Part shown: positions 1-64,000 of the stretch, one piece after another | Layout: every line of letters starts with the position of its first letter | Numbering within the stretch: position 1 is the stretch's first letter | NCBI RefSeq assembly: GCF_029210495.1 | Contig: NZ_JARGDK010000013.1 | Coordinates: forward strand, 1-64,000 | Source: Pseudothioclava nitratireducens | GTDB taxonomy: Bacteria > Pseudomonadota > Alphaproteobacteria > Rhodobacterales > Rhodobacteraceae | Length of the DNA: 64,000 nucleotides | Reading direction: 5' to 3' | Position numbers and translations under genes: made by a program | The notes under the pieces: model-generated | Databases searched by the model: none | What the model was told of the DNA's origin: nothing | What the model saw: the letters and a program-made list of their open reading frames with translations, nothing else

Positions 1-66
1 TCAGCATAACCACGAAAGCCGCCTGATCATGACCTCAGGCCATCTGGGAAATTACACCACCTTGAC

Positions 67-94
67 GGACGCTACCGAGCGTCCCGGCCTTTTT
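67..94 (+). terminator. Rho-independent terminator
   Basis: A perfect 7-bp stem (GGACGCT / AGCGTCC) with loop ACCG is followed by a short GC stretch and five T residues on the plus strand. The T-run is on the plus-strand side, so it would stop a plus-strand transcript entering from before position 1, not the minus-strand pdhC transcript. The first 60 bases show no coding frame I can identify. Confidence 0.6.
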
Positions 95-111
95 CGTTTC
101 GCGCGAGACCT

Positions 112-1395
112 TTAGGCAAGCATTGCCATTGGATTCTCAAGGTTTGACACGATAGCTGCAAGCAATTCCGCGCCGAGTGCCCCGTCGATCACCCTGTGGT
201 CGACTGAAAGCGTCATCGACATCACCGTCGCGACGCCGATTTCGCCACTCTCTTTGACCACTGGCTTCTGGATGCCGGCGCCTACCGCGAGGATCGCTCC
301 ATGCGGTGGGTTGATGACGGCGTCGAAATTTTCAATCCCCATCATCCCCAGATTCGAAATCGCAAAGCTGCCACCCTGGTATTCATGCGGAGCGAGCTTC
401 CGATCGCGCGCACGTTTCGCAAGGTCCTTCATTTCGGAAGACAGTTTCGACAGGGATTTGCTTTCGGCATCTTGCAGTACCGGCGTAAACAGGCCGCCTT
501 CGATTGCTACCGCGACCGCGACATCGGACGCTTTCATTTGCAGCACGCGATCGCCGGCCCAAACCGCATTTGCGGTCGGAACGGCCTGAAGCGCCAACGC
601 GCAGGCTTTGATGATGAAGTCGTTGACCGACAGCTTCACCCCGCGCGCCTCCAATTGCTTATTTAGTTGCCCCCGAAACTCCAACAGGTTGTCAATCGTG
701 ACATCCCGGCGGAGATAGAAATGCGGGATCGTTTGCTTGGCCTCGGTGAGGCGCGCGGCGATGGTTTTGCGCATCCCGTCAAGTGGCAGTTCTTCAAAGG
801 CACGGCCTTCGTAAATTTTGCGGATGACATCGGCGCCCGGGGACGTCGGTGCCGGAGTGGCCGTCGGGGTGGGCGCAGGCGCAGCCGTCGCGGGTTTCGT
901 CCGCACGGTGCTTGCCTCGACATCCGCTTTCACGATGCGGCCTTTCGGACCCGAGCCGGTGATTGTCGACAGGTCCAAACCCTTCTCCGCAGCGATGCGA
1001 CGGGCGAGCGGGGACGCAAATATCCGGCGCGCATCCGTCGCTTTTGGCGTGGTCGGCGCAGAAGCGGCAGCCGATGCTGCCGGTGCAGGGGCTTCGGCTT
1101 TCGGAGCAGGGGACGCCGCTTTCGGAGCCTCCGCTGCGGCCGAGGCGTCCTCACCTTCCTCCAAGAGCACCGCGATGGCCGTATTGACCTTCACGCCCTG
1201 CGTCCCGGCTTCGATCAGGATCTTGCCGATCACGCCTTCATCCACGGCTTCGAACTCCATCGTTGCCTTGTCAGTTTCGATCTCGGCCAGAATATCGCCG
1301 GACGAGACCGTATCCCCTTCTTTCACCAGCCATTTCGCCAGCGTGCCTTCTTCCATCGTGGGGGACAGGGCGGGCATCAGAATTTCAGTTGCCAT
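112..1395 (-). CDS. pdhC: Pyruvate dehydrogenase E2, dihydrolipoamide acetyltransferase
   Basis: This 427-residue protein is the acyl-transfer core of the cytoplasmic pyruvate dehydrogenase complex and moves acetyl groups from lipoate to CoA. An N-terminal lipoyl domain (residues 1-78) has the lipoylated Lys43 in ETDKATMEF. An Ala/Pro-rich linker leads to the peripheral-subunit-binding domain (about 122-158, ASPLARRIA and GSGPKGRI). The catalytic domain (about 200-427) ends with the active-site signature DHRVIDG (His400, Asp404). It is the last pdh gene visible, 12 bases after pdhB. The E3 gene lpd is not in the window and may lie beyond position 1. Confidence 0.97.
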
Positions 1396-1407
1396 TTCTC
1401 TAACCCC

Positions 1408-2769
1408 TTAGCGGTAAGTGACTTTTTTGACGGCATCGACCACTTCATCCGAGGTGATCAGCGCCAGTTTCTCGAGGTTGGCCGCGTAAGGCATCGGCAC
1501 ATCCTTGCCCGTGCAGTTGATCACCGGCGCGTCGAGATAGTCGAAAGCGCGTTCCATGATGACGGCACTGAGGTGGTTTCCGATGGAACCCACGGGCCAG
1601 CCTTCTTCCACGGTGACGCAGCGGTTGGTCTTCATCACCGAGGTGAGCACCGTGTCATAGTCAATCGGGCGCAGCGTGCGCAGGTCGATCACCTCCGCCG
1701 AAATCCCTTGCTCGGCCAACTTGTCTGCCGCTTCCAGCGTATGTGCCATGCCGATCCCGAAGCTCACCAGCGTCACATCCGTGCCTTCGCGCCAGATCTT
1801 GGCCTTTCCGAAGGGGATGGTGAAATCGTCGAGCACCGGCACGTCGAAGGAGCGTCCGTAAAGGATCTCGTTCTCGAGGAAAATGACCGGGTTGGGGTCG
1901 CGGATCGCACTCTTCAAAAGGCCCTTCGCGTCCGCCGCCGAGTAGGGCATCACCACTTTCAGGCCGGGGATTTGCGCATACCATGCGGCGTAATCCTGGC
2001 TGTGCTGAGCTGCCACGCGGGCGGCGGCACCGTTCGGGCCGCGGAACACGATCGGGCAGCCCATCTGGCCACCCGACATATAGAGCGTCTTGGCTGCCGA
2101 GTTGATGATCTGGTCAATCGCCTGCATCGCGAAGTTAAAGGTCATGAACTCGACGATCGGGCGCAACCCACCAAAGGCCGAGCCCACTGCAATCCCCGCA
2201 AAGCCGTGCTCCGTGATCGGCGTGTCGATCACGCGTTTCGCGCCGAACTCGTCCAGAAGACCCTGCGAGATTTTGTAGGCGCCCTGATATTCACCGACTT
2301 CCTCGCCCATCAGATACACGCTCGCATCGCCGCGCATCTCTTCGGCCATCGCCTCGCGCAACGCTTCGCGCACGGTCATGGACTTCATCTCGGTGCCTTC
2401 CGGCCAGTCGGGCGTCGTATCCGCCGCCTTGACCGGATGGGGCGCTTCTTCGACCGCGGAGACCGGCGCTGCCGGGGCAGGGGCATCCGCCTTGGGGGAC
2501 GCCGGTTTCACGTCATCCGCGCTTTCGCCTTCTTCGACGAGGACCGCAATCGGCGTGTTCACCTTTACACCAGCGGTCCCGGCGGGCACTAGGATCTTAC
2601 CCAGAATCCCCTCGTCGACCGCCTCGAACTCCATCGTGGCCTTGTCGGTTTCGATCTCGGCGATGATGTCGCCCGCCGCGACCGTATCGCCCTCGTTCTT
2701 GAGCCATTTCGCCAGCGTGCCTTCCTCCATGGTCGGCGACAGGGCGGGCATCAGGATTTCAGTAGCCAT
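1408..2769 (-). CDS. pdhB: Pyruvate dehydrogenase E1 beta subunit with N-terminal lipoyl domain
   Basis: The 453-residue E1 beta subunit pairs with PdhA to decarboxylate pyruvate with thiamine diphosphate. Residues 1-80 form a lipoyl domain with Lys43 in ETDKATMEF, nearly identical to that of PdhC. A linker is followed by the transketolase-like pyrimidine-binding domain (from about residue 130, [15 protein letters not shown]) and the C-terminal domain. Lipoyl-bearing E1 beta is known from alphaproteobacteria, so the extra domain is real rather than a mis-joined ORF. It sits 15 bases downstream of pdhA, in one operon. Confidence 0.96.
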
Positions 2770-2784
2770 TTCTCGGTCTCCCCC

Positions 2785-3807
2785 TCAGGCCTGCGCCGCG
2801 TCATCGGCATAGATATCGGTCCAAAGCTCGCTCAGCGCGGGCTCGGGGCTCTCCTTGGCGAACTCGGCTGACTCGTTGACCACAGCCTTGATCTCCTTGT
2901 CGATGGCCTTCAGCTCATCCTCAGTTGCGTGCTTGCCCGCGAGCAGCAGCTCACGCACATGCTCGATCGCATCACGCTCTTCGCGCATCTTCTGAACTTC
3001 CTCGCGCGTGCGATATTTCGCCGGGTCCGACATCGAGTGGCCGCGATACCGGTAGGTCTTCACTTCCAGAATGTAGGGGCCATCGCCCGCGCGGCAGTGC
3101 GCAACGGCTTTCTCGCCCGCCGCCTTCACCGCCAGAACGTCCATGCCATCCACGATCTCACCGGGGATGCCGAAGGCCTCGCCGCGCGTGTAGAGATCCG
3201 GCGTCGAGGTCGAGCGCTTCTGCGCCGTGCCCATCGCGTATTGGTTGTTCTCGATCACGAAGATCACCGGAAGCTTCCACAGCGCCGCCATGTTGAAGGT
3301 CTCGTAGACCTGACCCTGGTTTGCAGCGCCATCGCCGAAATAGGTGAAGGTCACGCGGCCATTCTCATTATACTTGTCGGCAAAGGCCAGACCGGCGCCG
3401 AGCGGCACCTGCGCGCCCACGATGCCGTGGCCGCCGTAGAAATGCTTCTCCTTGGAGAACATGTGCATCGAGCCGCCCTTGCCCTTCGACAGGCCGCCCT
3501 CACGGCCCGTCAACTCGGCCATGACGCCTTTCGGGTCCATGCCACAGGCGAGCATATGGCCGTGGTCGCGATAGGAGGTGATGCGCTTGTCGCCGTCTTC
3601 GGCGGCCGCCTCGAGCCCGACCACAACGGCCTCTTGCCCGATATAGAGGTGACAGAAACCACCAATCAGTCCCATGCCGTAAAGCTGACCCGCCTTCTCC
3701 TCGAAGCGCCGGATCAGCAGCATGTCGCGGTAATAGGTTAGCAGGTCGTCCTTGGAAATATTGGCCTTGGAGGCGTTGCTCGCCTCCGACCCTTTGCGTG
3801 CCGCCAT
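2785..3807 (-). CDS. pdhA: Pyruvate dehydrogenase E1 alpha subunit
   Basis: This 340-residue thiamine-diphosphate-binding subunit is the first gene of the pdhABC operon. The ThDP motif is visible as GDGAANQGQ followed about 25 residues later by NN (ENNQYAMGT), and the phosphorylation-loop region YRYRGHSMSDPAKYR is typical of E1 alpha. The frame stays open upstream to 3894, but the start at 3807 (MAARKGSEAS) is preceded by a strong GGGAGGAG ribosome binding site and gives the family's usual length. Confidence 0.95.
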   Translation of the reverse strand: MAARKGSEASNASKANISKDDLLTYYRDMLLIRRFEEKAGQLYGMGLIGGFCHLYIGQEAVVVGLEAAAEDGDKRITSYRDHGHMLACGMDPKGVMAELTGREGGLSKGKGGSMHMFSKEKHFYGGHGIVGAQVPLGAGLAFADKYNENGRVTFTYFGDGAANQGQVYETFNMAALWKLPVIFVIENNQYAMGTAQKRSTSTPDLYTRGEAFGIPGEIVDGMDVLAVKAAGEKAVAHCRAGDGPYILEVKTYRYRGHSMSDPAKYRTREEVQKMREERDAIEHVRELLLAGKHATEDELKAIDKEIKAVVNESAEFAKESPEPALSELWTDIYADDAAQA

Positions 3808-3892
3808 GGTGGCTCCTCCCATTCCGGTGGAATAGTTCAACGTTAAACCACTTTTATAACATTGCGTCATGAACTGCAATCGCCCTGCATGC

Positions 3893-3917
3893 AAAAGCCG
3901 CCCCTCATCGGGACGGC
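3893..3917 (-). terminator. Terminator downstream of ftsB
   Basis: On the minus strand an 8-bp stem (GCCGTCCC / GGGGCGGC, one G-U pair) with loop GATGA is followed by TTTT. It lies just after the ftsB stop codon and separates ftsB from the pdh operon. Confidence 0.65.
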
Positions 3918-3973
3918 CTTGAAAACTGGCGATTTGTCGCTGAAAGCACGCCCAGTCGTGGCGCCGAAGCGGT

Positions 3974-4270
3974 TTAGCGGATCACGATTTCATCGGAACG
4001 CAGGGTGCCCAGAACGTCGCGCGCGCGCTCATCGAGCAGGTCGAGATCAAGATAGGCATCCGACAGGCGGCGCGTCAGGTTGGCCATCCGCTCAACTTCG
4101 GCGCGCAGCGCGTCACGCTCGACGGTCAACTCCGCGATCTCCGCTTCGATCTGGACCTGACGGAAAATCCCGTAAGACCCCTGCACGGCGGCAAAGGCGA
4201 AATACGCCGCCAGCACGAGGGAGATTCCGAAAAAGATCAGGGGGCCGAAACCGGGCCGTTTGCGCGTCAT
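3974..4270 (-). CDS. ftsB: FtsB/DivIC-type septum formation initiator
   Basis: This 98-residue bitopic membrane protein belongs to the FtsB/DivIC cell-division family, which links early and late divisome proteins. A short basic N-terminus (MTRKR) is followed by one membrane span (about 11-30) and a periplasmic coiled coil (about 36-70, EAEIAELTVERDALRAEVER). The C-terminal LDERARDVLG stretch is typical of the alphaproteobacterial version. Its position between pdhA and a glycolytic aldolase matches the common alphaproteobacterial neighbourhood of ftsB near pdhA or eno. Symbol assigned by family and context. Confidence 0.85.
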   Translation of the reverse strand: MTRKRPGFGPLIFFGISLVLAAYFAFAAVQGSYGIFRQVQIEAEIAELTVERDALRAEVERMANLTRRLSDAYLDLDLLDERARDVLGTLRSDEIVIR

Positions 4271-4383
4271 ATCTGTCCTGCCTCAACGCCTCTTTCCGGG
4301 CGATAGGGTGATCATGCCATAAGTGATTCGCCTTGTGAATCCCCCTTGGGGTGGACGCGCAAAAAAAGGCTGCGGAAATGGAA

Positions 4384-4403
4384 ACGGGCCCCGCAGGGCC
4401 CGT
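4384..4403 (-). terminator. Hairpin downstream of the aldolase gene
   Basis: A perfect 8-bp stem (ACGGGCCC / GGGCCCGT) with a 4-base loop lies 23 bases past the aldolase stop codon. The minus-strand side has only a short T-run (TTTCC), so it may terminate weakly. Confidence 0.5.
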
Positions 4404-4426
4404 CCACTTTAACGTCTGTGATACGT

Positions 4427-5320
4427 TTAGCCCGCGACAGAGGCCGCGTGGATCGACGAGATTGCCTCTTCAAGCATCGCATCGAATTCCGCATCCGTCT
4501 GCTTTGCGCTCAGCCCCTCGGTCAGCGCGCGGCTGAACGAGGCGATCATGCCGGTGTTCTGCGCGAGTTTCGCATTCGCCTCGTCGCGCGAGTAGCCGCC
4601 CGACAGCGCCACGACCTTCATCACGCGCGGATGATCGACCAGCGGCTTATAGAAATTTGCTTCGCTCGGCAGGGTGAGTTTCAGCATCACCTGCTTGTCG
4701 GCGGGCAGGGCGTCGAGCTGTGCGAGAATCTCGTCACGCAGAATTGCCTCGGCCTCGGCCTTGTCCGCGATCGAGATCGTCACTTCCGGCTCGATGATCG
4801 GCACGAGCCCATGGGCGAGCACTTGATTGCCCAGCTCGAATTGCTGCGCGACGACCGCCTTGATCCCCTCGGCATTCGCCGCCGAAATCACCGAGCGCTC
4901 CTTGGTGCCGAAAATCCCGGCCTTGGCGGCGCGCGAGAGCAGATCGTCGAGCCCCGGGATCGGCTTCATCATCTGGCAGCCGTTCACCTCCGCCTCAAGG
5001 CCCTTGTCGATCTTGAGGAAGGGCACCACGCCGCGGGTTTCCCACAGGTAGGTTGCGGTCGGCGTGCCGTCGATGTCGCGGTCCATCGTTTGCTCGAAAA
5101 GGATCGCGCCAACCACTTTATCGCCGGTGAAGGCGGGGGATTTGATGATCCGGCTGCGCATCTGGTGGATCAGGTCGAACATCTCGGTGTCGCCCGAATA
5201 TTCCGATTCTTCGATCCCGTAGAGGCGCAGCGCCTTGGGCGTCGAGCCGCCCGACTGATCCAGCGCGGCAATGAAGCCCTCACCCTTGCGCATCTGTTCG
5301 GTCTGCTTGGCGTTCGACAT
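4427..5320 (-). CDS. fda: Class I fructose-bisphosphate aldolase
   Basis: The 297-residue protein interconverts fructose-1,6-bisphosphate and the triose phosphates through a Schiff-base lysine. Class I features are the N-terminal GEGFIAALDQSGGSTPKAL, the LKIDKGL and MLKLTLPSEANFY segments carrying the active-site lysines, and ALSGGYSRDEAN in the phosphate-binding region. The start at 5320 (MSNAKQ) has a GAGGGG ribosome binding site; an ATG eight codons upstream lacks one. Lower-glycolysis genes pgk and eno are nearby on the same strand but separated by hairpins. Confidence 0.93.
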   Translation of the reverse strand: MSNAKQTEQMRKGEGFIAALDQSGGSTPKALRLYGIEESEYSGDTEMFDLIHQMRSRIIKSPAFTGDKVVGAILFEQTMDRDIDGTPTATYLWETRGVVPFLKIDKGLEAEVNGCQMMKPIPGLDDLLSRAAKAGIFGTKERSVISAANAEGIKAVVAQQFELGNQVLAHGLVPIIEPEVTISIADKAEAEAILRDEILAQLDALPADKQVMLKLTLPSEANFYKPLVDHPRVMKVVALSGGYSRDEANAKLAQNTGMIASFSRALTEGLSAKQTDAEFDAMLEEAISSIHAASVAG

Positions 5321-5458
5321 GAGAATCCCCTCAATCCATTGCAATCATGGGCCTTTGGCCCGGGTGCTGCCCCTCCGATAGCGGTTCGCGGTGGCGCGTT
5401 CAATCGGGGTAACGCTAACAGCCGTATGTCTCGCGCCGGGCGCGGGTGGTGCGGATGT

Positions 5459-5493
5459 GAAGCGGCCCGCCATGTGTCAGGGCGGGCCGCTTC
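5459..5493 (-). terminator. Strong hairpin downstream of pgk
   Basis: A perfect 13-bp inverted repeat (GAAGCGGCCCGCC and its complement) with a 9-base loop begins right after the pgk stop codon. There is no clear T-run on the minus side, so it may act as a terminator or as a 3'-end stabiliser. Confidence 0.6.
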
Positions 5494-5498
5494 ATGTT

Positions 5499-6689
5499 TC
5501 AGTCTTGCAGCGCTTTCACGCCGGGCAGTTCCTTGCCTTCCATCCATTCAAGGAAGGCACCGCCCGCAGTCGAGATATAGGTAAAGCGCGCAGCGGCTCC
5601 GGCCTTGTTCAGCGCCGCAACCGTGTCCCCGCCACCCGCGACCGAGGTCAGCGACCCGGCTTCGGTCAGCTCTGCCGCCTTCACCGCCGCCGCATTGGTC
5701 GCGGCATCGAACGGCGCGATTTCGAACGCGCCGAGCGGCCCGTTCCAGATCAGCGTGCGCGAGTTCTCGAACACATCCGAAATCTCTTCGACCGATTTCG
5801 GACCTGCGTCGAGGATCATCGCATCTGCCGGGCAGGCATCCGCGGCGACTGTTTCGTTCGCGGCACCGGCCTTGAACTCGCGCGCAACGACGACATCGAC
5901 CGGCAGCACGATCCGGCAGCCCGCCGCCGAGGCTTTTTCGAGGATTTCGCGGGCGGTGTCGGCCATGTCATGCTCGGCCAGCGATTTGCCGACATCCACG
6001 CCCTGCGCCACAAGGAAGGTGTTCGCCATGCCGCCCCCGATCACAAGGTTGTCCACCTTGCTCACGAGATTGCCCAGCAGGTCCAGTTTGGTCGAGACCT
6101 TGGCCCCGCCGACAACCGCCGTCACCGGGCGGACCGGGTCGCCAAGTGCGGCTTCCAGCGCCTTGAGTTCCGCCTCCATCAACCGTCCGGCGGCGGCGGG
6201 CAGGATATGGGCGATCCCTTCGGTCGAAGCATGCGCGCGGTGCGCGGCCGAGAAGGCGTCATTCACATAGACCTCGCCAAGCGCGCCCATCGCGGCAGCC
6301 AGTTCGGGATCGTTCTTTTCCTCACCCGCGTGGAAGCGGGTGTTTTCCAGCAGCAGAACCTCGCCCGCCTGCAATGCGGCCACCGCTTTCTTGGCCGGGC
6401 CACCGATGCTGTCCTCGGCGAATTGCACCGGGCACCCAAGGGCTTGCGAGAGCGCGGGCACCAACGGGCGCAGGCTCATCTCGGGGACGACCTCGCCTTT
6501 CGGGCGGCCAAAATGGGCCAGCAAAACCGGCTTGCCGCCAGCCGCCATGATATCCTTGACGGTCGGCACGATCTTGTCGATCCGGGTCGTGTCGGTGACC
6601 TTGCCGTTCTCGACGGGGACGTTGATATCCACGCGCACCAAAACGACCTTGCCCGATAGATCCATCTCGTCGAGCGTTTTCCAAGCCAT
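5499..6689 (-). CDS. pgk: Phosphoglycerate kinase
   Basis: This 396-residue glycolytic enzyme transfers phosphate between 1,3-bisphosphoglycerate and ADP. Family motifs include [15 protein letters not shown] near the N-terminus, [18 protein letters not shown] at the hinge and [12 protein letters not shown] near the C-terminus. The start at 6689 (MAWKTLDEM) has an AGGAGA ribosome binding site 8 bases upstream; the longer open frame to 6731 does not. It is divergent from the cyclophilin pair. Confidence 0.97.
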
Positions 6690-6850
6690 ACTGTCTTCTC
6701 CTGATTGACGCGCGCGGCGGGGGCCGTCCACCGGCGCGGTTCACGCAAACTTGCCCCGATGTGAGGGGGGCGTCAACGGCCCCGCGCGGTTTCGCCTTTC
6801 GAATCTGCAAGCCCTTGCCTAAAGTTGCGCAAAATTCTGGAGGACCGTTC

Positions 6851-7357
6851 ATGGCCGAGATCAAAGACCCCGAAAACACGATCATCATCGAACTCAAGGA
6901 TGGCCCCGTCGTCATCGAGCTTCTGCCCGATGTCGCGCCCAAGCATTCCGAGCGCATGAAGCAGCTCGCCCGCGATGGCGCCTATGACAACGTGGCGTTC
7001 CACCGGGTGATCGAGGGCTTCATGGCCCAGACGGGCGATGTCGAGAACGCCAATATGGAAAAAGACTACAATCCGGGCCGCGCAGGCACCGGCGGCTCGC
7101 AATACCCGGACCTTCCGGCGGAGTTTTCCAAGCTGCCGCATGATCGTGGCACGCTCGGCGCGGCACGTTCGATGAACCCGAACTCGGCCAATTCGCAATT
7201 CTTCATCAACTTCAGCGACAACCATTTCCTGAACGGCCAATACACCGTCTATGGCCGTGTCATCTCTGGGATGGAGCATGTGGACAAGATCGCGCGCGGT
7301 GAGCCGCCGCGGAACCCCGACCGGATGATCTCGGTGAAGGTGGCCGCCGATGCGTAA
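6851..7357 (+). CDS. Cyclophilin-type peptidyl-prolyl isomerase, cytoplasmic
   Basis: A 168-residue cyclophilin that catalyses cis-trans isomerisation of prolyl bonds. The catalytic FHRVIEGFMAQTGD segment and the NSANSQFFINF core are intact. It has no signal peptide, so it should be cytoplasmic. The start at 6851 (MAEIKDPENT) follows a TGGAGGAC ribosome binding site. Its last 8 bases overlap the start of the next gene, which encodes an exported paralogue, so the two are probably co-translated. Confidence 0.95.
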   Translation: MAEIKDPENTIIIELKDGPVVIELLPDVAPKHSERMKQLARDGAYDNVAFHRVIEGFMAQTGDVENANMEKDYNPGRAGTGGSQYPDLPAEFSKLPHDRGTLGAARSMNPNSANSQFFINFSDNHFLNGQYTVYGRVISGMEHVDKIARGEPPRNPDRMISVKVAADA

Positions 7358-7931
7358 GCTTCTCGCCTCTGCCGCCCTTGTCGCATTTGCCACTGGCGCG
7401 CTGGCCGAAGGGTCGGGCGTGCCCGATACCGACGGACCGAACCTGACGCTCGAGATCGCGGGCGCGACCTCGGGCAAGGTGGTGATCGACCTGCTGCCCG
7501 ACGTGGCGCCGAAACATGTCGAGCGCATCGTCGAACTCGCCAAGTCGGGGGCCTATGATGACGTGGTGTTCCACCGCGTGATCGACGGCTTCATGGCGCA
7601 GACGGGGGACGTGCAATTCGGCAAGCGTGGCGGCAATGTGCAGATGGCCGGGATGGGCGGTTCGGATATGCCCGATCTTCCCGCGGAATTCTCGAACCGC
7701 AGCTTCGAGCGCGGCATGGTCGGCATGGCGCGCTCGGCGGACCCGAATTCGGCCAATTCGCAATTCTTCATCATGTTCGAACCCGCCCCGCATCTGAATG
7801 GCCAATACACGATCGTGGGCCATGTGATCGAAGGGCTGGAAGTCGTCGATCAGATCAAGAAGGGCAGTGCCGCGCGCAACGGGATCGTGGACGAGCCTGA
7901 CTACATCGCTGCGGCCTCGGTCGAGGAGTGA
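7350..7931 (+). CDS. Cyclophilin-type peptidyl-prolyl isomerase, periplasmic
   Basis: A 193-residue cyclophilin paralogue of its upstream neighbour (FHRVIDGFMAQTGD, NSANSQFFIMF). A clear Sec signal peptide MRKLLASAALVAFATGALA with cleavage after ALA sends it to the periplasm. The pair thus supplies one prolyl isomerase per compartment from a single mRNA. The reading frame starts 8 bases before the upstream stop. A bidirectional terminator follows. Confidence 0.94.
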   Translation: MRKLLASAALVAFATGALAEGSGVPDTDGPNLTLEIAGATSGKVVIDLLPDVAPKHVERIVELAKSGAYDDVVFHRVIDGFMAQTGDVQFGKRGGNVQMAGMGGSDMPDLPAEFSNRSFERGMVGMARSADPNSANSQFFIMFEPAPHLNGQYTIVGHVIEGLEVVDQIKKGSAARNGIVDEPDYIAAASVEE

Positions 7932-7970
7932 GGGCAGGGGGCGCTGTCCTCTCTGACCTGACGGTCATCC

Positions 7971-7998
7971 CCCCGGAGTATTTCGGGTTTGATGAAAG
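7971..7998 (+). repeat. Dispersed intergenic repeat, copy 1
   Basis: Contains GGGTTTGATGAAAGC preceded by a GTATTT-type segment. The same 23-base element with small differences recurs at 12258-12280 and 26044-26066, in the opposite orientation. All three copies lie between a gene end and a terminator hairpin. Confidence 0.55.
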
Positions 7999-8000
7999 CA

Positions 8001-8033
8001 AAAGGGCGCGCGGGGGAAACCCGCGCGCCCTTT
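8001..8033. terminator. Bidirectional terminator between the cyclophilin pair and tyrS
   Basis: A perfect 14-bp stem (AAAGGGCGCGCGGG and its complement) with loop GGAAA is flanked by A residues on one side and T residues on the other. It lies between convergent genes and can serve both. Confidence 0.8.
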
Positions 8034-8052
8034 GATTTTGGTTTGGTGTGGC

Positions 8053-9303
8053 TTAGCCGAGTTCAACCAGAGCGTGACGCTTCTTGCCCGCCGAGAGCTT
8101 GACCGGGCTGACAAGATCGGCTGCGGTGAACATGCGGCCCGCGTCGGTGCAGGTCTCGTCATTCACCTTGAGCCCGCCCTCGGCGATCAGGCGCTTGCCG
8201 TCCTTGCCCGATTTCGCAAGACCCGAGCGCACCACGAGCTGCGCGAGGCTGATGCCCTCCACCAGTTCCGCTGCCGGCAGGGCGAGGGTGGGCAGGTCAT
8301 CGCCCACGCCGCCCTTCTCGAAGACTTCGCGCGCGGTGGCTTCGGCAGCCTCGGCGGCGGCGCGGCCATGGCAGAGCGCGGTCACCTCATTGGCCAGCAC
8401 GATCTTGGCCTCGTTGATCTCGGAGCCTTGGAGCGCGCCGAGCCGTTCGCATTCGTCGAGCGGAAGCTCGGTGTAGAGTTTCAGGAACCGGCCCACATCG
8501 GCATCGGTCGTGTTGCGCCAGAACTGCCAGAACTCATAGGCGCTCAGCATCTCTTCATTGAGCCAGATCGCGCCGTTTTGCGACTTGCCCATCTTCTTGC
8601 CGTCCGAGGTGGTCAGAAGCGGCGAGGTCAGGCCGTAGATCTCCTGATCGAGCACGCGGCGCGTCAGGTCGATCCCGTTGACGATATTGCCCCACTGGTC
8701 CGAGCCGCCCATTTGCAGCAGGCAGCCGTAGCGGCGGTTCAGCTCCAGAAAGTCATAGGCTTGCAGGATCATGTAGTTGAATTCGAGGAAGCTCAGCGAT
8801 TGCTCCCGATCGAGCCGCGACTTCACCGATTCAAAGCTCAGCATCCGGTTGACCGAGAAATGCCGCCCGATATCGCGCAGAAAATCGAGGTAGTTCAGCC
8901 CGTCCAGCCATTCGGCATTGTCGAGCATAAGCGCGCCGTTCGGCCCGTCGGCGTAGTCGATATATTTCGCAAAGACCTTCTGGATGCCCGCGATATTCTC
9001 GGCGATCTGATCGGGGCCCAAAAGCGGGCGCTCATCCGAGCGGAACGAAGGATCGCCCACCTTGGTGGTGCCACCGCCCATGAGCGTGATCGGCTTGTGC
9101 CCGGTCTTTTGCAGCCAGCGCAGCATCATGATCTGGATGAGCGAGCCGACATGCAGCGACTTCGCGGTCGCATCGAAGCCGATATAGGCCGGCACGATCC
9201 CTTTGACCAAAGCCTCGTCCAGCCCTTGATAATCTGTGCAGTCGGCCAGAAAGCCGCGTTCGATCATCACGCGCATGAAGTCTGATTTCGGGTGGTAGGT
9301 CAT
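8053..9303 (-). CDS. tyrS: Tyrosyl-tRNA synthetase
   Basis: The 416-residue class I synthetase charges tRNA-Tyr. The HIGH-type motif appears as HVGS ([10 protein letters not shown]) and the KMSKS-type motif as KMGKS ([12 protein letters not shown]). A C-terminal S4 RNA-binding domain ([20 protein letters not shown]) is present. The frame is open far upstream, but the start at 9303 (MTYHPKSDF) follows AAAGGGACA and fits the normal length. It is divergent from anmK with about 60 bases between the starts. Confidence 0.97.
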
Positions 9304-9362
9304 CGTGCTTGTCCCTTTCTTCGCCCCATGCGTATATCGGTCCATGGAATGAAGGGGAAGCC

Positions 9363-10472
9363 ATGTTGAAGCCCGACGCGATCTGGTCTGTGGGGGCGAT
9401 GTCGGGGACATCGCTCGACGGGGTGGACGCGGCGCTGGTTCTGACCGATGGCGAGCGGATCGTCGAGTTCGGCCGCAGCGCCTATCGCCCCTATACCGAG
9501 GCCGAGCGCAACGTTTTGCGGGCCGCGCTTGGGTGCTGGCCGGGTGAAGATGGGGTCGCCGCCGCCGCCGAAGTGGTCGAACTGGCCCATGCCGAAATCC
9601 TCTCGGAGTTCCCGGAGGCTGAGATCGTGGGCTTCCACGGGCAAACGCTCGCGCATGATCCTTTCGGGTTGCAAGGGCCGCGCCGGACGCATCAAGCGGG
9701 TGATGGGGACATTCTGGCAGAGGTACTGGGGCGTAAGGTGGTCTGGGATTTCCGCTCGATGGATGTGGAGATGGGCGGGCAGGGCGCGCCGCTCGCGCCC
9801 TATTTCCACTTTGCCTGCGCAAAATGGGCGGGGCTCGACGCGCCGGTCGTGATCCTCAATCTCGGCGGCGTGGGCAATGTGACATGGCTCGATCCGCGCG
9901 AACCTGGGCCAGACGTGCCGGGCGCGATCCTTGCCTTCGATACCGGGCCTGCCAATGCGCCGATCAACGATCTGATGCGCGCGCGGTTGGGGCGCGATTG
10001 CGACGAGGGTGGCGCTCTGGCGCTCGGCGGGCAGGTGGATGAAGCCCTGCTGGCGCGGTTCCTTTCCCATCCCTATTTCTTGCGCATCCCGCCCAAATCA
10101 TTGGACCGAAACGATTTCCATGACGCCCTGAGCGGTGTCGAGGCGCTGTCCGACGCCGATGCGGCGGCTACGCTTACCGCTTGTGCCGCCGCCGCCGTTG
10201 CGCGCGGGGCGGAGCATTACCCGGCCCCACCCGCGGCGATCTATGTCACGGGGGGCGGGCGGCTCAATCAGGCGCTGATGGTGGCGCTTGCGCAGCGGGT
10301 GAACTGCCCGGTTGCCCCCATTGAGGATATCGGCCTCGACGGCGACATGCTCGAAGCCCAAGCTTTCGCCTATCTCGCGCTGCGCGTGGCGCGCGGCCTG
10401 CCGACGTCGGGACCTGCGACGACCGGCGTGGCCGCGCAGATCGGCGGCGGACGCATCAGCGCGGGGGAGTGA
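9363..10472 (+). CDS. anmK: Anhydro-N-acetylmuramic acid kinase
   Basis: This 369-residue ASKHA-fold kinase converts 1,6-anhydro-MurNAc from peptidoglycan recycling into MurNAc-6-phosphate. The N-terminal [16 protein letters not shown] signature, [36 protein letters not shown] and the C-terminal [13 protein letters not shown] are all present. The start at 9363 follows AAGGGGAAG. The gene is divergent from tyrS, a frequent pairing in alphaproteobacteria. Confidence 0.95.
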
Positions 10473-10541
10473 GCGGGCTGGCCCGCCTTGCCGCGAGGTT
10501 TCGGGCTGTGGCCGCGCAAGGGGAACGGCGGAACGCAAGTT

Positions 10542-10562
10542 GCCCGGGCAAGACGCCCGGGC
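10542..10562. terminator. Hairpin between convergent genes
   Basis: Two copies of the self-complementary octamer GCCCGGGC separated by AAGAC can fold into a perfect stem. It lies between the anmK and DUF1097 gene ends. No T-run follows on either side, so its termination role is uncertain. Confidence 0.4.
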
Positions 10563-10609
10563 GTGCTGGGCCCAAACAGGGTAGCGATGCGATCAGGCCC
10601 GAACACGGT

Positions 10610-11119
10610 TCATGCCTCGGCAGTCTGTTGCGGTTTCACAAGGAGGCCCGCGCCTTTCTCCGAGACAAAGCCGAACAGGTTGCCGAGGATCAGCGAGACC
10701 AGAACCATGCCTGCGGCAGGCACGGAAGCGGCCAGATCGCCAATCGCAACGCCGGTCAACAGGCAGAAGGCCGCCGTGGAGGCATAGCCATAGACCGCCG
10801 CCGGAATCGTGGCCAGCAGCGGAAGATGCGCGCCGAGCACCAACACAACGACCGACAGGCCCACGATGAGCGAGGTCACCGGAACTGCCCCGCCGACCGT
10901 TGCGACGACGAACAGCGCGACGGTTGCGACAATCACGCCCCAGGCGTGGTTCGCGGCGCATTTGGTGATGCTCTGGGCGGTGCCACCCGTGTGGTAATAG
11001 GCGCCCCAGCCGATGAACAAGGCCCAGACTTGCAGGCCGAGCCCGGTGCCGAGGCACAGATAGGTGGCGACAGCGGCCAAGGCGCCGATGGAAATCGCCA
11101 GTGCGGTAATCAGGTTCAT
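10610..11119 (-). CDS. DUF1097 family membrane protein
   Basis: A 169-residue, very hydrophobic protein with about five membrane spans. The length and the pattern WALFIGWGAYYHTGG followed by KCAANHAWGV resemble the DUF1097 (YcdZ-like) inner-membrane family, whose function is unknown. The start at 11119 is preceded by GGGAGGGG. It is transcribed alone, toward anmK. Confidence 0.75.
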   Translation of the reverse strand: MNLITALAISIGALAAVATYLCLGTGLGLQVWALFIGWGAYYHTGGTAQSITKCAANHAWGVIVATVALFVVATVGGAVPVTSLIVGLSVVVLVLGAHLPLLATIPAAVYGYASTAAFCLLTGVAIGDLAASVPAAGMVLVSLILGNLFGFVSEKGAGLLVKPQQTAEA

Positions 11120-11301
11120 GTTCCCCTCCCTTTTATATGCGCGTCATGGCGCTGCGCGAGAGGGTATGGCGCAGGCAGGGGCTCGGCTATCGGGACCAAG
11201 GTGCGTCGCGTCTTACGACCGACCCGACTTTGGGCGCAGATGCGGGCGCGGCATGTAGCGGAGACAGATCCCGTGACCGAAGGCTCGCCCCGTCATGCGT
11301 T

Positions 11302-11676
11302 TCAAGATTGTGCGGGGCGCGTGCCGCCGGGCTCGTGCATCTCGGGGCAGGCGGCGTCATCGACCGCGCGGAACTCCGGTCCGACGCGCAGGAACACCTT
11401 GCGCACCGTAGCGCAGACCCAGTCCCCTTCGCGGAGGACGCGCGACGTCGGATCTGGCAAGAACTGGCCAGCCTCGCCCGAGAGGGTTTCGCCACGGATG
11501 ACATAGCCCGAAGTGTAGCGGGCGTGGGAAACTTCGACCCGCGTGATGCGGACCCATTGCGCCCCGGAGGCCACGGTGCTGTGCCAGTTGAGAAGCGAGG
11601 CCAGATAAACCGCAAGCGCCAGAGTCAGCACTCCGGCGATCACGTCGGCATATCCGAACAGTCGAAATCTGCGCAT
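11302..11676 (-). CDS. Hypothetical membrane-anchored protein
   Basis: I do not recognise this 124-residue protein. A basic N-terminus (MRRFRLFGYAD) precedes one membrane span (about 11-30). The rest is a soluble domain with GYVIRGETLSG and LREGDWVCATVRKVFLRVG, which reads like a small beta-rich domain. The first ATG at 11676 has only a weak AAGG ribosome binding site. The upstream 182-base gap (11120-11301) shows nothing I can identify. Moderate confidence that it is expressed. Confidence 0.5.
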   Translation of the reverse strand: MRRFRLFGYADVIAGVLTLALAVYLASLLNWHSTVASGAQWVRITRVEVSHARYTSGYVIRGETLSGEAGQFLPDPTSRVLREGDWVCATVRKVFLRVGPEFRAVDDAACPEMHEPGGTRPAQS

Positions 11677-11805
11677 CAATGGCCTTCCAACAGAATGTCC
11701 GTACTTGACCGCTGCGACATCACGACGTCAATCCGCGCTGATCTGCGTCATGGCGCAAGCGGGCCGAAAGGCGTAAGCTTGAGCCGTTCGGAAATGGAGG
11801 TTCCC

Positions 11806-12252
11806 ATGACCGCGTCTCATACCGATCCCTGCCCAACCCCCGCCGCCCGCAAGGTCGCGCCTTTTTCCAATCGCGCTGCTGCGGTGTTTCTTGTGGGTCT
11901 CGCCTTTCTGGTGATGGTGCCCTCGGGACTCGTGGTGATGATCGCGCCCTCGGGGCGCATCGCCGCCGATCTCGGCTGGTCGCTTCTCGGCCTGTCGCGC
12001 CCGCAATGGGAGTTGATCCATCTCGCCACCGGGTTTGTCTTTATCGGGGCCGGCGTCTGGCATATCTGGCTGCACTGGTCGGTGATCCGCAACCTGCTCT
12101 GGTCGGCGGCGGCCCGCACGCTCTGCCACCGCCGCGAGCTTGCCCTCGCCTTGGGTCTCGTGGGTGTCACGGTTCTGCTCGCGGTTCTATCCTGGCCGCC
12201 GATAAGCTGGCTCGAACACCTCGCAAGCTGGTTCCGGCGCGATTTCTGGTGA
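11806..12252 (+). CDS. DUF4405-type cytochrome b561-like membrane protein
   Basis: A 148-residue protein with about three membrane segments. The central helix contains HLATGFVFIGAGVWHIWLHW, whose spaced histidines are typical of DUF4405 proteins, which resemble heme-binding cytochrome b561 domains. Heme binding is inference. The start at 11806 (MTASHTDPC) is supported by a GGAGG ribosome binding site. An upstream in-frame ATG at 11793 is less well placed. Confidence 0.7.
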   Translation: MTASHTDPCPTPAARKVAPFSNRAAAVFLVGLAFLVMVPSGLVVMIAPSGRIAADLGWSLLGLSRPQWELIHLATGFVFIGAGVWHIWLHWSVIRNLLWSAAARTLCHRRELALALGLVGVTVLLAVLSWPPISWLEHLASWFRRDFW

Positions 12253-12257
12253 GGCCC

Positions 12258-12280
12258 GCTTTCATCAAACCCCAGATACG
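12258..12280 (-). repeat. Dispersed intergenic repeat, copy 2
   Basis: A 23-base element whose minus strand contains GGGGTTTGATGAAAGC, matching the copies at 7971-7998 and 26044-26066. It lies directly after the DUF4405 gene and before a terminator hairpin. Confidence 0.55.
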
Positions 12281-12301
12281 CCCCGCGCGGCGCACATGAA
12301 A

Positions 12302-12323
12302 AAGGGGGCCGCGGGGCCCCCTT
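12302..12323. terminator. Bidirectional terminator between DUF4405 gene and eno
   Basis: A 9-bp stem (AAGGGGGCC / GGCCCCCTT) with a GCGG loop lies between convergent genes. Confidence 0.7.
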
Positions 12324-12344
12324 GATCCGTTCCGTGTCCCGCGA

Positions 12345-13631
<1,287 letters not shown>

Positions 13632-13714
13632 TCAGAGTTGAAAGATTTGCCCAACCCTATAGACGCCTGCTGACGCGGCGAAAAGAGCGCTTTGGCCAAA
13701 ATCGGCGCCTTGGC

Positions 13715-14602
13715 TCATGTTAGCGACGAAGCGCGGGCGGCACGGCGGGCCTGTGCCTGCCGCCAGAGCGTGTAAAGCCCCGATCCGACGATCACCGCGC
13801 CCCCGATCAGCGTGGCCTCGTCGACCTCTTCGCTGAAGACGGTCCAGCCGATGATCAGCGCAAAGATCAGCCGAGTATAGCGGAAGGGGGTGATGACCGC
13901 GACCTCGCCGATCCGCATCGCCGCGATCAGCGCGTAATAGCCCAGCGTGCCTACGATAATCGCGCCTGCGAGAAACCCGAATTCGGTCAGGTCGGGCATC
14001 ACCGCCACATCCCCCATCAGCCAGAGCAGGAACCCGCCCGCCGGCACGACCGAGGCGAAACCATAGGTCGCAAGCTGCATCGAGGTGATCGTGCGGGGCA
14101 CCTTGCGCGTCACCACGTCGCGCGCGGCCAGTCCGATGACCGCCGCCACGGAGAGCAGCGAGAGCACCGAAAACCCGTCCGTTCCCGGACGGATCACGAT
14201 CATGACGCCCGCAAACCCGATCAGGATCGCCGTCCAGCGCCGCCAGCCGACGCTCTCGCCCAGAAACAGCGCGGCCCCCAGCGTCACGGCAAGCGGTGTC
14301 GCCTGCAAGATGGCCGAGGCCTGCGCGAGCGGGGTGAAAGCGATGGCGCAGACAAAGCACATCGTGCCGATGAGTTCGGTCAGGTTGCGCCCGATCACCG
14401 AAGGCGCCAGCAAATCGCGTGAGAACAGCCGGTCGCGTCGTATCAGGGCGAAGCTTGCAAAGACCAGCGCGCCACCGCCGCCGATCAGGGCCAGAACCTC
14501 GCCAATCGGCAGGCGCGCGGCCAGTGCCTTGACGAACATGTCCTCAAGGGCAAATCCCGCCATGGCGAGCACCATCAGAAGGCTTCCGCGCAGATTTTCC
14601 AT
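13715..14602 (-). CDS. EamA/DMT-family transporter
   Basis: A 295-residue inner-membrane protein with about ten membrane spans arranged as two EamA repeats. The second-half motif FRYTRLIFALIIGWTVFSEEVDEATLIGG is typical of drug/metabolite transporters. Substrate unknown. It is downstream of the endonuclease-family gene on the same strand, 94 bases away, and is followed by eno after a 95-base gap. Confidence 0.88.
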   Translation of the reverse strand: MENLRGSLLMVLAMAGFALEDMFVKALAARLPIGEVLALIGGGGALVFASFALIRRDRLFSRDLLAPSVIGRNLTELIGTMCFVCAIAFTPLAQASAILQATPLAVTLGAALFLGESVGWRRWTAILIGFAGVMIVIRPGTDGFSVLSLLSVAAVIGLAARDVVTRKVPRTITSMQLATYGFASVVPAGGFLLWLMGDVAVMPDLTEFGFLAGAIIVGTLGYYALIAAMRIGEVAVITPFRYTRLIFALIIGWTVFSEEVDEATLIGGAVIVGSGLYTLWRQAQARRAARASSLT

Positions 14603-14696
14603 TGGGTCACGATCCTGTCCGGGGGCGAGAGCCCTCCTTAGGCGGGCGCTATGGTGGCAGGCAAGCGCGCGATTGTGTCACGCACAATCGCCGTGC

Positions 14697-15413
14697 TCAC
14701 AGGGGCCGGGCGCGCTGCACGATGCCCGCCAGATCGGCCCAGATCGGCAGATGATCCGATGCCTTGCGGGCCAGCGGCGTATCGAGCACGCCCATATGCA
14801 CCACCCGGATCTGCGGGCAGGTCACCAGCCGGTCGAGCCGCCCGAAGGGCGCGCGCGCCGGATAGCTTGGCCCCGGCGCGTGCACGTGGAACCCGGTCAG
14901 CACCTCGAAGCCGCGCTTGGCCGACCATTCGTTGAAATCCCCGATCGCCAGAGCCGGGTGGGGCGCATGATGGCGCAACTCCTGCGCGAGGCGTCTCCAT
15001 TGCGCGCGCCGGTCCATACGACGCAGGCCCAGATGCGCGCCGATCACCGTGAAGGGCGCGCCCGAGTCGATCGCCACCTGCACCGACAGCGCGCCACGCG
15101 GCTCCAGCCCCGGCAGTGCGATACCGCCCACGCCCAGCACCCGCGCGCCGCGTTTGACCAGCACCGCCTGCCCATGCCAGCCCAGACTGTCCGGCCCCGT
15201 GCGCGGCTGCTCGATCACCTCGAAATCGGTTTCGTCCTCGATCATCCGGGCGGGCAGGGTAGCCGGTCGCGCACCCATCCGGCGGTCGACCTCTTGCAGC
15301 GCGACCACATCCGCGCCGAGCGCATTGATCACGTCAAGCACCCGGCCCGGATCGCGCCGACCATCACTGCCCACGCATTTATGCAGATTGTAAGAGGCGA
15401 TACGGATCGTCAT
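14697..15413 (-). CDS. Endonuclease/exonuclease/phosphatase family protein
   Basis: A 238-residue EEP-fold hydrolase. Metal and catalytic residues are visible in IASYNLHKCVG, ADVVALQEVD, GAHLGL, AIGDFNEW and KASDHLPIWADL. It has no signal peptide. The family includes nucleases and phosphoesterases acting on lipids or sugars, and the substrate cannot be told from sequence. It is divergent from the DUF2238 gene. Confidence 0.88.
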   Translation of the reverse strand: MTIRIASYNLHKCVGSDGRRDPGRVLDVINALGADVVALQEVDRRMGARPATLPARMIEDETDFEVIEQPRTGPDSLGWHGQAVLVKRGARVLGVGGIALPGLEPRGALSVQVAIDSGAPFTVIGAHLGLRRMDRRAQWRRLAQELRHHAPHPALAIGDFNEWSAKRGFEVLTGFHVHAPGPSYPARAPFGRLDRLVTCPQIRVVHMGVLDTPLARKASDHLPIWADLAGIVQRARPL

Positions 15414-15476
15414 GCCCTTGGTATAGCCATCTCGCGCGCCGCTTGCACCCCGGCTTGCACGCGCTAGTTTGATCCC

Positions 15477-16142
15477 ATGCGGATCGGATCGCTTTTCAAC
15501 AACCTACGTCAGCAACCCCGCCTCGTGCAGGCGATCTGGGCGGTGCTTGCGCTTGAATTCTGCGCGGCCCTGTTCGAGCGCCAATGGCCGCTCGCCGGGG
15601 TGGCGCTTGCGACCTTCTTGCTCACGCTGATCCCGCGCTATGTGACCTCGCGGATCGGTCTGGCCTTGCCGACCCCGATGATCGTGGCGATCACCCTGTT
15701 CATCTTTGCGACGATCTTCCTTGGCGAGGCTTTCGATTACTACAACCGCTTCTGGTGGTGGGACATTGCGCTCCATGGCGGCTCGGCGATCGGGTTCGGT
15801 CTCTTGGGGTTCCTCTTTGTCTTCACCTTGTTCGAGGGCGACCGTTACGCCGCGCCGCATTGGGCGCTTGCGCTGATCGCGTTTTGTGTGGCGGTCACCA
15901 TCGGCGTGCTCTGGGAGATTTTCGAGTTCGGTATGGATCAGCTCTTTGGCATGAACATGCAGAAATCCGGGCTGATGGACACGATGGGCGACCTGATCGT
16001 CGATGTGATCGGCGCCTCGCTCGGTGCGCTGGCAGGGTGGGCCTATCTGGTCGGGCGCGGCCCCGGCTTTACCCGCAACCTGTTCGAGCAATTTGTCGCC
16101 AAGAACCGCCGCCTCTATCGCAAGTTCCGCGACCGCGACTAG
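15477..16142 (+). CDS. DUF2238 family membrane protein
   Basis: A 221-residue protein with about six membrane spans. The sequence FNRF-like DYYNRFWWWDIALHGGSA and GVLWEIFEFGMDQLFG matches the DUF2238 family, with a DxxGDLIVDVIGA segment (DTMGDLIVDVIGA). Function unknown. It ends one base before the convergent selO stop, so there is no room for a separate terminator. Confidence 0.8.
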   Translation: MRIGSLFNNLRQQPRLVQAIWAVLALEFCAALFERQWPLAGVALATFLLTLIPRYVTSRIGLALPTPMIVAITLFIFATIFLGEAFDYYNRFWWWDIALHGGSAIGFGLLGFLFVFTLFEGDRYAAPHWALALIAFCVAVTIGVLWEIFEFGMDQLFGMNMQKSGLMDTMGDLIVDVIGASLGALAGWAYLVGRGPGFTRNLFEQFVAKNRRLYRKFRDRD

Positions 16143-16143
16143 A

Positions 16144-17562
16144 TCAGGTCCCGCAAAAGGTGCGCTCGACAATCTCGGCGGCTTTGGGCGCGGCCTCCAG
16201 ATCGGCGAATTCGGGCGCGGGGTCATAGGGCGCGGCAAGCCCCGCCATCAGGTGCTCGAAGGGGTCCATGTCGCCCGCGACGGCCGCCTCGATCATCTGC
16301 TCGATCCGGTGATTGCGTGGGATGCGCACCGGATTGGCGCGCGCCATGACGCCTTGCGCATCTGTCTCTCCCGCAAGACGCGCGTGCCACTTGATCTCCC
16401 ATTGATCGAAGGCGGCAGGCTCGGTGAATTCGTCCCGCGCGCGCCCTGTCGATAGCCCTCGGAAACTGCGGGTGAAATCCGCCCGCTCTACGGCCATCCG
16501 ACCCAGCAGGTCCTCGATCAATGCACGGTCATCGTCGGTCGGGTTGGCCAGCCCGATCTTCGCCCCGAACCGGCGCAGCCAGGCCGCCTGAAACGCCGGC
16601 GCAAAGCCATGCACGGCCTCGGTCGCAGCCTCGATGGCGGCCTCGCGTTCGCCCATCAACGGCAAAAGGCATGTCGCAAGCTGCGCCAGATTCCACGCCG
16701 CGATTTGCGGTTGCGCGGCATAGGCGTAACGGCCCCATTGGTCGATCGAGGAAAACACTGTCTGCGGGTGATAGGCATCCATGAAGGCGCAGGGGCCATA
16801 GTCGATGGTCTCGCCCGAAATCGCCATGTTGTCGGTATTCATCACCCCGTGAATGAACCCGACCGAAAGCCAGCCCGCGATCAGCTCGGCCTGGGCCGCG
16901 ACCACCGCCCGTAACAGCCCTAACGGCCCCTCGGCCTGTGGATAGTGACGTGCAATCGCATGATCGCATAACAGGCGCAGCGCCTCGTCGTCGTCGCGGG
17001 CTGCGAAATACTGGAAGGTGCCGATGCGGATATGGCTGGCGGCCACGCGGGTCAGCACCGCGCCCGGACGGGCGAACCCGTCCCGGACGACCCGTTCCCC
17101 TGTCGCCACCGCCGCCAGCGCCCGCGTGCTCGGCAGTCCAAGCGCCGCCATCGCTTCCGAGACGACATATTCCCGCAGCACAGGCCCAAGCCATGCCTTG
17201 CCATCGCCCCGGCGCGAAAACGGTGTCTGCCCGGCCCCTTTGAGCTGTAGATCGAACCGCGCCCCTTCAGGGGTCACGACCTCGCCCAACAAAACCGCCC
17301 GCCCGTCGCCGAGCTGCGGGACCCAGCCACCGAACTGATGCCCGGCATAGGCCTGCGCGATCGGATCGGCCCCATCCGGCATCCAGTTGCCCGCGAGCAT
17401 CGCGCGCCCGGCCTCGCTTTGTAGCCAGTCCGCATCGATCCCAAGCTGCTGCGTGAGCCGGCTGTTCGCCGCCAAAAGGCGCGGCTCCGGCACCGCCGCC
17501 GGTGCAACCCGGGCAAAGAACCGCTCGGGCAGGCGCGCGTAGCTGTTGTCAAATTCGATCAT
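16144..17562 (-). CDS. selO: Protein adenylyltransferase SelO (YdiU)
   Basis: This 472-residue pseudokinase transfers AMP from ATP to protein hydroxyls and is linked to redox homeostasis. Conserved blocks are [44 protein letters not shown] and the metal-binding [22 protein letters not shown]. The C-terminus is TFCGT, keeping the antepenultimate Cys that is selenocysteine in the mammalian enzyme. Full length for the family. Confidence 0.95.
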
Positions 17563-17617
17563 TCGATGTCTCCCACTGCGCCAGATAGGGCGCCGCGCCG
17601 CCCCGCCAATCCCCTCA

Positions 17618-17641
17618 CGCTGCCGAAAATATCCCGGGGGG
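17618..17641 (-). repeat. Possible degenerate copy of the dispersed repeat
   Basis: CGAAAATATCCCGGGGGG resembles the reverse complement of the start of the repeat at 7971 (CCGGAGTATTTCGGG), but the GATGAAAGC half is missing. It lies in the 114-base gap between the nucleoside hydrolase and selO. Confidence 0.3.
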
Positions 17642-17676
17642 CTTCGGCAGGAGCGGGGGCAGCGCCCCCTCGGCCC

Positions 17677-18612
17677 TCAGAGCCGCGCGATCCGCTCGGT
17701 CAGAAGCGCGTAGAACCCTTCCGCATCGACATCGCCCATGAACATCGCATTGGCCGGACGGTCGGTGACGCGCCACCAATCGGCAACCGTCATGCCCAAG
17801 GTGAGCTCTGAGCCGGTCTCGATCTCGACATTGACGTGACGCCCCGAGAACAGCCCCGGCTGCAACAGATAGGCGATCACGCAAGGGTCATGCAGCGGCG
17901 CGCCTTGCGAGCCATATTTGGCCATGTCGTAGCGCTCGAAGAAATCGGTCCAACTGGCCACCGCATGGCCGACACGGGTGCCAAGGGCGCGCAGGGTCTC
18001 GATGCGCGGACGGGTGGTCAGCACCTGATGCGTGACGTCGAGCGGCATCACTACCAGCGGCACGCCGGATTTGAACACGATATCAGCGGCTTGCGGATCG
18101 ACATAAATGTTGAATTCCGCAGCCGGGGTGACGTTGCCAACCTCGAAATAGGCCCCGCCCATCAGCACGATCTCGGCGATTTTCGGCACGATGTCGGGCG
18201 CGCGTTCCATGGCGGTGGCGATATTCGTCAGCGGCCCCAGCGGGCAGAGCGTGACAGCTCCCTCGGGCTCGGCTCGTAGCGTCTCGATGAGGAAATCGAC
18301 CGCGTGTTGCTCGTCCAGCGCCATGCGTGGTTCGGGCAGTTCGATCCCGTCGAGCCCGGTCTTGCCATGCACATATTCCGCCGTCACCAGATCCCGCGCC
18401 ATCGGCCGGTCGCATCCGGCAAAGACGCGCATATCGGCGCGCCCCGCCAATTCGCAGACCTTGCGCGCGTTCAGCGCGGTCAGCGTGAGCGGCACGTTGC
18501 CCGCGACGCAGGTGATCCCCAGAACCTCCAGTTCGGGGCTGGCCAGTGCCAGCAGGATCGCCACCGCATCGTCTTGTCCGGGGTCCGTGTCGATGATGAT
18601 CTTGCGTGCCAT
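17677..18612 (-). CDS. Inosine-uridine-type nucleoside hydrolase
   Basis: A 311-residue Ca2+-dependent nucleoside N-ribohydrolase. The N-terminal IIIDTDPGQDDAVAI supplies the calcium-binding aspartates. LCPLGPLTNIATA, EIVLMGGAYFEVGNVTPAAEFNIYVDP and the C-terminal DWWRVTDRPANA are family motifs. The start at 18612 follows AGGAGA. It has no signal peptide, so it probably salvages nucleosides in the cytoplasm. No transporter gene is adjacent. Confidence 0.93.
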   Translation of the reverse strand: MARKIIIDTDPGQDDAVAILLALASPELEVLGITCVAGNVPLTLTALNARKVCELAGRADMRVFAGCDRPMARDLVTAEYVHGKTGLDGIELPEPRMALDEQHAVDFLIETLRAEPEGAVTLCPLGPLTNIATAMERAPDIVPKIAEIVLMGGAYFEVGNVTPAAEFNIYVDPQAADIVFKSGVPLVVMPLDVTHQVLTTRPRIETLRALGTRVGHAVASWTDFFERYDMAKYGSQGAPLHDPCVIAYLLQPGLFSGRHVNVEIETGSELTLGMTVADWWRVTDRPANAMFMGDVDAEGFYALLTERIARL

Positions 18613-18762
18613 GCGGGTCTCCTGCGTGCGGGTTTGGCGCGACTGTCGCAGCGCGCGGCAAAGTTGTCCAGAACCGCAATCCTGTCCAATCATGGCCACA
18701 ATTGAGGGATAGTTTCTGATTCAAGAACAGGGAAAACCCTGAGAGCACAGACGGAGGCAAGG

Positions 18763-19545
18763 ATGGGCAGGTCCGAGCATCACATCGTTCTTTCGACGCC
18801 TGCGTCGAGCGGGCTGAGCGGTCCGGTCCTGCGGGCGTTGAGCACCGCGCGCGAGGCGCTGGAGGCCGCGGGGTATGGCACGGTGGCGCCTGGGCCAGAA
18901 CCGCGTGCGCAGCTTCATGTCGATGAGACGATTGCCGGACGCCCTGCCTCGGGGCTTGCTGATTTCTTCTCGCTCGCCGCGCCGCGCGCGCAGGATTTTG
19001 GGGCGCGGCTTGGCGGTCCGGTCGGCCGGATCGTGCTGCCGGTCATGCCCTATGATCTGCTCTATCCCAAGCTTTGGCGCCAGCAGGCGCAGCGCGTGGC
19101 GATGCCCGATTTTGCCCAGATCGCGCCGGAACTGGCCGGGCGCTCGCGCGGCTGGGTGGCGCTCGCGCAGGACATTCTCGCGGCCTTCGCCCCGCGAGAG
19201 CTGATCGTGCTGCCGATGCCGCAGGGAGCCGACGAAATCCTTGCCGCGCTTCTGCCCGATCTTGCGCTGACGGTCGGGGCAGGGGCTGCGCGCCCCGCCA
19301 TGCCCGACACCGCGATTGCCATGATGCAGCGGTTCCACCGGGCGGGCCTTGCGCTGCCTGCACGCCAGATCGCGCGCCTTGTGCAGTTCCATGCCCGCCA
19401 GCCACAGCCCGCGCCGCTGGCCGCATTTGACGCGCTTGACGCTGCGCGGTTGCGCAAGCGATATCAGGCCGATCTGTCGCAACTGGCGGCACTGCCGGGG
19501 CTGCGTATCGCGCAAGAGACCTGCCTGCCGCTGGCGGCGGAGTGA
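18763..19545 (+). CDS. Hypothetical protein
   Basis: I do not recognise this 260-residue soluble protein. It opens with HHIVLSTPASSGLSGPVLRALS, which recalls nucleotide- or PAPS-type binding loops but lacks a full P-loop. A middle part contains GRIVLPVMPYDLLYPKLWRQQAQRVAMPD, and the C-terminus ends in a helical RKRYQADLSQLAALPGLRI segment. The start has a good GGAGG ribosome binding site. It is divergent from the nucleoside hydrolase and stands alone. Confidence 0.75.
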   Translation: MGRSEHHIVLSTPASSGLSGPVLRALSTAREALEAAGYGTVAPGPEPRAQLHVDETIAGRPASGLADFFSLAAPRAQDFGARLGGPVGRIVLPVMPYDLLYPKLWRQQAQRVAMPDFAQIAPELAGRSRGWVALAQDILAAFAPRELIVLPMPQGADEILAALLPDLALTVGAGAARPAMPDTAIAMMQRFHRAGLALPARQIARLVQFHARQPQPAPLAAFDALDAARLRKRYQADLSQLAALPGLRIAQETCLPLAAE

Positions 19546-19561
19546 TCCCCTGAAACGCGAA

Positions 19562-19586
19562 AGGCGCCCCGGTGACCGGGACGCCT
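19562..19586 (-). terminator. Hairpin downstream of the iron-binding-protein gene
   Basis: Arms AGGCG-CCCGG and CCGGG-CGCCT with one mismatch and a TGA loop lie between two convergent gene ends (19545 and 19633). No long T-run, so confidence is moderate. Confidence 0.45.
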
Positions 19587-19632
19587 CGTCATGCGTTGGG
19601 CAGGGCGGCTGCCCGGTCGCATAAGACTGAAA

Positions 19633-20637
19633 TTAGCCGTCGAAATTCACCGCTTCGATCAGCTTGAGCGCCGCGGGGCGCATCTTGGCCACATCCACGA
19701 GACCAAGGCTGTCGGGCGTGAACTCACCCCAGCTTTGCACCAGCTCCGAACGCGCCACGCCGTCCTTCACGGGGAATTCGTGGTTGGTTTCGGCATAGAT
19801 CGCCTGCGCCGCGTCCGACACAAGGAATTCCATCAGCTGCATCGCCGCCGCCTTGTTCGGTGCGGCCTTGGTCATCGCCACGCCCGAGATGTTCATATGC
19901 GTGCCGTCGCCCTCGAAGACCGGGAACACGATGCGCACCGAGTCCGCCCATTCCTTCTGCTCGGGATCGGCGATCATCTGGCCCATGTAATAGGTGTTCC
20001 CCAGCGAGATATCGCACTCGCCCGCCCAGATCGACTTGACCTGGCTGCGGTCATTGCCCTCGGGCTTTTTCGCGAGGTTCGCCTTGACCCCTTCGAGCCA
20101 GGTGCGGGTCGCTTCCTCGCCGTGATGCGCCATATAGGCGGCGGTGAGGGCGACATTGTAATCGCTGGTGAAGGAGCGGGTGCAGATGCGGCCCTGCCAT
20201 TTCGGATCGGCCAGATCCTCGTAGGAGGTCACCTCGCCATCGGCCACGCGATCTTTCGAGGCATAGACGATCCGCGCACGGGTCGTCAGGCCGAACCAGT
20301 GATTGTCGGGGTCGCGGAAGGCATCCGGGATGATCGAGATCAGCGCCTCGTCCTCGACCGGCTGGGTCACGCCGGCTTCGACGACCTGCTGAAGCCGCGC
20401 GATGTCGACCGTCATCACCAGATCGGCGGGGGAGCGGGCGCCCTCGGCCTGAAGCCGTTCGACCATGCCCTTGTCGACAAAGGCCACGTTCACGTTGATC
20501 CCGGTCTTTTCAGTGAAGGCGTCAAACAACGGCTGCACCAGCTCGGGCTGACGGTGGGAATAGACGTTGACCTCATCGGCCAGCGCGGGCGCAGCGGCCA
20601 GCGTTGTGGTCAGGGCGAGGAACAGGCGCGTTTTCAT
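19633..20637 (-). CDS. fbpA: Fe(3+) ABC transporter substrate-binding protein
   Basis: A 334-residue periplasmic binding protein of the FbpA/FutA class. A signal peptide (MKTRLFLALTTTLAAAPALA) precedes the mature start DEVNVYSHRQ. The adjacent tyrosines in SLGNTYYMGQM match the tyrosine pair that binds ferric iron in FbpA. The start at 20637 has an AAGGAG ribosome binding site. No fbpB or fbpC gene is adjacent, so its permease and ATPase must be elsewhere. Symbol given at family level. Confidence 0.88.
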   Translation of the reverse strand: MKTRLFLALTTTLAAAPALADEVNVYSHRQPELVQPLFDAFTEKTGINVNVAFVDKGMVERLQAEGARSPADLVMTVDIARLQQVVEAGVTQPVEDEALISIIPDAFRDPDNHWFGLTTRARIVYASKDRVADGEVTSYEDLADPKWQGRICTRSFTSDYNVALTAAYMAHHGEEATRTWLEGVKANLAKKPEGNDRSQVKSIWAGECDISLGNTYYMGQMIADPEQKEWADSVRIVFPVFEGDGTHMNISGVAMTKAAPNKAAAMQLMEFLVSDAAQAIYAETNHEFPVKDGVARSELVQSWGEFTPDSLGLVDVAKMRPAALKLIEAVNFDG

Positions 20638-20720
20638 TGTCGACTCCTTTTGTCGGAATTTGAGCGTTCTATACGAGGCGACTCGGGGTCGGTCAATACC
20701 TGAGTGAAGCAATCGGAAAT

Positions 20721-20750
20721 AAAAAGCCCGCCCCGGTGTTGGGGGCGGGC
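20721..20750 (-). terminator. Terminator downstream of the ABC-F gene
   Basis: On the minus strand a perfect 9-bp stem (GCCCGCCCC / GGGGCGGGC) with a 7-base loop is followed by TTTTTA, a classic intrinsic terminator. Confidence 0.85.
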
Positions 20751-20774
20751 CTCATGTCGCGCGGGGCCGCATCG

Positions 20775-22631
20775 TCAGGCGTTTTCTGCCATCTCCAGCT
20801 TCTCCAGCGCCTCCATCCACAGCGCTTCGGCCCGGTCCATCGCCTCGCGCGCCTCCCCATGTTTGAGCAGCCACTTGTCGCGCTCAGCCGCGCGTGTGGC
20901 TTCGTAAAGCCCCGGGTCGGCCAGCTTTTCATTAAGCTTTTCAAGCATCTCGGAGAGCTTGTTCACGCGCTCCTCGCATTTGCGCACCTCCGCACGGAGC
21001 GCAAGGAGCGCGTCGCGCGACGGGCGCGCGGGCTTGTCCTTGGGTTTCGCGGGGGCCGGTTTCTCGGCCGGATCACCCGCCAGCAATTCGGCGCGGTAGG
21101 CCGCCAGATCGCGCTCATAGGGCGCGACCGAGCCGCCCTTGACCAACCACAGCCGATCCGCCACCAGCGAGAGCAGGTGCATGTCGTGGCTGACAAGGAT
21201 CACGGCGCCGGTATAGGCGGTCAGCGCTTCGACCAGCGCCTCGCGGCTTTCGATATCGAGGTGGTTGGTCGGTTCGTCGAGGATCAAAAGATGCGGCGCG
21301 TCGAGCGTTGCCAGCAAGAGCGACAGCCGGGCCTTTTGCCCGCCCGAAAGCTGCCCGACCGGGGTTTCAGCCTGATCCGCGCCCAGTCCAAAGCCCGCCA
21401 GACGCGCGCGCAGGCGAGGTTGGCCCTCATCCGGGCGCTGGCGTTGCAGATGCGCGAGCGGCGTTTCGGCCAGCTCCAGCTCATCGACCTGATGCTGTGC
21501 GAAATAGCCGATCCGCAGCTTGGAAGACCGGGTGATCCGCCCTTCGCATGGTTTAAGTTTGTCGGCCAGCAGCTTGGAAAGTGTGGATTTCCCTTCGCCA
21601 TTTCGGCCCAAAAGCGCGATCCTGTCGTCCTGGTCGATCCGCAGGCTCAGCCGCTTCAGAACGGGCGGGCCATCATACCCCACGGCGCAGCCTTCCATCG
21701 AGATGATCGGCGGCGAGAGTTGCTCGGGCTCAGGGAAGGTGAAGACCTGCTTGGCGGCCTCTTCGGGCGCGGTGATCGGCACCATCTTTTCGAGCATCTT
21801 GACCCGCGCCTGCGCCTGCGCGGCCTTGGTGGCCTTGGCTTTGAACCGGTCCACGAAGCTTTGCAGATGGGCGCGCCGTGCGTCTTGCTTCTTGGCTTCG
21901 GCGGCCTGCGCCTCGCGTTGGAGCGCGCGGGTGCGGGCGAAGGTGTCATAGCCGCCCTGATAGAGCGTCAACTTGCGCCCTTCGAGATGCAGGATCGCGC
22001 CCACGGCGCGGTTCAACAGGTCGCGGTCGTGGCTGATGATGACGACCGTATGCGGATATTTCGCCAGATATTGCTCCAGCCAAAGTGCGCCTTCGAGGTC
22101 GAGATAGTTGGTCGGTTCGTCCAAGAGCAGCAGATCGGGCTGCGCGAACAGCACGCCGGCCAGCGCCACGCGCATCCGCCAGCCGCCCGAGAAGTCGCTG
22201 CAAGGGCGGCGCTGTGCCTCGCTGTCAAAGCCCAGCCCCTTGAGGATCGCGCTCGCGCGCCCCTCGGCGGACCAGGCGTCGATATCGGCCAAGCGGGTCT
22301 GGATCTCGGCAATGCGGTGCGGGTCGCTGGCGCTTTCGGCCTCGGCCAGAAGGGCCGCGCGTTCGGTATCCGCGGCCAGCACCGTATCCAGAAGGCTCGT
22401 CGAGGAAGACGGCACCTCTTGGGCCACGCCGCCGACGCGGGCGCGGGCGGGCAGGTCGATTTCGCCGGTTTCGAGCGCCAGCTCGCCCCGGATCAGCCGG
22501 AAGAGCGTGGTTTTCCCCGCGCCGTTCGCGCCGACAAGGCCCACCTTGTGGCCGGTGGGAATGGTGGCCGAGGCGCCCTCCAGAAGGGGGCGTCCGCCGA
22601 TCGAATAGGTGATGTCCGAGATCCGCAGCAT
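20775..22631 (-). CDS. ABC-F family ATP-binding protein
   Basis: A 618-residue protein with two ABC ATPase domains and no membrane spans, so it acts on ribosomes or translation rather than transport. Walker A motifs are GANGAGKTT and GRNGEGKST. Signatures are FSGGWRMR and LSGGQKAR, and both Walker B regions are followed by DEPTNYLD or DEPTNHLD. The charged linker between the domains and a C-terminal coiled coil (about 540-618) fit the Uup/YheS-like subgroups. Substrate state unknown. Confidence 0.93.
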   Translation of the reverse strand: MLRISDITYSIGGRPLLEGASATIPTGHKVGLVGANGAGKTTLFRLIRGELALETGEIDLPARARVGGVAQEVPSSSTSLLDTVLAADTERAALLAEAESASDPHRIAEIQTRLADIDAWSAEGRASAILKGLGFDSEAQRRPCSDFSGGWRMRVALAGVLFAQPDLLLLDEPTNYLDLEGALWLEQYLAKYPHTVVIISHDRDLLNRAVGAILHLEGRKLTLYQGGYDTFARTRALQREAQAAEAKKQDARRAHLQSFVDRFKAKATKAAQAQARVKMLEKMVPITAPEEAAKQVFTFPEPEQLSPPIISMEGCAVGYDGPPVLKRLSLRIDQDDRIALLGRNGEGKSTLSKLLADKLKPCEGRITRSSKLRIGYFAQHQVDELELAETPLAHLQRQRPDEGQPRLRARLAGFGLGADQAETPVGQLSGGQKARLSLLLATLDAPHLLILDEPTNHLDIESREALVEALTAYTGAVILVSHDMHLLSLVADRLWLVKGGSVAPYERDLAAYRAELLAGDPAEKPAPAKPKDKPARPSRDALLALRAEVRKCEERVNKLSEMLEKLNEKLADPGLYEATRAAERDKWLLKHGEAREAMDRAEALWMEALEKLEMAENA

Positions 22632-22677
22632 GATGCGCCCGGCTTGCCCGAGGGGCGCGGGGCCGTCAAGCGGGGTT

Positions 22678-22974
22678 TCAGTCGAAAAGCCCGGTCATCA
22701 GCTCGGCGTCATAGCTGTGAAAGCCCACGAGCGGCTGATCGCCCTCTTCGGTGAAGACAAAGACGTGGAAGGCATCGTTGAACAGCGCGACGCGGCAAAA
22801 CCGCCCCTCGGCCATGAGATCGAGCGGGCAGACGGCGAGATCGGTATGCGGCACAGACGCTTCGAACATCTCATAGGTGAAGGGCAGGGCGGCGGGGCTG
22901 GTCAGGCCGTCTTCATCCGCGAGGGACGGGAGGGCGAACAGCAGGGCGACGAAAGAGGTCAGAATCGGGCGCAT
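22678..22974 (-). CDS. Small exported hypothetical protein
   Basis: A 98-residue protein with a signal peptide (MRPILTSFVALLFALPSLA) and a mature domain containing two cysteines (AVCPLDLMAEGRFCRVALF) that could form a disulfide. I cannot name a function. The start follows AGGAGA. It lies 46 bases upstream of the ABC-F gene on the same strand and may be co-transcribed. Confidence 0.75.
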   Translation of the reverse strand: MRPILTSFVALLFALPSLADEDGLTSPAALPFTYEMFEASVPHTDLAVCPLDLMAEGRFCRVALFNDAFHVFVFTEEGDQPLVGFHSYDAELMTGLFD

Positions 22975-23184
22975 GGGGGTCTCCTGTATTTCCGAGTGAA
23001 ACTATAGGGTATTTGGGGGCCTGTCATGGTGCATTTGGTCGCAGCATGCGGCGCAGAAATGCTCCGCTTGCGCTAACGATGCGCTGCGCGCGGGGCTTTT
23101 CTTTGGCCGGGCCGCGTGCTAGCAGGCGCCAGAAACTTTGTCCGGGCGCCTATGCCCAAGACTTCATCAGGAAAGGGCTGTCCC

Positions 23185-23607
23185 ATGGCCATCGAACGCA
23201 CGCTGAGCATCATCAAACCCGATGCCACCAACCGCAACCTGACCGGCAAGATCAATGCCAAATTCGAAGAAGCGGGCCTGCGCATCGTCGCGCAAAAGCG
23301 CATCAAGCTTTCGATGGAGCAAGCCGGCAAGTTCTACGAAGTGCACAAAGAGCGTCCCTTCTACGGCGAACTGTGCGAATTCATGGCGTCGGCCCCGGTC
23401 GTCGTGCAGGTTCTCGAAGGCGAGTCCGCCATCGCCAAGAACCGTGAAGTGATGGGCGCCACCAACCCGGCCGAAGCCGCAGACGGCACCATCCGCAAGG
23501 AATTCGCGCTTTCGGTTGGCGAAAACTCGGTTCACGGCTCGGATGCGCCGGAAACCGCCGCGCAAGAGATCGCCTTCTTCTTCTCGGGTCTCGAACTGGT
23601 CGGCTGA
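23185..23607 (+). CDS. ndk: Nucleoside diphosphate kinase
   Basis: The 140-residue enzyme equilibrates nucleoside di- and triphosphates by a phosphohistidine intermediate. The catalytic His is in [13 protein letters not shown], and the N-terminal [15 protein letters not shown] and the [15 protein letters not shown] segments are canonical. The start at 23185 follows AAAGGG. An open frame to 23116 is non-coding. Confidence 0.97.
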
Positions 23608-23609
23608 GC

Positions 23610-23963
23610 CTAACGGCGCAACCCCAGACCCAAGGCATCAAGGGCCGCCTCCATCCGGGGGTGGCCCTTTTTCGTGTCTGCGGCGCCGGTCTTTCCGAAG
23701 GCTTCGTCCTCGAGCGCGTCGAAACGCAGACGCAGCGCGTCCTTCTCCGCGCCCTTGCAGTCATTCCAGGGGCGACCCTGAAGCGCCATGACCAGCGTGT
23801 AATAGGCGATGAAATGCGGACGCACGCCCACGCGGAGCTTGGCCAGATAGGCCGCATCCGCGCCGATCTCGCGCAGGGTCTCGGCGTCGGGAATACCGGC
23901 GCGCGCAAGCATTTCGGCCATGGCAGGGCCGATCCCGGAAATCGAGGTCAGGGGCGTAGGCAT
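23610..23963 (-). CDS. TfoX C-terminal-domain protein with appended segment
   Basis: A 117-residue protein whose N-terminal half (SISGIGPAMAEMLARAGIPDAETLREIGADAAYLAKLR) matches the helix-hairpin-helix-like TfoX C-terminal domain. It lacks the TfoX N-terminal domain. The second half is a conserved-looking helical region (HFIAYYTLVMALQGRPWND). Role unknown; TfoX-type proteins affect competence in other bacteria. It is convergent with ndk, ending 2 bases away. Confidence 0.75.
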   Translation of the reverse strand: MPTPLTSISGIGPAMAEMLARAGIPDAETLREIGADAAYLAKLRVGVRPHFIAYYTLVMALQGRPWNDCKGAEKDALRLRFDALEDEAFGKTGAADTKKGHPRMEAALDALGLGLRR

Positions 23964-24035
23964 CGTGGGCTCCGTATCGCAGGAGCCCCGATTATGGGCG
24001 CTGGCCGCAGGTCAGGGCAAGCCCGACCGCGCGGC

Positions 24036-24188
24036 TCAGATTGCGGCCCAGTCCGTGAACTGGGTGCTGCCTTGCTGCTGGGCGGGCGCAGAGGCCTGCC
24101 CGTGCTGCTGGCTCGCGCCTTGCTGCGCGGTTTGCTGCGACTGGGCGCTTGGTTGACCCATCTGATGTTGCTGCATGATCTGCCTCAT
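24036..24188 (-). CDS. Possible 50-residue glutamine-rich microprotein
   Basis: A short open frame on the minus strand encodes MRQIMQQHQMGQPSAQSQQT and continues Gln-, Ala- and Ser-rich to a C-terminal TQFTDWAAI. About one third of the residues are Gln. A start at the second Met (24176) would have GAGG 7 bases upstream, giving 46 residues. It lies 72 bases upstream of the TfoX-domain gene on the same strand. No known family is recognised, and low complexity makes chance possible. Confidence 0.35.
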   Translation of the reverse strand: MRQIMQQHQMGQPSAQSQQTAQQGASQQHGQASAPAQQQGSTQFTDWAAI

Positions 24189-24311
24189 TGATCGCGAACG
24201 GCTTCAGGGAAAATCCAAAGCCTGGCGAGAATGCGGCGGCAGATAGTCCTGCGCCCGAAAAACGTCAATCGGGTGCAGATCGGTCACAGATCACATTCGC
24301 GGGACCTGTGT

Positions 24312-24806
24312 TCAGGCTGCCGCATCCGCCTTGCGCGCAGGCGCCGCGCCGCAGATCGGGATCGTCGGCGCGCCGGGCAATTGCAGAAGATTTTCGAGCG
24401 CGCGGTTATCCGCGACCAGATCGGCCAGCGTCTTGCGATCGAGTGCGGCATAAAACGAATCGAGCGCCTCGGTCAGCGCCTCACGGAACAGGCAGGCCTC
24501 GTGGAGCGGGCAGGTATTGGTCTCCAGATCGAAGCATTCCGCAAAGGGCAACGTCGCCTCGAAGGCGCGCAGCACCTCGCCGACACAGATCTGATCCATC
24601 GGCCGGGCCAGCCGCAAGCCGCCGCTGCGCCCGCGCTGCGTGTCGATAAACCCGCGTTGAGCCAAGGTGTTGACCACCTGTGCAAGATGGTTCTCCGACG
24701 CGTTGCAGGCGGCCGCGATCTCGTGCTTGCGCACGGTCAACCCCGGATTGACCGCGCAAAACATCAGCACGCGCATGGCAAGGTTGGTTCGGGTTGTCAG
24801 TCGCAT
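24312..24806 (-). CDS. nsrR: Rrf2-family nitric-oxide-sensing repressor NsrR
   Basis: A 164-residue Rrf2-type regulator. The winged-helix N-terminus (residues 1-70) has the recognition helix ENHLAQVVNTLAQRGF. Three cysteines at 91, 99 and 105 (ECFDLETNTCPLHEAC) form the Fe-S ligand pattern of NsrR/RirA proteins. The tail TLADLVADNRALENLL is typical of NsrR. NsrR represses NO-detoxification genes until NO destroys its cluster. It is divergent from a SLAC1-type channel gene, and an NsrR-like operator lies between them. Confidence 0.85.
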   Translation of the reverse strand: MRLTTRTNLAMRVLMFCAVNPGLTVRKHEIAAACNASENHLAQVVNTLAQRGFIDTQRGRSGGLRLARPMDQICVGEVLRAFEATLPFAECFDLETNTCPLHEACLFREALTEALDSFYAALDRKTLADLVADNRALENLLQLPGAPTIPICGAAPARKADAAA

Positions 24807-24855
24807 GGGCCGCTCCTCGTTTGAGGTCTTTTAACGGATCTCCGCCCGAGACGAT

Positions 24856-24869
24856 TTGACCCAGATCAG
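24856..24869. promoter_or_regulatory. FNR/FnrL-like binding site
   Basis: TTGACCCAGATCAG matches the FNR consensus TTGAT-N4-ATCAA at eight of ten positions. It is in the nsrR / SLAC1-gene divergent promoter. A closely similar site precedes the cytochrome c peroxidase gene at 27286. Confidence 0.6.
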
Positions 24870-24876
24870 ATATCGC

Positions 24877-24889
24877 AAATGCATCATTT
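24877..24889. promoter_or_regulatory. NsrR-like operator
   Basis: AAATGCATCATTT is a perfect dyad (AAATG / CATTT with CAT centre) and contains ATGCAT, resembling the ATGYATTT half-site recognised by NsrR. It is 7 bases from the FNR-like site in the nsrR promoter region. Confidence 0.55.
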
Positions 24890-24972
24890 CGCGCTGTGGT
24901 CCGCCGCCGGGACGCGATATATATGCGCAAAACTGAATGTGAAGCCCGGTCCCGCCGGGAAAGGAGCATGAC

Positions 24973-25983
24973 ATGACCACTGCCCAAGGCACCCCCGCCG
25001 CCATGCCCGAAGCCCATTCCCGGCTCGCGCATTTTCCGATCACCTTCTTCGCCACCACGATGGGGCTGGGCGGGTTCACGCTGGCGCTGCGGGCGGCCTC
25101 GGGCGTGATCGGGCTGCCCGCGATCTTCTATCAGGCGGGCTTTGCGCTGACCGTGCTGGTCTTTGCGCTGGTCTGCATCGGCTATCTCTCCAAGGCGCTG
25201 CGCCACCCCGGCGCGGTCAAGGGCGAATGGGCCCATCCGGTGCGCCTGTCCTTCTTCCCGACGGTTTCGGTCTCGCTGCTGCTGCTGGCGACCATCACGC
25301 TTTCGGTCTCCAAGCCAGCGGCGCTGGCGCTCTGGGTGATCGGCACGGCGCTTCAGGGCACGCTGACCATCGCGGTGGTCACCAACTGGATCGGCACGCG
25401 CAGCTTTCAGCACGGCCATCTCAACCCGGCCTGGTTCATCCCGGCGGTGGGCAATGTGATCGTACCGGTCGCGGGCGCACAGCTTGGCTTTACAGAGATC
25501 AGCTGGCTGTTCTTTTCGGCGGGGATGATCTTTTGGGTAGTGTTGCTGACGCTGGTCTTCAACCGGCTGGTGTTCCATGACCCGCTGCCCGGCCGCTTGC
25601 AGCCGACGCTGGTGATCATGGTGGCGCCGCCCGCCGTGGCCTTCATCGCCTGGCTGCGCCTGACGGCGGTTCCCGGCACCGAGGCGCATGGCGTCGATCC
25701 CTTCGGCCATATCCTGCTTTCGCTCGGCTATGTCTTTGCGCTGATCGTCGCGGTGCAGATCCCGCGCATCCTGCGACTTCCCTTTGCGATGTCCTTCTGG
25801 GCGCTGAGCTTCCCGCTCGCCGCGCTGACGATTGCGAGCTTCCTCTATGCCGAGATGACAGGATCGGCCTTCCACACCCGGCTGGCGACAGCGCTTCTGA
25901 TCGGGCTTACGGTGCTGATCGGCGGGCTGCTTGCGCGCACGCTTCTCGGGATCGCGCGCCACGAAATCTGCCAGCCCGAATAA
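24973..25983 (+). CDS. SLAC1/TehA-type anion channel or transporter
   Basis: A 336-residue protein with ten membrane spans of the TDT/SLAC1 family (TehA, plant SLAC1). The N-terminal FPITFFATTMGLGGFTLAL contains the conserved first-helix region, and HGHLNPAWFIPAVGNVIVPVAG is typical. Family members pass anions or C4-dicarboxylates. The substrate here is not known, though the NsrR/FNR context suggests a role under nitrosative or low-oxygen conditions. The start at 24973 follows AAGGAG; an ATG 5 bases earlier is immediately closed. Confidence 0.85.
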   Translation: MTTAQGTPAAMPEAHSRLAHFPITFFATTMGLGGFTLALRAASGVIGLPAIFYQAGFALTVLVFALVCIGYLSKALRHPGAVKGEWAHPVRLSFFPTVSVSLLLLATITLSVSKPAALALWVIGTALQGTLTIAVVTNWIGTRSFQHGHLNPAWFIPAVGNVIVPVAGAQLGFTEISWLFFSAGMIFWVVLLTLVFNRLVFHDPLPGRLQPTLVIMVAPPAVAFIAWLRLTAVPGTEAHGVDPFGHILLSLGYVFALIVAVQIPRILRLPFAMSFWALSFPLAALTIASFLYAEMTGSAFHTRLATALLIGLTVLIGGLLARTLLGIARHEICQPE

Positions 25984-26003
25984 GCCACATTGCTGTGCTT
26001 TGC

Positions 26004-26034
26004 AAAACGGCCCCAGCGGGGGCCGTTTTCTTTT
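26004..26034 (+). terminator. Terminator downstream of the SLAC1-type gene
   Basis: A perfect 11-bp stem (AAAACGGCCCC / GGGGCCGTTTT) with loop AGCG is followed by CTTTT. Confidence 0.85.
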
Positions 26035-26043
26035 GCTGTTCCC

Positions 26044-26066
26044 GCTTTCATCAAACCCAAGATACG
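26044..26066 (-). repeat. Dispersed intergenic repeat, copy 3
   Basis: Its minus strand contains TTGGGTTTGATGAAAGC, matching the copies at 7971-7998 and 12258-12280. It lies between two terminators that separate the SLAC1-type gene and the peroxidase gene. Confidence 0.55.
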
Positions 26067-26117
26067 CCCGCCGGAGGCGCAGCTTTCCCTGCCCATGCGC
26101 GCGGCCGCTGGAGACAA

Positions 26118-26149
26118 AGAAAAGGGCGCAGGTCCGAAGACCCACGCCC
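26118..26149 (-). terminator. Terminator downstream of the cytochrome c peroxidase gene
   Basis: On the minus strand an 11-bp stem with two G-U pairs closes on a TTCG tetraloop (GGGTC-TTCG-GACC) and is followed by TTTTCTTT. Confidence 0.8.
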
Positions 26150-26175
26150 CCTTGGGACACAACGTGCCGGGCCGA

Positions 26176-27222
26176 TTACATCGGCGCGGGTTTCGGCGTG
26201 GTCGCGGTCGAGACCGGGAAGGTCGGGTGGACCACTTGCGGCTGCTCGCCGGTCAGCGTGCCGAGGAAGGCGGTGATATCGTCGATGGTGCCTTCGTCAA
26301 GCTTCTCGCCCAATTGCGATTCCGCCATGATGTCGACGGCCACTTTCAGATCCCACACCTTGCCCGAGTGGAAATAGGGCGCGGTGATCGCGATGTTGCG
26401 CAGCGGTGCCGCCCGGAAGACATATTCGTCATCGGCGGTTTCGGTGACCGCAAAGCGCCCACGGTCGCCTTCCGGCAGGATGTCGGCGCCGGGCTTCTCG
26501 ATCAGGCCGAACGGGTAGTAGCCGTTGCCGCCGAAGTTGATGCCGCTGTGGCAGCTCACGCAGCCGGTGTCGATGAAGGCTTGCAGACCGCGTTTTTCCT
26601 GCTCATCCATCGCGCCGTCCTGACCCATCAGGAACTGGTCGAATTTCGAGTTGGGCGTGATCAGCGTGGCCTCGAAGGCTTCGATCGCCTTGGCGAAGTT
26701 GTCGAAGGTGACCGGGTCCTCTTCGCCGGGGAAGGAGGCTTTGAACGCATCCACATAGCCCGGCATCGAGGTCAGCGTTGCCACGACCTGCTCGGGGGTG
26801 TTGTTCATCTCGACGCCAGCCTGAACCGGGCCTTTGGCTTGCTCGGCGAGGTCGGCGGCGCGGCCGTCCCAGAACTGCGCGATGTTGAACACGGCGTTGA
26901 GCATGGTCGGCGCGTTGCGCGGACCGGCCTGCCAGCCGTGGCCCACAGAGGTTTCCAGCCCGTCAACCCCGCCAAGGCCCACGTTGTGGCACGACTGGCA
27001 CGAGAACAGGCCCGATTTGGACATCCGCGGATCGAAGAAGAGCATTGCGCCCAGATCGACCTTTTCGCGGGTGATGGCTTCACCGCTCGGCAGTGCCGGC
27101 GCGTTCATCGGGATTGCCTCGAAATATTCTTTCGCCGCTTCACGCAGCGCCGCATCGTCGGCGAGGGCAGGGGTGGTCAGCATCGTCGTCACAGCGAGCG
27201 CAGATGCAAGATACCGTTTCAT
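26176..27222 (-). CDS. ccpA: Di-heme cytochrome c peroxidase
   Basis: A 348-residue periplasmic enzyme that reduces H2O2 to water with electrons from cytochrome c. A signal peptide (MKRYLASALAVTTMLTTPALA) precedes two heme-binding CxxCH motifs, FSCQSCHNVG and GCVSCHSG. The MauG/CcpA-type PLRNIAITAPYFHSG segment is present. The start at 27222 follows GGAGGA. A near-consensus FNR site sits in its promoter, as expected for an enzyme induced under low oxygen. Confidence 0.93.
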   Translation of the reverse strand: MKRYLASALAVTTMLTTPALADDAALREAAKEYFEAIPMNAPALPSGEAITREKVDLGAMLFFDPRMSKSGLFSCQSCHNVGLGGVDGLETSVGHGWQAGPRNAPTMLNAVFNIAQFWDGRAADLAEQAKGPVQAGVEMNNTPEQVVATLTSMPGYVDAFKASFPGEEDPVTFDNFAKAIEAFEATLITPNSKFDQFLMGQDGAMDEQEKRGLQAFIDTGCVSCHSGINFGGNGYYPFGLIEKPGADILPEGDRGRFAVTETADDEYVFRAAPLRNIAITAPYFHSGKVWDLKVAVDIMAESQLGEKLDEGTIDDITAFLGTLTGEQPQVVHPTFPVSTATTPKPAPM

Positions 27223-27285
27223 GGCTTTGTTCCTCCGTAGCTCCGAAAGGTGGAACCCTTCTAAGTTCACGGCGGCGTGAGCGAT

Positions 27286-27299
27286 TTGATCTAGATCAG
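27286..27299. promoter_or_regulatory. FNR/FnrL binding site
   Basis: TTGATCTAGATCAG differs from the consensus TTGAT-N4-ATCAA at one position. It is 64 bases upstream of the peroxidase start, in the region shared with the divergent agmatinase-family gene. Confidence 0.7.
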
Positions 27300-27411
27300 A
27301 ACTATTCTAATTCCGGGTGTGACATCTTGTCAGCCGCTAGCGCCGAGAGGTCCGGGACGCGCTTGATTTTTGCTGCGAAGGGGGCGAGCAATATTCCAAA
27401 GGGAGGTGCGC

Positions 27412-28377
27412 ATGGCACTCGAAGACGCGAAAAATCAAGTAGATATGGCTTTTACCCGCGAGGACCCGCGCGGGCTGGCCTATGAGAATGCTTTTGCCGG
27501 TGCGACTAGCGCCTTTCGGCGGCGCTATACCAAAGACCTCTCGGGTGTCGATCTGGCGATCACGGGACTGCCTTTCGATCAGGCGGTGACGCATCGGCCC
27601 GGGGCGCGCTTTGGGCCGCGGGCGATCCGCGAGGCGAGCACGCTTCAGGCGTTCGATGCGCCCTATGGCTGGGGCTATGACCCAATGAGCGCGCTCACCA
27701 TCGTCGATTATGGCGATATGGCCTTCGATTATGCGAGCACCCGCGAGGTGCCGGGTCGGGTGCAGGCGCATATCGGGGGCATCCTTGCGGCAGGGGCGGG
27801 CAGTATCGCGCTTGGCGGCGATCATTTCCTGACGCTGCCGATCCTGCGCGCCTATGCCGAGCGGTTGGGGCCGGTCGCGCTCATTCAGTTCGATGCCCAT
27901 TCCGACACCTGGGTCGATGACGACCCCGAACGGATCGACCACGGCACGTTTCTTTACAAGGCGATCCGCGAGGGCGTGGTGGCGCCGGAAACGACCGTGT
28001 CCGTCGGTATTCGCACTGACAACCCCGATACGATGGGCGTCACGATCCTTGACGCGCCCTTCGTGCATCAGGCGGGCGTCGCGGAGACCGTCGCGCGGAT
28101 CAAGGCGGTGGTGGGTGCGCGTCCGACCTATATCACCTTCGACATCGACGGGCTCGATCCCGCCTTCGCGCCGGGCACCGGCACGCCCGTCTGGGGTGGG
28201 CTGGCGAGTTGGCAGGCGGCAGCGATCCTGCGTGGCCTTGCCGGGATCAACCTTGTCGGGGGCGATGTGGTCGAGGTCTCGCCGCCCTATGACACGACCG
28301 GGGCCACGGCGATTGCGGGGGCGCATGTCGCAATGGAGTTGATCGCGCTCTATGGCTGGACGCGGAGGGGGGCATGA
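27412..28377 (+). CDS. speB: Agmatinase-family ureohydrolase
   Basis: A 321-residue manganese ureohydrolase. Metal ligands are in GGDHFLTLP, QFDAHSDTW and TFDIDGLDPAFAPGTGTP. The overall form fits agmatinase (agmatine to putrescine and urea), but related enzymes act on guanidino acids, so the substrate is by family only. The start at 27412 follows AAAGGGAGG. It overlaps the DUF1499 gene by ATGA. Confidence 0.88.
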   Translation: MALEDAKNQVDMAFTREDPRGLAYENAFAGATSAFRRRYTKDLSGVDLAITGLPFDQAVTHRPGARFGPRAIREASTLQAFDAPYGWGYDPMSALTIVDYGDMAFDYASTREVPGRVQAHIGGILAAGAGSIALGGDHFLTLPILRAYAERLGPVALIQFDAHSDTWVDDDPERIDHGTFLYKAIREGVVAPETTVSVGIRTDNPDTMGVTILDAPFVHQAGVAETVARIKAVVGARPTYITFDIDGLDPAFAPGTGTPVWGGLASWQAAAILRGLAGINLVGGDVVEVSPPYDTTGATAIAGAHVAMELIALYGWTRRGA

Positions 28378-28793
28378 AGCTGGCCGTCATCCTTCTGCTG
28401 GGGCTGGCGGCTCTGGCTGTGGCGGGGAGTCTTTATGTCCGGCTCGCGCCGCTGCCGATGGCCGACCCTGGGGACCGCGCCCCGCGTTTTCCGCAGTTCG
28501 AGGGCGATCCGGGCGGTTTCGGGACCACGCTACGCACCGAAGACCCCGACGCCGCCGCACGGCTCGACGCGGTGATCCGCGCCACCCCACGCACTCGTCT
28601 GCTTGAGGGTTCACTGGCCGAGGGGCATCTGCGTTACGTCACGCGCTCGCTGATCTGGGGGTTTCCAGACATTACCGATGTCCTCTTGCGCCCCGGCGAG
28701 ATCCATATCCACGGCCACCTTGTCTATGGCCGCTCGGACCTGGGCGTGAACCGCAGGCGCATCGAGGGCTGGCTGGCGGCGGTGGGGCTCTAG
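28374..28793 (+). CDS. DUF1499 family protein
   Basis: A 139-residue protein with an N-terminal membrane anchor or signal (MKLAVILLLGLAALAVAGSLY) and a DUF1499 domain containing GHLRYVTRSLIWGFPDITDV and the closing SDLGVNRRRIEGWLAAV. Function unknown. It is coupled to speB by an ATGA overlap. Confidence 0.85.
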   Translation: MKLAVILLLGLAALAVAGSLYVRLAPLPMADPGDRAPRFPQFEGDPGGFGTTLRTEDPDAAARLDAVIRATPRTRLLEGSLAEGHLRYVTRSLIWGFPDITDVLLRPGEIHIHGHLVYGRSDLGVNRRRIEGWLAAVGL

Positions 28794-28909
28794 CTCCGAG
28801 GCGGCCCGCTCTGTTGCGCCGAAAGCACGGGCGCGGGCGGGCTTGGGAGCCTGCCTTGTTGGCGGGGGAGCGGCATCTTATCTCGGCGCGGACAGCCCCG
28901 AGGTGCGCC

Positions 28910-29974
28910 ATGCAAACCGTCCTTCACTATTTTCGCTGGCCCTTCGGTCTGACACTGCTCGGGCTTGTGCTCGCCTTCTGGCTGGGCTGGGGTTATGCGG
29001 ATACGCTCAACGGTGCGCTGTCCTTTCTCGCAATCGCGGCGGTGCTGGCGGTGCTCGAAATCTCGCTTTCCTTCGACAATGCCATCGTGAACGCCAACAA
29101 GCTGCGCGACATGACACCCGAATGGCAACGCCGCTTCCTGACATGGGGGATCGTGATTGCGGTCTTCGGGATGCGGATCGTGTTTCCGCTCTTGATCGTG
29201 GTGGTGGCCGCCGATCTTGGCCCGATCGAGGCGCTGCGTCTCGCCGCGCTCCATCCTGCCGAATATGCCCGGATCATCGAGGGGGCGCATGTCTCGATTG
29301 CTGGGTTCGGGGGCGCCTTCCTGATGATGGTGGCGCTCAATTATTTCATCGACGACGCCAAGGATGTGGACTGGATCGCCGCCATCGAACGGAGGCTGCG
29401 CGCCTGTGCGTCGATCCGCGGGCTGGAGATCGGACTGGTGCTGTCCATCGCGCTGCTCTTTGCCACGATCCTGCCCGAGGCCGAGGCGCAGGCCTTTCTC
29501 TTTGCGGCCGTGGCGGGGCTCGTCACCTTTCTGGCCGTCGAGGTGCTGGGGCAGGTGCTTGACCGCGCCTCGATCTCGGCCGAGGCGGCGAAGGGCGGGA
29601 TCGGTGCCTTCCTCTATCTTGAAGTGCTCGACGCTTCGTTCAGTTTCGACGGGGTAATCGGGGCTTTTGCGCTGACGCATAACCTGTTCCTGATCGCCAT
29701 CGGCCTTGGCATCGGCGCGCTTTACGTGCGTTCGATGACGATCATGCTGGTCGAGCGCAACACGCTCGCGCATTTCCGCTATCTCGAACATGGCGCGTTC
29801 TGGTCGATCCTGATCCTGTCGATGATCATGTTCGCGCAGACACTGGCCCATATCCCGGAACTCGTGACCGGGCTTCTGGGCGCGGGCTTCATCGGGTTCG
29901 CGCTGATGTCCTCGGTGCGGTTCAATCGTCTGGCGCAGGGGCTTGGGGCCGATGGCGCCGCCCATTTGCGGTGA
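28910..29974 (+). CDS. DUF475 family (TerC-like) membrane protein
   Basis: A 354-residue protein with about nine membrane spans. The pair of acidic segments LEISLSFDNAIVNANKLRDM and LEVLDASFSFDGVIGAFALT is the TerC/DUF475 metal-site pattern. The related TerC proteins export metal ions or act in metal loading of exoenzymes; no function is established here. The start at 28910 follows a weak GAGG site. Confidence 0.85.
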   Translation: MQTVLHYFRWPFGLTLLGLVLAFWLGWGYADTLNGALSFLAIAAVLAVLEISLSFDNAIVNANKLRDMTPEWQRRFLTWGIVIAVFGMRIVFPLLIVVVAADLGPIEALRLAALHPAEYARIIEGAHVSIAGFGGAFLMMVALNYFIDDAKDVDWIAAIERRLRACASIRGLEIGLVLSIALLFATILPEAEAQAFLFAAVAGLVTFLAVEVLGQVLDRASISAEAAKGGIGAFLYLEVLDASFSFDGVIGAFALTHNLFLIAIGLGIGALYVRSMTIMLVERNTLAHFRYLEHGAFWSILILSMIMFAQTLAHIPELVTGLLGAGFIGFALMSSVRFNRLAQGLGADGAAHLR

Positions 29975-30087
29975 ATGCGGATTCGGGGGTCGACACCCCG
30001 GCGCGGCCCGCTAGTCTTAACCCAAATGATACGGGTTGGGCGCAAGCTGCCGGTCAGGCAGGCGCTCGGCCTTTCGGGAGGGTAGCA

Positions 30088-31701
30088 ATGATTTATGCGC
30101 AGATGCGGTTCCTGCCGCTCGTGGTGACGGCGGTGCTGGCGGTTCTGTCGCTTGGGCTGATCGGGGTTTCGGGCTGGTTCGTGCTGCTGTTTCTGGTCTC
30201 GGCGGGGCTGTTCGCAGTCGGGATCTATGACCTGATCCAGAAGCGCCATTCGGTGCTGCGCAACTACCCGATCATGGGGCATATGCGGTTCCTCTTCGAA
30301 GGGATCCGCCCCGAGATCCGCCAATACCTGATCGAAAGTGATCAGGACGAGGAACCCTTCTCGCGGGAAGAACGCTCGATCGTCTATCAGCGTGCCAAGA
30401 ATGTCGAGGATGCGCGGCCCTTCGGCACCCGGCAGCGGGTTTACGATTCCGGCTATCAGTGGATCACCCATTCGGTGCAGCCCAAGCATATCGAGGACAC
30501 GGATTTCCGCGTGATGATCGGTGGCCCCGATTGCACGCAACCCTATTCGGCCTCGCTTTACAATATCTCGGCAATGAGCTTCGGCTCCCTTTCGGCCAAC
30601 GCGATCGAGGCGCTCAATCGCGGCGCGGCGATGGGGGGATTTGCGCATGATACGGGGGAGGGCGGGATCTCGCGCTACCATCGGGTCGGCGGGGGCGATC
30701 TCATCTATGAACTGGGGTCGGGCTATTTCGGCTGCCGCAACCACGATGGTAGCTTCAACCCCGACAAATTCGCGGCTCTTGCGCAGGAGCCGCAGGTCAA
30801 GATGATCGAAATCAAGCTCAGCCAGGGCGCGAAACCCGGCCATGGCGGGATGCTTCCGGCGGCCAAGATCACCCCGGAAATCGCCGAGGCGCGCGACGTG
30901 CCGATGGGTGTGGACTGCATTTCGCCCGCCTCGCATTCCGCGTTTTCGACACCTTTGGAGCTGTGCTATTTCATCAAGGAATTGCGTGACCTGTCGGGCG
31001 GCAAACCGGTCGGCTTCAAGCTCTGTATCGGCCACCGGCGTGAATTCATGTGCATCGTCAAGGCGATGCTGCAAACCGGGATCACGCCCGATTTCATTGT
31101 GGTGGACGGTAAAGAAGGCGGCACCGGCGCCGCACCTCTGGAATTCTCGAACCATATCGGCATGCCGCTGGTCGAGGGGCTGACCTTCGCGCATAACACG
31201 CTGCGCGGGGCGGGTATCCGGGACCGGATCAAACTGGGCGCGTCCGGTAAGCTGGTGACGGCCTTCGACATCGCACGCATCCTCGCACTCGGCGCGGACT
31301 GGGCGAATTCGGCGCGCGGCTTCATGTTTGCGATCGGCTGTATTCAGGGGCAGGCGTGCCACACCAACCGCTGCCCGGTGGGCGTTGCGACGCAAGACCC
31401 GATCCGCCAGCGCGCGCTGGTCGTGCCGAACAAATCGCGCCGAGTCTATAACTTCCATCGCAACACGATGAAGGCCCTTGGCGAGATGACGGGGGCCGCC
31501 GGGCTCGATCATCCCGGCAAGTTCCTGCCGCATCACCTCTTGGTGCGCGAAAAGGACCGCGACATGAAGGTCGGCTCCGAGGTTTATCCCTACCAGCCCG
31601 AGGGGTTCCTCTTGCGCGGCGAGGATGTGGGCTTTGGCTTCCTGTCACGGTGGAACCGCGCCCATCCCGAGAGTTTCGCACCCCCCGATGACGGGGTCTG
31701 A
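30088..31701 (+). CDS. FMN-binding glutamate synthase-family protein, membrane-anchored
   Basis: A 537-residue protein. Two membrane spans (about 8-45) precede a TIM-barrel domain like that of the glutamate synthase large subunit. The FMN/substrate part contains HTGEGGISRYH-like DTGEGGISRYHRVGGG and KPGHGGMLPAAKIT. The cysteine cluster CIQGQACHTNRCPVGVAT fits a 3Fe-4S site. It lacks the amidotransferase domain, so it is not a full GltB. The start at 30088 has GGGAGGG. Confidence 0.85.
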   Translation: MIYAQMRFLPLVVTAVLAVLSLGLIGVSGWFVLLFLVSAGLFAVGIYDLIQKRHSVLRNYPIMGHMRFLFEGIRPEIRQYLIESDQDEEPFSREERSIVYQRAKNVEDARPFGTRQRVYDSGYQWITHSVQPKHIEDTDFRVMIGGPDCTQPYSASLYNISAMSFGSLSANAIEALNRGAAMGGFAHDTGEGGISRYHRVGGGDLIYELGSGYFGCRNHDGSFNPDKFAALAQEPQVKMIEIKLSQGAKPGHGGMLPAAKITPEIAEARDVPMGVDCISPASHSAFSTPLELCYFIKELRDLSGGKPVGFKLCIGHRREFMCIVKAMLQTGITPDFIVVDGKEGGTGAAPLEFSNHIGMPLVEGLTFAHNTLRGAGIRDRIKLGASGKLVTAFDIARILALGADWANSARGFMFAIGCIQGQACHTNRCPVGVATQDPIRQRALVVPNKSRRVYNFHRNTMKALGEMTGAAGLDHPGKFLPHHLLVREKDRDMKVGSEVYPYQPEGFLLRGEDVGFGFLSRWNRAHPESFAPPDDGV

Positions 31702-31777
31702 ACCGGGGGCGCCGCGCCCCCTTGGCGGGGCCGCGCGGCGCGGCTAAAGAGGGTGTCCAACATTGCCGGAGGCCCCC

Positions 31778-34105
31778 TTGGACAGCACGCAACGCATTCT
31801 CTCGACCATCGCTCAGGATATCGGCGCGGGGGCGCATCAGGTCGCCGCTGCCGTGACGCTTCTCGATGAGGGCGCGACCGTTCCTTTCGTTGCGCGCTAT
31901 CGCAAGGAAGCCACCGGCGGGCTTGATGATACGCAGTTGCGGCTCTTGGCGGATCGGCTTTCTTACCTGCGCGAGCTGGAGACGCGGCGCGCCTCGATCC
32001 TCGAGAGTATCCGCGGCCAAGACAAGCTGACCGACGATCTGGCGGCGGCAATCCACAAGGCGGAGACCAAGGCCGAGCTTGAGGATATCTATCTTCCCTA
32101 CAAGCCCAAGCGCCGCACCAAGGCGATGATCGCGCGCGAGAACGGGCTGGAGCCGCTGGTCGAGGCGATCCTCGCCGACCGTGCCGCCGACCCCGAGGCG
32201 CTGGCGGCAGGCTTTGTCACCGAAGCCGTGCCGAGCGTGAAGGAGGCGTTGACCGGCGCGCGCGACATCATCGCCGAGGGTCTGACCGAGAACGCGCAGC
32301 TTCTGGGCGATCTGCGCGGCTGGCTGCAAAAGGACGCGCTGGTGACCGCCAAGGTGATCGACGGGCAGCAAGAGAAGGGCGCGAAATTCTCGGATTATTT
32401 CGACCACCGCGAGGCTTGGGCGACGGTCCCCTCGCACCGCGCGCTGGCGATGCTGCGCGGTTCGAATGAAGGGGTGCTGACGCTCGATATTGGCCCCGAG
32501 CCCGAGGCGGGCGCGGCGCGGGCCGAAGCCATGGTCGCCGCCACGCTTGATGCGGGCGGGCCGGGCAAGGGCAATGACTGGTTGCGCGGGGTCGCGGGCT
32601 GGACGTGGCGGGTGAAGCTGTCGCTTTCGATGATGCTTGATCTCTTGGGCGAGATGCGTGCGCGGGCGCAGGACGAAGCGATCCGCGTCTTCGCGCGCAA
32701 CCTCAAGGACCTGCTGCTGGCCGCCCCGGCGGGCGCGCGCCCGACGCTCGGTCTCGATCCGGGCATCCGCACGGGCGTCAAGGCGGCGGTGGTTGATGCG
32801 ACCGGCAAACTGGTGGCGACCGAGACGCTCTATCCGTTCCAGCCGAAGAACGATCTGCGCGGCGCGCAGGCGGCGATCCTTGGACTGGTGCAGCGGCATG
32901 GCGTCGAGCTGATCGCTATCGGCAACGGCACCGCCAGCCGCGAGACCGAGCGGCTGGTGGCCGAGACGCTGAAACTTCTGCCCGCTGGGGTGAAGGCCCC
33001 GACCAAAGTTGTCGTCTCCGAAGCGGGTGCGTCGGTCTATTCGGCCTCGGAACTGGCCGCGAAGGAGTTTCCGGGTCTCGACGTGTCGCTGCGCGGTGCC
33101 GTGTCCATCGCGCGACGCTTGCAGGACCCACTTGCCGAATTGGTCAAGATCGAGCCGAAATCCATCGGCGTTGGCCAGTATCAGCACGACGTGGATCAGC
33201 ACCGTCTGAGCCGCACGCTGGAAGCGGTGGTCGAGGATGCGGTGAACGCGGTTGGCGTCGATCTGAACACGGCCTCCGCGCCGCTCTTGACCCATGTGTC
33301 GGGTCTGGGGGCGAGCCTTGCCGAAGCGATCGTCGCGCATCGTGATGCAAACGGGGCGTTCGGCTCGCGCAAGGACCTGCTGTCCGTGCCGCGTCTGGGG
33401 CCGCGCGCCTTTGAGCAGGCGGCGGGGTTCTTACGTATCCAAGGCGGCACCGAGCCGCTCGACGCCTCGGCGGTCCACCCGGAGGCCTATGACGTGGCAC
33501 GCCGGATCGTTTCGGCCTGCGGGCGCGATATCCGGGCGCTGATGGGCGACAGCGCGGCGCTGAAAAAGCTGCGCGCCGAGGAGTTTGTGGATGACCGGTT
33601 TGGGTTGCCCACCGTGCGCGATATCCTGTCCGAGCTGGAAAAACCCGGCCGTGACCCGCGCCCGAGCTTCAAAACCGCGAGCTTCACCGACGGGGTTGAA
33701 GAAATCCGCGACCTGAAGCCGGGCATGGTGCTTGAGGGGACGGTGACCAACGTCGCGGCCTTTGGCGCCTTCGTCGATATCGGCGTGCATCAGGACGGGC
33801 TCGTCCATGTAAGCCAGCTTGCCGACCGTTTCGTCAAAGACCCGCATGAGGTGGTGAAGGCCGGCGATGTGGTCAAGGTGACCGTGACCGAGGTCGATAT
33901 TCCGCGCAACCGGATCGGGCTGAGCATGCGCCGCGATGGCGGGGCGTCTGCGCGCGAGGATCGTGCGGCGCGCGGCGCTCCGGCTGGCCCCAAGGGCCCC
34001 GGCAAAGGTCCGCGCGGTCCCAAGGGGCCGATGAAGGCAGGGCCCAAGGAGAGCGGCACCGGGGCCTTTGGCGCGGCGCTGATGGATGCGATGAAGCGGC
34101 GTTAA
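31778..34105 (+). CDS. tex: Tex-family RNA-binding transcription accessory protein
   Basis: A 775-residue Tex protein that binds nucleic acid and interacts with the transcription machinery. The helical N-terminal domain is followed by a YqgF-like RNase-H fold (RPTLGLDPGIRTGVKAAV), helix-hairpin-helix repeats (NTASAPLLTHVSGLGASLAEAIV) and a C-terminal S1 domain (KPGMVLEGTVTNVAAFGAFVD). A basic Gly/Pro tail follows. I place the start at the TTG at 31778 because GGAGG lies 5 bases before it; an earlier TTG at 31763 would add five residues. Confidence 0.95.
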   Translation: MDSTQRILSTIAQDIGAGAHQVAAAVTLLDEGATVPFVARYRKEATGGLDDTQLRLLADRLSYLRELETRRASILESIRGQDKLTDDLAAAIHKAETKAELEDIYLPYKPKRRTKAMIARENGLEPLVEAILADRAADPEALAAGFVTEAVPSVKEALTGARDIIAEGLTENAQLLGDLRGWLQKDALVTAKVIDGQQEKGAKFSDYFDHREAWATVPSHRALAMLRGSNEGVLTLDIGPEPEAGAARAEAMVAATLDAGGPGKGNDWLRGVAGWTWRVKLSLSMMLDLLGEMRARAQDEAIRVFARNLKDLLLAAPAGARPTLGLDPGIRTGVKAAVVDATGKLVATETLYPFQPKNDLRGAQAAILGLVQRHGVELIAIGNGTASRETERLVAETLKLLPAGVKAPTKVVVSEAGASVYSASELAAKEFPGLDVSLRGAVSIARRLQDPLAELVKIEPKSIGVGQYQHDVDQHRLSRTLEAVVEDAVNAVGVDLNTASAPLLTHVSGLGASLAEAIVAHRDANGAFGSRKDLLSVPRLGPRAFEQAAGFLRIQGGTEPLDASAVHPEAYDVARRIVSACGRDIRALMGDSAALKKLRAEEFVDDRFGLPTVRDILSELEKPGRDPRPSFKTASFTDGVEEIRDLKPGMVLEGTVTNVAAFGAFVDIGVHQDGLVHVSQLADRFVKDPHEVVKAGDVVKVTVTEVDIPRNRIGLSMRRDGGASAREDRAARGAPAGPKGPGKGPRGPKGPMKAGPKESGTGAFGAALMDAMKRR

Positions 34106-34938
34106 TCCGCCATTTGGTAGGAAAGCTCGGCCATCATCTTGCGGAACTCGGGGGAGAGCTGGGTCAGGGCCTCGGGTGAGAGGCTCTGGCGCCATTTCCC
34201 GATCGAATCCGGCGTGATCGGGCGCAGGACTTGCGCGTGATGGGCATGCACGCCCACATCGCCAAGCTTCTGCGGCATCTCGGTCAGGAAGCGCGGCTCA
34301 AACCGCAGGCCCGCCCAGTCGAAGATCCGCGCGAAACTCTCTTCGGGGTCCCGCACAAGGTCCTCATAGCGCATCGCCAGTGTGCGCGGACCCTTGGGCA
34401 GGTGCTTGAGGCAGGCCCGGTTCGCCACCACCCACCTCTCCGCCGAGCCGCTCAGGTCGCGCATATCCGCCTTGATCTGCGAGGCCACCGCGTCGCGCCC
34501 GTCGCGGATCAGATGCAGATACCATGCCTGCGGATAGCGCCTGACGATGCCGCGCAGATGCATCGTGTTCCACGGCGTCTTGTCGCCCCAGCGCGCCGCC
34601 GGGTAGCCGTGCTCGCGCCCCATGAAGGCATAGAGCGCGTCGAACAGCGCTGGCAGTGTCTGACGCGCCTTGGGCCATGTGATTGCATCATCGGCGAAGG
34701 GCGAAAAGCTTTCGATATCCAGATCGGCGCGGTGTTTGTGGCGGTCGAAATAGGCGCAAAGCAGCCAGACTTTCTCGCGCCAACTCAGCCAGAACCAGCG
34801 CGGCCAGCGCTCGATGATCTCGCCGATCACATAGGTCTCGGGCGGGATGTAGATCTGCCCGGAGGCCATCAGAACCCGCCGGGTGAGCGTGTTCCCGGAG
34901 CGCGGCGCACCGACGATGAAGAGGGGGGGCATGCTCAT
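34102..34938 (-). CDS. PAPS-dependent sulfotransferase
   Basis: A 278-residue sulfotransferase with the 5'-phosphosulfate loop FIVGAPRSGNTLTRRVL at the N-terminus and the 3'-phosphate-binding WYLHLIRDGRDAVASQ segment. The acceptor is unknown. Its start overlaps the upstream glycosyltransferase stop by ATGA, so the two likely act on the same surface glycan. It ends in a 4-base overlap with tex, which is convergent. Confidence 0.87.
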   Translation of the reverse strand: MSMPPLFIVGAPRSGNTLTRRVLMASGQIYIPPETYVIGEIIERWPRWFWLSWREKVWLLCAYFDRHKHRADLDIESFSPFADDAITWPKARQTLPALFDALYAFMGREHGYPAARWGDKTPWNTMHLRGIVRRYPQAWYLHLIRDGRDAVASQIKADMRDLSGSAERWVVANRACLKHLPKGPRTLAMRYEDLVRDPEESFARIFDWAGLRFEPRFLTEMPQKLGDVGVHAHHAQVLRPITPDSIGKWRQSLSPEALTQLSPEFRKMMAELSYQMAD

Positions 34939-36107
34939 CTGTCGGCTCCTGTCTGCGGGGCCGTTGCGGCCGTGGACGCGCGGCGGCGGCGGTGAAAGCC
35001 CAGCCATTTGCGCGCAAGGATATGGGGCGGCATCTCGCCTTGAGCGGGACGCCCGCGCGTCGCGGGCGTGGCCAGCAGGCGCTGATAGCGGGCCGCGATG
35101 TCTTGCGCCGAAAAACTCTGGCGGCACCAGTCACCGGCGTCTTTCGCGGGGGTGCGGTGCTGGTCGGGATGGGCGCGGATATGCGCGATAAGCGCGGGCA
35201 CCTCGTCGGGGCGGCCATAAAGCGCATGCGGGCCAAAGGTCGGGCGCAGGCTCTGGTCAAGGATACAGCGGGTCTCCATCAGCATCGCCTCCGCCACGGT
35301 GCGCCCAAAGGCCTCGCGCCAGATCGGGGCGTGAAAATAGGAAAACACGTCGAGACTATCGAGAAAGTCGCGTACCGGCTCGGCGTTGAAGGGCAGGATG
35401 TCCCAGGCGCTCGTATCGACGCCATGGCGCGCGAAGAATGCCGGGTCAGCGCCCAGCACCCGGACCCGCGTCTGCGCATCGGCGGGCAGGCTGGCCGCGA
35501 TGTCGCGCCCGCGCGCGGGCCATTTGTCGGGATGCGCGCGCCCGTGCCGCCCGATGGTCAGCACCGGCCCCGTCAGCCGTGGGCGGGTCGGGCGCCAGGT
35601 CGCAGTGTCGAAACTGTTGGGCCAGTCCTCGGGCGTGATCCTGATAAGCGGCGCGAAGCTCTCCAACTGCGCGCGCAGCAGCCCCGAGATCGGCACCCAG
35701 TCGGGGCGCAGCCCGAAATCGCGCCGGATCGCGCGGGTCACCTGAAGCGGATCGTAGCACAGCGCGCCATTGCCGAGGATCGGCGGGTGATGGGCGATCA
35801 TGAAGGCGCGCTCCGCCGCGATCCTCGGAGCATGGCCGGTTGCGCTCTGGAAAACCTGCGGGTTGTGAAACAGTGCGGCCTGCGCGCGGATCGGCGCGCC
35901 TGCCGAGACCCGCGTGACGCCCTCGAGATCGCACAGGGCCTCAAGCGCGGGATTGACGCCATCGCCGGGCTGAAAAAATCCCTCCGAGCGGTGCAGGCAC
36001 AGCCCCACCCGCAGACCATACGCCGCCAGCGCCCGGATATCGGTCACAACAGCCGCCGCGGTGCCGCCCATGAAACGGGGATCGGTGATGATCACGAGAT
36101 CGGTCAT
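34935..36107 (-). CDS. Glycosyltransferase, probable GT4 type
   Basis: A 390-residue protein with a GT-B-like layout. The N-terminal DLVIITDPRFMGGTAAAVVTD is a typical acceptor-domain start, and the C-terminal HAPIWREAFGRTVAEAMLME is the EX7E-like donor-site region. The frame is open upstream to 36299. I favour 36107 (MTDLVI), since neither it nor 36188 has a strong ribosome binding site and the conserved fold begins here. The start is therefore uncertain. It is co-translated with the sulfotransferase. Confidence 0.75.
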   Translation of the reverse strand: MTDLVIITDPRFMGGTAAAVVTDIRALAAYGLRVGLCLHRSEGFFQPGDGVNPALEALCDLEGVTRVSAGAPIRAQAALFHNPQVFQSATGHAPRIAAERAFMIAHHPPILGNGALCYDPLQVTRAIRRDFGLRPDWVPISGLLRAQLESFAPLIRITPEDWPNSFDTATWRPTRPRLTGPVLTIGRHGRAHPDKWPARGRDIAASLPADAQTRVRVLGADPAFFARHGVDTSAWDILPFNAEPVRDFLDSLDVFSYFHAPIWREAFGRTVAEAMLMETRCILDQSLRPTFGPHALYGRPDEVPALIAHIRAHPDQHRTPAKDAGDWCRQSFSAQDIAARYQRLLATPATRGRPAQGEMPPHILARKWLGFHRRRRASTAATAPQTGADR

Positions 36108-36391
36108 GCCGGGATGCGTCTGCGCTGCTCCTTGGTCGGGATCGGTCTGGGTCAGGGTGACGACAGGGGGATGAAAAAGAAAGCCCATGCCCGAAAACCG
36201 GGCGCCGGGCGCGGGGGTAACCCCTATGTCGCGCGCAAAACCGCCCAAACTGCCCAAATCATGAGCAAAAATGCGCGAAACGGGCCGCTCTGGGGGCAAA
36301 TCCGCGCGGCGCAGGGCGGGCTGTCTTTTCCGCGTGACAGAATCGCCGCCAGACTTAGGCTTGAGAGATGACCCCGAAGGAGCTCCGCACC

Positions 36392-37057
36392 ATGCTGCAT
36401 TTCGTCAAGCGTCTCGTGCCCGAGCCCGCGCTCGATGTGGCGCGATTGCTGGCCGGGCGCCCGCAAAGCCCGCAGGAGACCTATCTGCGACAGCAGCGCC
36501 GGGCGGGGACGTTCTCTTTCGTGCATATCAACAAATGCGGCGGCACCTCGGTCGAGCGCGCGCTCGGTCTGCCGAAGATTCACGACACGGCGCTGGAGCG
36601 GCGCGACAGGATCGGCGCGGATCGCTGGGCGCAGATGTTCACCTTTGCCGTGGTGCGTCACCCCTATGACAAGGTGTGTTCGCATTACCGCTACCGGATC
36701 AAGACGAACCAGACCGGGCTGGGCGCGGCGCCGATCCCGCTCAACGACTGGGTGCTGCGCGCCTATGGTGAGAAAGACCCGGCCTACTACGACCAGCCGC
36801 TGATGTTTGCGCCCTGCATCCACTGGATCACCGACGCGCGCGGCAAGATCATCGTGGATCATATCGCCAAACTCGAAGAGATCGACCAGGACTGGCCCTC
36901 GATTGCGGCCCGGATCGGGGTTGCGGCGGCGTTGCCCAAGGCCAATGCGACGAAACCGGCGGGGGCTTCGCGTGAACTGTTGTCAGAGGAGGCGCGGGCG
37001 CTGATCGACACTCTGTTCGATGAGGATTTCACCGAGTTCGGTTACAGCAAGGGCTAG
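36392..37057 (+). CDS. Sulfotransferase family 2 protein
   Basis: A 221-residue Sulfotransfer_2-type enzyme. The PAPS loop is FSFVHINKCGGTSVERAL and the 3'-phosphate site is FAVVRHPYDKVCSHYRYR. This class includes carbohydrate sulfotransferases. I choose the ATG at 36392 because AAGGAG lies 9 bases upstream; an ATG at 36368 would add eight residues. It is divergent from the glycosyltransferase gene. Confidence 0.85.
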   Translation: MLHFVKRLVPEPALDVARLLAGRPQSPQETYLRQQRRAGTFSFVHINKCGGTSVERALGLPKIHDTALERRDRIGADRWAQMFTFAVVRHPYDKVCSHYRYRIKTNQTGLGAAPIPLNDWVLRAYGEKDPAYYDQPLMFAPCIHWITDARGKIIVDHIAKLEEIDQDWPSIAARIGVAAALPKANATKPAGASRELLSEEARALIDTLFDEDFTEFGYSKG

Positions 37058-37061
37058 GGCG

Positions 37062-38557
37062 TCAGCCTTCGCCACGTTGCCGGCGCAGGTGGCGCAGCTC
37101 GCGCAGGCTGTCCATGAGTTGCGCGCGAAACAGCGTCGCCATGACGAGCGCGAACACCGCCAGCCCAAGCCCGACCAGCAGACTGAGCCGCAGAACCGGG
37201 GCGAGCGTCGCCATCTCGAAGCCGCGATCCGCGCCGATCACCGCCGTGACCATCACCGTCGAGGCGACCGTCGCCGGGGCCAGCACGCGCAGAACATCCC
37301 CCAAAGACTGCCCAAGCCTGCGCTGGACCTGCGCGTGATAGGGCAGGAACAGCACGACCTGCGCGGCCAGATAGGCCCCGGCCAGCCATGCGGTCGAGCC
37401 CATCCACACCCCGAAAGCAAAAGCAGGCAGGAAGAAGCCGAGCCGGATCAAGGCCCATTGCATCAACCGATGGGCCTCGCCAAGGGCTTTCCAGAGCACC
37501 TGCGCGGTCCCGTTGATCGCCTGAACGCCGCCCGCGAGGCACAGGAAGGCGAGCGTCGGGGCCATCTCGGTCCAGCGCGGGCCGAGCAGAACCCGCACGA
37601 AGGGCTCGGCCACGCTCGCCAGCCCCGCCATGAGGGGGATCGTCACCAGCCCGATGAGCGCCAGAAGCCGCAGATACATCCGCCCGAGCCGCGGCAGGTC
37701 GTGTTTGACGCTTGCCATTGCCGGGTAGAGCGCGAAATTCGCCCCTTGCGAAAGCGTTTGCACCGGCAGTTGCTTGATCTGATAGGCGCGCCCGTAAAAG
37801 CCCAGCCACTCCGCGCCCAGATAGCGCCCGACCAGCAGGTTATCGGCCTGCCGGTTCAGATAACCGACGATGCTCGACCCTGTCAGATGCAGCGAAAACG
37901 GCAAGATCGCGCGGATGCCTGCCCAGTCGAACCCCGCGCCGAGCGGTGCCTTGGAGAGCGCCAGCGCGCCCGCCAGCTTGATCATCGGCACCGCGATCTG
38001 TTGCCCGACCAGCGCCCAGACCCCAAACCCCGCAAGCCCCATGGCGATCGCCACCGCCGCCGAACCAATGGCAGAGGCAATGTCGATCATGGCGATCTGG
38101 GTGAAGCGGTGTCGATCATGGCGATCTGGGTGAAGCGGTATTCGCGTTGCAGCCATGCAATCGGCGCAAGCGTCATCGCATGCAGCACCATCACCACCGC
38201 CATCGCCTGCGCGAGCGGCGCGACCTCGGGACGGGCATAAAAGGCGGCGAGCCAGGGCGCACTGAGAAGCGCGACAGCCCCCATCGCCACGCCCATCCCG
38301 GCATTGATCCAGAAGGCCGACGACCACAGCCGGTCCGACGGTGCATCCGCGCGCACCAGCGCCGTCGACAGGCCGACATCATTGAACAGCGTCAGGAACG
38401 CGACCAGCGTCATCGCCATCGCAATCAGCCCGAACGCCTCGGGCCCCAGAAGCCGGGCGAGGATCGGCAGCACGATCAGGAACTGGATGCCCTGCCGCGC
38501 CAGAATCGCGACGATATTGATCGCGGCGCCGCGTGCCGTCTTGCCTCCAAGGCCCAT
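37062..38557 (-). pseudogene. Polysaccharide flippase (Wzx/MOP type) frameshifted by a 29-bp duplication
   Basis: Two adjacent frames make up one multi-span polysaccharide flippase. The N-terminal frame (38557 to 38087) begins MGLGGKTARGAAINIVAILA and stops early in TASPRSP. The rest continues in another frame from MIDIASAIGSAAV to 37062. A perfect 29-bp tandem duplication at 38081-38138 causes the shift. Removing one copy gives an unbroken 488-residue protein. As it stands, only a 156-residue fragment is made. A sequencing error, a recent mutation or a reversible switch are all possible. Confidence 0.9.
38081..38138. repeat. Perfect 29-bp tandem duplication
   Basis: The unit at 38081-38109 is repeated exactly at 38110-38138 (each begins TGTCGATCATGGCGATC). 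It is inside the flippase gene, and its length is not a multiple of three, so it shifts the reading frame. Confidence 0.97.
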
Positions 38558-38775
38558 GCCTATCCCTCGATACGGCCCCTCGCGGGGCCTCGGGTCCAGC
38601 TAAGCGCAGGTTGGAGACGAAAGAAATGCCCGATCTGCCACGCGCCCGGATTGTCACGTCGCCTGCACAAAAATCGTGCAATCTCCGGGGGGTGGCGGCA
38701 GACCGCGCGCGTGCCGGTTGCGATAGCGGGGGGCTTGCGGCAGGCTGGCCGCAGCATAAGGCGAAGGGAGCCACG

Positions 38776-39909
38776 ATGAACCAGCGCGTGACGGTGCTGC
38801 TGCCGACCTTCAACCGGGCGGGGCTGATCGGCGAGACGCTGGACAGTTTGCTGGGCCAGACGCGCCTGCCCGACGAGATCATCGTCATTGACGACGGCTC
38901 TGAAGACGCCACGCCCGAGGTGCTGGCCGGTTATGGCGAGCGGATCACGGTGCTGCGCAAGCAGAACGCCGGAAAGGCGGCGGCGCTCAATGACGGGTTG
39001 GCGCGGGCGCGGGGCGATCTCATCTGGATCAATGATGATGACGACCTGATCCTGCCCGAAACCTGCGCGCGGCTCGCGGGCGCGCTCGAGGCCGATCCGG
39101 GGCTCGATTTCTGCGCGGGCCGGCACGAGGATTTCGAGGTGAACCCGAAAACCGGGGGGCGCGACCATCGCGCGCCGGGCTATTGGCGTCCCTCGCAGCC
39201 CGACGAGATCTTTCCCGATCTGCTGGAAGGGTGCCACATCTTTCAGCCCGGTCTGATGGTGCGGCGTGCGGTCTATGACCGGGTCGGGCCGTTTCGCACC
39301 GATCTGACGCGCTCGCAGGATTACGAGATGATCCTTCGCATCGCGCGGCATCACCGCGGGCGGGTTCTGCCGGAGCTTGCCTTCCTGCATCGCGAGCACA
39401 AGGGCGCGCGGGGCAGTGCGGGCGAGCGTTTCGCGGCGCAACAGAACGCGGATCGCTGGAAGGTCTTCAATCACCGGATTTTCAGTGCGCTTCTGGCCGA
39501 TCTCGATGATGCGGAGCTGTTCGATCCCGTTCAGTGGCAGGGCACCGCGCCCGAGGCGCGTCCGCGTCTGGCTGCGATCAAGCGCGGCTGCGTGATGGCG
39601 CGCCAGCGCATGTGGATCGAGGCCCTCCCGACCTGGCGGGACGCGGTGCTGCGCGATACGGGACCGTTTTCGCCGGCCGAGATCGCTCTGCTGCATCGGT
39701 CCACGACCTCGCCGCTTGGTGCGCCGGAATTGTTCGACGATCCGGCGGTGCGCTTGGCGCTCAGGGATTTGTCGCGCTGTGGCCCGCGCGGACAACAGAT
39801 CTTGCGGGTTCTGCAACGCAGCACGCGGTGGCAATTGCGCCGTGCGTTACAGCGGCGGGAATGGCTTCAGAGCGCCCGAATCATGCGCTTCCTGATTCCC
39901 TTCTCGTGA
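38776..39909 (+). CDS. Glycosyltransferase family 2
   Basis: A 377-residue GT-A enzyme. The nucleotide-binding start VTVLLPTFNRAGLIGETLDSLL, the IIVIDDGSEDAT segment and the metal-binding NDDDD are present. The acceptor part has FQPGLMVRRAVYDRVGPF. It has no membrane span, so it is cytoplasmic and probably builds the lipid-linked repeat unit. The start at 38776 follows AAGGGAG. Divergent from the flippase. Confidence 0.9.
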   Translation: MNQRVTVLLPTFNRAGLIGETLDSLLGQTRLPDEIIVIDDGSEDATPEVLAGYGERITVLRKQNAGKAAALNDGLARARGDLIWINDDDDLILPETCARLAGALEADPGLDFCAGRHEDFEVNPKTGGRDHRAPGYWRPSQPDEIFPDLLEGCHIFQPGLMVRRAVYDRVGPFRTDLTRSQDYEMILRIARHHRGRVLPELAFLHREHKGARGSAGERFAAQQNADRWKVFNHRIFSALLADLDDAELFDPVQWQGTAPEARPRLAAIKRGCVMARQRMWIEALPTWRDAVLRDTGPFSPAEIALLHRSTTSPLGAPELFDDPAVRLALRDLSRCGPRGQQILRVLQRSTRWQLRRALQRREWLQSARIMRFLIPFS

Positions 39910-39971
39910 GGGGCTTGCCTGACGTAAGGGCACGTTCTTGCATGTAACATGTCCGAAAAATGCCACAATTC

Positions 39972-39986
39972 GCCCAAAATTTGGGC
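39972..39986. promoter_or_regulatory. Palindrome upstream of exoY
   Basis: GCCCAAA-A-TTTGGGC is a perfect 7-bp dyad in the AT-rich 280-base region between two plus-strand genes. Further dyads follow: AAAACGAC / GTCGTTTT (39988-40023) and TGACG / CGTCA (40093-40108). Candidate operators for the exo promoter. Confidence 0.4.
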
Positions 39987-40064
39987 AAAAACGACGAAAC
40001 TACCCAGAAAGATAGGTCGTTTACGCCTTTTCACACGGCTGACATGATCAAACGGTCAAAAGTT

Positions 40065-40079
40065 TAATAGAGTGTTAAC
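40065..40079. promoter_or_regulatory. CtrA-like binding site
   Basis: TTAA-N7-TTAA matches the full CtrA consensus exactly. It is 111 bases upstream of exoY. CtrA is the alphaproteobacterial response regulator of cell-cycle and surface functions. Confidence 0.5.
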
Positions 40080-40189
40080 AACACAAAAGAACTGACGGAA
40101 ATGCGTCAAATCGACCCTGGGGCAGGGGGACGACAGTGACTTTGCGAGTGCGGAACGTCGAAGAGATTTGAACCCCTGGGAGACGCTAA

Positions 40190-40894
40190 ATGACAGTGGA
40201 ATTTATCCGCAATTTCGAGACTGCGGTCGCCCAACCTGTTTTTGTCCAAGATCGTAAATCGCGCGCTCAGAAAGCTCCTCCGACTGGTGGAATGATCAAG
40301 CGCATCATGGATATTACTTTGGTTGTTCTGGCCGTGCCATTTTTACTGCCGTTGATGCTCGGCCTATATATGCTTGTGAAATTAACAAGCCCCGGTCCGG
40401 CATTTTACGGGCATAGCCGCGTGGGCTTTGGCGGGCGTGAATTCAAATGCTGGAAATTCCGCTCGATGGTGCTCGATGGGGATGCCGTTCTCGAGGCGCA
40501 TTTCCGCAAGAACCCGGCCGACCGGATGATCTGGGAGAGCGAGCGCAAGCTGCGCCATGACCCGCGTGTGACCCCCGTTGGTGCCGTGCTGCGCAAGCTG
40601 TCGCTCGATGAACTGCCGCAGCTTTTCAATGTGATCACCGGCGAGATGAGCCTTGTCGGGCCGCGTCCGGTGGTGCGGGATGAGTTGGAGAAATACGCCG
40701 CCTCCGCCGGCCATTACATGCGCGCGCGTCCGGGTCTGACGGGACTTTGGCAGGTTTCTGGTCGCTCGGAAACCACCTACCGGTATCGTGTGAAACTTGA
40801 CCGTTTCTATGTGTCGCGCTGGAGCGCCCTGCTGGATATCTGGGTTATTCTGCGCACCATTCCTGCGGTCGTCTTCTCGCGCGGGGCGCATTGA
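40190..40894 (+). CDS. exoY: ExoY-type undecaprenyl-phosphate sugar phosphotransferase
   Basis: A 234-residue monotopic phosphoglycosyl transferase that puts the first sugar of the repeat unit on undecaprenyl phosphate. One hydrophobic segment (about 42-65) is followed by the catalytic domain with TSPGPAFYGHSRVGFGG, KFRSM, LSLDELPQLFNVITGEMSLVGPRP and RPGLTGLWQVSGRS. The C-terminus is typical. It overlaps the export gene by TTGA, indicating coupled translation. Confidence 0.95.
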   Translation: MTVEFIRNFETAVAQPVFVQDRKSRAQKAPPTGGMIKRIMDITLVVLAVPFLLPLMLGLYMLVKLTSPGPAFYGHSRVGFGGREFKCWKFRSMVLDGDAVLEAHFRKNPADRMIWESERKLRHDPRVTPVGAVLRKLSLDELPQLFNVITGEMSLVGPRPVVRDELEKYAASAGHYMRARPGLTGLWQVSGRSETTYRYRVKLDRFYVSRWSALLDIWVILRTIPAVVFSRGAH

Positions 40895-42102
40895 GTCGCG
40901 ATTTCGGTTTGGCGCGGGCAACCGCGCTGGCGATTGCGATCGCCGCCGGGCCTGTCCATGCTGGCCCGAGCGATATCCTGCCCTCGGATCAGTTGCGTCT
41001 GCGGGTGATGGAATGGCTTCCGCTTGAAGGTGAAATCAAGGATTGGTCAGCAATTGCAGATGCTTACACCGTTGCCGCCGATGGCACAGTAACCATTCCT
41101 TTTGTCGGCACGCTGCCCGCTGCGGGGCGCAGCACCGAAGCGCTTGCGCAGGAGATTTCCGAGGCGCTGTTTCAACGTTTCGCGCTGCCCGATTTGCCTG
41201 CGACGGCGGTTTCTCTGAATGCGCGCAGCCCGGTGATGATCACCGGCGAGATCCGGGCGCCGGGGGATGTGCCGTTCGAGGTCGGGATGACGGCGCGCCA
41301 TGCGATTGCGCGGGCGGGCGGCGTCGGTTTTGCCGGGGCTTTGGGGCCGCGCAGTCCCGAGGAGCGGCTGGAGGCCGAAACCCAACTGGCGATTCTGCGC
41401 GACCGTGAAGACGGGTTGATGCTTCGCGCCGCGCGGCTCCGGGCCGAGATTTCCGGGGCCGATCAGCTTGAACCCGAGGCGATGCGCGCGGGGGGGCGCG
41501 GCGAGACCTTGCGCCAGCAGGAGGAAGAGCTGCTGCGGCTTCACCGGGATCAGAATGCCCGCGAGATTGCGCTGATAGATGGGCGTCGAGATCTTCTGTC
41601 TAATGAAATCAATGCATTGGAGGCAAAAGTTCAGTCGCTCACACATCGCATGGAGCTTGCCGCGGATCAGAAGCAGGCGATGGAGAGCCTTGCGCAGCGG
41701 GGGCTGACGGTGAATGCGCGGCTGTTCGATGCCGAGCAGATGCTTGCCACGCTCGAGACGCAGTTGCTCGATACCCAAACGGCGATTTTGCGCGCGAAAC
41801 AGAACCTTGCGACGGCGGAAACCGACCGGTTGGAGCGGGTCGAGGGCCGGTCGGCATCGCTCTTGGTTTCGCTTCAGGAGACCGAGCAATCCCTGGCTGA
41901 AACCCGGAATCGACGGATCGCGCAGCAGCGCAGCGTGATGATGATGCAGGCGTCGGCGGGCGACTGGTCGAAGACGCTGGAGGTGACGATCCGGCGTATG
42001 ATGGCGGGGGATGTCGAGATCCTGACGGACGCACTCGACACGGCGCTTCTGCCCGGCGACCTCTTGGAGGTCACCCTGCGCAACCCGGAAGATCAGGGCT
42101 AA
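40891..42102 (+). CDS. exoF: ExoF-like polysaccharide export protein
   Basis: A 403-residue protein starting at a TTG that overlaps the exoY stop. A signal peptide (about residues 1-24, ending PVHA) is followed by a polysaccharide-export domain (DAYTVAADGTVTIPFVGTLPAAG), an SLBB-like segment (VMITGEIRAPGDVPF) and a long coiled coil (about 160-345). This matches the periplasmic ExoF of succinoglycan systems. It likely works with the exoP-like protein encoded at 50765. Convergent with the GT2 gene 5 bases away. Confidence 0.85.
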   Translation: MSRDFGLARATALAIAIAAGPVHAGPSDILPSDQLRLRVMEWLPLEGEIKDWSAIADAYTVAADGTVTIPFVGTLPAAGRSTEALAQEISEALFQRFALPDLPATAVSLNARSPVMITGEIRAPGDVPFEVGMTARHAIARAGGVGFAGALGPRSPEERLEAETQLAILRDREDGLMLRAARLRAEISGADQLEPEAMRAGGRGETLRQQEEELLRLHRDQNAREIALIDGRRDLLSNEINALEAKVQSLTHRMELAADQKQAMESLAQRGLTVNARLFDAEQMLATLETQLLDTQTAILRAKQNLATAETDRLERVEGRSASLLVSLQETEQSLAETRNRRIAQQRSVMMMQASAGDWSKTLEVTIRRMMAGDVEILTDALDTALLPGDLLEVTLRNPEDQG

Positions 42103-42107
42103 GCGAT

Positions 42108-43091
42108 TTATTCTATTGGTAAAAGGTAGCGCCGATCTGGCTGTGATGGTTGCTGTGCGCGGCGATGGCGCCCGAATTTGTCGCGGGCGATCCCTTTGGC
42201 GATGGGCAGAAAGTTCTGCGGCGGGGCGAGGGCAAAGAGCAGCGCGCGCAGCAGGCCCAAATCGCGCTTGCGATCCAGAAAGGCGCGCAGCAGGTAGCGA
42301 TCGCGCAGATGGTCGCGATGTGCCCGCATTGCATGTCGCTCGCTCGGGTGCAGGTCGCGCAACGCCCGATGCGTTTGCGTAGCGCGCAAGAGCGCCGCCA
42401 GATCGGCGGTGCGATGCTGCCCGCTCAGAGAATTCGATCGCACGCGGGCGGCATAGCCAAGCTGACGGCTCAACTGGAACCGCGCGCCTTTGGCAAGCAT
42501 GCGCACATAGAGATCGTAATCCTCTCCAAGCCAGAGCGCGGGGTCATAGCGCAACCCGTGGCGATCCAGAAAATCGCGCGAAATCAATGGCTTGAGGAAT
42601 CCCAACTCGCCCCGCGCAATGCCTGGCGCGGGAATGTTTCCGGCGATGAACTCTGCGAGGTCGAGCGCCTGAAAGGCGTGATCCGCCACGTCCGGCAATT
42701 CGGACGGGGTGACGATGCCGGGGCGCTCGTCAGGAACGAAGACGATGTTATCCGCGACCATGTCGAACGCGGGGGCTGTCAATAACGCGGCAAAGCGACC
42801 TGGCAGCAGGTAATCGTCGGCATCGAGAATTGCGAGAAACGGTGCGTTCGACGCGTCGATGGCGTGATTGCGGGCCCGCGCGGGGCCGATATTCTGCGTT
42901 TCCTGAAGAATGCGCAGCCTGTCATCGCCCTCTGCCGCGGATTTGGCGCGCGCGGCGGTGTCATCTTGTGACGCATCATCGACCAGCACCAGCTCGCTCA
43001 CTTCGGGTTCTGCCAGAGCCGAGCGCACCGCGTCCGCGATCGTCGCGGCGGCATTGCGCGCAGTGATGATGACGCAGACCGGTCCCGTCAT
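42108..43091 (-). CDS. Glycosyltransferase family 2 (ExoO-like)
   Basis: A 327-residue GT-A enzyme. VCVIITARNAAATIADAV, ELVLVDDASQDDT and the LDADDYLLPG metal site are clear. LGFLKPLISRDFLDRHGLRY and GEDYDLYVRML resemble the paralogue at 58786, and both recall ExoO-type enzymes. It begins inside the nucleotidyltransferase stop (ATGA overlap), so it belongs to that divergent lasso-side operon. It may therefore act on the lasso peptide or on the exopolysaccharide; sequence alone cannot decide. Confidence 0.88.
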   Translation of the reverse strand: MTGPVCVIITARNAAATIADAVRSALAEPEVSELVLVDDASQDDTAARAKSAAEGDDRLRILQETQNIGPARARNHAIDASNAPFLAILDADDYLLPGRFAALLTAPAFDMVADNIVFVPDERPGIVTPSELPDVADHAFQALDLAEFIAGNIPAPGIARGELGFLKPLISRDFLDRHGLRYDPALWLGEDYDLYVRMLAKGARFQLSRQLGYAARVRSNSLSGQHRTADLAALLRATQTHRALRDLHPSERHAMRAHRDHLRDRYLLRAFLDRKRDLGLLRALLFALAPPQNFLPIAKGIARDKFGRHRRAQQPSQPDRRYLLPIE

Positions 43092-44335
43092 CCGGCTGAC
43101 CCCTCGGAATTTGCCCGGCGGTTTTGCCTTTGCAGGGCGCCATGATACAGGATCGAAAGCGCGGAGCGCCCGGCTTCGCGCAGATAGCGCAGCGGTGAGG
43201 GTCCGCAGAGTGCCCAGAGCAGCCGCCGTCGCCGTGGCCAGGGCAGGCCGGGTTTCCACGGGGTGATCAACATCTCGCGCAAGCTCTGCGACGTCAAATC
43301 GGGTAAGGGTGAGGGGTGCCGGGCGAGCCGCGTTCCAAAGCAGGCATCCGCCGCGTGACGTGCGAAGCACAGGGTTTCCGCTAACCCATGCTGGGAGGCA
43401 TTTTCATAAATCAGATCAATGTCCTGCGGTTCGTTCTTTGCGTGAGACGCACGCAGATCGGCGAGGGCGCCAAGGCAGGGCTCATGCGCCAGAAACGCCT
43501 TGGCCACGCTGATCGCCGCGATCAACCCGCGATCGCCGGGCGACAACACGGGACAGGCTGCCCCCTGAAATGTCATGATCTCGCGGCGGTCGATGAATCC
43601 TTGCAGCGCGTGTGGGCGTGGCAGACCGGGTTGTTGCACCCCGTGATGGAGGTCGATCACGGTCCGGTCGCCGGGTCGGGTCAGATGCACCTCGCTCAGA
43701 AAACGCGACCACCAAGAGGCCATCGCCGCCTCGGTGGGGCGATATCCGAGCCGCTCAAGCACGGCGCGCGCGCGATGCCGATCGCGCGGGGCAACCAGCA
43801 GGTCGATATCGCCAGCAGGTTTGCGCAACGGGTCACCATACAGGGCGACCTGCTGCAACGGCCCCTTGAATTGCAGATGCGCAATGCCGGCCTCGGTGAG
43901 ATGTTGCGAAGCCTCGAACCCGGCACGCAGGGCGGCGTGATTGCCCATCATGACCCGCAAGCGCGTCTGCGCGATCCGCTGCGGCAGGGCGGCGCAGCTT
44001 GCGGGCCAGCTTTGCGGTTCTTCGGGCAGGAACAGGATGACCTTGTTCAGCCGGGCAATATGAAACACGAATTCAGGATCGATCCCGTCGGGCGGCGCTG
44101 ATGGCGGCGCGCCGAACCGCGCGCCGACCGCGTCCAGAACGACCTGTGCCTCGCGTTCGAACGATTGTCCCTCGAAGCGTCGAAACTGGGCGGGGTCAAA
44201 GGTCAATACCTGCTCTCCGTCTGGCCGCCGGACCTGCGGCTTCACGCCCCATAAAGGCAGAGACCCGCCGGGAGAATCAACCGTCTCGGCAACGAATCGC
44301 TCAGGGTGCGGAAAAATAATAAAATGCCTGCTCAA
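43088..44335 (-). CDS. Nucleotidyltransferase-family protein of lasso-peptide clusters
   Basis: A 415-residue protein of the uncharacterised nucleotidyltransferase family (NTP_transf_5 type). The signature is FKGP at 156-159, then LYGDPLRKPAGDIDLLV with the metal-binding Asp176 and Asp178. Relatives occur in lasso clusters with a kinase. In the pseudomycoidin pathway one is reported to elaborate the phosphorylated C-terminal Ser with hexoses. Here it is divergent from the precursor gene by 225 bases and coupled to a GT2 gene. Confidence 0.82.
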   Translation of the reverse strand: MSRHFIIFPHPERFVAETVDSPGGSLPLWGVKPQVRRPDGEQVLTFDPAQFRRFEGQSFEREAQVVLDAVGARFGAPPSAPPDGIDPEFVFHIARLNKVILFLPEEPQSWPASCAALPQRIAQTRLRVMMGNHAALRAGFEASQHLTEAGIAHLQFKGPLQQVALYGDPLRKPAGDIDLLVAPRDRHRARAVLERLGYRPTEAAMASWWSRFLSEVHLTRPGDRTVIDLHHGVQQPGLPRPHALQGFIDRREIMTFQGAACPVLSPGDRGLIAAISVAKAFLAHEPCLGALADLRASHAKNEPQDIDLIYENASQHGLAETLCFARHAADACFGTRLARHPSPLPDLTSQSLREMLITPWKPGLPWPRRRRLLWALCGPSPLRYLREAGRSALSILYHGALQRQNRRANSEGSAG

Positions 44336-44560
44336 AAAATGGTCGATATTTATTGAGCTGCGATTATCGCCTTCGCGATATTTTAGAATGGGACGCGATA
44401 TGTTGTGGTCGCTGTCTGTAAATATCTAGATTGGGCCGAAACCCCTAGCTTTTTAAGGTGTATTGATTGACTTGGCGTCACTTCCGCCGCACCCTGAAAC
44501 AGCGTGGTTCGTATTAATTTCGGGCCATTGCATAACGCAACTTGAGACGGGGAAGTTATT
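44336..44560. promoter_or_regulatory. Divergent promoter region of the lasso cassette
   Basis: This AT-rich 225-base region separates the nucleotidyltransferase operon (minus) and the lasso operon (plus). It has a 6-bp hairpin TATCGC-CTTC-GCGATA followed by TTTT (44365-44384), the octamer CGCGATAT at 44374 and 44394 (exactly 20 bases apart), a TATTAAT -10-like element at 44512 and a TTGC / GCAA dyad near 44527. I cannot assign exact promoters. Confidence 0.5.
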
Positions 44561-44704
44561 ATGAGCCTCAAGAAGACCTATGCCGCGCCGCGGCTGAGCG
44601 TTCACGGCAAGCTCGAAGATCTCACCCATGGTCAGACCTCGGGCAGCAAGCTCGACGCGGACTTTCCGGATGGGACGCCGTTTGGCGATCTGACCTTCTC
44701 GTAA
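44561..44704 (+). CDS. Lasso peptide precursor
   Basis: A 47-residue RiPP precursor. The leader MSLKKTYAAPRLSVHG carries the YxxPxLxxxG motif (Y7, P10, L12, G16) recognised by B1 proteins, and Thr22 is at the required -2 position. Predicted cleavage after His23 frees a 24-residue core with ring GQTSGSKLD (Gly24 amide to Asp32, a 9-residue macrolactam) and tail ADFPDGTPFGDLTFS. The tail ends in Ser47, the acceptor expected for the kinase encoded downstream. The start has GGGGAAG 6-8 bases upstream. Processing is inferred from family rules. Confidence 0.92.
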   Translation: MSLKKTYAAPRLSVHGKLEDLTHGQTSGSKLDADFPDGTPFGDLTFS

Positions 44705-44733
44705 AGAGAAGCCTCGAACGGGGCAATGATCGC

Positions 44734-44766
44734 GGCCGAAGCGGCCTTGTCGCTTCGGCCGGTTTT
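44734..44766 (+). terminator. Hairpin between precursor and processing genes
   Basis: A perfect 10-bp stem (GGCCGAAGCG / CGCTTCGGCC) with a 7-base loop is followed by GGTTTTAC. It probably acts as a partial terminator or 3'-end stabiliser that keeps precursor mRNA in excess over the enzyme mRNA. Confidence 0.65.
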
Positions 44767-44782
44767 ACTGCGGAGGGTGGTC

Positions 44783-45067
44783 ATGAACGCGATGATTGAT
44801 GAAAGCCGTTTTCGTCATGTCACCGATTGTGTGTCCTGCGCGTACGGGGAGGGGATCGCGATCCTTGACCTGCGCACGAACCTGTATTTCAGCCTTGACC
44901 CGGTGGGGGCACTCATTTGGGAAAAGCTGCAAAATCCCTGTTATCCACACGAGATCATCTCGGCTGTCGCGGCGGAGTATGAGATCGCGCCCGAGCAATG
45001 CGCCGATGATATCGCCGCGCTGCTGAGCGATCTGGAAAGCAATCATCTGATCGAGCCGGTGGAATGA
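44783..45067 (+). CDS. Lasso peptide recognition protein B1 (PqqD-like)
   Basis: A 94-residue PqqD-fold RiPP recognition element that binds the precursor leader and delivers it to the peptidase. The segment GEGIAILDLRTNLYFSLDPVGALIWEKL is the beta-strand and helix core of the fold. The start at 44783 has GGAGG 6 bases upstream, and the frame upstream to 44726 is ruled out by the hairpin. It overlaps B2 by ATGA. Confidence 0.93.
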   Translation: MNAMIDESRFRHVTDCVSCAYGEGIAILDLRTNLYFSLDPVGALIWEKLQNPCYPHEIISAVAAEYEIAPEQCADDIAALLSDLESNHLIEPVE

Positions 45068-45588
45068 CGGAATTGCGCCTGCGCTCCCGGCTTGCCCGGT
45101 TGTCGCGCCACGATCTGGCGCTGTTGTTGCGGGCCTTCGGGGTTTTGCTCTGGGTGCGGCTCAACCTGTTTCTGCATCGCACGCCGTATCTGCGGGGCAA
45201 GATTGCCCAACTGGCTGCGCGGGCACCGCTGGACCCGGCGCCAGCGGCTGCCGATCTGCGCGAAGTGGTCTGGTCGGTGCGCAATGCGGCCCGGTTCGTG
45301 CCGGTGGGGAGCTGTCTGACGCAAGCGCTTGCGGGGCAGTATTTGCTCGCTGCGCGGGGGGCTGAGACCACCGTGCGGCTGTCGATGCCAATTGCGGGGA
45401 CCGATCAGGCCCCGGCCTTCCGCCCCCATGCGTGGCTGATGTCGGGGCGCATGATCTTGCTCGGGGGTACGCCAGAAGAACTGGCGCGCCATCGCGCCCT
45501 GGTCGAATTTCACCCCGACCGTCCCGATGCCGGGGTGCCGGTTTCGTCTATCGGCGCGCCGTTCGGAACGGAGGCGCCCCCGTCATGA
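45064..45588 (+). CDS. Lasso leader peptidase B2 (transglutaminase-like)
   Basis: A 174-residue cysteine protease that removes the leader. The fold belongs to the Transglut_core3 group: Cys84 in VPVGSCLTQALAG and His122 in FRPHAWLM are the catalytic pair. I cannot place the third, acidic member with certainty. The Glu that often follows HAW in relatives is absent. Both ends overlap neighbours by ATGA. Confidence 0.92.
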   Translation: MTELRLRSRLARLSRHDLALLLRAFGVLLWVRLNLFLHRTPYLRGKIAQLAARAPLDPAPAAADLREVVWSVRNAARFVPVGSCLTQALAGQYLLAARGAETTVRLSMPIAGTDQAPAFRPHAWLMSGRMILLGGTPEELARHRALVEFHPDRPDAGVPVSSIGAPFGTEAPPS

Positions 45589-47489
45589 GTGGCTTCACCG
45601 GCTATCTTCACCACGGAGGGCATGGCGGGATGGCCGATGCCCTGTGTCGGGAGATGCTGGGACGCTGCGCGCATCGGGGACCGCACGGGCTTCATGTGCA
45701 TTGCGAGGGGGCTATGGCGCTTGGCCACGCCTGGCTCGACGCGACCGGGGATGGTCCGGGCCCGTGGCAATGGCGCGATTCCGGGCCGGTGCTGAGTGGC
45801 GATCTGAGCCTGACCAATGCGCGCGCGCTCTGCGCAGAGCTGGGCATCTCCGAGGTCAGTGACGGGGCGGCGATCCTGGCGGCCTATGACCGCTGGGGGC
45901 GCGATTGTCTGGCGCGGCTTGAGGGCGAATTCGCCTTTGTCTTGTGGGACCCGGAGCGGCGGCGGCTTCTGGGCGCGCGCGACCGCTTTGGCGTCAAGCC
46001 TTTCGTCTATCATGCTGCCCCGCGCGGTCTGGCCGCGGCCAGCGAGATCGGGCCGGTTCTGGCGGTGTTGGGCAGCGACCCGCAGCCCGATGAGCGTTGG
46101 ATCGCGGCTTATCTGTCGGGCTATGTGTTCGAGGCGCATCGCACCGCCTATCGCGGTGTCGAGCGTCTGCCGCCGGGGCATCTTTTGTGTCTTGAGGGGG
46201 ACCGGGTCACGATCGAGCCCTGGTGGGTGCTGGAACCCGACCGGGTGCCGGTCGCAGAGGCGCCCGAGGCGCTGCACGCGGCGCTGAGCGATGCGGTTTC
46301 GACGCGGATGCGGGGCGGTCCGGTCGGTTCGATGCTGAGCGGGGGGCTCGATTCCTCGACCGTGTCCTGTCTTGCGGCGCGCACGAGCGTGCGCCCGGTG
46401 CCCGCGCTGTCGCTGCGCTATTCGACGCGGCCCGAGTTGGACGAGGGGGCATTCATCGACGCGGTGCGCTCGGGCGAGAATCTGTTGCCTTGCGATATCG
46501 ACGTGACCCAATCGCTGGTGCTTGATGACATCGAAGGGATGCTCGCGCAGCAAGAACAGCCTTTCCTCGGCTATGGCTCTCCGATGATGCGGCACCTGCT
46601 TGATGCCGCACAGGCGCAGGGCTTGCGCGTGATCCTGAGCGGGCATGGCGGGGATGAGGTCATCGGCAAGGGCCAATGGCATTTCGCCGAGTTGGCGCGG
46701 CGCGGAAAATGGATGCAACTCTGGACACTTACGGGCCAGTTCGCCGCTTTTACCGAGGCGCGTCGCAGCGAAGAATTCAACCCGCTCCTGCGCCATTACG
46801 GGCCGCGCCCGTTGCGGGCGCTGCTGCGCAGGCTGGCGCCCGAGGCGACCAGCTTTGACCCCTATGAATGGCGCGCGCTGGTCAATTCCGAGTTCGCCGA
46901 GCGGGTCGATCTGGTGGCGATCGCACGCGCGGCGCGGCTGCCCGATAGCGCAGACGACCGCGACCCCGAGCTGACCGCGCATCTGAATCTGCTGCGTCCG
47001 ACCGATGTGGCGAGCGGCTTCGAGGTGCTCGACCGGGCGGCGGCGCATCGCGGACTGGAGCCGCGCTACCCGTTCTACGACCGCCATGTCGTAGCGCTCT
47101 GCGTCGGTCAGCCGTCGGCGGCCAAGATCGCGCAGGGGCGGCCCCGCTCTTTGCTGCGCGCGGCGATGCGCGACGTGTTGCCGGCGAGCGTGTGCAACCG
47201 GCACAGCAAGATGGATTTCACCCGCAATTTCTGGGCAGGGATGCGCGCCGATCCGACCGGGCAAATCGAGGGGTATCGTCACATGATCCCCGAGCGTCTT
47301 GCGCCCTATGTCGATGCGCAGACCCTGCATCAGGCCGCCGAGCGTGCGTTGAAGGCGCCCGAGCCGGACACCACAGCCTTGCGGCAGGTCTGGCGGGCGC
47401 TCTGGCTCGACAACTGGCTGGCCAGGCTGTCCAATAGCTCTCAGGCCACGCCCGTGCCGATGGCCCGACTGGCCGAGGGGGGCGCATGA
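45585..47489 (+). CDS. Lasso macrolactam synthetase C (asparagine-synthetase-like)
   Basis: A 634-residue cyclase that adenylates the Asp9 side chain and joins it to the Gly1 amine. The ATP-binding motif SGGLDSS is at 252-258, with SGHGGDEV further on. The N-terminus is MSGFTGY, so the Cys2 of true glutamine-using asparagine synthetases is missing, as usual in lasso cyclases. The start at 45585 overlaps the B2 stop (ATGA). The frame open from 45432 is out of place. Confidence 0.94.
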   Translation: MSGFTGYLHHGGHGGMADALCREMLGRCAHRGPHGLHVHCEGAMALGHAWLDATGDGPGPWQWRDSGPVLSGDLSLTNARALCAELGISEVSDGAAILAAYDRWGRDCLARLEGEFAFVLWDPERRRLLGARDRFGVKPFVYHAAPRGLAAASEIGPVLAVLGSDPQPDERWIAAYLSGYVFEAHRTAYRGVERLPPGHLLCLEGDRVTIEPWWVLEPDRVPVAEAPEALHAALSDAVSTRMRGGPVGSMLSGGLDSSTVSCLAARTSVRPVPALSLRYSTRPELDEGAFIDAVRSGENLLPCDIDVTQSLVLDDIEGMLAQQEQPFLGYGSPMMRHLLDAAQAQGLRVILSGHGGDEVIGKGQWHFAELARRGKWMQLWTLTGQFAAFTEARRSEEFNPLLRHYGPRPLRALLRRLAPEATSFDPYEWRALVNSEFAERVDLVAIARAARLPDSADDRDPELTAHLNLLRPTDVASGFEVLDRAAAHRGLEPRYPFYDRHVVALCVGQPSAAKIAQGRPRSLLRAAMRDVLPASVCNRHSKMDFTRNFWAGMRADPTGQIEGYRHMIPERLAPYVDAQTLHQAAERALKAPEPDTTALRQVWRALWLDNWLARLSNSSQATPVPMARLAEGGA

Positions 47490-48442
47490 AACCGACCGAT
47501 CCGAAATCCCTGACCGAGAGCGCGGCGGGCGTGTTCACCTATCGCAGCTATGGGCTGGTGATCCGGTCCGAGATCGTGCTGCCCGAATTCGACCCAGCGA
47601 CTCCGGGGGGCGCCCCGGTTCAGGTGGCGATCCGGCGTGGACCCGTCGCTTTGCCAGAGGGCGTGCGCGCGCTTGGGGCGTGGTTCGAGTTTTCGGACAG
47701 TGGTGTGCGCTTCTGGTGGCAGGCGGTCGGGGGCTTTGCGGTCTCGGCGGATGGCTCCGAGGTAACCGTCGAATACGGGGCGGGCGTATCGGACGACCTG
47801 ATCGCGTTTCCGCTGCTCGGTCCGGTGCTCTCCGAGGTTCTGCGTCGTCAGGGTTTGTTCGTGCTGCACGCCTCCTCGGTGGCATTCGAGGGGCAGGGCC
47901 TCGCGCTGATGGCGGATAAGGGCACCGGCAAATCGACCACCGCCACGGCGCTCTTGCGGGCGGGGGCACGGTTGCTTGCCGATGATCTGGTGGCGATCCG
48001 GCCCGATCAGAACAGCATCGTGCCGGGCTTCGGGCAGGTCAAACTCGCCGAGGAGGCGCTTACGCAACTGCCCGAAGGTTCGGCCGTTCCGCGCCCGCAT
48101 GTGCATGATCAGATCGACAAGATCCGGGTGCTGGTGCCGGGGCTGATGGCGCCCGAGCCGGTCCCGGCGCGACGGCTTTACGTGCTGGTGCGCGGGGGCG
48201 GGTCCGAGGCGCGGATCGAGCGGCCCGCCACGGGTGAGATGGTGCCGGCGCTCCTGCGTTTTGCCTATGCGGACCGGTTCGGGCGCGCGGGCCCACAGGG
48301 CGCGGAGGCGGCGCGCCAGTTCCGCGACGCGGTGGCCGTGGCGCGCCACAGTGCCGTGCGTCGGTTGATCCTGCCCGACGGGGTGACAGAGCTTGACAAG
48401 GTGATCGCGGCCATTCGGACCGATTTGGGAGAGGCGCCATGA
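47486..48442 (+). CDS. HPr-kinase-like lasso peptide kinase
   Basis: A 318-residue protein with an HprK C-terminal-like domain. The P-loop is DKGTGKST (144-151), preceded by LHASSVAF (His128) and followed by LLADDLVAIR, where Asp166-Asp167 match catalytic and metal residues. Homologues in the paeninodin family phosphorylate the C-terminal Ser of the precursor. The precursor here ends in Ser. There is no ptsH nearby, so carbon regulation is unlikely. ATGA overlaps on both sides. Confidence 0.88.
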   Translation: MKPTDPKSLTESAAGVFTYRSYGLVIRSEIVLPEFDPATPGGAPVQVAIRRGPVALPEGVRALGAWFEFSDSGVRFWWQAVGGFAVSADGSEVTVEYGAGVSDDLIAFPLLGPVLSEVLRRQGLFVLHASSVAFEGQGLALMADKGTGKSTTATALLRAGARLLADDLVAIRPDQNSIVPGFGQVKLAEEALTQLPEGSAVPRPHVHDQIDKIRVLVPGLMAPEPVPARRLYVLVRGGGSEARIERPATGEMVPALLRFAYADRFGRAGPQGAEAARQFRDAVAVARHSAVRRLILPDGVTELDKVIAAIRTDLGEAP

Positions 48443-50337
48443 GCACCGATCTCTCGCCCCAACCCGAAGAGCCGCTGAGCGCGCGCGAAGCCTTCCATGA
48501 TGTGCTGGGCGTGATCTCGGCGCTCAAGGATATGGGGCGGGTGAAATTCTGGCTGGCGCTCGGGGCGCTTACGCTGAGCAGCCTGACCGAAGGCGCATCG
48601 ATCGTGCTTTTGCTGCCGATCCTGCATATCATCGGGCAAAGCGATGCGGGGGTGCGTGCCATTGATCTGGGCGGGCGCGAGGTGCTGGGCCTCGCGCTGC
48701 CCGATGTGTCACTGGGCCTGCCGGTCCTGCTGAGCATGGTGGTCGGGCTGGTGGCGCTTCAGGCGCTGTTCAACCGGGTGAAATCGGGCTTTCTGACGGG
48801 GCTTCTCTACGATTTCACCAACCGCATCCGCCGCGAGCTGTTTCGCGCTGTGGCCGAGGCCCGCTGGGACCGCGTGAGCCGGTTTCGCGGCTCGGAGCTG
48901 GAACATGCGTTGACCGGCGAGATTGCCCGGATTCAGACCGTCTCGATGGTCACGCTGATGCTGTTGCAGGGGCTTTTGGGGATCGCGATCTATCTGGCGC
49001 TGAGCGTGGTGATCTCGATTCCGATGTCGCTGTTCTCGGTGGGGTTCGGGGTGCTGGCCTTCGTGCTGATGCGCCCCTTCCGGCGGCGCGCGGCACGGTT
49101 CGGGACGCTCATTCAGGCCAATCGCAAGCGGCAATATGCGACGGTTGCGGATTTTCTGGCGGGGCTGAAAAGCGCGCGCAGCATGAATGGCGAGGGCGTG
49201 CATGTCGCCTCTTTCGAGGGAATTCTCGATCAGGCGCGTGGCGATGCGCGGGAATATTCGCGCCATGCTGCAACCGGGGCGGGGCTGTTTCAGGTGGCTT
49301 TGGCGGCGGGGGCGGCACTGTTCATCTACCTGTCGCTGATATGGGCGGGGCTGGCGATTTCGCAAATCGTTGTGCTGTTGCTGATCCTGATGCGGCTCGC
49401 CCCGCGCTTCATGGGAGTGCAGGGGCAGATGCAGCAATTGCTGATCGACCTGCCGGCCTGGCGCGATGTGCACCGCTTGCGCGATCAGCTTGTCGCGGCC
49501 CGCGATGACAGCGCAAGCCGGATCGTGCCGATCGCGCCGCTGAGTGACGGGATCGTGCTGGAGGATGTGACCTATCGCTACGATGAAGGTCCGGATGCGC
49601 CCGCGGCGCTGGTGGGGTGCTCGCTTAGCATTCCGGCGGGGCAGGTGACGGCGCTGATCGGGGCGTCGGGGTCGGGCAAGAGCACGGTGGCCGATCTGGT
49701 GACGGGGCTGATCCGGCCGCAGGCGGGGCGGCTTTTGTTTGACGGGCGTGAGCTGGGACCCGAGGAGCTTGGCGGCTGGCGCGAACAGATCGCTTATGTG
49801 CCGCAGGACAGTTTCCTGCTCCATGAATCGATCCGGGTGAACCTGCGCGCGGTGGCGCCCGAGGCAACTGAAGCCGAGATGCGGGTGGCGATCCGTCAGG
49901 CGGCGGCGGAGTTCGTCGATGACCTGCCGCAGGGCCTCGATACCAAGGTGGGCGATCGCGGGGTGCTCTTGTCAGGCGGCCAGCGCCAGCGCATCGCGCT
50001 GGCCCGTGCGCTGTTGCGCAAGCCGCGTTTCCTCGTGCTCGATGAGGCGACCAGCGCGCTCGATTGGGCCAGTCAGGACCGGGTGGCCAAGGCGGTGCAG
50101 GCGCTTGGCGACGAGGTGACGGTGCTCACCATCGCGCACCGGCCCTCGATGGTGCGCTTTGCGAGCACGGTGTACACGCTTGAGGCGGGCCGCGTCGTGG
50201 AGGCGGGGCGGAGCGAGGATCTGTTGCGCAATGACGAGGGGCATCTGGCACGGATGATCCGTCATGAGGCAGGTGGCGGCACCCGTTCGGGCAGCCGGAC
50301 GGTCTTGCGCGTGCAAGGGGCAAGACTCGGAGCCTGA
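48439..50337 (+). CDS. Lasso peptide ABC exporter (fused membrane and ATPase domains)
   Basis: A 632-residue half-transporter. Residues 1-320 carry about six membrane spans. The nucleotide-binding domain has Walker A GASGSGKST (about 407-416), the signature LLSGGQRQRIALARALL (from about 508) and Walker B FLVLDEATSALD. It probably exports the mature lasso peptide and gives self-protection, like McjD-type proteins. It is the last gene of the operon and ends 23 bases from the convergent small membrane-protein gene. Confidence 0.93.
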   Translation: MSTDLSPQPEEPLSAREAFHDVLGVISALKDMGRVKFWLALGALTLSSLTEGASIVLLLPILHIIGQSDAGVRAIDLGGREVLGLALPDVSLGLPVLLSMVVGLVALQALFNRVKSGFLTGLLYDFTNRIRRELFRAVAEARWDRVSRFRGSELEHALTGEIARIQTVSMVTLMLLQGLLGIAIYLALSVVISIPMSLFSVGFGVLAFVLMRPFRRRAARFGTLIQANRKRQYATVADFLAGLKSARSMNGEGVHVASFEGILDQARGDAREYSRHAATGAGLFQVALAAGAALFIYLSLIWAGLAISQIVVLLLILMRLAPRFMGVQGQMQQLLIDLPAWRDVHRLRDQLVAARDDSASRIVPIAPLSDGIVLEDVTYRYDEGPDAPAALVGCSLSIPAGQVTALIGASGSGKSTVADLVTGLIRPQAGRLLFDGRELGPEELGGWREQIAYVPQDSFLLHESIRVNLRAVAPEATEAEMRVAIRQAAAEFVDDLPQGLDTKVGDRGVLLSGGQRQRIALARALLRKPRFLVLDEATSALDWASQDRVAKAVQALGDEVTVLTIAHRPSMVRFASTVYTLEAGRVVEAGRSEDLLRNDEGHLARMIRHEAGGGTRSGSRTVLRVQGARLGA

Positions 50338-50360
50338 GCCATTCTGACGGCGCGCAAGCC

Positions 50361-50702
50361 TTAGCCGCGATGGGCGAGACCGTTTGCGACGGGCACGTCG
50401 GGTTTGCCCGAGGCTGCGGGTTCATCGTTGACGTATTCTGCGCCAAGCCCGCCCGAGCCACCGTTTTCGCGGCGTTTCGTTTCCGCGCGCACCATCACGA
50501 CAACCCATGCCAGATAGAGCATCTGCGCCGCAAAGGCCCCTGCCACCACAAGGAGCAGCGTGCCAAGCCAGCCAAGGCCAAGCGCGACACCTACCCCGAC
50601 GAGAGCGACGGAGAACAGACTCAACCCAGCGATGAAGGCCCGAAGATGCAAAGGCTCCCCCCTGTCAGCATCTAGCGCTGTTACGCAATCTTCACGCAAC
50701 AA
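50361..50702 (-). CDS. Small two-span membrane protein downstream of exoP
   Basis: A 113-residue protein. Two membrane spans lie in FIAGLSLFSVALVGVGVALG and the following LLLVVAGAFAAQMLYLAW, with a basic RAETKRREN segment after them. Its size and layout recall small repressors of exopolysaccharide synthesis (ExoX/SyrA type), but I cannot confirm homology. No ATG is available. The TTG at 50702 or the one at 50651 could be the start. It follows exoP after 62 bases. Confidence 0.55.
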   Translation of the reverse strand: MLREDCVTALDADRGEPLHLRAFIAGLSLFSVALVGVGVALGLGWLGTLLLVVAGAFAAQMLYLAWVVVMVRAETKRRENGGSGGLGAEYVNDEPAASGKPDVPVANGLAHRG

Positions 50703-50764
50703 CTAGATTCACGCAAGTATCCTATGATGCGCTCGGTGGAAATATGCCGCTTTTTGCATATGGG

Positions 50765-53176
50765 TCACGATTTCGCGCGCCCGGAGCCATATATGTATTC
50801 GCTGTATTCGTCCAGATAGGCGCCTGCGCTTTCATCCGAGGCCCAGTCGCGCAGCTTGGTCATGTTGACCTTGTTGAGCACCACGCCCATCGTCTTTTGC
50901 GCCAGCGCCGGGTCGTTGGCGAGCACGCTGCGCAGCATGGCCTTGGGCGTCTTGCCCCATTCCGCGACCATCACGACATGGGTCAACTGGCGCAGCATGG
51001 TGCGCGCATCGACCACCGGCCCGATCGGGGCCAGATCGACGATGACGAAATCGTAATGCATCCGCACGTCGTCGAGGAAACTGCGCATCACGCGCGTGCC
51101 GAGCAGTTCCGAAGTGTGGCTGATCGTGTCGGGCGCGATACAGGGCAAGAGTTCGACGCCGGTATCGCTGATGTCGCGCAGCGCGTCGCGCCAGTCCGTC
51201 TTGCCCAGTAGCACTTCGATGAGGCCCGGACCGGTCTTGAGGCCCAGCCCGCGACTCAGGCCGGGCCGGCGCGGGTCGCCATCGATCAGCAGCACGCTCG
51301 CGCCTGAGGCCGCGATCATCCCGGCAAGGTTCAGCGAGACCGAGGATTTGCCTTCGCCGGGGCGCACCGAGGTCACGCCGATCACCCGGCGGCTGTCATC
51401 GGCGGCGGTGATTTCGGCGCTCAGGCGGATATTGCGCAGGGTCTCGGCATAGAGCGAGCGCATGTGATCGAGCGCATAGATCGAGCCTTTGACCACCGCG
51501 CGGCGCGGTGTGGTGGTGGCACGCTCGCTCATCGGCGGGTCAGTGCTCTCGCGCAGGCCGCGCGGGCCGGGCAACGGTTTCGCCCGCACCGGGCGATCGG
51601 TCGTCGAGAACAGCGGCAAGTAACCCAGAAACGCCTGCCGCAGATCCAGTTGTACATCCTCGGCGGTGCGAATGAAACGGTCGCGCCATTCGCGCAGCGC
51701 GCCGATCACCGCCCCGGTCATCAGCCCGAGCACGATCATCATCAGCAGCGTGCGCGTGGTGCTGGGACCGGCGGCGACGCGCGGAATATCGGCCAGCGAG
51801 AGCACCCGCACATTCGAGATCGGGAAGGTCTTTTGCTGGTCGATCTCCTGAAAGCGGGTCAGGAAGGTCTGGTGCAGCGCGGCCAGCGTGCTCGCACGGC
51901 TTTCGAGTGCGTTCAGCTCGATCTGCGCGGAACCGGCCTCGGCGTTTTCGTTGACGGCGTTTTGCAGCGTCCCGCGCAGCGCCTCGATCCGGGCCTCGGC
52001 CAGAATTTGCTCGCCGCGCGCCTCTTCGAGAAGCCGGGTCATGGCGGCATGAAGCCGCGCGGCGCTATCCTCGACGCGGGCCTCGAAGGCGCGCAACTGC
52101 GGATGGTCTGGGCCGAAATTCTCGCGGATGCGCTCGAGATTGACGATCGCGTCCGAGAGTTTGCGTTGCAGGTCCACGAAATCCGCGTCCCCGGTCGAGG
52201 CCACCCCCATCGGCACCCCGTCGCGCAGCGCATCGGGGCCGCGCTCGACGATGGCTTCATAGGATTTCACGCGGGCCTCCGCGCGGGCGGCCTCGGCGAT
52301 GGCGACGGTCAGATCGGCGTTCAGATTGGCGACGGCCTCTTCGGACATAAGCGAGCCGCGCGACGAGACCAGCCCGTTCTCCGAACGGAACCGGTCGGCG
52401 GCCACGGCGGCCGCGCGGGCCGAGGCCTCCAGCTCTTGCAAACGGCCCTGAAGCCATTGCGTCATCCGCTCGGTCGCCTCGTAATTGGCGTTCAGAACAT
52501 CCGCGACATAGGCTTCGGCATAGGCGTTCACGACGCTCGCGGCGATGACCGGGTCGTGCGAGCTATACCAGATTCCGAAAGCCGCGGAACGACCGATCCG
52601 TTCGACCCCGATCTGGCCTTGCAGAGCGCGGGCGACCATCGCCTTGCGCATCATGGCGATCTCTTCGGGGGTGGGCGGCGGCGGCGGTTCGACATTGGGG
52701 TCGATGACCGGCTCGGGCGCCGCGCGCAGCATGTCGATGGGTTTGCGCAGCAGCGCGCGTACGCTGCCGATGATATTGGCGATGGCCGAGCTTGGCGGGT
52801 TCAGAAAGCTGGGGTTCTGATCGAGGCGGAGGTCATCCACCACGGCGCGCGCGATCCCGTCCGAGGTGATGACGAGCTGCGCGCTGGCGATGCCGCTGTC
52901 GGACATGTTCACGTCATCGAGCTGGGTGATATCGGCGGCGGCGCGGCCGATATTGCTGTCGAGCATGACGGTCGAGCTGGCGAAATATTGCTTGGGGGTG
53001 GTCACCACGTAGAATACGCCAAAGCCGATCCAGAACAGCACCGAAAGCCCGATCGTCCAGCGCTGACGCCGGATTGCGGCGAGCACCCGCGAGAGGTCGA
53101 TCGTATCGAGCCCGCCATGCGCGGCCGGGTCCATCGAATTGCTGCTCTCGGCGATGCGGATACCGAATTGTCTCAT
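50765..53176 (-). CDS. exoP: Polysaccharide co-polymerase with tyrosine autokinase (ExoP/Wzc type)
   Basis: An 803-residue inner-membrane protein controlling chain length and export. A first membrane span (about 42-62), a long periplasmic Wzz/coiled-coil part and a second span (TLLMMIVLGLMTGAVIGAL) lead to the BY-kinase. Walker A is SVRPGEGKSS (from 603), A' is VLLIDGDPRRPG and B is DFVIVDLAPIG. The tail YLDEYSEYIYG is the tyrosine cluster for autophosphorylation. The start at 53176 shares an A with the upstream stop (TGATG) and has GGAG. Confidence 0.93.
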   Translation of the reverse strand: MRQFGIRIAESSNSMDPAAHGGLDTIDLSRVLAAIRRQRWTIGLSVLFWIGFGVFYVVTTPKQYFASSTVMLDSNIGRAAADITQLDDVNMSDSGIASAQLVITSDGIARAVVDDLRLDQNPSFLNPPSSAIANIIGSVRALLRKPIDMLRAAPEPVIDPNVEPPPPPTPEEIAMMRKAMVARALQGQIGVERIGRSAAFGIWYSSHDPVIAASVVNAYAEAYVADVLNANYEATERMTQWLQGRLQELEASARAAAVAADRFRSENGLVSSRGSLMSEEAVANLNADLTVAIAEAARAEARVKSYEAIVERGPDALRDGVPMGVASTGDADFVDLQRKLSDAIVNLERIRENFGPDHPQLRAFEARVEDSAARLHAAMTRLLEEARGEQILAEARIEALRGTLQNAVNENAEAGSAQIELNALESRASTLAALHQTFLTRFQEIDQQKTFPISNVRVLSLADIPRVAAGPSTTRTLLMMIVLGLMTGAVIGALREWRDRFIRTAEDVQLDLRQAFLGYLPLFSTTDRPVRAKPLPGPRGLRESTDPPMSERATTTPRRAVVKGSIYALDHMRSLYAETLRNIRLSAEITAADDSRRVIGVTSVRPGEGKSSVSLNLAGMIAASGASVLLIDGDPRRPGLSRGLGLKTGPGLIEVLLGKTDWRDALRDISDTGVELLPCIAPDTISHTSELLGTRVMRSFLDDVRMHYDFVIVDLAPIGPVVDARTMLRQLTHVVMVAEWGKTPKAMLRSVLANDPALAQKTMGVVLNKVNMTKLRDWASDESAGAYLDEYSEYIYGSGRAKS

Positions 53177-54144
53177 CAAGATCTCCGGGCTTCGGGTGTC
53201 TGTGGGGGACCATGCTGCGCGGCGGCGGCCTGCCCGTAAAGCGTGATCGCGCGCATCCCCAGCAGGGCGGCGATCACCCCGAGATGCAGGCTGGCGCGGG
53301 TCAGCGCGCTGTTGCGACGAAGCGGGTCGGGCAGGCCGATCAGCGCCAGACCGAGGCAGGCGAGCGCCTTGGCCCCGGCCAGCCCCGCCTGTGCGAGCCG
53401 ACCCGCCATCCCGCGCCCCTCGGCCAGCAGCGACCCATGCGTCTGGCCCATTCGAAAGCGCCGCCGCAAGAGCCAGCCAAGGCGTGCGCGCGCCTCGGGA
53501 ACCGTTTCGCGGGCAATGGCATCGGGGGCGTAGGCAATCCGCCCGCCCGCCTGCGAGAGCGCGGCGAAAAAGGCGGTGTCCTCCCCCCCCGAGCGCCCGC
53601 GCGCGGGATCGAAGCTCAGCCCGGCGCTGGCGGGATGGGCAAGGTCGATCAGGGTGTTGCAGGTATAGCCGGTCAGCGCCCAGCCGGCGCTGTCGCATTT
53701 CGGCTCCGTGTCGTGGACGCGGCCACGCTGCATCCAGCCGGGCGCTTGCGGCAGATAGGCGGCGCGCACCGGGCCGAGCACAGCGGCGGCGCGGGTCTGC
53801 TGCGCCTGCGCGTAGAGTTTCACGAGCCAATCCGGCGCGACGGTTTCGTCATCGTCGAGGAAGGCCAGAATGCCCGCGCCCTGTGCCCGCGCCGCGCTCA
53901 GGATCGCGTTGCGCGCCACCGAGATGTTATGCGCGGGCGCGTGCAGGTAGGTGACCGACATGGCAAAGCCCTCGGTGGCCTGCGCGACACGCGCGCGGGC
54001 CGAAGGGGTCTCGTCGTTGTCGGCGACGATGAGTGCGATCCGGGTGTCCTCTGGCACCTCCAGCCGCGCAAGCGAGGCCAGCGTGTCGCGGAGCGACTCT
54101 CGCCGATAGGTGCACAGACCGATGCAGATCAGTGTCGCCCCCAT
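53176..54144 (-). CDS. Glycosyltransferase family 2
   Basis: A 322-residue enzyme. LICIGLCTYRRESLRDTLASL and AFLDDDETVAPDWL (metal-binding acidic triplet) define the GT-A fold. GRSGGEDTAFFAALSQAGG is the acceptor-side acidic motif. A hydrophobic C-terminal stretch may touch the membrane. The start at 54144 has GAGGGG inside the end of the upstream gene. Part of the minus-strand exo operon. Confidence 0.9.
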   Translation of the reverse strand: MGATLICIGLCTYRRESLRDTLASLARLEVPEDTRIALIVADNDETPSARARVAQATEGFAMSVTYLHAPAHNISVARNAILSAARAQGAGILAFLDDDETVAPDWLVKLYAQAQQTRAAAVLGPVRAAYLPQAPGWMQRGRVHDTEPKCDSAGWALTGYTCNTLIDLAHPASAGLSFDPARGRSGGEDTAFFAALSQAGGRIAYAPDAIARETVPEARARLGWLLRRRFRMGQTHGSLLAEGRGMAGRLAQAGLAGAKALACLGLALIGLPDPLRRNSALTRASLHLGVIAALLGMRAITLYGQAAAAQHGPPQTPEARRS

Positions 54145-54146
54145 GC

Positions 54147-55115
54147 CTAACCCCTCTGCATCTTTTGCACGATGGTCTGGGCCCAGAAGCCTGCCGACCA
54201 CGCCAGATGCATCAGTCCCGCCAGAAAGCCCGACGCCAGACCGCGCAGGTCGCGCAGATGAAGCGCGATGACCGCGCCGCCCGCAAGGCAGGCCAGCGTC
54301 CACACAACCAGCGGCACCGCAAAGACGCCGCTCAGCGGCCACAGGATCGCCAGTGCCAGAAGGGGCGCCAGCGCCGCCACAGCCATCTGCCGCAGCGCAG
54401 GCCGCATCCGGTGCTTGGCGAGGTTGCGCGCGCGCCCCTTGCCGAACAGGAAATATTGCCGGAACAATGCGCCCAGCGTCGCGCGCGGGTAGTACTCGAT
54501 GGCGGTGCGCGCCGTGAGCCAGATCGAAAAGCCCGCCATCCGCAGACGGTGATCCAGCTCGGCATCCTCGTTATGGCTGAAGCTTTCGTCATAGCCGCCG
54601 ATTTGGCGAAACGGGGTGATCCGCATCAGCGCATGGTGGCCGTGATCGACCCAGGCACCCTCTCCGCGATTGCGATGCGAGGCCCCGCCATTGCCCAGCC
54701 GCGAGTTTTGCGCTGCGGCGATCAGCCGTTGCAGGGGCGTCTCGCCGACCGCGACCATCGAGACCGTGACGCTGTCGGCCTGCATCGCTTCGGCCTCGGC
54801 CAGAAGGATCGCGCAGTAATCGGCGGGGTAGCCCGAATGGGCGTCGATGCGGATCAGATACTCAGCCTCATCTCCGAATTGCTCGACGGCGAGATTGACG
54901 GCGGCGCTTTGCAAGCGGCGGGGGTTGTCGAGAAGGGTGATCTGCGGATGGGTCTCGGCCAGCTCCGCCACGATCCGCCGGGTCGCGTCGGTCGAGCCGC
55001 CATCCGCAACCACGATCCGCGCATCGTGATCCGCCGCGAAGGGCAGGACCGCGCGCAGTGTCGCGGCGATATGATGCTCTTCGTTGAGGGTGGGGATGAC
55101 GATGAGCACGCTCAT
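54147..55115 (-). CDS. exoA: ExoA-like membrane-bound glycosyltransferase family 2
   Basis: A 322-residue GT2 with cytoplasmic catalytic domain and three to four C-terminal spans. SVLIVIPTLNEEHHIAATL, IVVADGGSTDATR and YLIRIDAHSGYPADY are close to ExoA of succinoglycan synthesis, which adds the second sugar. The FRQYFLFGKGRARN segment supports this. The start overlaps the upstream stop by ATGA. Symbol by similarity and context; linkage unknown. Confidence 0.8.
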   Translation of the reverse strand: MSVLIVIPTLNEEHHIAATLRAVLPFAADHDARIVVADGGSTDATRRIVAELAETHPQITLLDNPRRLQSAAVNLAVEQFGDEAEYLIRIDAHSGYPADYCAILLAEAEAMQADSVTVSMVAVGETPLQRLIAAAQNSRLGNGGASHRNRGEGAWVDHGHHALMRITPFRQIGGYDESFSHNEDAELDHRLRMAGFSIWLTARTAIEYYPRATLGALFRQYFLFGKGRARNLAKHRMRPALRQMAVAALAPLLALAILWPLSGVFAVPLVVWTLACLAGGAVIALHLRDLRGLASGFLAGLMHLAWSAGFWAQTIVQKMQRG

Positions 55116-56278
55116 GCGACGGTGCCTTTCTGCGCGAGGGGGTGATGCGGGTGGCGCGGACCGCGGGGCAGGGCGCTCAGACGTGCGGTGAGCGCCCGGC
55201 AGGCCTTGGTGTCGGCCAGCCATGTGTCGATCGGTTGGGCAGCCACGGCGCGGCGCAGTTCGGCCAGTCGCGGCGCGTCGATCCGCGCCAGAAGCCCCGC
55301 CGCGCCCTCGGGGGCGGGGGCGATCAGGCCCAGACCAAGCGCCTCGAGCCGTGCCGCGACTTCGGTGCCGCGCAGCGCGATCGGCACCGCGCCGTAAAGT
55401 GCGCCCTCGTATAGCCGGTTCGGCAACAGCCAATCGGAATTCGCCGCGGCGTCGTAGCGGTCGATCAGCCAGGTGAAATCGGTCTCGCCATAGATCGCGG
55501 CCAGATCGTCAGGCCAGCGATAGGGGCCGTGGAACTCCAGATCGGGGTTGCGCGCGACGATCTCATGGAAACGCGGTACCGCATCAAGCGCAGGCTTGCC
55601 ACGTAAGAGCACGCGGTAGCGGCCGGGCTGCATCCGCGTCATCCGGTCGAGCATGTCCAGCGACCAGGCGCAGCGCAGGATGCCATACCATGCGATGGTG
55701 AGGCGCGATGGGCTTGCAGGGGTCAGCCGCGCGGGCCGGGCCGGTGCCGCGACGCCTTCGGGCAGAAGCGGCTTGTTCTCGACCAGCAGGCGCGGGATCT
55801 GCGGCTGGCGATAGGCATCGAGATAGGCGCGCTCGAACCCCGGCGAGGACAGTATCACCAAGGCCGAGCGGCGCATCAGATACGCCTCGACCCGGCGCAG
55901 CGTCCGCGCGATCAGCCCGCGGCCCAGCATCAGCCGGTGGATGTCGAGCAGTTCATACACGATCGGCACATGGGCCAGCCGCCGCCCCGTGGCCACCGCC
56001 AGCGCGAGCATCTCGAGGTTGCGCGCCACGATCACATCGGGCGCGGCCTCGGTTGCGACGCGCGCGCCGATCCCCGGCAGGATCCGCAGCACTGCGCCGA
56101 TCCGTGCGACCATCTTGCCGTTTTCGGTTTGCCCCAACAGCTCGGCCGGGCCGGGCAGCGCCCCCTCGCCACGGCGAAACCCCATGACCCGCACGCGCGC
56201 GCCGCCCCGCTCCAGCATCGACACGCGCCGCCAGATCGCGCTGTCGTCCAGATCATGTGCCAGATAGAGGATGTTCAC
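55112..56278 (-). CDS. Glycosyltransferase, GT4-like
   Basis: A 388-residue protein beginning at a GTG (NILYLAHDLDDSAIWRRV) with GGAGAA upstream. It has a GT-B layout: an acceptor domain with DVIVARNLEMLALA, then a donor domain with LTIAWYGILRC and NRLYEGALYGAVPIALRGTE, the EX7E-like region. A frame open to 56341 is unlikely to be used. The upstream 196-base gap to exoQ suggests a second promoter here. Confidence 0.82.
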   Translation of the reverse strand: MNILYLAHDLDDSAIWRRVSMLERGGARVRVMGFRRGEGALPGPAELLGQTENGKMVARIGAVLRILPGIGARVATEAAPDVIVARNLEMLALAVATGRRLAHVPIVYELLDIHRLMLGRGLIARTLRRVEAYLMRRSALVILSSPGFERAYLDAYRQPQIPRLLVENKPLLPEGVAAPARPARLTPASPSRLTIAWYGILRCAWSLDMLDRMTRMQPGRYRVLLRGKPALDAVPRFHEIVARNPDLEFHGPYRWPDDLAAIYGETDFTWLIDRYDAAANSDWLLPNRLYEGALYGAVPIALRGTEVAARLEALGLGLIAPAPEGAAGLLARIDAPRLAELRRAVAAQPIDTWLADTKACRALTARLSALPRGPRHPHHPLAQKGTVA

Positions 56279-56363
56279 TCGTTTCTCCGGGTCGCGGCGC
56301 AGGGCGCTTGCGCGCAATCTAGGCTTCGCGCACTCAACCAATGTGACGAAGCTGCACGCTTTG

Positions 56364-56388
56364 GGTCAGGTCTGACCTTATCCTAAGG
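56364..56388. promoter_or_regulatory. Two adjacent dyads upstream of the GT4 gene
   Basis: GGTCAG-GT-CTGACC (56364-56377) is a perfect palindrome, directly joined to CCTTA-TCC-TAAGG (56376-56388). They lie in the AT-rich gap before the GT4 gene of the exo operon and could be regulator sites for an internal promoter. Confidence 0.4.
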
Positions 56389-56474
56389 TGAAAATCCCTT
56401 ATTCTCCTAACGTTACGGCAAATCCTGCCGGAAATTCAGATGGTTTGCCTAATATCTGTGCGCTTTTGACGCAT

Positions 56475-57737
56475 TCAAACCGCGGCGATCGTGGCGCGTT
56501 CCGGGGCGATTCTGCTCTCGGGTGCGCTGCGGCGCGCGGCGCGGCGCTGGCGCAGGGCGTAGACAATTGCCGCGAGCGTCAGGATCGTGACCGGTGAAAA
56601 GTGAATGAAATAGACCACTTCGGTCATCGAGAGCAGCAATTGCCGCATCATCAGCCCGGCGAGGAAATAGGTCTCGGCGCGGGGGTCCGACAGCGCCCAG
56701 CGCAGCACCGCATAGAGCCCCCAGAAGAACATCGCCGCCTGCAATGCGATGCCGATCAGCCCGATCTCCACCGCGTTCGAGATCAGCGTGTTGTGAAAGT
56801 GAAAGCCGGTCTTGGAAGCGATCCCGAAGCGCAGCCAAAGCTCCTCGGCCAAGGGGTTCCCGCGCACCCAGACGGCGCTATACCCCTGACCGAGAAGCGG
56901 GCGCTCGGCGATCTCGGCGAAGGCGGTGCTCCAGAGTTCGGTGCGCCCGGTCAGCGTCACGTTCTTGCCGGTCAATTGCAGCACGATCTGCGCGAATTCG
57001 TCGAAGAACCCGACGATCAGAAGCACCCCCATGACCACGCTCAGCAGAGTAAAAATCAGCAGGAACAAGCGTTGCCACGCACTGGCGCGGCGCATCAAAA
57101 AGATGGCGGAGACGGTGATGAGGGCGACGAATACGGCGATCAGGTTGCCCGCGGAATGGGCCTTGAGCACCAGAAGCGCGCCAAGCGTCAGCGCGACGAG
57201 CCCCACAGAGCGCCAGCGAACGCCCCGCGCCCGGTCGATCACCATGGCGAAGCCCGCTACGAGCAGCACGGAGGCGACCTGTGCCAATGCGTTCTTGGAG
57301 GCGAAAATCCCCAGCCAGATACCGTCCGAACGCACCCGGTTGAAGCCAAGGCTGGCGAGCCCGGCCAGAAGGTAGACGACCAGCACCACCTTGAGAAAGG
57401 CCAGCGGCGACAGCCGGTTCGCCATCGCAATCGCTATGGCGAAACTCAGGATGAGCTGCACGCTGTAACGCATTGTCAAGTCTGGATAATTGGACCAGAA
57501 CACCGAGGCAAGACACCACAGCGCCAAGGGCCAGAGCAGCGCGTAGCCGCGCAGCTCCGCAAGGGCCGTGCGCGGGTGCCGGACGACCAGAAGCAGCCCC
57601 GCGCCAAGGAACATCAGCGCGCCCAACGCGCCAAGCCGCACCACGAAGACCAGCCCGATCAGCGCGAAGGCCGCCAGGACAGCATTCGGGCAGACCTGCA
57701 CCGAGGCAGGCGCGATGCCGTCATAGCGGGTCTTCAT
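56475..57737 (-). CDS. exoQ: ExoQ-like polysaccharide polymerase (O-antigen ligase/polymerase family)
   Basis: A 420-residue protein with about eleven membrane spans. The large periplasmic loop contains LTGRTELWSTAFAEIAERPLLGQGYSAVW, and then KTGFHFHNTLISNAVEIGLIG with the HN pair typical of the Wzy_C domain. This fits ExoQ, which joins repeat units. The start at 57737 overlaps the GH16 gene stop by ATGA. Confidence 0.88.
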   Translation of the reverse strand: MKTRYDGIAPASVQVCPNAVLAAFALIGLVFVVRLGALGALMFLGAGLLLVVRHPRTALAELRGYALLWPLALWCLASVFWSNYPDLTMRYSVQLILSFAIAIAMANRLSPLAFLKVVLVVYLLAGLASLGFNRVRSDGIWLGIFASKNALAQVASVLLVAGFAMVIDRARGVRWRSVGLVALTLGALLVLKAHSAGNLIAVFVALITVSAIFLMRRASAWQRLFLLIFTLLSVVMGVLLIVGFFDEFAQIVLQLTGKNVTLTGRTELWSTAFAEIAERPLLGQGYSAVWVRGNPLAEELWLRFGIASKTGFHFHNTLISNAVEIGLIGIALQAAMFFWGLYAVLRWALSDPRAETYFLAGLMMRQLLLSMTEVVYFIHFSPVTILTLAAIVYALRQRRAARRSAPESRIAPERATIAAV

Positions 57738-58543
57738 CGCAACTGGCACAACAGCGACTCCTCAAAGGCGCAGCCCGCGCCAAGCGGCGTGTAGGCGATC
57801 CAGTCGATCACCATCTCACGCGCCGCCTCTGGCGTCTCGAACGGGCCCATCCATTGGGTCAGGGTATCGCTTGCCCACAGGCTCGCAAAGATTTTTTGCG
57901 GCTCGGTGGGGATATGGCGGGTCTCTTCGCGCACCAGAACCCCATCGACGAACCAGCGCAGCCGGTCGGGTTCCCAGATGAAGGCGTAATCATGGAAAGC
58001 CACGTCCGTGGCCGGGCTGACGGGCACGCTGCGGCCCGCGCCGCGATCCTTGCCGTTCACGAAGCGGTTGGTCCAGACCGCACCGGTATCTCGGGTCAGG
58101 ATCTCGAAGTCGATCTCGTCATGGGGCGCGTCATGGGTCGGGCCGATATAGGTGAAGAAGGCCGCGTTAAAGCCCGAACCCCGGTCCGAGCGGATGCGGG
58201 CCTCGAAAGTGCCGGGGCCAAAGCGCTGACGGGTCTGGATTTCGCCGCACAGATGCGGGGCCTTGGGGTCGGTTCCGGCATCCGGCAGGAAGCGCAAGCG
58301 TAAGGTGCCATCGTCGATCCCGATAGCGCTGCGCGCCCATGTGCAGTTCTGATGCGCGCCATTCGTCCAGCCGTCCGAAATATACCAGCGCTCCGGGTCG
58401 AACCGCTCGAACGGATCGAAAAAGCCCGCGCCGAGCGCAAGGGCCGGGAGCGGCGCAAGCGCCAGAAGCGCCGCCAAAGCGCAGGCACCAAGGCGTGGGG
58501 CAGGCCGCTGAAAGCGGGGGAGAGGGCGGGCGGAACGATCCAT
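57734..58543 (-). CDS. exoK: Secreted GH16 endoglycanase (ExoK-like)
   Basis: A 269-residue glycoside hydrolase. A signal region (hydrophobic to about residue 37) precedes the GH16 domain with the catalytic motif DEIDFEIL, whose two Glu flank Asp. ExoK-type enzymes trim nascent exopolysaccharide to set its length. It is the first gene of the minus-strand exo operon. Symbol by family and context. Confidence 0.87.
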   Translation of the reverse strand: MDRSARPLPRFQRPAPRLGACALAALLALAPLPALALGAGFFDPFERFDPERWYISDGWTNGAHQNCTWARSAIGIDDGTLRLRFLPDAGTDPKAPHLCGEIQTRQRFGPGTFEARIRSDRGSGFNAAFFTYIGPTHDAPHDEIDFEILTRDTGAVWTNRFVNGKDRGAGRSVPVSPATDVAFHDYAFIWEPDRLRWFVDGVLVREETRHIPTEPQKIFASLWASDTLTQWMGPFETPEAAREMVIDWIAYTPLGAGCAFEESLLCQLR

Positions 58544-58785
58544 GCCTTCAGCCTATCGCAGCGGTGAACGATTCGAGACATTGCGTGCCGATAGCCCGGA
58601 GATCCAAGGTCAAACACGCGTGAAACTGATTATTTATTAGGCATTTGCGACCAATTTCCGGGGGAATGGCGGCTTCACGCGGCAAGGGCTCAAGTTCTGC
58701 CTTAATATTTCTTAATGTGGACCCGGAGGGGTGGGTGCGGCGCGCGCGGAGACGCGGGCCTGTTCAGAGGTGTTTCGGGGCCGGG
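58544..58785. promoter_or_regulatory. Divergent promoter region of the exo operon
   Basis: This 242-base gap lies between exoK (minus) and the GT2 gene (plus). It contains an AT-rich stretch (TTATTTATTAGGC near 58629) and TTAA-N6-TTAA at 58702-58715, one base short of the CtrA spacing. No confident promoter can be assigned. Confidence 0.35.
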
Positions 58786-60024
58786 ATGAAAATTTCTGTC
58801 ATCATGGCGAATTACCGCAGCGAGGCCTATTTGCAGGCCGCGATGGACTCGGTCTTGCGTCAGACCCACCATGATCTGGAGCTGATCGTTTCGGATGACG
58901 CGTCCGGCGATGGCAGCGTGGGCCTCGTGCGCGCGGCGATGGCGGCGGATGCGCGCGTCAAGCTGGTCGAAGCGCCGCAGAACGCAGGTCCGGGGGCGGC
59001 GCGCAACCGGGCGCTGGATCTGGCCAGCGGCGACTGGATCGCGGTTTCGGACAGTGACGATCTGATGCATCCCGACCGGCTGGCGCGACTGTTGGCGGCG
59101 GCGCAGCGGCTCGGGGCGGATTTCGTGGCCGATGACAAGCTGTTCTTCGGCGAGACCGCCGATGCGAGCGGCTGCACGCTGCTCGGCAGCCTCGATCTGC
59201 ACGCGCCGATGGAGATCGACGCAGAGCTTTTCGTGCGCGCGAGCGGGATGTCTTCGGATCTGCCCGCGCTTGGCTATCTCAAGCCGCTGATGCGCCGCGA
59301 GGGGATCGCGGGTCTGCGCTACGATGAGAGCCTGCGCATCGGCGAGGATTACGACTTTTACCTGCGCGCCCTGCTGCGCGGGGTGCGTTTCGTCGCCTTA
59401 CCCGATCCGATGTATCTGTATCGGCGGCATTCGGGCTCGATCTCCTACCGGCTTTCAAGCCCGACCCTGCGGGCGATGATCGCGGCGCATGACCGGATCG
59501 TGCGGCAGACCGGCGAGGATGCGCTGGGGCGGGCGATGGCGGCGCGGCGCGCGGGGCTGGCCGAGGCGCTGCGCTATCAGGAGTTGGTCGATGCGATCAA
59601 AGCGCGCCGTTTCGGGGCTGCGCTCTGGCAGATGTTGCGTGCGCCCGCGCTGGCCGGAGCCTTGCTGCAAAGCCTGTCGCAGCGCTTGCACCGGGTTCAG
59701 GCAGAGGTGCAACCGCGCAAGCCGTGGGTGCTGTGGCTGGGCGGACATGCGCCGCCAGGGGACGTACCCGAGGGCGCAGGCGAGTGGCTTGCGCCGCTGA
59801 TGCCGCCCGAGGCGGGCTTGCCATGGCAGGCCCCCCCCGGTCCGGTCGCGGCGCATCTGTCGGATCTTGCCGCGCGCTGCGATCTCGATGTGCGCGCGGA
59901 GGGGGGCGCGGCGCTTTGGGCCTTGTGGCTGATCCCGCGCTGGCAGACGGCAACGGTCCGCATTGACGCAGCGGCGCGCGATGCGACGCCCCTGCCGATC
60001 CCCGAGGGAGCGCGTCGCGATTGA
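58786..60024 (+). CDS. Glycosyltransferase family 2 (ExoO-like)
   Basis: A 412-residue GT-A enzyme. ISVIMANYRSEAYLQAAMDSVL, ELIVSDDASGDGS and SDSDDLMHPDRLARL (metal site) are clear, and GEDYDFYLRALLRGVRFVAL matches the paralogue at 42108. The extra C-terminal part (about 310-412) is rich in Ala/Pro and lacks recognised motifs. The start at 58786 (MKISVIM) has weak G-rich sequence upstream. Confidence 0.88.
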   Translation: MKISVIMANYRSEAYLQAAMDSVLRQTHHDLELIVSDDASGDGSVGLVRAAMAADARVKLVEAPQNAGPGAARNRALDLASGDWIAVSDSDDLMHPDRLARLLAAAQRLGADFVADDKLFFGETADASGCTLLGSLDLHAPMEIDAELFVRASGMSSDLPALGYLKPLMRREGIAGLRYDESLRIGEDYDFYLRALLRGVRFVALPDPMYLYRRHSGSISYRLSSPTLRAMIAAHDRIVRQTGEDALGRAMAARRAGLAEALRYQELVDAIKARRFGAALWQMLRAPALAGALLQSLSQRLHRVQAEVQPRKPWVLWLGGHAPPGDVPEGAGEWLAPLMPPEAGLPWQAPPGPVAAHLSDLAARCDLDVRAEGGAALWALWLIPRWQTATVRIDAAARDATPLPIPEGARRD

Positions 60025-60240
60025 CCCTCATCGGGTCGGTAAGGGGCATGTTTCGCCCCCCCGATTTGCCCAACCTAGTCAAAAGTGCCACACTAAAGCG
60101 TGTTGGCGGCGCGTTTCCGACCCTTGGTCAGACCATCCTCGCGCGCCGTTCCTGAGCGTTGGCCCCGCTGTTGCCGGGGTCCGCGAAAGCCACCTTCGGG
60201 GTGCGTGTCTGCGCTTCGGGGGAAAACAGAAGGAGGGACA
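60025..60240. other. 216-base intergenic region before the UspA gene
   Basis: Sits between the exo island and the UspA-BCCT operon. Apart from the AAGGAGGG ribosome binding site I see no dyad, terminator or small ORF that I can support. Confidence 0.5.
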
Positions 60241-60657
60241 ATGTTCAAGAAAATCGTCGTGCCTCTCGACCTTGCCCATGTGGAGCGGCTGCAAAAAGCG
60301 CTGCATGTGGCAGCGGGTCTCGCGCGGGAGCACGGGGCGAGCATCTGCTATATCGGCGTCACCACGGCAACGCCCGGCCCGATCGCGCGCACACCCGAAG
60401 AGTTCTCGGCAAAGCTTGAAGCCTTCGCCAAGGCGCAGGGGCTTGAGCAGGGGGTCAAGACCGAGGCCCATATGCTCGTGAGCCACGATCCGGCGGTTCA
60501 GATGGACCGCGAACTCGAAGCGGCGGTAACGGCGCTTGGTGCCGATCTGGTCGTCATGGCCAGCCATGTTCCGAATGTGACGGATTATGTCTGGTCCGGC
60601 CATGGCGCGCATCTGGCCGCGCATAGCGCCGCATCGGTGATGCTCATCCGGGCGTGA
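60241..60657 (+). CDS. UspA-family universal stress protein
   Basis: A 138-residue protein with the single UspA alpha/beta domain. FKKIVVPLDLAHVERLQKAL starts it, and the C-terminal GADLVVMASH with HLAAHSAASVMLIR is the nucleotide-binding loop region. The start at 60241 follows AAGGAGGG. It lies 34 bases upstream of the BCCT transporter gene, so they are probably one operon and the protein may modulate the transporter. Confidence 0.92.
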   Translation: MFKKIVVPLDLAHVERLQKALHVAAGLAREHGASICYIGVTTATPGPIARTPEEFSAKLEAFAKAQGLEQGVKTEAHMLVSHDPAVQMDRELEAAVTALGADLVVMASHVPNVTDYVWSGHGAHLAAHSAASVMLIRA

Positions 60658-60691
60658 CCCAACCCATTTCAGCGGACTGAAAGGAGGCTTC

Positions 60692-62350
60692 ATGGCCGAC
60701 CAATCACCCCAAGATCAAACCCCCGAGGGCATTCCCAGCCCCGAAGGCGTCGTCAATCTCATCGATACCGATTACGAGGTCGGGCAGGACAATGTCGAAG
60801 GCAATATCGGCCCGTTCGGCTTTGACATCCATAACCCGGTTTTCCTGATCTCCGGCCTCTCCATCGTGGCCTTCGTGTTCTATGCGCTGGCCTTGCCGGA
60901 ACAGGCCGACAGCGCCTTTAGCTGGCTGTTTGCCAAGGTGACCAAGGGCTTTGACTGGTTCTTCCTCGGATCGGCCAACATCTTCGTGCTGTTCTGCCTG
61001 CTGCTGATCGTGACGCCCTGGGGCAATGTCCGGCTTGGCGGCTCGGAGGCGACGCCCGATTACAGCTATATCGGCTGGTTCGCGATGCTGTTTGCAGCCG
61101 GCATGGGTATCGGTCTGATGTTCTATGGCGTGGCCGAACCGATGAGTCATTTCTCCTCATCAATGGGTGGCACCACGGTCGAGAACGGTGTGCGCACCGA
61201 CTGGGCGCCTTTGGGTGCGGCGGCGGGCGACGAAGCCGAGGCCGTGCGTCTGGGGATGGCGGCAACGATCTTCCACTGGGGGCTGCACCCTTGGGCGATC
61301 TATGCCGTGGTGGCGCTCGCGCTCGCGTTGTTCTCTTATAACAAGGGCTTGCCGTTGACGATCCGTTCGGCCTTTCACCCGATCTTCGGGGATGCGGTCT
61401 GGGGCTGGGTCGGGCATATCATCGACACGCTGGCGGTGTTTGCGACGCTGTTCGGGCTGGCGACCTCGCTGGGGTTTGGCGCGACGCAGGCCAATGCGGG
61501 GCTCAATGAGCTGTTCGGTATCCCGGTGGGCTCGGTCACGCAGGTCGTGCTGATCTCGATCATTACCGCCATCGCGCTGATCTCGGTGCTGCGCGGGCTT
61601 GACGGGGGCGTCAAGGTGCTCTCCGAGATCAATATGGGGCTGGCGCTGGTGCTTTTGCTCTTCGTGCTGCTGGTCGGCCCGACGGTCTACCTGCTCAAGC
61701 TGTTCGGCAGTTCGCTGGTCGCCTATCTCGAATACCTGCCCGCTCTGTCGAACCCCGTGGGGCGCGAGGACGTGAATTTCAGCCAGGGCTGGACGTCGTT
61801 CTACTGGGCATGGTGGATCAGCTGGTCGCCCTTTGTCGGTATGTTCATCGCCCGTGTGAGCCGGGGCCGCACGGTGCGCGAATTCGTGGTCTGTGTGCTG
61901 CTGATCCCGTCGATGGTCTGCGTGCTGTGGATGTCGGTCTTTGGCGGCACGGCGCTGCATCAGGTCGTGGCTGAGGGCTACACGGCGGCGCAGGATGCGG
62001 CGCTTGAACTCAAGCTGTTCAAGATGCTCGACGTGTTGCCGCTGGCCGCGATCACCTCGCTTGTGGGGATCGTGCTTGTGGTGGTGTTCTTCGTGACCTC
62101 GTCGGATTCGGGCTCGCTGGTGATCGACACGATCACGGCGGGGGGCAAGATTGACGCGCCGGTCCCGCAGCGTGCCTTCTGGTGCGTGTTCGAGGGGGCC
62201 GTGGCGATCGTTCTGTTGCTGAGCGCAGGCGGGCTCCAATCGCTGCAATCCATGGTGATCTCGACGGGCTTGCCCTTCACGCTCGTGCTTTTGCTGATGT
62301 GTTTCGCGATTGCGCGCGGGCTGATTTCCGAGCGGCGGTTGCACCGCTGA
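60692..62350 (+). CDS. BCCT-family betaine/choline/carnitine transporter
   Basis: A 552-residue transporter with twelve membrane spans. The glycine-rich GMGIGLMFYGVAEP and the tryptophan-rich WTSFYWAWWISWSPFVGMF segments identify the family. A cytoplasmic N-terminal extension of about 45 residues is acidic. Likely imports quaternary amines as osmoprotectants or nutrients. A terminator follows. No betaine catabolic genes are adjacent, so the substrate is open. Confidence 0.93.
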   Translation: MADQSPQDQTPEGIPSPEGVVNLIDTDYEVGQDNVEGNIGPFGFDIHNPVFLISGLSIVAFVFYALALPEQADSAFSWLFAKVTKGFDWFFLGSANIFVLFCLLLIVTPWGNVRLGGSEATPDYSYIGWFAMLFAAGMGIGLMFYGVAEPMSHFSSSMGGTTVENGVRTDWAPLGAAAGDEAEAVRLGMAATIFHWGLHPWAIYAVVALALALFSYNKGLPLTIRSAFHPIFGDAVWGWVGHIIDTLAVFATLFGLATSLGFGATQANAGLNELFGIPVGSVTQVVLISIITAIALISVLRGLDGGVKVLSEINMGLALVLLLFVLLVGPTVYLLKLFGSSLVAYLEYLPALSNPVGREDVNFSQGWTSFYWAWWISWSPFVGMFIARVSRGRTVREFVVCVLLIPSMVCVLWMSVFGGTALHQVVAEGYTAAQDAALELKLFKMLDVLPLAAITSLVGIVLVVVFFVTSSDSGSLVIDTITAGGKIDAPVPQRAFWCVFEGAVAIVLLLSAGGLQSLQSMVISTGLPFTLVLLLMCFAIARGLISERRLHR

Positions 62351-62359
62351 AACAAGGCA

Positions 62360-62391
62360 GACCGGCGCCGCAACACCGGCGCCGGTCTTTT
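62360..62391 (+). terminator. Terminator downstream of the BCCT gene
   Basis: A perfect 11-bp stem (GACCGGCGCCG / CGGCGCCGGTC) with a 6-base loop is followed by TTTT. Confidence 0.9.
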
Positions 62392-62470
62392 CGCGCAGCA
62401 TCTCTCCAAAGCGTCGGAAATGCGCTCGCACTGTCGCAAGGACAGAGCGACAGCATCGCCGGAGGGACAG

Positions 62471-62838
62471 ATGAGCCGGAAACCAGTCTTTATCCTCAAC
62501 GGACCGAACCTGAACCTGCTGGGCAAGCGCCAGCCGGAGATTTGGAGCGCCGAGACGCTTGAGGATGTGGAACGTGACTGCACCGCGCTGGCGACCGAGC
62601 TGGGGCTGGAGATCCGCATGTTCCAGTCGAATGTCGAGCGCGGGCTGGTCGAGCTGATCCATCGCGCCCGTGACGAGGCCAGCGCGATCATCATCAATCC
62701 GGGCGCCAATACACATACGTCCGTGGCCATTCTCCACGCGCTAAGCGCCTTTGACGGGCCGGTGATGGCGTGATGGCGGGTTTTGGGGTGCAGGGCTATG
62801 CGCTGTGCCTGCGCCGGGTGGCGACACTGCTCGGCTGA
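62471..62838 (+). pseudogene. Decayed type II 3-dehydroquinate dehydratase (aroQ) remnant
   Basis: The frame from 62471 gives [19 protein letters not shown] and [12 protein letters not shown], clearly AroQ, but stops at 100 residues. The usual C-terminus (GFGVQGYALCLRRVATLLG) follows in another frame to 62838. An 8-bp tandem GTGATGGC repeat at 62762-62777 causes the shift. Even when it is collapsed, about 30 residues are missing, including the catalytic His and Arg block. The catalytic Tyr of EIYG is Trp. It is non-functional as a dehydratase. Confidence 0.85.
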
Positions 62839-62920
62839 GCGACCCTTTGATCACATCTGCCTGCACCCGCTAGGGCGGGGCTCCGATCCGTGATAGGCTG
62901 GGGGCAGGGAGGATCGAGAC

Positions 62921-63499
62921 ATGCGTAGTCTTTTGGGATGGGCGCTGGCGGCCTTGCTCTGGGCGATGCCGGCGCAATCGGAGCCTGTTCTGGGTGATGA
63001 CGGGTTGCACAAACCGCCATGGTTGCATGTGGGCTTCATGGATCTCGGCGAGGATCTGCAAGACGCCCGGGCCGAGGGCAAGCATCTGCTGGTGCTTTTC
63101 GAGCAGCGCGGTTGCCCCTATTGCCGCGAATTGCATGCGGTGAACTTTGCCCGCCCCGAGATCGTGGATTACCTGAACGAGCATTTTCTGGTGGTGCAGC
63201 TTGATCTTTGGGGCGCGCGCGAGGTCACTGATTTGCAGGGCGAGGCCCATGAGGAGCGCGATCTGGCGGCAAGCTGGGGCGTGCAATTCACCCCGACCAC
63301 CGTGATCCTCAGCACCGACGCCGATGGCGCCAACCCGCGCGAGGTGTTCCGGCTGCCGGGCTATCTCAAGCCGTTCCACTATCTCTCGTCGCTCGAATAT
63401 GTGGTGACCGGAGAACATGAGCGTCAGGGGTTCCAGCGCTATTTGCAGGACAAATTCGCCCGGCTGCGCGAGGAGGGGATCGACCCGGACGTCTGGTAG
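62921..63499 (+). CDS. Exported thioredoxin-like protein (SoxW-type)
   Basis: A 192-residue periplasmic thioredoxin-fold protein. The signal peptide (about 1-20, ending AQS) is followed by the active-site CPYC in EQRGCPYCREL and the cis-Pro region GVQFTPTTVIL. The acidic GDDGLHKPPWLHV start and the YLKPFHYLSSLEYV segment resemble SoxW-like proteins, which keep periplasmic thiols reduced. No sox genes are in the window. Confidence 0.88.
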   Translation: MRSLLGWALAALLWAMPAQSEPVLGDDGLHKPPWLHVGFMDLGEDLQDARAEGKHLLVLFEQRGCPYCRELHAVNFARPEIVDYLNEHFLVVQLDLWGAREVTDLQGEAHEERDLAASWGVQFTPTTVILSTDADGANPREVFRLPGYLKPFHYLSSLEYVVTGEHERQGFQRYLQDKFARLREEGIDPDVW

Positions 63500-63516
63500 C
63501 AGGCCCGCAGCGCCCA

Positions 63517-63604
63517 TCATTTAGGCGTGAGGCCCCGCCTTGCCTTGGCAATAGGCACATTTCCGCGCGCCTCCCGCGAGGGTTGAGCCATGTCATTTAG
63601 GCGT
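63517..63604. repeat. 12-bp direct repeat upstream of the phasin gene
   Basis: TCATTTAGGCGT occurs at 63517-63528 and again at 63593-63604, 76 bases apart, in the 173-base region before the phasin start. It could mark regulator sites, but no family is recognised. Confidence 0.4.
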
Positions 63605-63672
63605 CGCGGTGCGCGTGCTACGGTTTCTGGGCGCGTTCGTGGGGTGTTCTGATCGTTGAGGAGGACGGCAAA

Positions 63673-64000
63673 ATGGCGACGAAAAAGACGAAGGATGCAG
63701 AGGCGATGCAGGCAATCGACGGGATGGCCATGCTGATGGGGCCGCAGCTTCGGATGGCCGAGGCCATGCTGACGCAACAGATCGAGTTGCTCGATTTTCT
63801 CAAGAGCCGGTTCGAGCGTGACCGCAAGATGCTCTCGGACCTGTCGCGCACCAAGGACCCGAATACGGCGATGTCGCTCTGGGGCGATTTCTGGCAGAGC
63901 GCGATGTCGGATTATGCGATGGAAAGCTCGAAGCTGATGGCGTCGATGCAAGGCGTCGGAGAAGCGGCGATGAGCAGCCTCAAGCCCGATGACTCGGACG
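63673..64000 (+). CDS. Phasin-family protein, partial
   Basis: The open frame runs from the ATG at 63673 (MATKKTKDAEAMQAIDGMAM) to the window edge, 109 codons so far. The amphipathic, Met- and Glu-rich helical pattern and DPNTAMSLWGDFWQSAMSDYAMESSKL are typical of phasins coating polyhydroxyalkanoate granules. GGAGGA precedes the start. The 3' end is outside the window. Confidence 0.8.
   Translation, partial: MATKKTKDAEAMQAIDGMAMLMGPQLRMAEAMLTQQIELLDFLKSRFERDRKMLSDLSRTKDPNTAMSLWGDFWQSAMSDYAMESSKLMASMQGVGEAAMSSLKPDDSD

Follow-up and report, generated by a model that had tools for sequence, protein, structure and literature searches.

In this study, a window of 64,000 nucleotides from Pseudothioclava nitratireducens (Rhodobacteraceae; assembly GCF_029210495.1, contig NZ_JARGDK010000013.1, positions 1 to 64,000) was analyzed. 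A divergent cassette for a lasso peptide lies at 42108-50337, between exoY-exoF and the Wzz/exoP operon of an exopolysaccharide locus. The following features were assigned:

40190-40894 (+), exoY-like phosphoglycosyl transferase (PF02397, 203 bits)
40891-42102 (+), exoF-like polysaccharide export protein (PF02563)
42108-43091 (-), GT2 glycosyltransferase (PF00535), probably a gene of the polysaccharide pathway
43088-44335 (-), NT, nucleotidyltransferase (PF14907, 93.7 bits)
44336-44560, divergent intergenic region between NT and A, with presumed promoters
44561-44704 (+), lasso precursor A, 47 aa, with leader 44561-44629 and core 44630-44701
44783-45067 (+), B1, PqqD-like leader-recognition protein (RRE; 62.7 bits)
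45064-45588 (+), B2, transglutaminase-like leader peptidase (NF033537, 54.6 bits, cut-off 33)
45585-47489 (+), C, asparagine-synthetase-like macrolactam cyclase
47486-48442 (+), K, HprK-like serine kinase
48439-50337 (+), D, ABC exporter (permease and ATPase)
50361-50702 (-), small membrane protein between exporter and Wzz
50765-53203 (-), Wzz/BY-kinase, exoP-like (PF02706, PF13614), start codon not fixed
53176-55112 (-), two GT2 glycosyltransferases (GTa, GTb) of the polysaccharide operon, starts not fixed
56475-58543 (-), Wzy-like polymerase (PF04932) and GH16 glycanase (PF00722) of the polysaccharide locus

Gene set and sequence features of the cassette

A sequence-only reading had described an eight-gene bidirectional cassette at this place, and this observation was confirmed, since all eight genes were found at their positions. 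The junctions B1/B2, B2/C, C/K, K/D and NT/GT2 are ATGA overlaps. Some members scored below the cut-offs of specific models. C exceeds Pfam's cut-off for Asn_synthase but reaches 402 bits with the lasso cyclase model NF033535 (cut-off 525), the kinase reaches 29.3 bits with the HprK-like family (Pfam cut-off 33.3), and the precursor lies below the cut-offs of the lasso precursor models. The kinase also has a weak match to HprK-related kinase A (TIGR04352; 39.5 bits), far below the cut-off of 200.

The precursor carries the leader motif YxxPxLxxxG (YAAPRLSVHG), a Thr at position -2, and the core GQTSGSKLDADFPDGTPFGDLTFS with G1, D9 and a C-terminal Ser. In lasso peptides, the ring-closing acidic residue is at core position 7-9, and Asp9 fits this rule. 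Active-site residues were examined in alignments of the window sequence with a selection from the 64 named loci described below. NT residues K157, D176, D178 and D228 are invariant in 25 of 25 aligned rows, kinase residues H128, K149, D166 and D167 in 22 of 22, and B2 residues C84 and H122 in 14 of 14. The four kinase positions correspond to the His-Lys-Asp-Asp set of lasso kinases (PMC9266682), as matched by eye and not by alignment to PadeK or ThcoK. A structural model of the NT (pLDDT 87.7) gave generic NT-fold matches in the PDB.

No isopeptidase, TonB receptor, signal peptidase or second RRE was found among the 20 window genes between 34.1 and 58.5 kb that were compared with Pfam. Two of these genes (34935-36299 and 55112-56341) matched no family, and not every ORF of the stretch was included.

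Recurrence and linkage to exopolysaccharide genes

To test whether the arrangement is a single insertion, related loci were compared, and it proved not to be a one-off. An NT divergent from the lasso operon recurs in 7 other genomes of the family as far as their contigs reach, each with a precursor of the same pattern; K and D were seen in 5 of 7, while the other two contigs end within C. One scan gave 64 named alphaproteobacterial loci with this NT, including six of those 7 genomes, and the six module genes were found together at 53 of the 64. Precursors were readable at 62 of the 64 loci. Of these, 61 end in Ser, 59 carry TPxx[DEQH][LIM][TL], and all 62 have Thr(-2) and Asp9. The precursors were found by the leader motif, so that of the leader features only the Thr is an independent count. 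The precursor of locus L131 ends in SN, and the tail of that of locus L119 lacks the motif.

At least two exopolysaccharide markers were present in the fetched stretch at 51 of the 64 named loci, against 0 of 15 other lasso loci of the family. With window proteins alone as queries, the counts were again 51 of 64 and 0 of 15, and 49 of 64 if GT2 is not counted. The linkage was seen in Rhodobacterales, Hyphomicrobiales and Caulobacterales, and exoY lies near the cassette in many relatives. However, 6 of 6 Sphingomonadaceae-type loci (Sphingomonas, Rhizorhabdus, Sphingobium) with the full cassette show none of the markers at the thresholds used (below threshold, GH16 in 5 and a GTc-like hit in 1), and Erythrobacteraceae-type loci show Wzz alone (4 of 5). 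The cassette can thus live without an exo locus of this type. Furthermore, PF14907 relatives without a detected B2 also sit in polysaccharide loci, so part of the linkage may belong to the NT family and not to the peptide.

Among 394 genomes of the family, nearly one per genus, this NT is present in 8. All 8 have exoF at 150 bits or more, against 4 of the 386 without the NT (hypergeometric 3.7e-14). This value ignores kinship, and the 150-bit line was set after the scores had been seen; at the limit of the search itself (E 1e-20), exoF is present in 33 of 394 genomes, 8 of them with the NT. In 4 of the 8 genomes exoF is not near the cassette, being on another contig in 3 and 114 kb away in the fourth (G221).

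Comparison across related genomes for conserved exo loci without the cassette, as had been proposed beforehand, revealed such a case. In a relative, the sister locus L136 has the same locus with the NT-to-exporter module missing and GT2 kept. GT2 is therefore probably a polysaccharide gene, and, as it adjoins NT in 4 of the 7 family genomes, the lasso module proper is NT plus A-B1-B2-C-K-D. In this respect the sequence-only reading, which had included GT2 in the cassette, was corrected. A small protein weakly similar (20 bits) to that at 50361-50702 lies at the same place in L136.

Over 29 Hyphomicrobiales loci, pN/pS of the precursor gene was 0.22 for the core and 0.05 for the leader. The core value is higher than those of exoY (0.11) and exoF (0.20), and these values were compared without a formal test. 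In a Mesorhizobium genus, the NT is present in 104 of 146 genomes.

Interpretation and related systems

The sequence-only reading had assigned the genes to the paeninodin/pseudomycoidin arrangement and had guessed a link to biofilm or surface polysaccharide that it could not prove. This interpretation is supported. The assignment holds on the features that sequence can test, namely leader motif, Thr(-2), G1/D9, C-terminal Ser, the kinase residues, the NT with three conserved Asp, and the split B. The link to polysaccharide now has comparative support from the linkage in three orders, the co-occurrence with exoF and the cassette-free sister locus, although it remains inferred.

We consider a dedicated lasso-peptide module of an exopolysaccharide locus the best explanation (probability about 0.6). 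In this view, B1 would bind the leader, B2 would cut after Thr(-2)-His(-1), and C would join Gly1 to the side chain of Asp9. K would then phosphorylate the C-terminal Ser24 once or more, NT would put a sugar or sugar-phosphate on that phosphate, as PsmN is reported to do with hexose for pseudomycoidin, and D would export the product. Outside the cell, the peptide would act together with the polysaccharide whose genes surround it, as matrix partner, assembly modulator or co-secreted signal, and not as an arms-race bacteriocin. The gene set, the active-site residues, the conserved core, the linkage and co-occurrence, and the low pN/pS are established by sequence, whereas every chemical step, including threading, phosphorylation and export, and the function itself are inferred without expression, mass or mutant data. 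That a lasso peptide is made is very likely and its C-terminal phosphorylation likely, an NT-dependent sugar is only slightly more likely than not, and a functional tie to the polysaccharide is probable.

Several known systems are close. Paeninodin of Paenibacillus dendritiformis and the ThcoK/SyanK-type phosphorylated lasso peptides share B1/B2, cyclase C, an HprK-like kinase with His-Lys-Asp-Asp and a C-terminal Ser as phosphate acceptor (PMC9266682); here, an NT is also present and the cluster is inside an exopolysaccharide locus. The core tail of the peptide described here is conserved over several orders. Pseudomycoidin of Bacillus pseudomycoides shares, in gene content, the kinase plus nucleotidyltransferase, and PsmN is reported to add one or two hexoses to the phosphorylated C-terminal Ser (PMC9266682, PMC8498205). 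The present cluster has a divergent NT operon coupled to a GT2, is alphaproteobacterial and is linked to exopolysaccharide genes. In Bacilli, paeninodin-like and linear polyphosphorylated peptide (LPP) clusters with kinase, NTP transferase and MsbA-like exporter embedded in capsule loci were reported in 2026, with lasso and exopolysaccharide genes up-regulated together (Nat Commun 2026, PMC13381572). In contrast to those clusters, no signal peptidase or second RRE was found among the window genes compared with Pfam. LPP precursors have highly variable C termini, whereas the core described here is conserved. The words Alphaproteobacteria and Proteobacteria do not occur in the main text of that paper, and our literature searches found no alphaproteobacterial report. 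The isopeptidase/TonB-type proteobacterial clusters (astexins, caulosegnins) include alphaproteobacterial lasso peptides, some from genera also seen here (Asticcacaulis), but the present cluster has an ABC exporter, kinase and NT instead, with no isopeptidase or TonB receptor among the 20 window genes compared with Pfam.

The biological roles of paeninodins are stated to be unknown (PMC13381572). A lineage keeping a nearly unchanged core next to exopolysaccharide genes in Alphaproteobacteria makes this question directly accessible to gene deletion in cultured strains. In rhizobia, exopolysaccharide is perceived by the host plant, so a peptide partner of it would matter for symbiosis and biofilm biology. 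The system also offers NT-type enzymes a defined, so far predicted, peptide substrate.

Alternative explanations

An ordinary narrow-spectrum antimicrobial lasso peptide, whose genes happen to have been captured in a polysaccharide locus, is unlikely but possible. Polysaccharide loci are variable hot spots and a common site of gene exchange, the cassette is absent from similar loci (L136, and loci L132 and L133 of genome G092), the Sphingomonadaceae-type cassettes show no exo linkage, and a complete locus is on a plasmid. On the other hand, the core is conserved across orders with a pN/pS of 0.22 in the 29 Hyphomicrobiales loci, where bacteriocin cores would be expected to diversify. Kinases cluster by order, so transfer between orders is not recent, and all 8 family genomes with the NT have exoF of this type. 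We regard it as similarly doubtful that the genes are linked because K and NT act on polysaccharide precursors or EPS proteins, with the peptide being a regulator or signal of exopolysaccharide synthesis and its own modification secondary. PF14907 relatives without a detected B2 lie in loci with exoY and Wzz (L186, L188, L189, L198, L200, L201, L203, L204), weak K and B1 relatives occur beside one with exoY (L185), and the weak match to HprK-related kinase A points in this direction. Against it, the kinase keeps the residue set of lasso kinases, and the precursor keeps the C-terminal Ser in 61 of 62 cases, even where the tail is extended, as in the Erythrobacteraceae-type loci.

A branched-cyclic or linear phosphopeptide instead of a threaded lasso is least likely of these. 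Threading cannot be read from sequence, and linear polyphosphorylated peptides with a similar kinase, NTP transferase and exporter set are reported in Bacilli (PMC13381572). However, B2 and C are present here and at most relatives, and Asp9 is in 62 of 62 precursors. The linear family lacks C and has an archaeal-type signal peptidase, which was not found among the 20 window genes compared with Pfam. A further reading, speculative and improbable on present evidence but not excluded, is that the phosphorylated C-terminal Ser is an acceptor for sugar-phosphate transfer by the NT and that the peptide becomes covalently joined to the exopolysaccharide as a primer, cap or surface anchor. The product would then be a peptide-glycan conjugate with a knotted protein end. 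FKRP, a sugar-phosphate transferase, is among the weak fold matches of the NT model.

Gene content of the cassette and its flanks

Inspection of the open reading frames and the sequence, together with Pfam and NCBIfam scans, confirmed the eight genes described in the sequence-only reading, and its observation held. The nucleotidyltransferase (NT) runs into the GT2 gene with an ATGA overlap, and after 225 bp the precursor gene A follows in divergent orientation, succeeded by B1, B2, C, kinase (K) and exporter (D) with ATGA overlaps from B1 to D. Genes exoY and exoF lie upstream, whereas Wzz/BY-kinase, two GT2, Wzy and GH16 lie downstream. B2 passes the curated lasso B2 model, while C passes the Asn_synthase cut-off of Pfam but not that of the lasso cyclase model, and K and A are recognised below the cut-offs of their models. 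The features with coordinates are as follows:

34102-35127 (-), sulfotransferase gene at one edge of the polysaccharide locus
36368-37057 (+), second sulfotransferase gene at the same edge
37062-38557 (-), Wzx-type flippase gene, split between two frames
38069-38126, 29-bp imperfect tandem duplication at which the flippase gene is split
42108-43091 (-), GT2
43088-44335 (-), NT
44561-44704, precursor A, divergent from NT

The two sulfotransferase genes hint at a sulfated polysaccharide. The split of the flippase gene may reflect a pseudogene, phase variation or an assembly error.

Distribution and linkage in related genomes

In the family, PF13471 (B2) was found in 36 of 394 genomes, which represent nearly one per genus. 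Of the 36 matches besides the window's own, 29 were retrieved, and seven weak or cut ones (in genomes G366, G253, G213, G216, G162, G208 and G058) were dropped. Seven of the stretches carry NT divergent from the lasso operon. K and D are seen in 5 of these 7, the other two contigs ending within C, and each has a precursor of the same pattern. NT was found in 8 of 394 genomes, the same eight with the window, although the match in genome G018 reads past one stop codon. A match to exoF at 150 bits or more was present in 12 of 394 genomes, namely all 8 of these and 4 others (G092, G166, G385 and G288). The hypergeometric chance is 3.7e-14, a value which ignores kinship and rests on a line set after the scores had been seen; at E 1e-20 or less, exoF is in 33 of 394 genomes, the 8 among them. 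exoF lies near the cassette in 4 of 8 genomes (window, G018, G051 and G091). In 3 genomes it is on another contig of a fragmented assembly, and in G221 it is 114 kb away, although other exo genes adjoin the cassette there. The only congener searched, G001, has neither the B2, nor the NT, nor exoF at that limit.

The comparison of the locus across related genomes, proposed in the sequence-only reading, revealed a cassette-free sister locus. G288 (99% complete) has, in locus L136, the order exoY-exoF-Wzy-GH16-GTc-GT2-small protein-Wzz-GTa-GTb-GT4 as in the cassette-bearing locus of G051, but without NT and A to D between GT2 and the small protein, and it gave no match in the B2 or NT searches. 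G092 has a related locus in which no GT2 of this type was seen in the 29 kb examined. The order in the window differs in that Wzy and GH16 lie beyond the Wzz operon. Thus, the cassette is a removable module of a conserved locus, and on present evidence GT2 belongs with the polysaccharide. The inclusion of GT2 in the lasso module was rejected for now, since it stays in L136, adjoins NT in only 4 of 7 family relatives and is not seen beside NT in the Sphingomonadales loci.

One scan of genome contigs with the NT alignment gave 64 named loci in Rhodobacterales (Cereibacter, Thioclava, Luteovulum, Paracoccus, Pseudaestuariivita, Pseudoroseicyclus and MAGs), Hyphomicrobiales (nearly all Mesorhizobium), Sphingomonadales and Caulobacterales; six of the seven family genomes are among them. 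As the scan used one NT peptide pattern, relatives without it are missed, and the grouping of MAG loci (such as L092 and L095) into orders is ours. The six module genes passed our thresholds in 53 of 64 loci, and the other 11 appear to be cut by contig ends or by the retrieved stretch. L076 and L095 have no B1 in the retrieved stretch and gave no precursor.

At least two polysaccharide markers lie in the retrieved stretch in 14 of 15 Rhodobacterales, 32 of 32 Hyphomicrobiales, 5 of 6 Caulobacterales-type, 0 of 6 Sphingomonadaceae-type and 0 of 5 other Sphingomonadales loci, the last with Wzz alone in 4. Of 15 control lasso loci of the family, 0 have two markers and 3 have Wzz alone. The marker models were built partly from the named loci themselves, which favours those loci over the controls. 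With window proteins alone as queries, the count is the same, 51 of 64, and among the 15 controls only locus L034 has one marker, Wzz. GT2 and GH16 count as markers; without GT2, or without both, the count is 49 of 64. Locus L050, with Wzz and a weak exoY, failed our definition of a lasso control locus and is not among the 15.

A Paracoccus plasmid of 41.8 kb (L212, NZ_CP067230.1) is devoted largely to polysaccharide genes and one exopolysaccharide-lasso locus, in which a 138-bp gene at the place of the precursor is annotated as a hypothetical protein. In the genus of the genome carrying locus L098 (Mesorhizobium), 104 of 146 genomes searched have the NT at E 1e-60 or less, a count which refers to the presence of NT and not to its linkage.

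Precursor core and predicted enzymes

Precursor A reads MSLKKTYAAPRLSVHGKLEDLTH followed by GQTSGSKLDADFPDGTPFGDLTFS, the cut being placed by the usual Thr at position -2 (PMC10368454). This gives Gly1 and Asp9 for the ring and Ser24 at the end, and the computed monoisotopic mass of the lasso is 2441.10 Da; with an added phosphate it would be 2521.07 Da, and with phosphate and hexose 2683.12 Da. Of 62 readable precursors at the named loci (52 found at first and 10 more with a relaxed motif), 61 end in Ser, 54 end in TFS, 59 match TPxx[DEQH][LIM][TL], and 62 have Thr(-2) with Asp9. In Erythrobacteraceae-type precursors (loci L120, L122, L125, L126 and L129), the tail is extended (for example DLTCGPEDGMS) and still ends in Ser, which separates the Ser from the rest of the motif. 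These precursors carry one Cys in the ring and one in the tail, suggesting a disulfide-bearing variant. In 20 other lasso-like loci, candidate precursors were found at 9, some of them probably by chance, and they do not share the whole tail; that of L034 ends in VFS.

For 29 Hyphomicrobiales loci (28 for exoY and exoF), with L095, L112 and L127 left out (the precursor of L127 contains an X), pN/pS is 0.05 in the leader and 0.22 in the core. The other module genes lie at 0.19-0.29, GT2 at 0.14, exoY at 0.11 and exoF at 0.20. Although these values come without a formal test, they speak for a fixed partner and against arms-race diversification.

Residues that fit active enzymes are invariant in the rows aligned, namely K157, D176, D178 and D228 in NT (25 rows), H128, K149, D166 and D167 in the kinase (22 rows), and C84 and H122 in B2 (14 rows). 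A sequence search for solved structures gave no relative of the NT (one match at E 0.93). The predicted NT model (pLDDT 87.7) gave only generic NT-fold matches in a fold search (MenT1 and LnuA at E 0.001 or less, 4 rows; ANT(2'') and FKRP at about 0.003-0.01), which are too unspecific to decide what NT transfers. Among solved structures, the kinase matches only HPr kinases (4 sequences).

The kinase tree comprised 40 rows, of them 29 of the 64 named loci and 10 controls, with 20 of 37 inner branches starred. The cassette kinases, together with the divergent L034, stand apart from the other lasso kinases (98/91), Rhodobacterales form one group (93/98), and the other groups need 2 changes. L034, from genome G048, represents a divergent sister cassette with its kinase in the same clade, a precursor ending in PVPFDVFS and Wzz nearby, but no NT over 30 bits (26 bits in a further search).

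Inferred function and reported clusters

A recent one-off insertion was considered as the first alternative and was rejected, since seven other family genomes carry NT divergent from the lasso operon, 64 named loci carry the NT, and the kinases cluster by order. In the reading we favour, B1, B2 and C would make the lasso, K would phosphorylate Ser24, NT would add sugar to the phosphate by analogy with PsmN (PMC9266682, PMC8498205), and D would export the product. The gene set, the linkage, the conserved core and the invariant residues are shown by the sequence analyses, whereas the individual chemical steps, the export and the role beside the polysaccharide are inferred, the last from conserved linkage. 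We prefer a matrix or assembly partner over an antibiotic.

The inferred chemistry is that of paeninodin and pseudomycoidin. The assignment made in the sequence-only reading is supported as far as sequence can show, and the link to surface polysaccharide which it inferred has comparative support from the conserved linkage. Clusters of this type in capsule loci of Bacilli, up-regulated together with an exopolysaccharide gene, were reported in May 2026, with the role left open and biofilm named as speculation (PMC13381572). Searches of open-licence papers for a link between lasso peptides and exopolysaccharide gave this Bacilli paper but no alphaproteobacterial report. The Bacilli paper speaks of selection-driven horizontal transfer, while the alphaproteobacterial lineage analysed here looks conserved and constrained instead.

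A class-wide sample of 367 genomes was searched for NT, which yielded 44 genomes with NT relatives, all except the window's own at or below 89 bits, and 40 of the 44 matches besides the window's own were retrieved. This sample does not measure the frequency of the cassette, but it showed that NT relatives without a detected B2 also lie in polysaccharide loci. Eight loci with such PF14907 relatives (L186, L188, L189, L198, L200, L201, L203 and L204) contain exoY and Wzz, so this enzyme family may have a wider role in polysaccharide loci.
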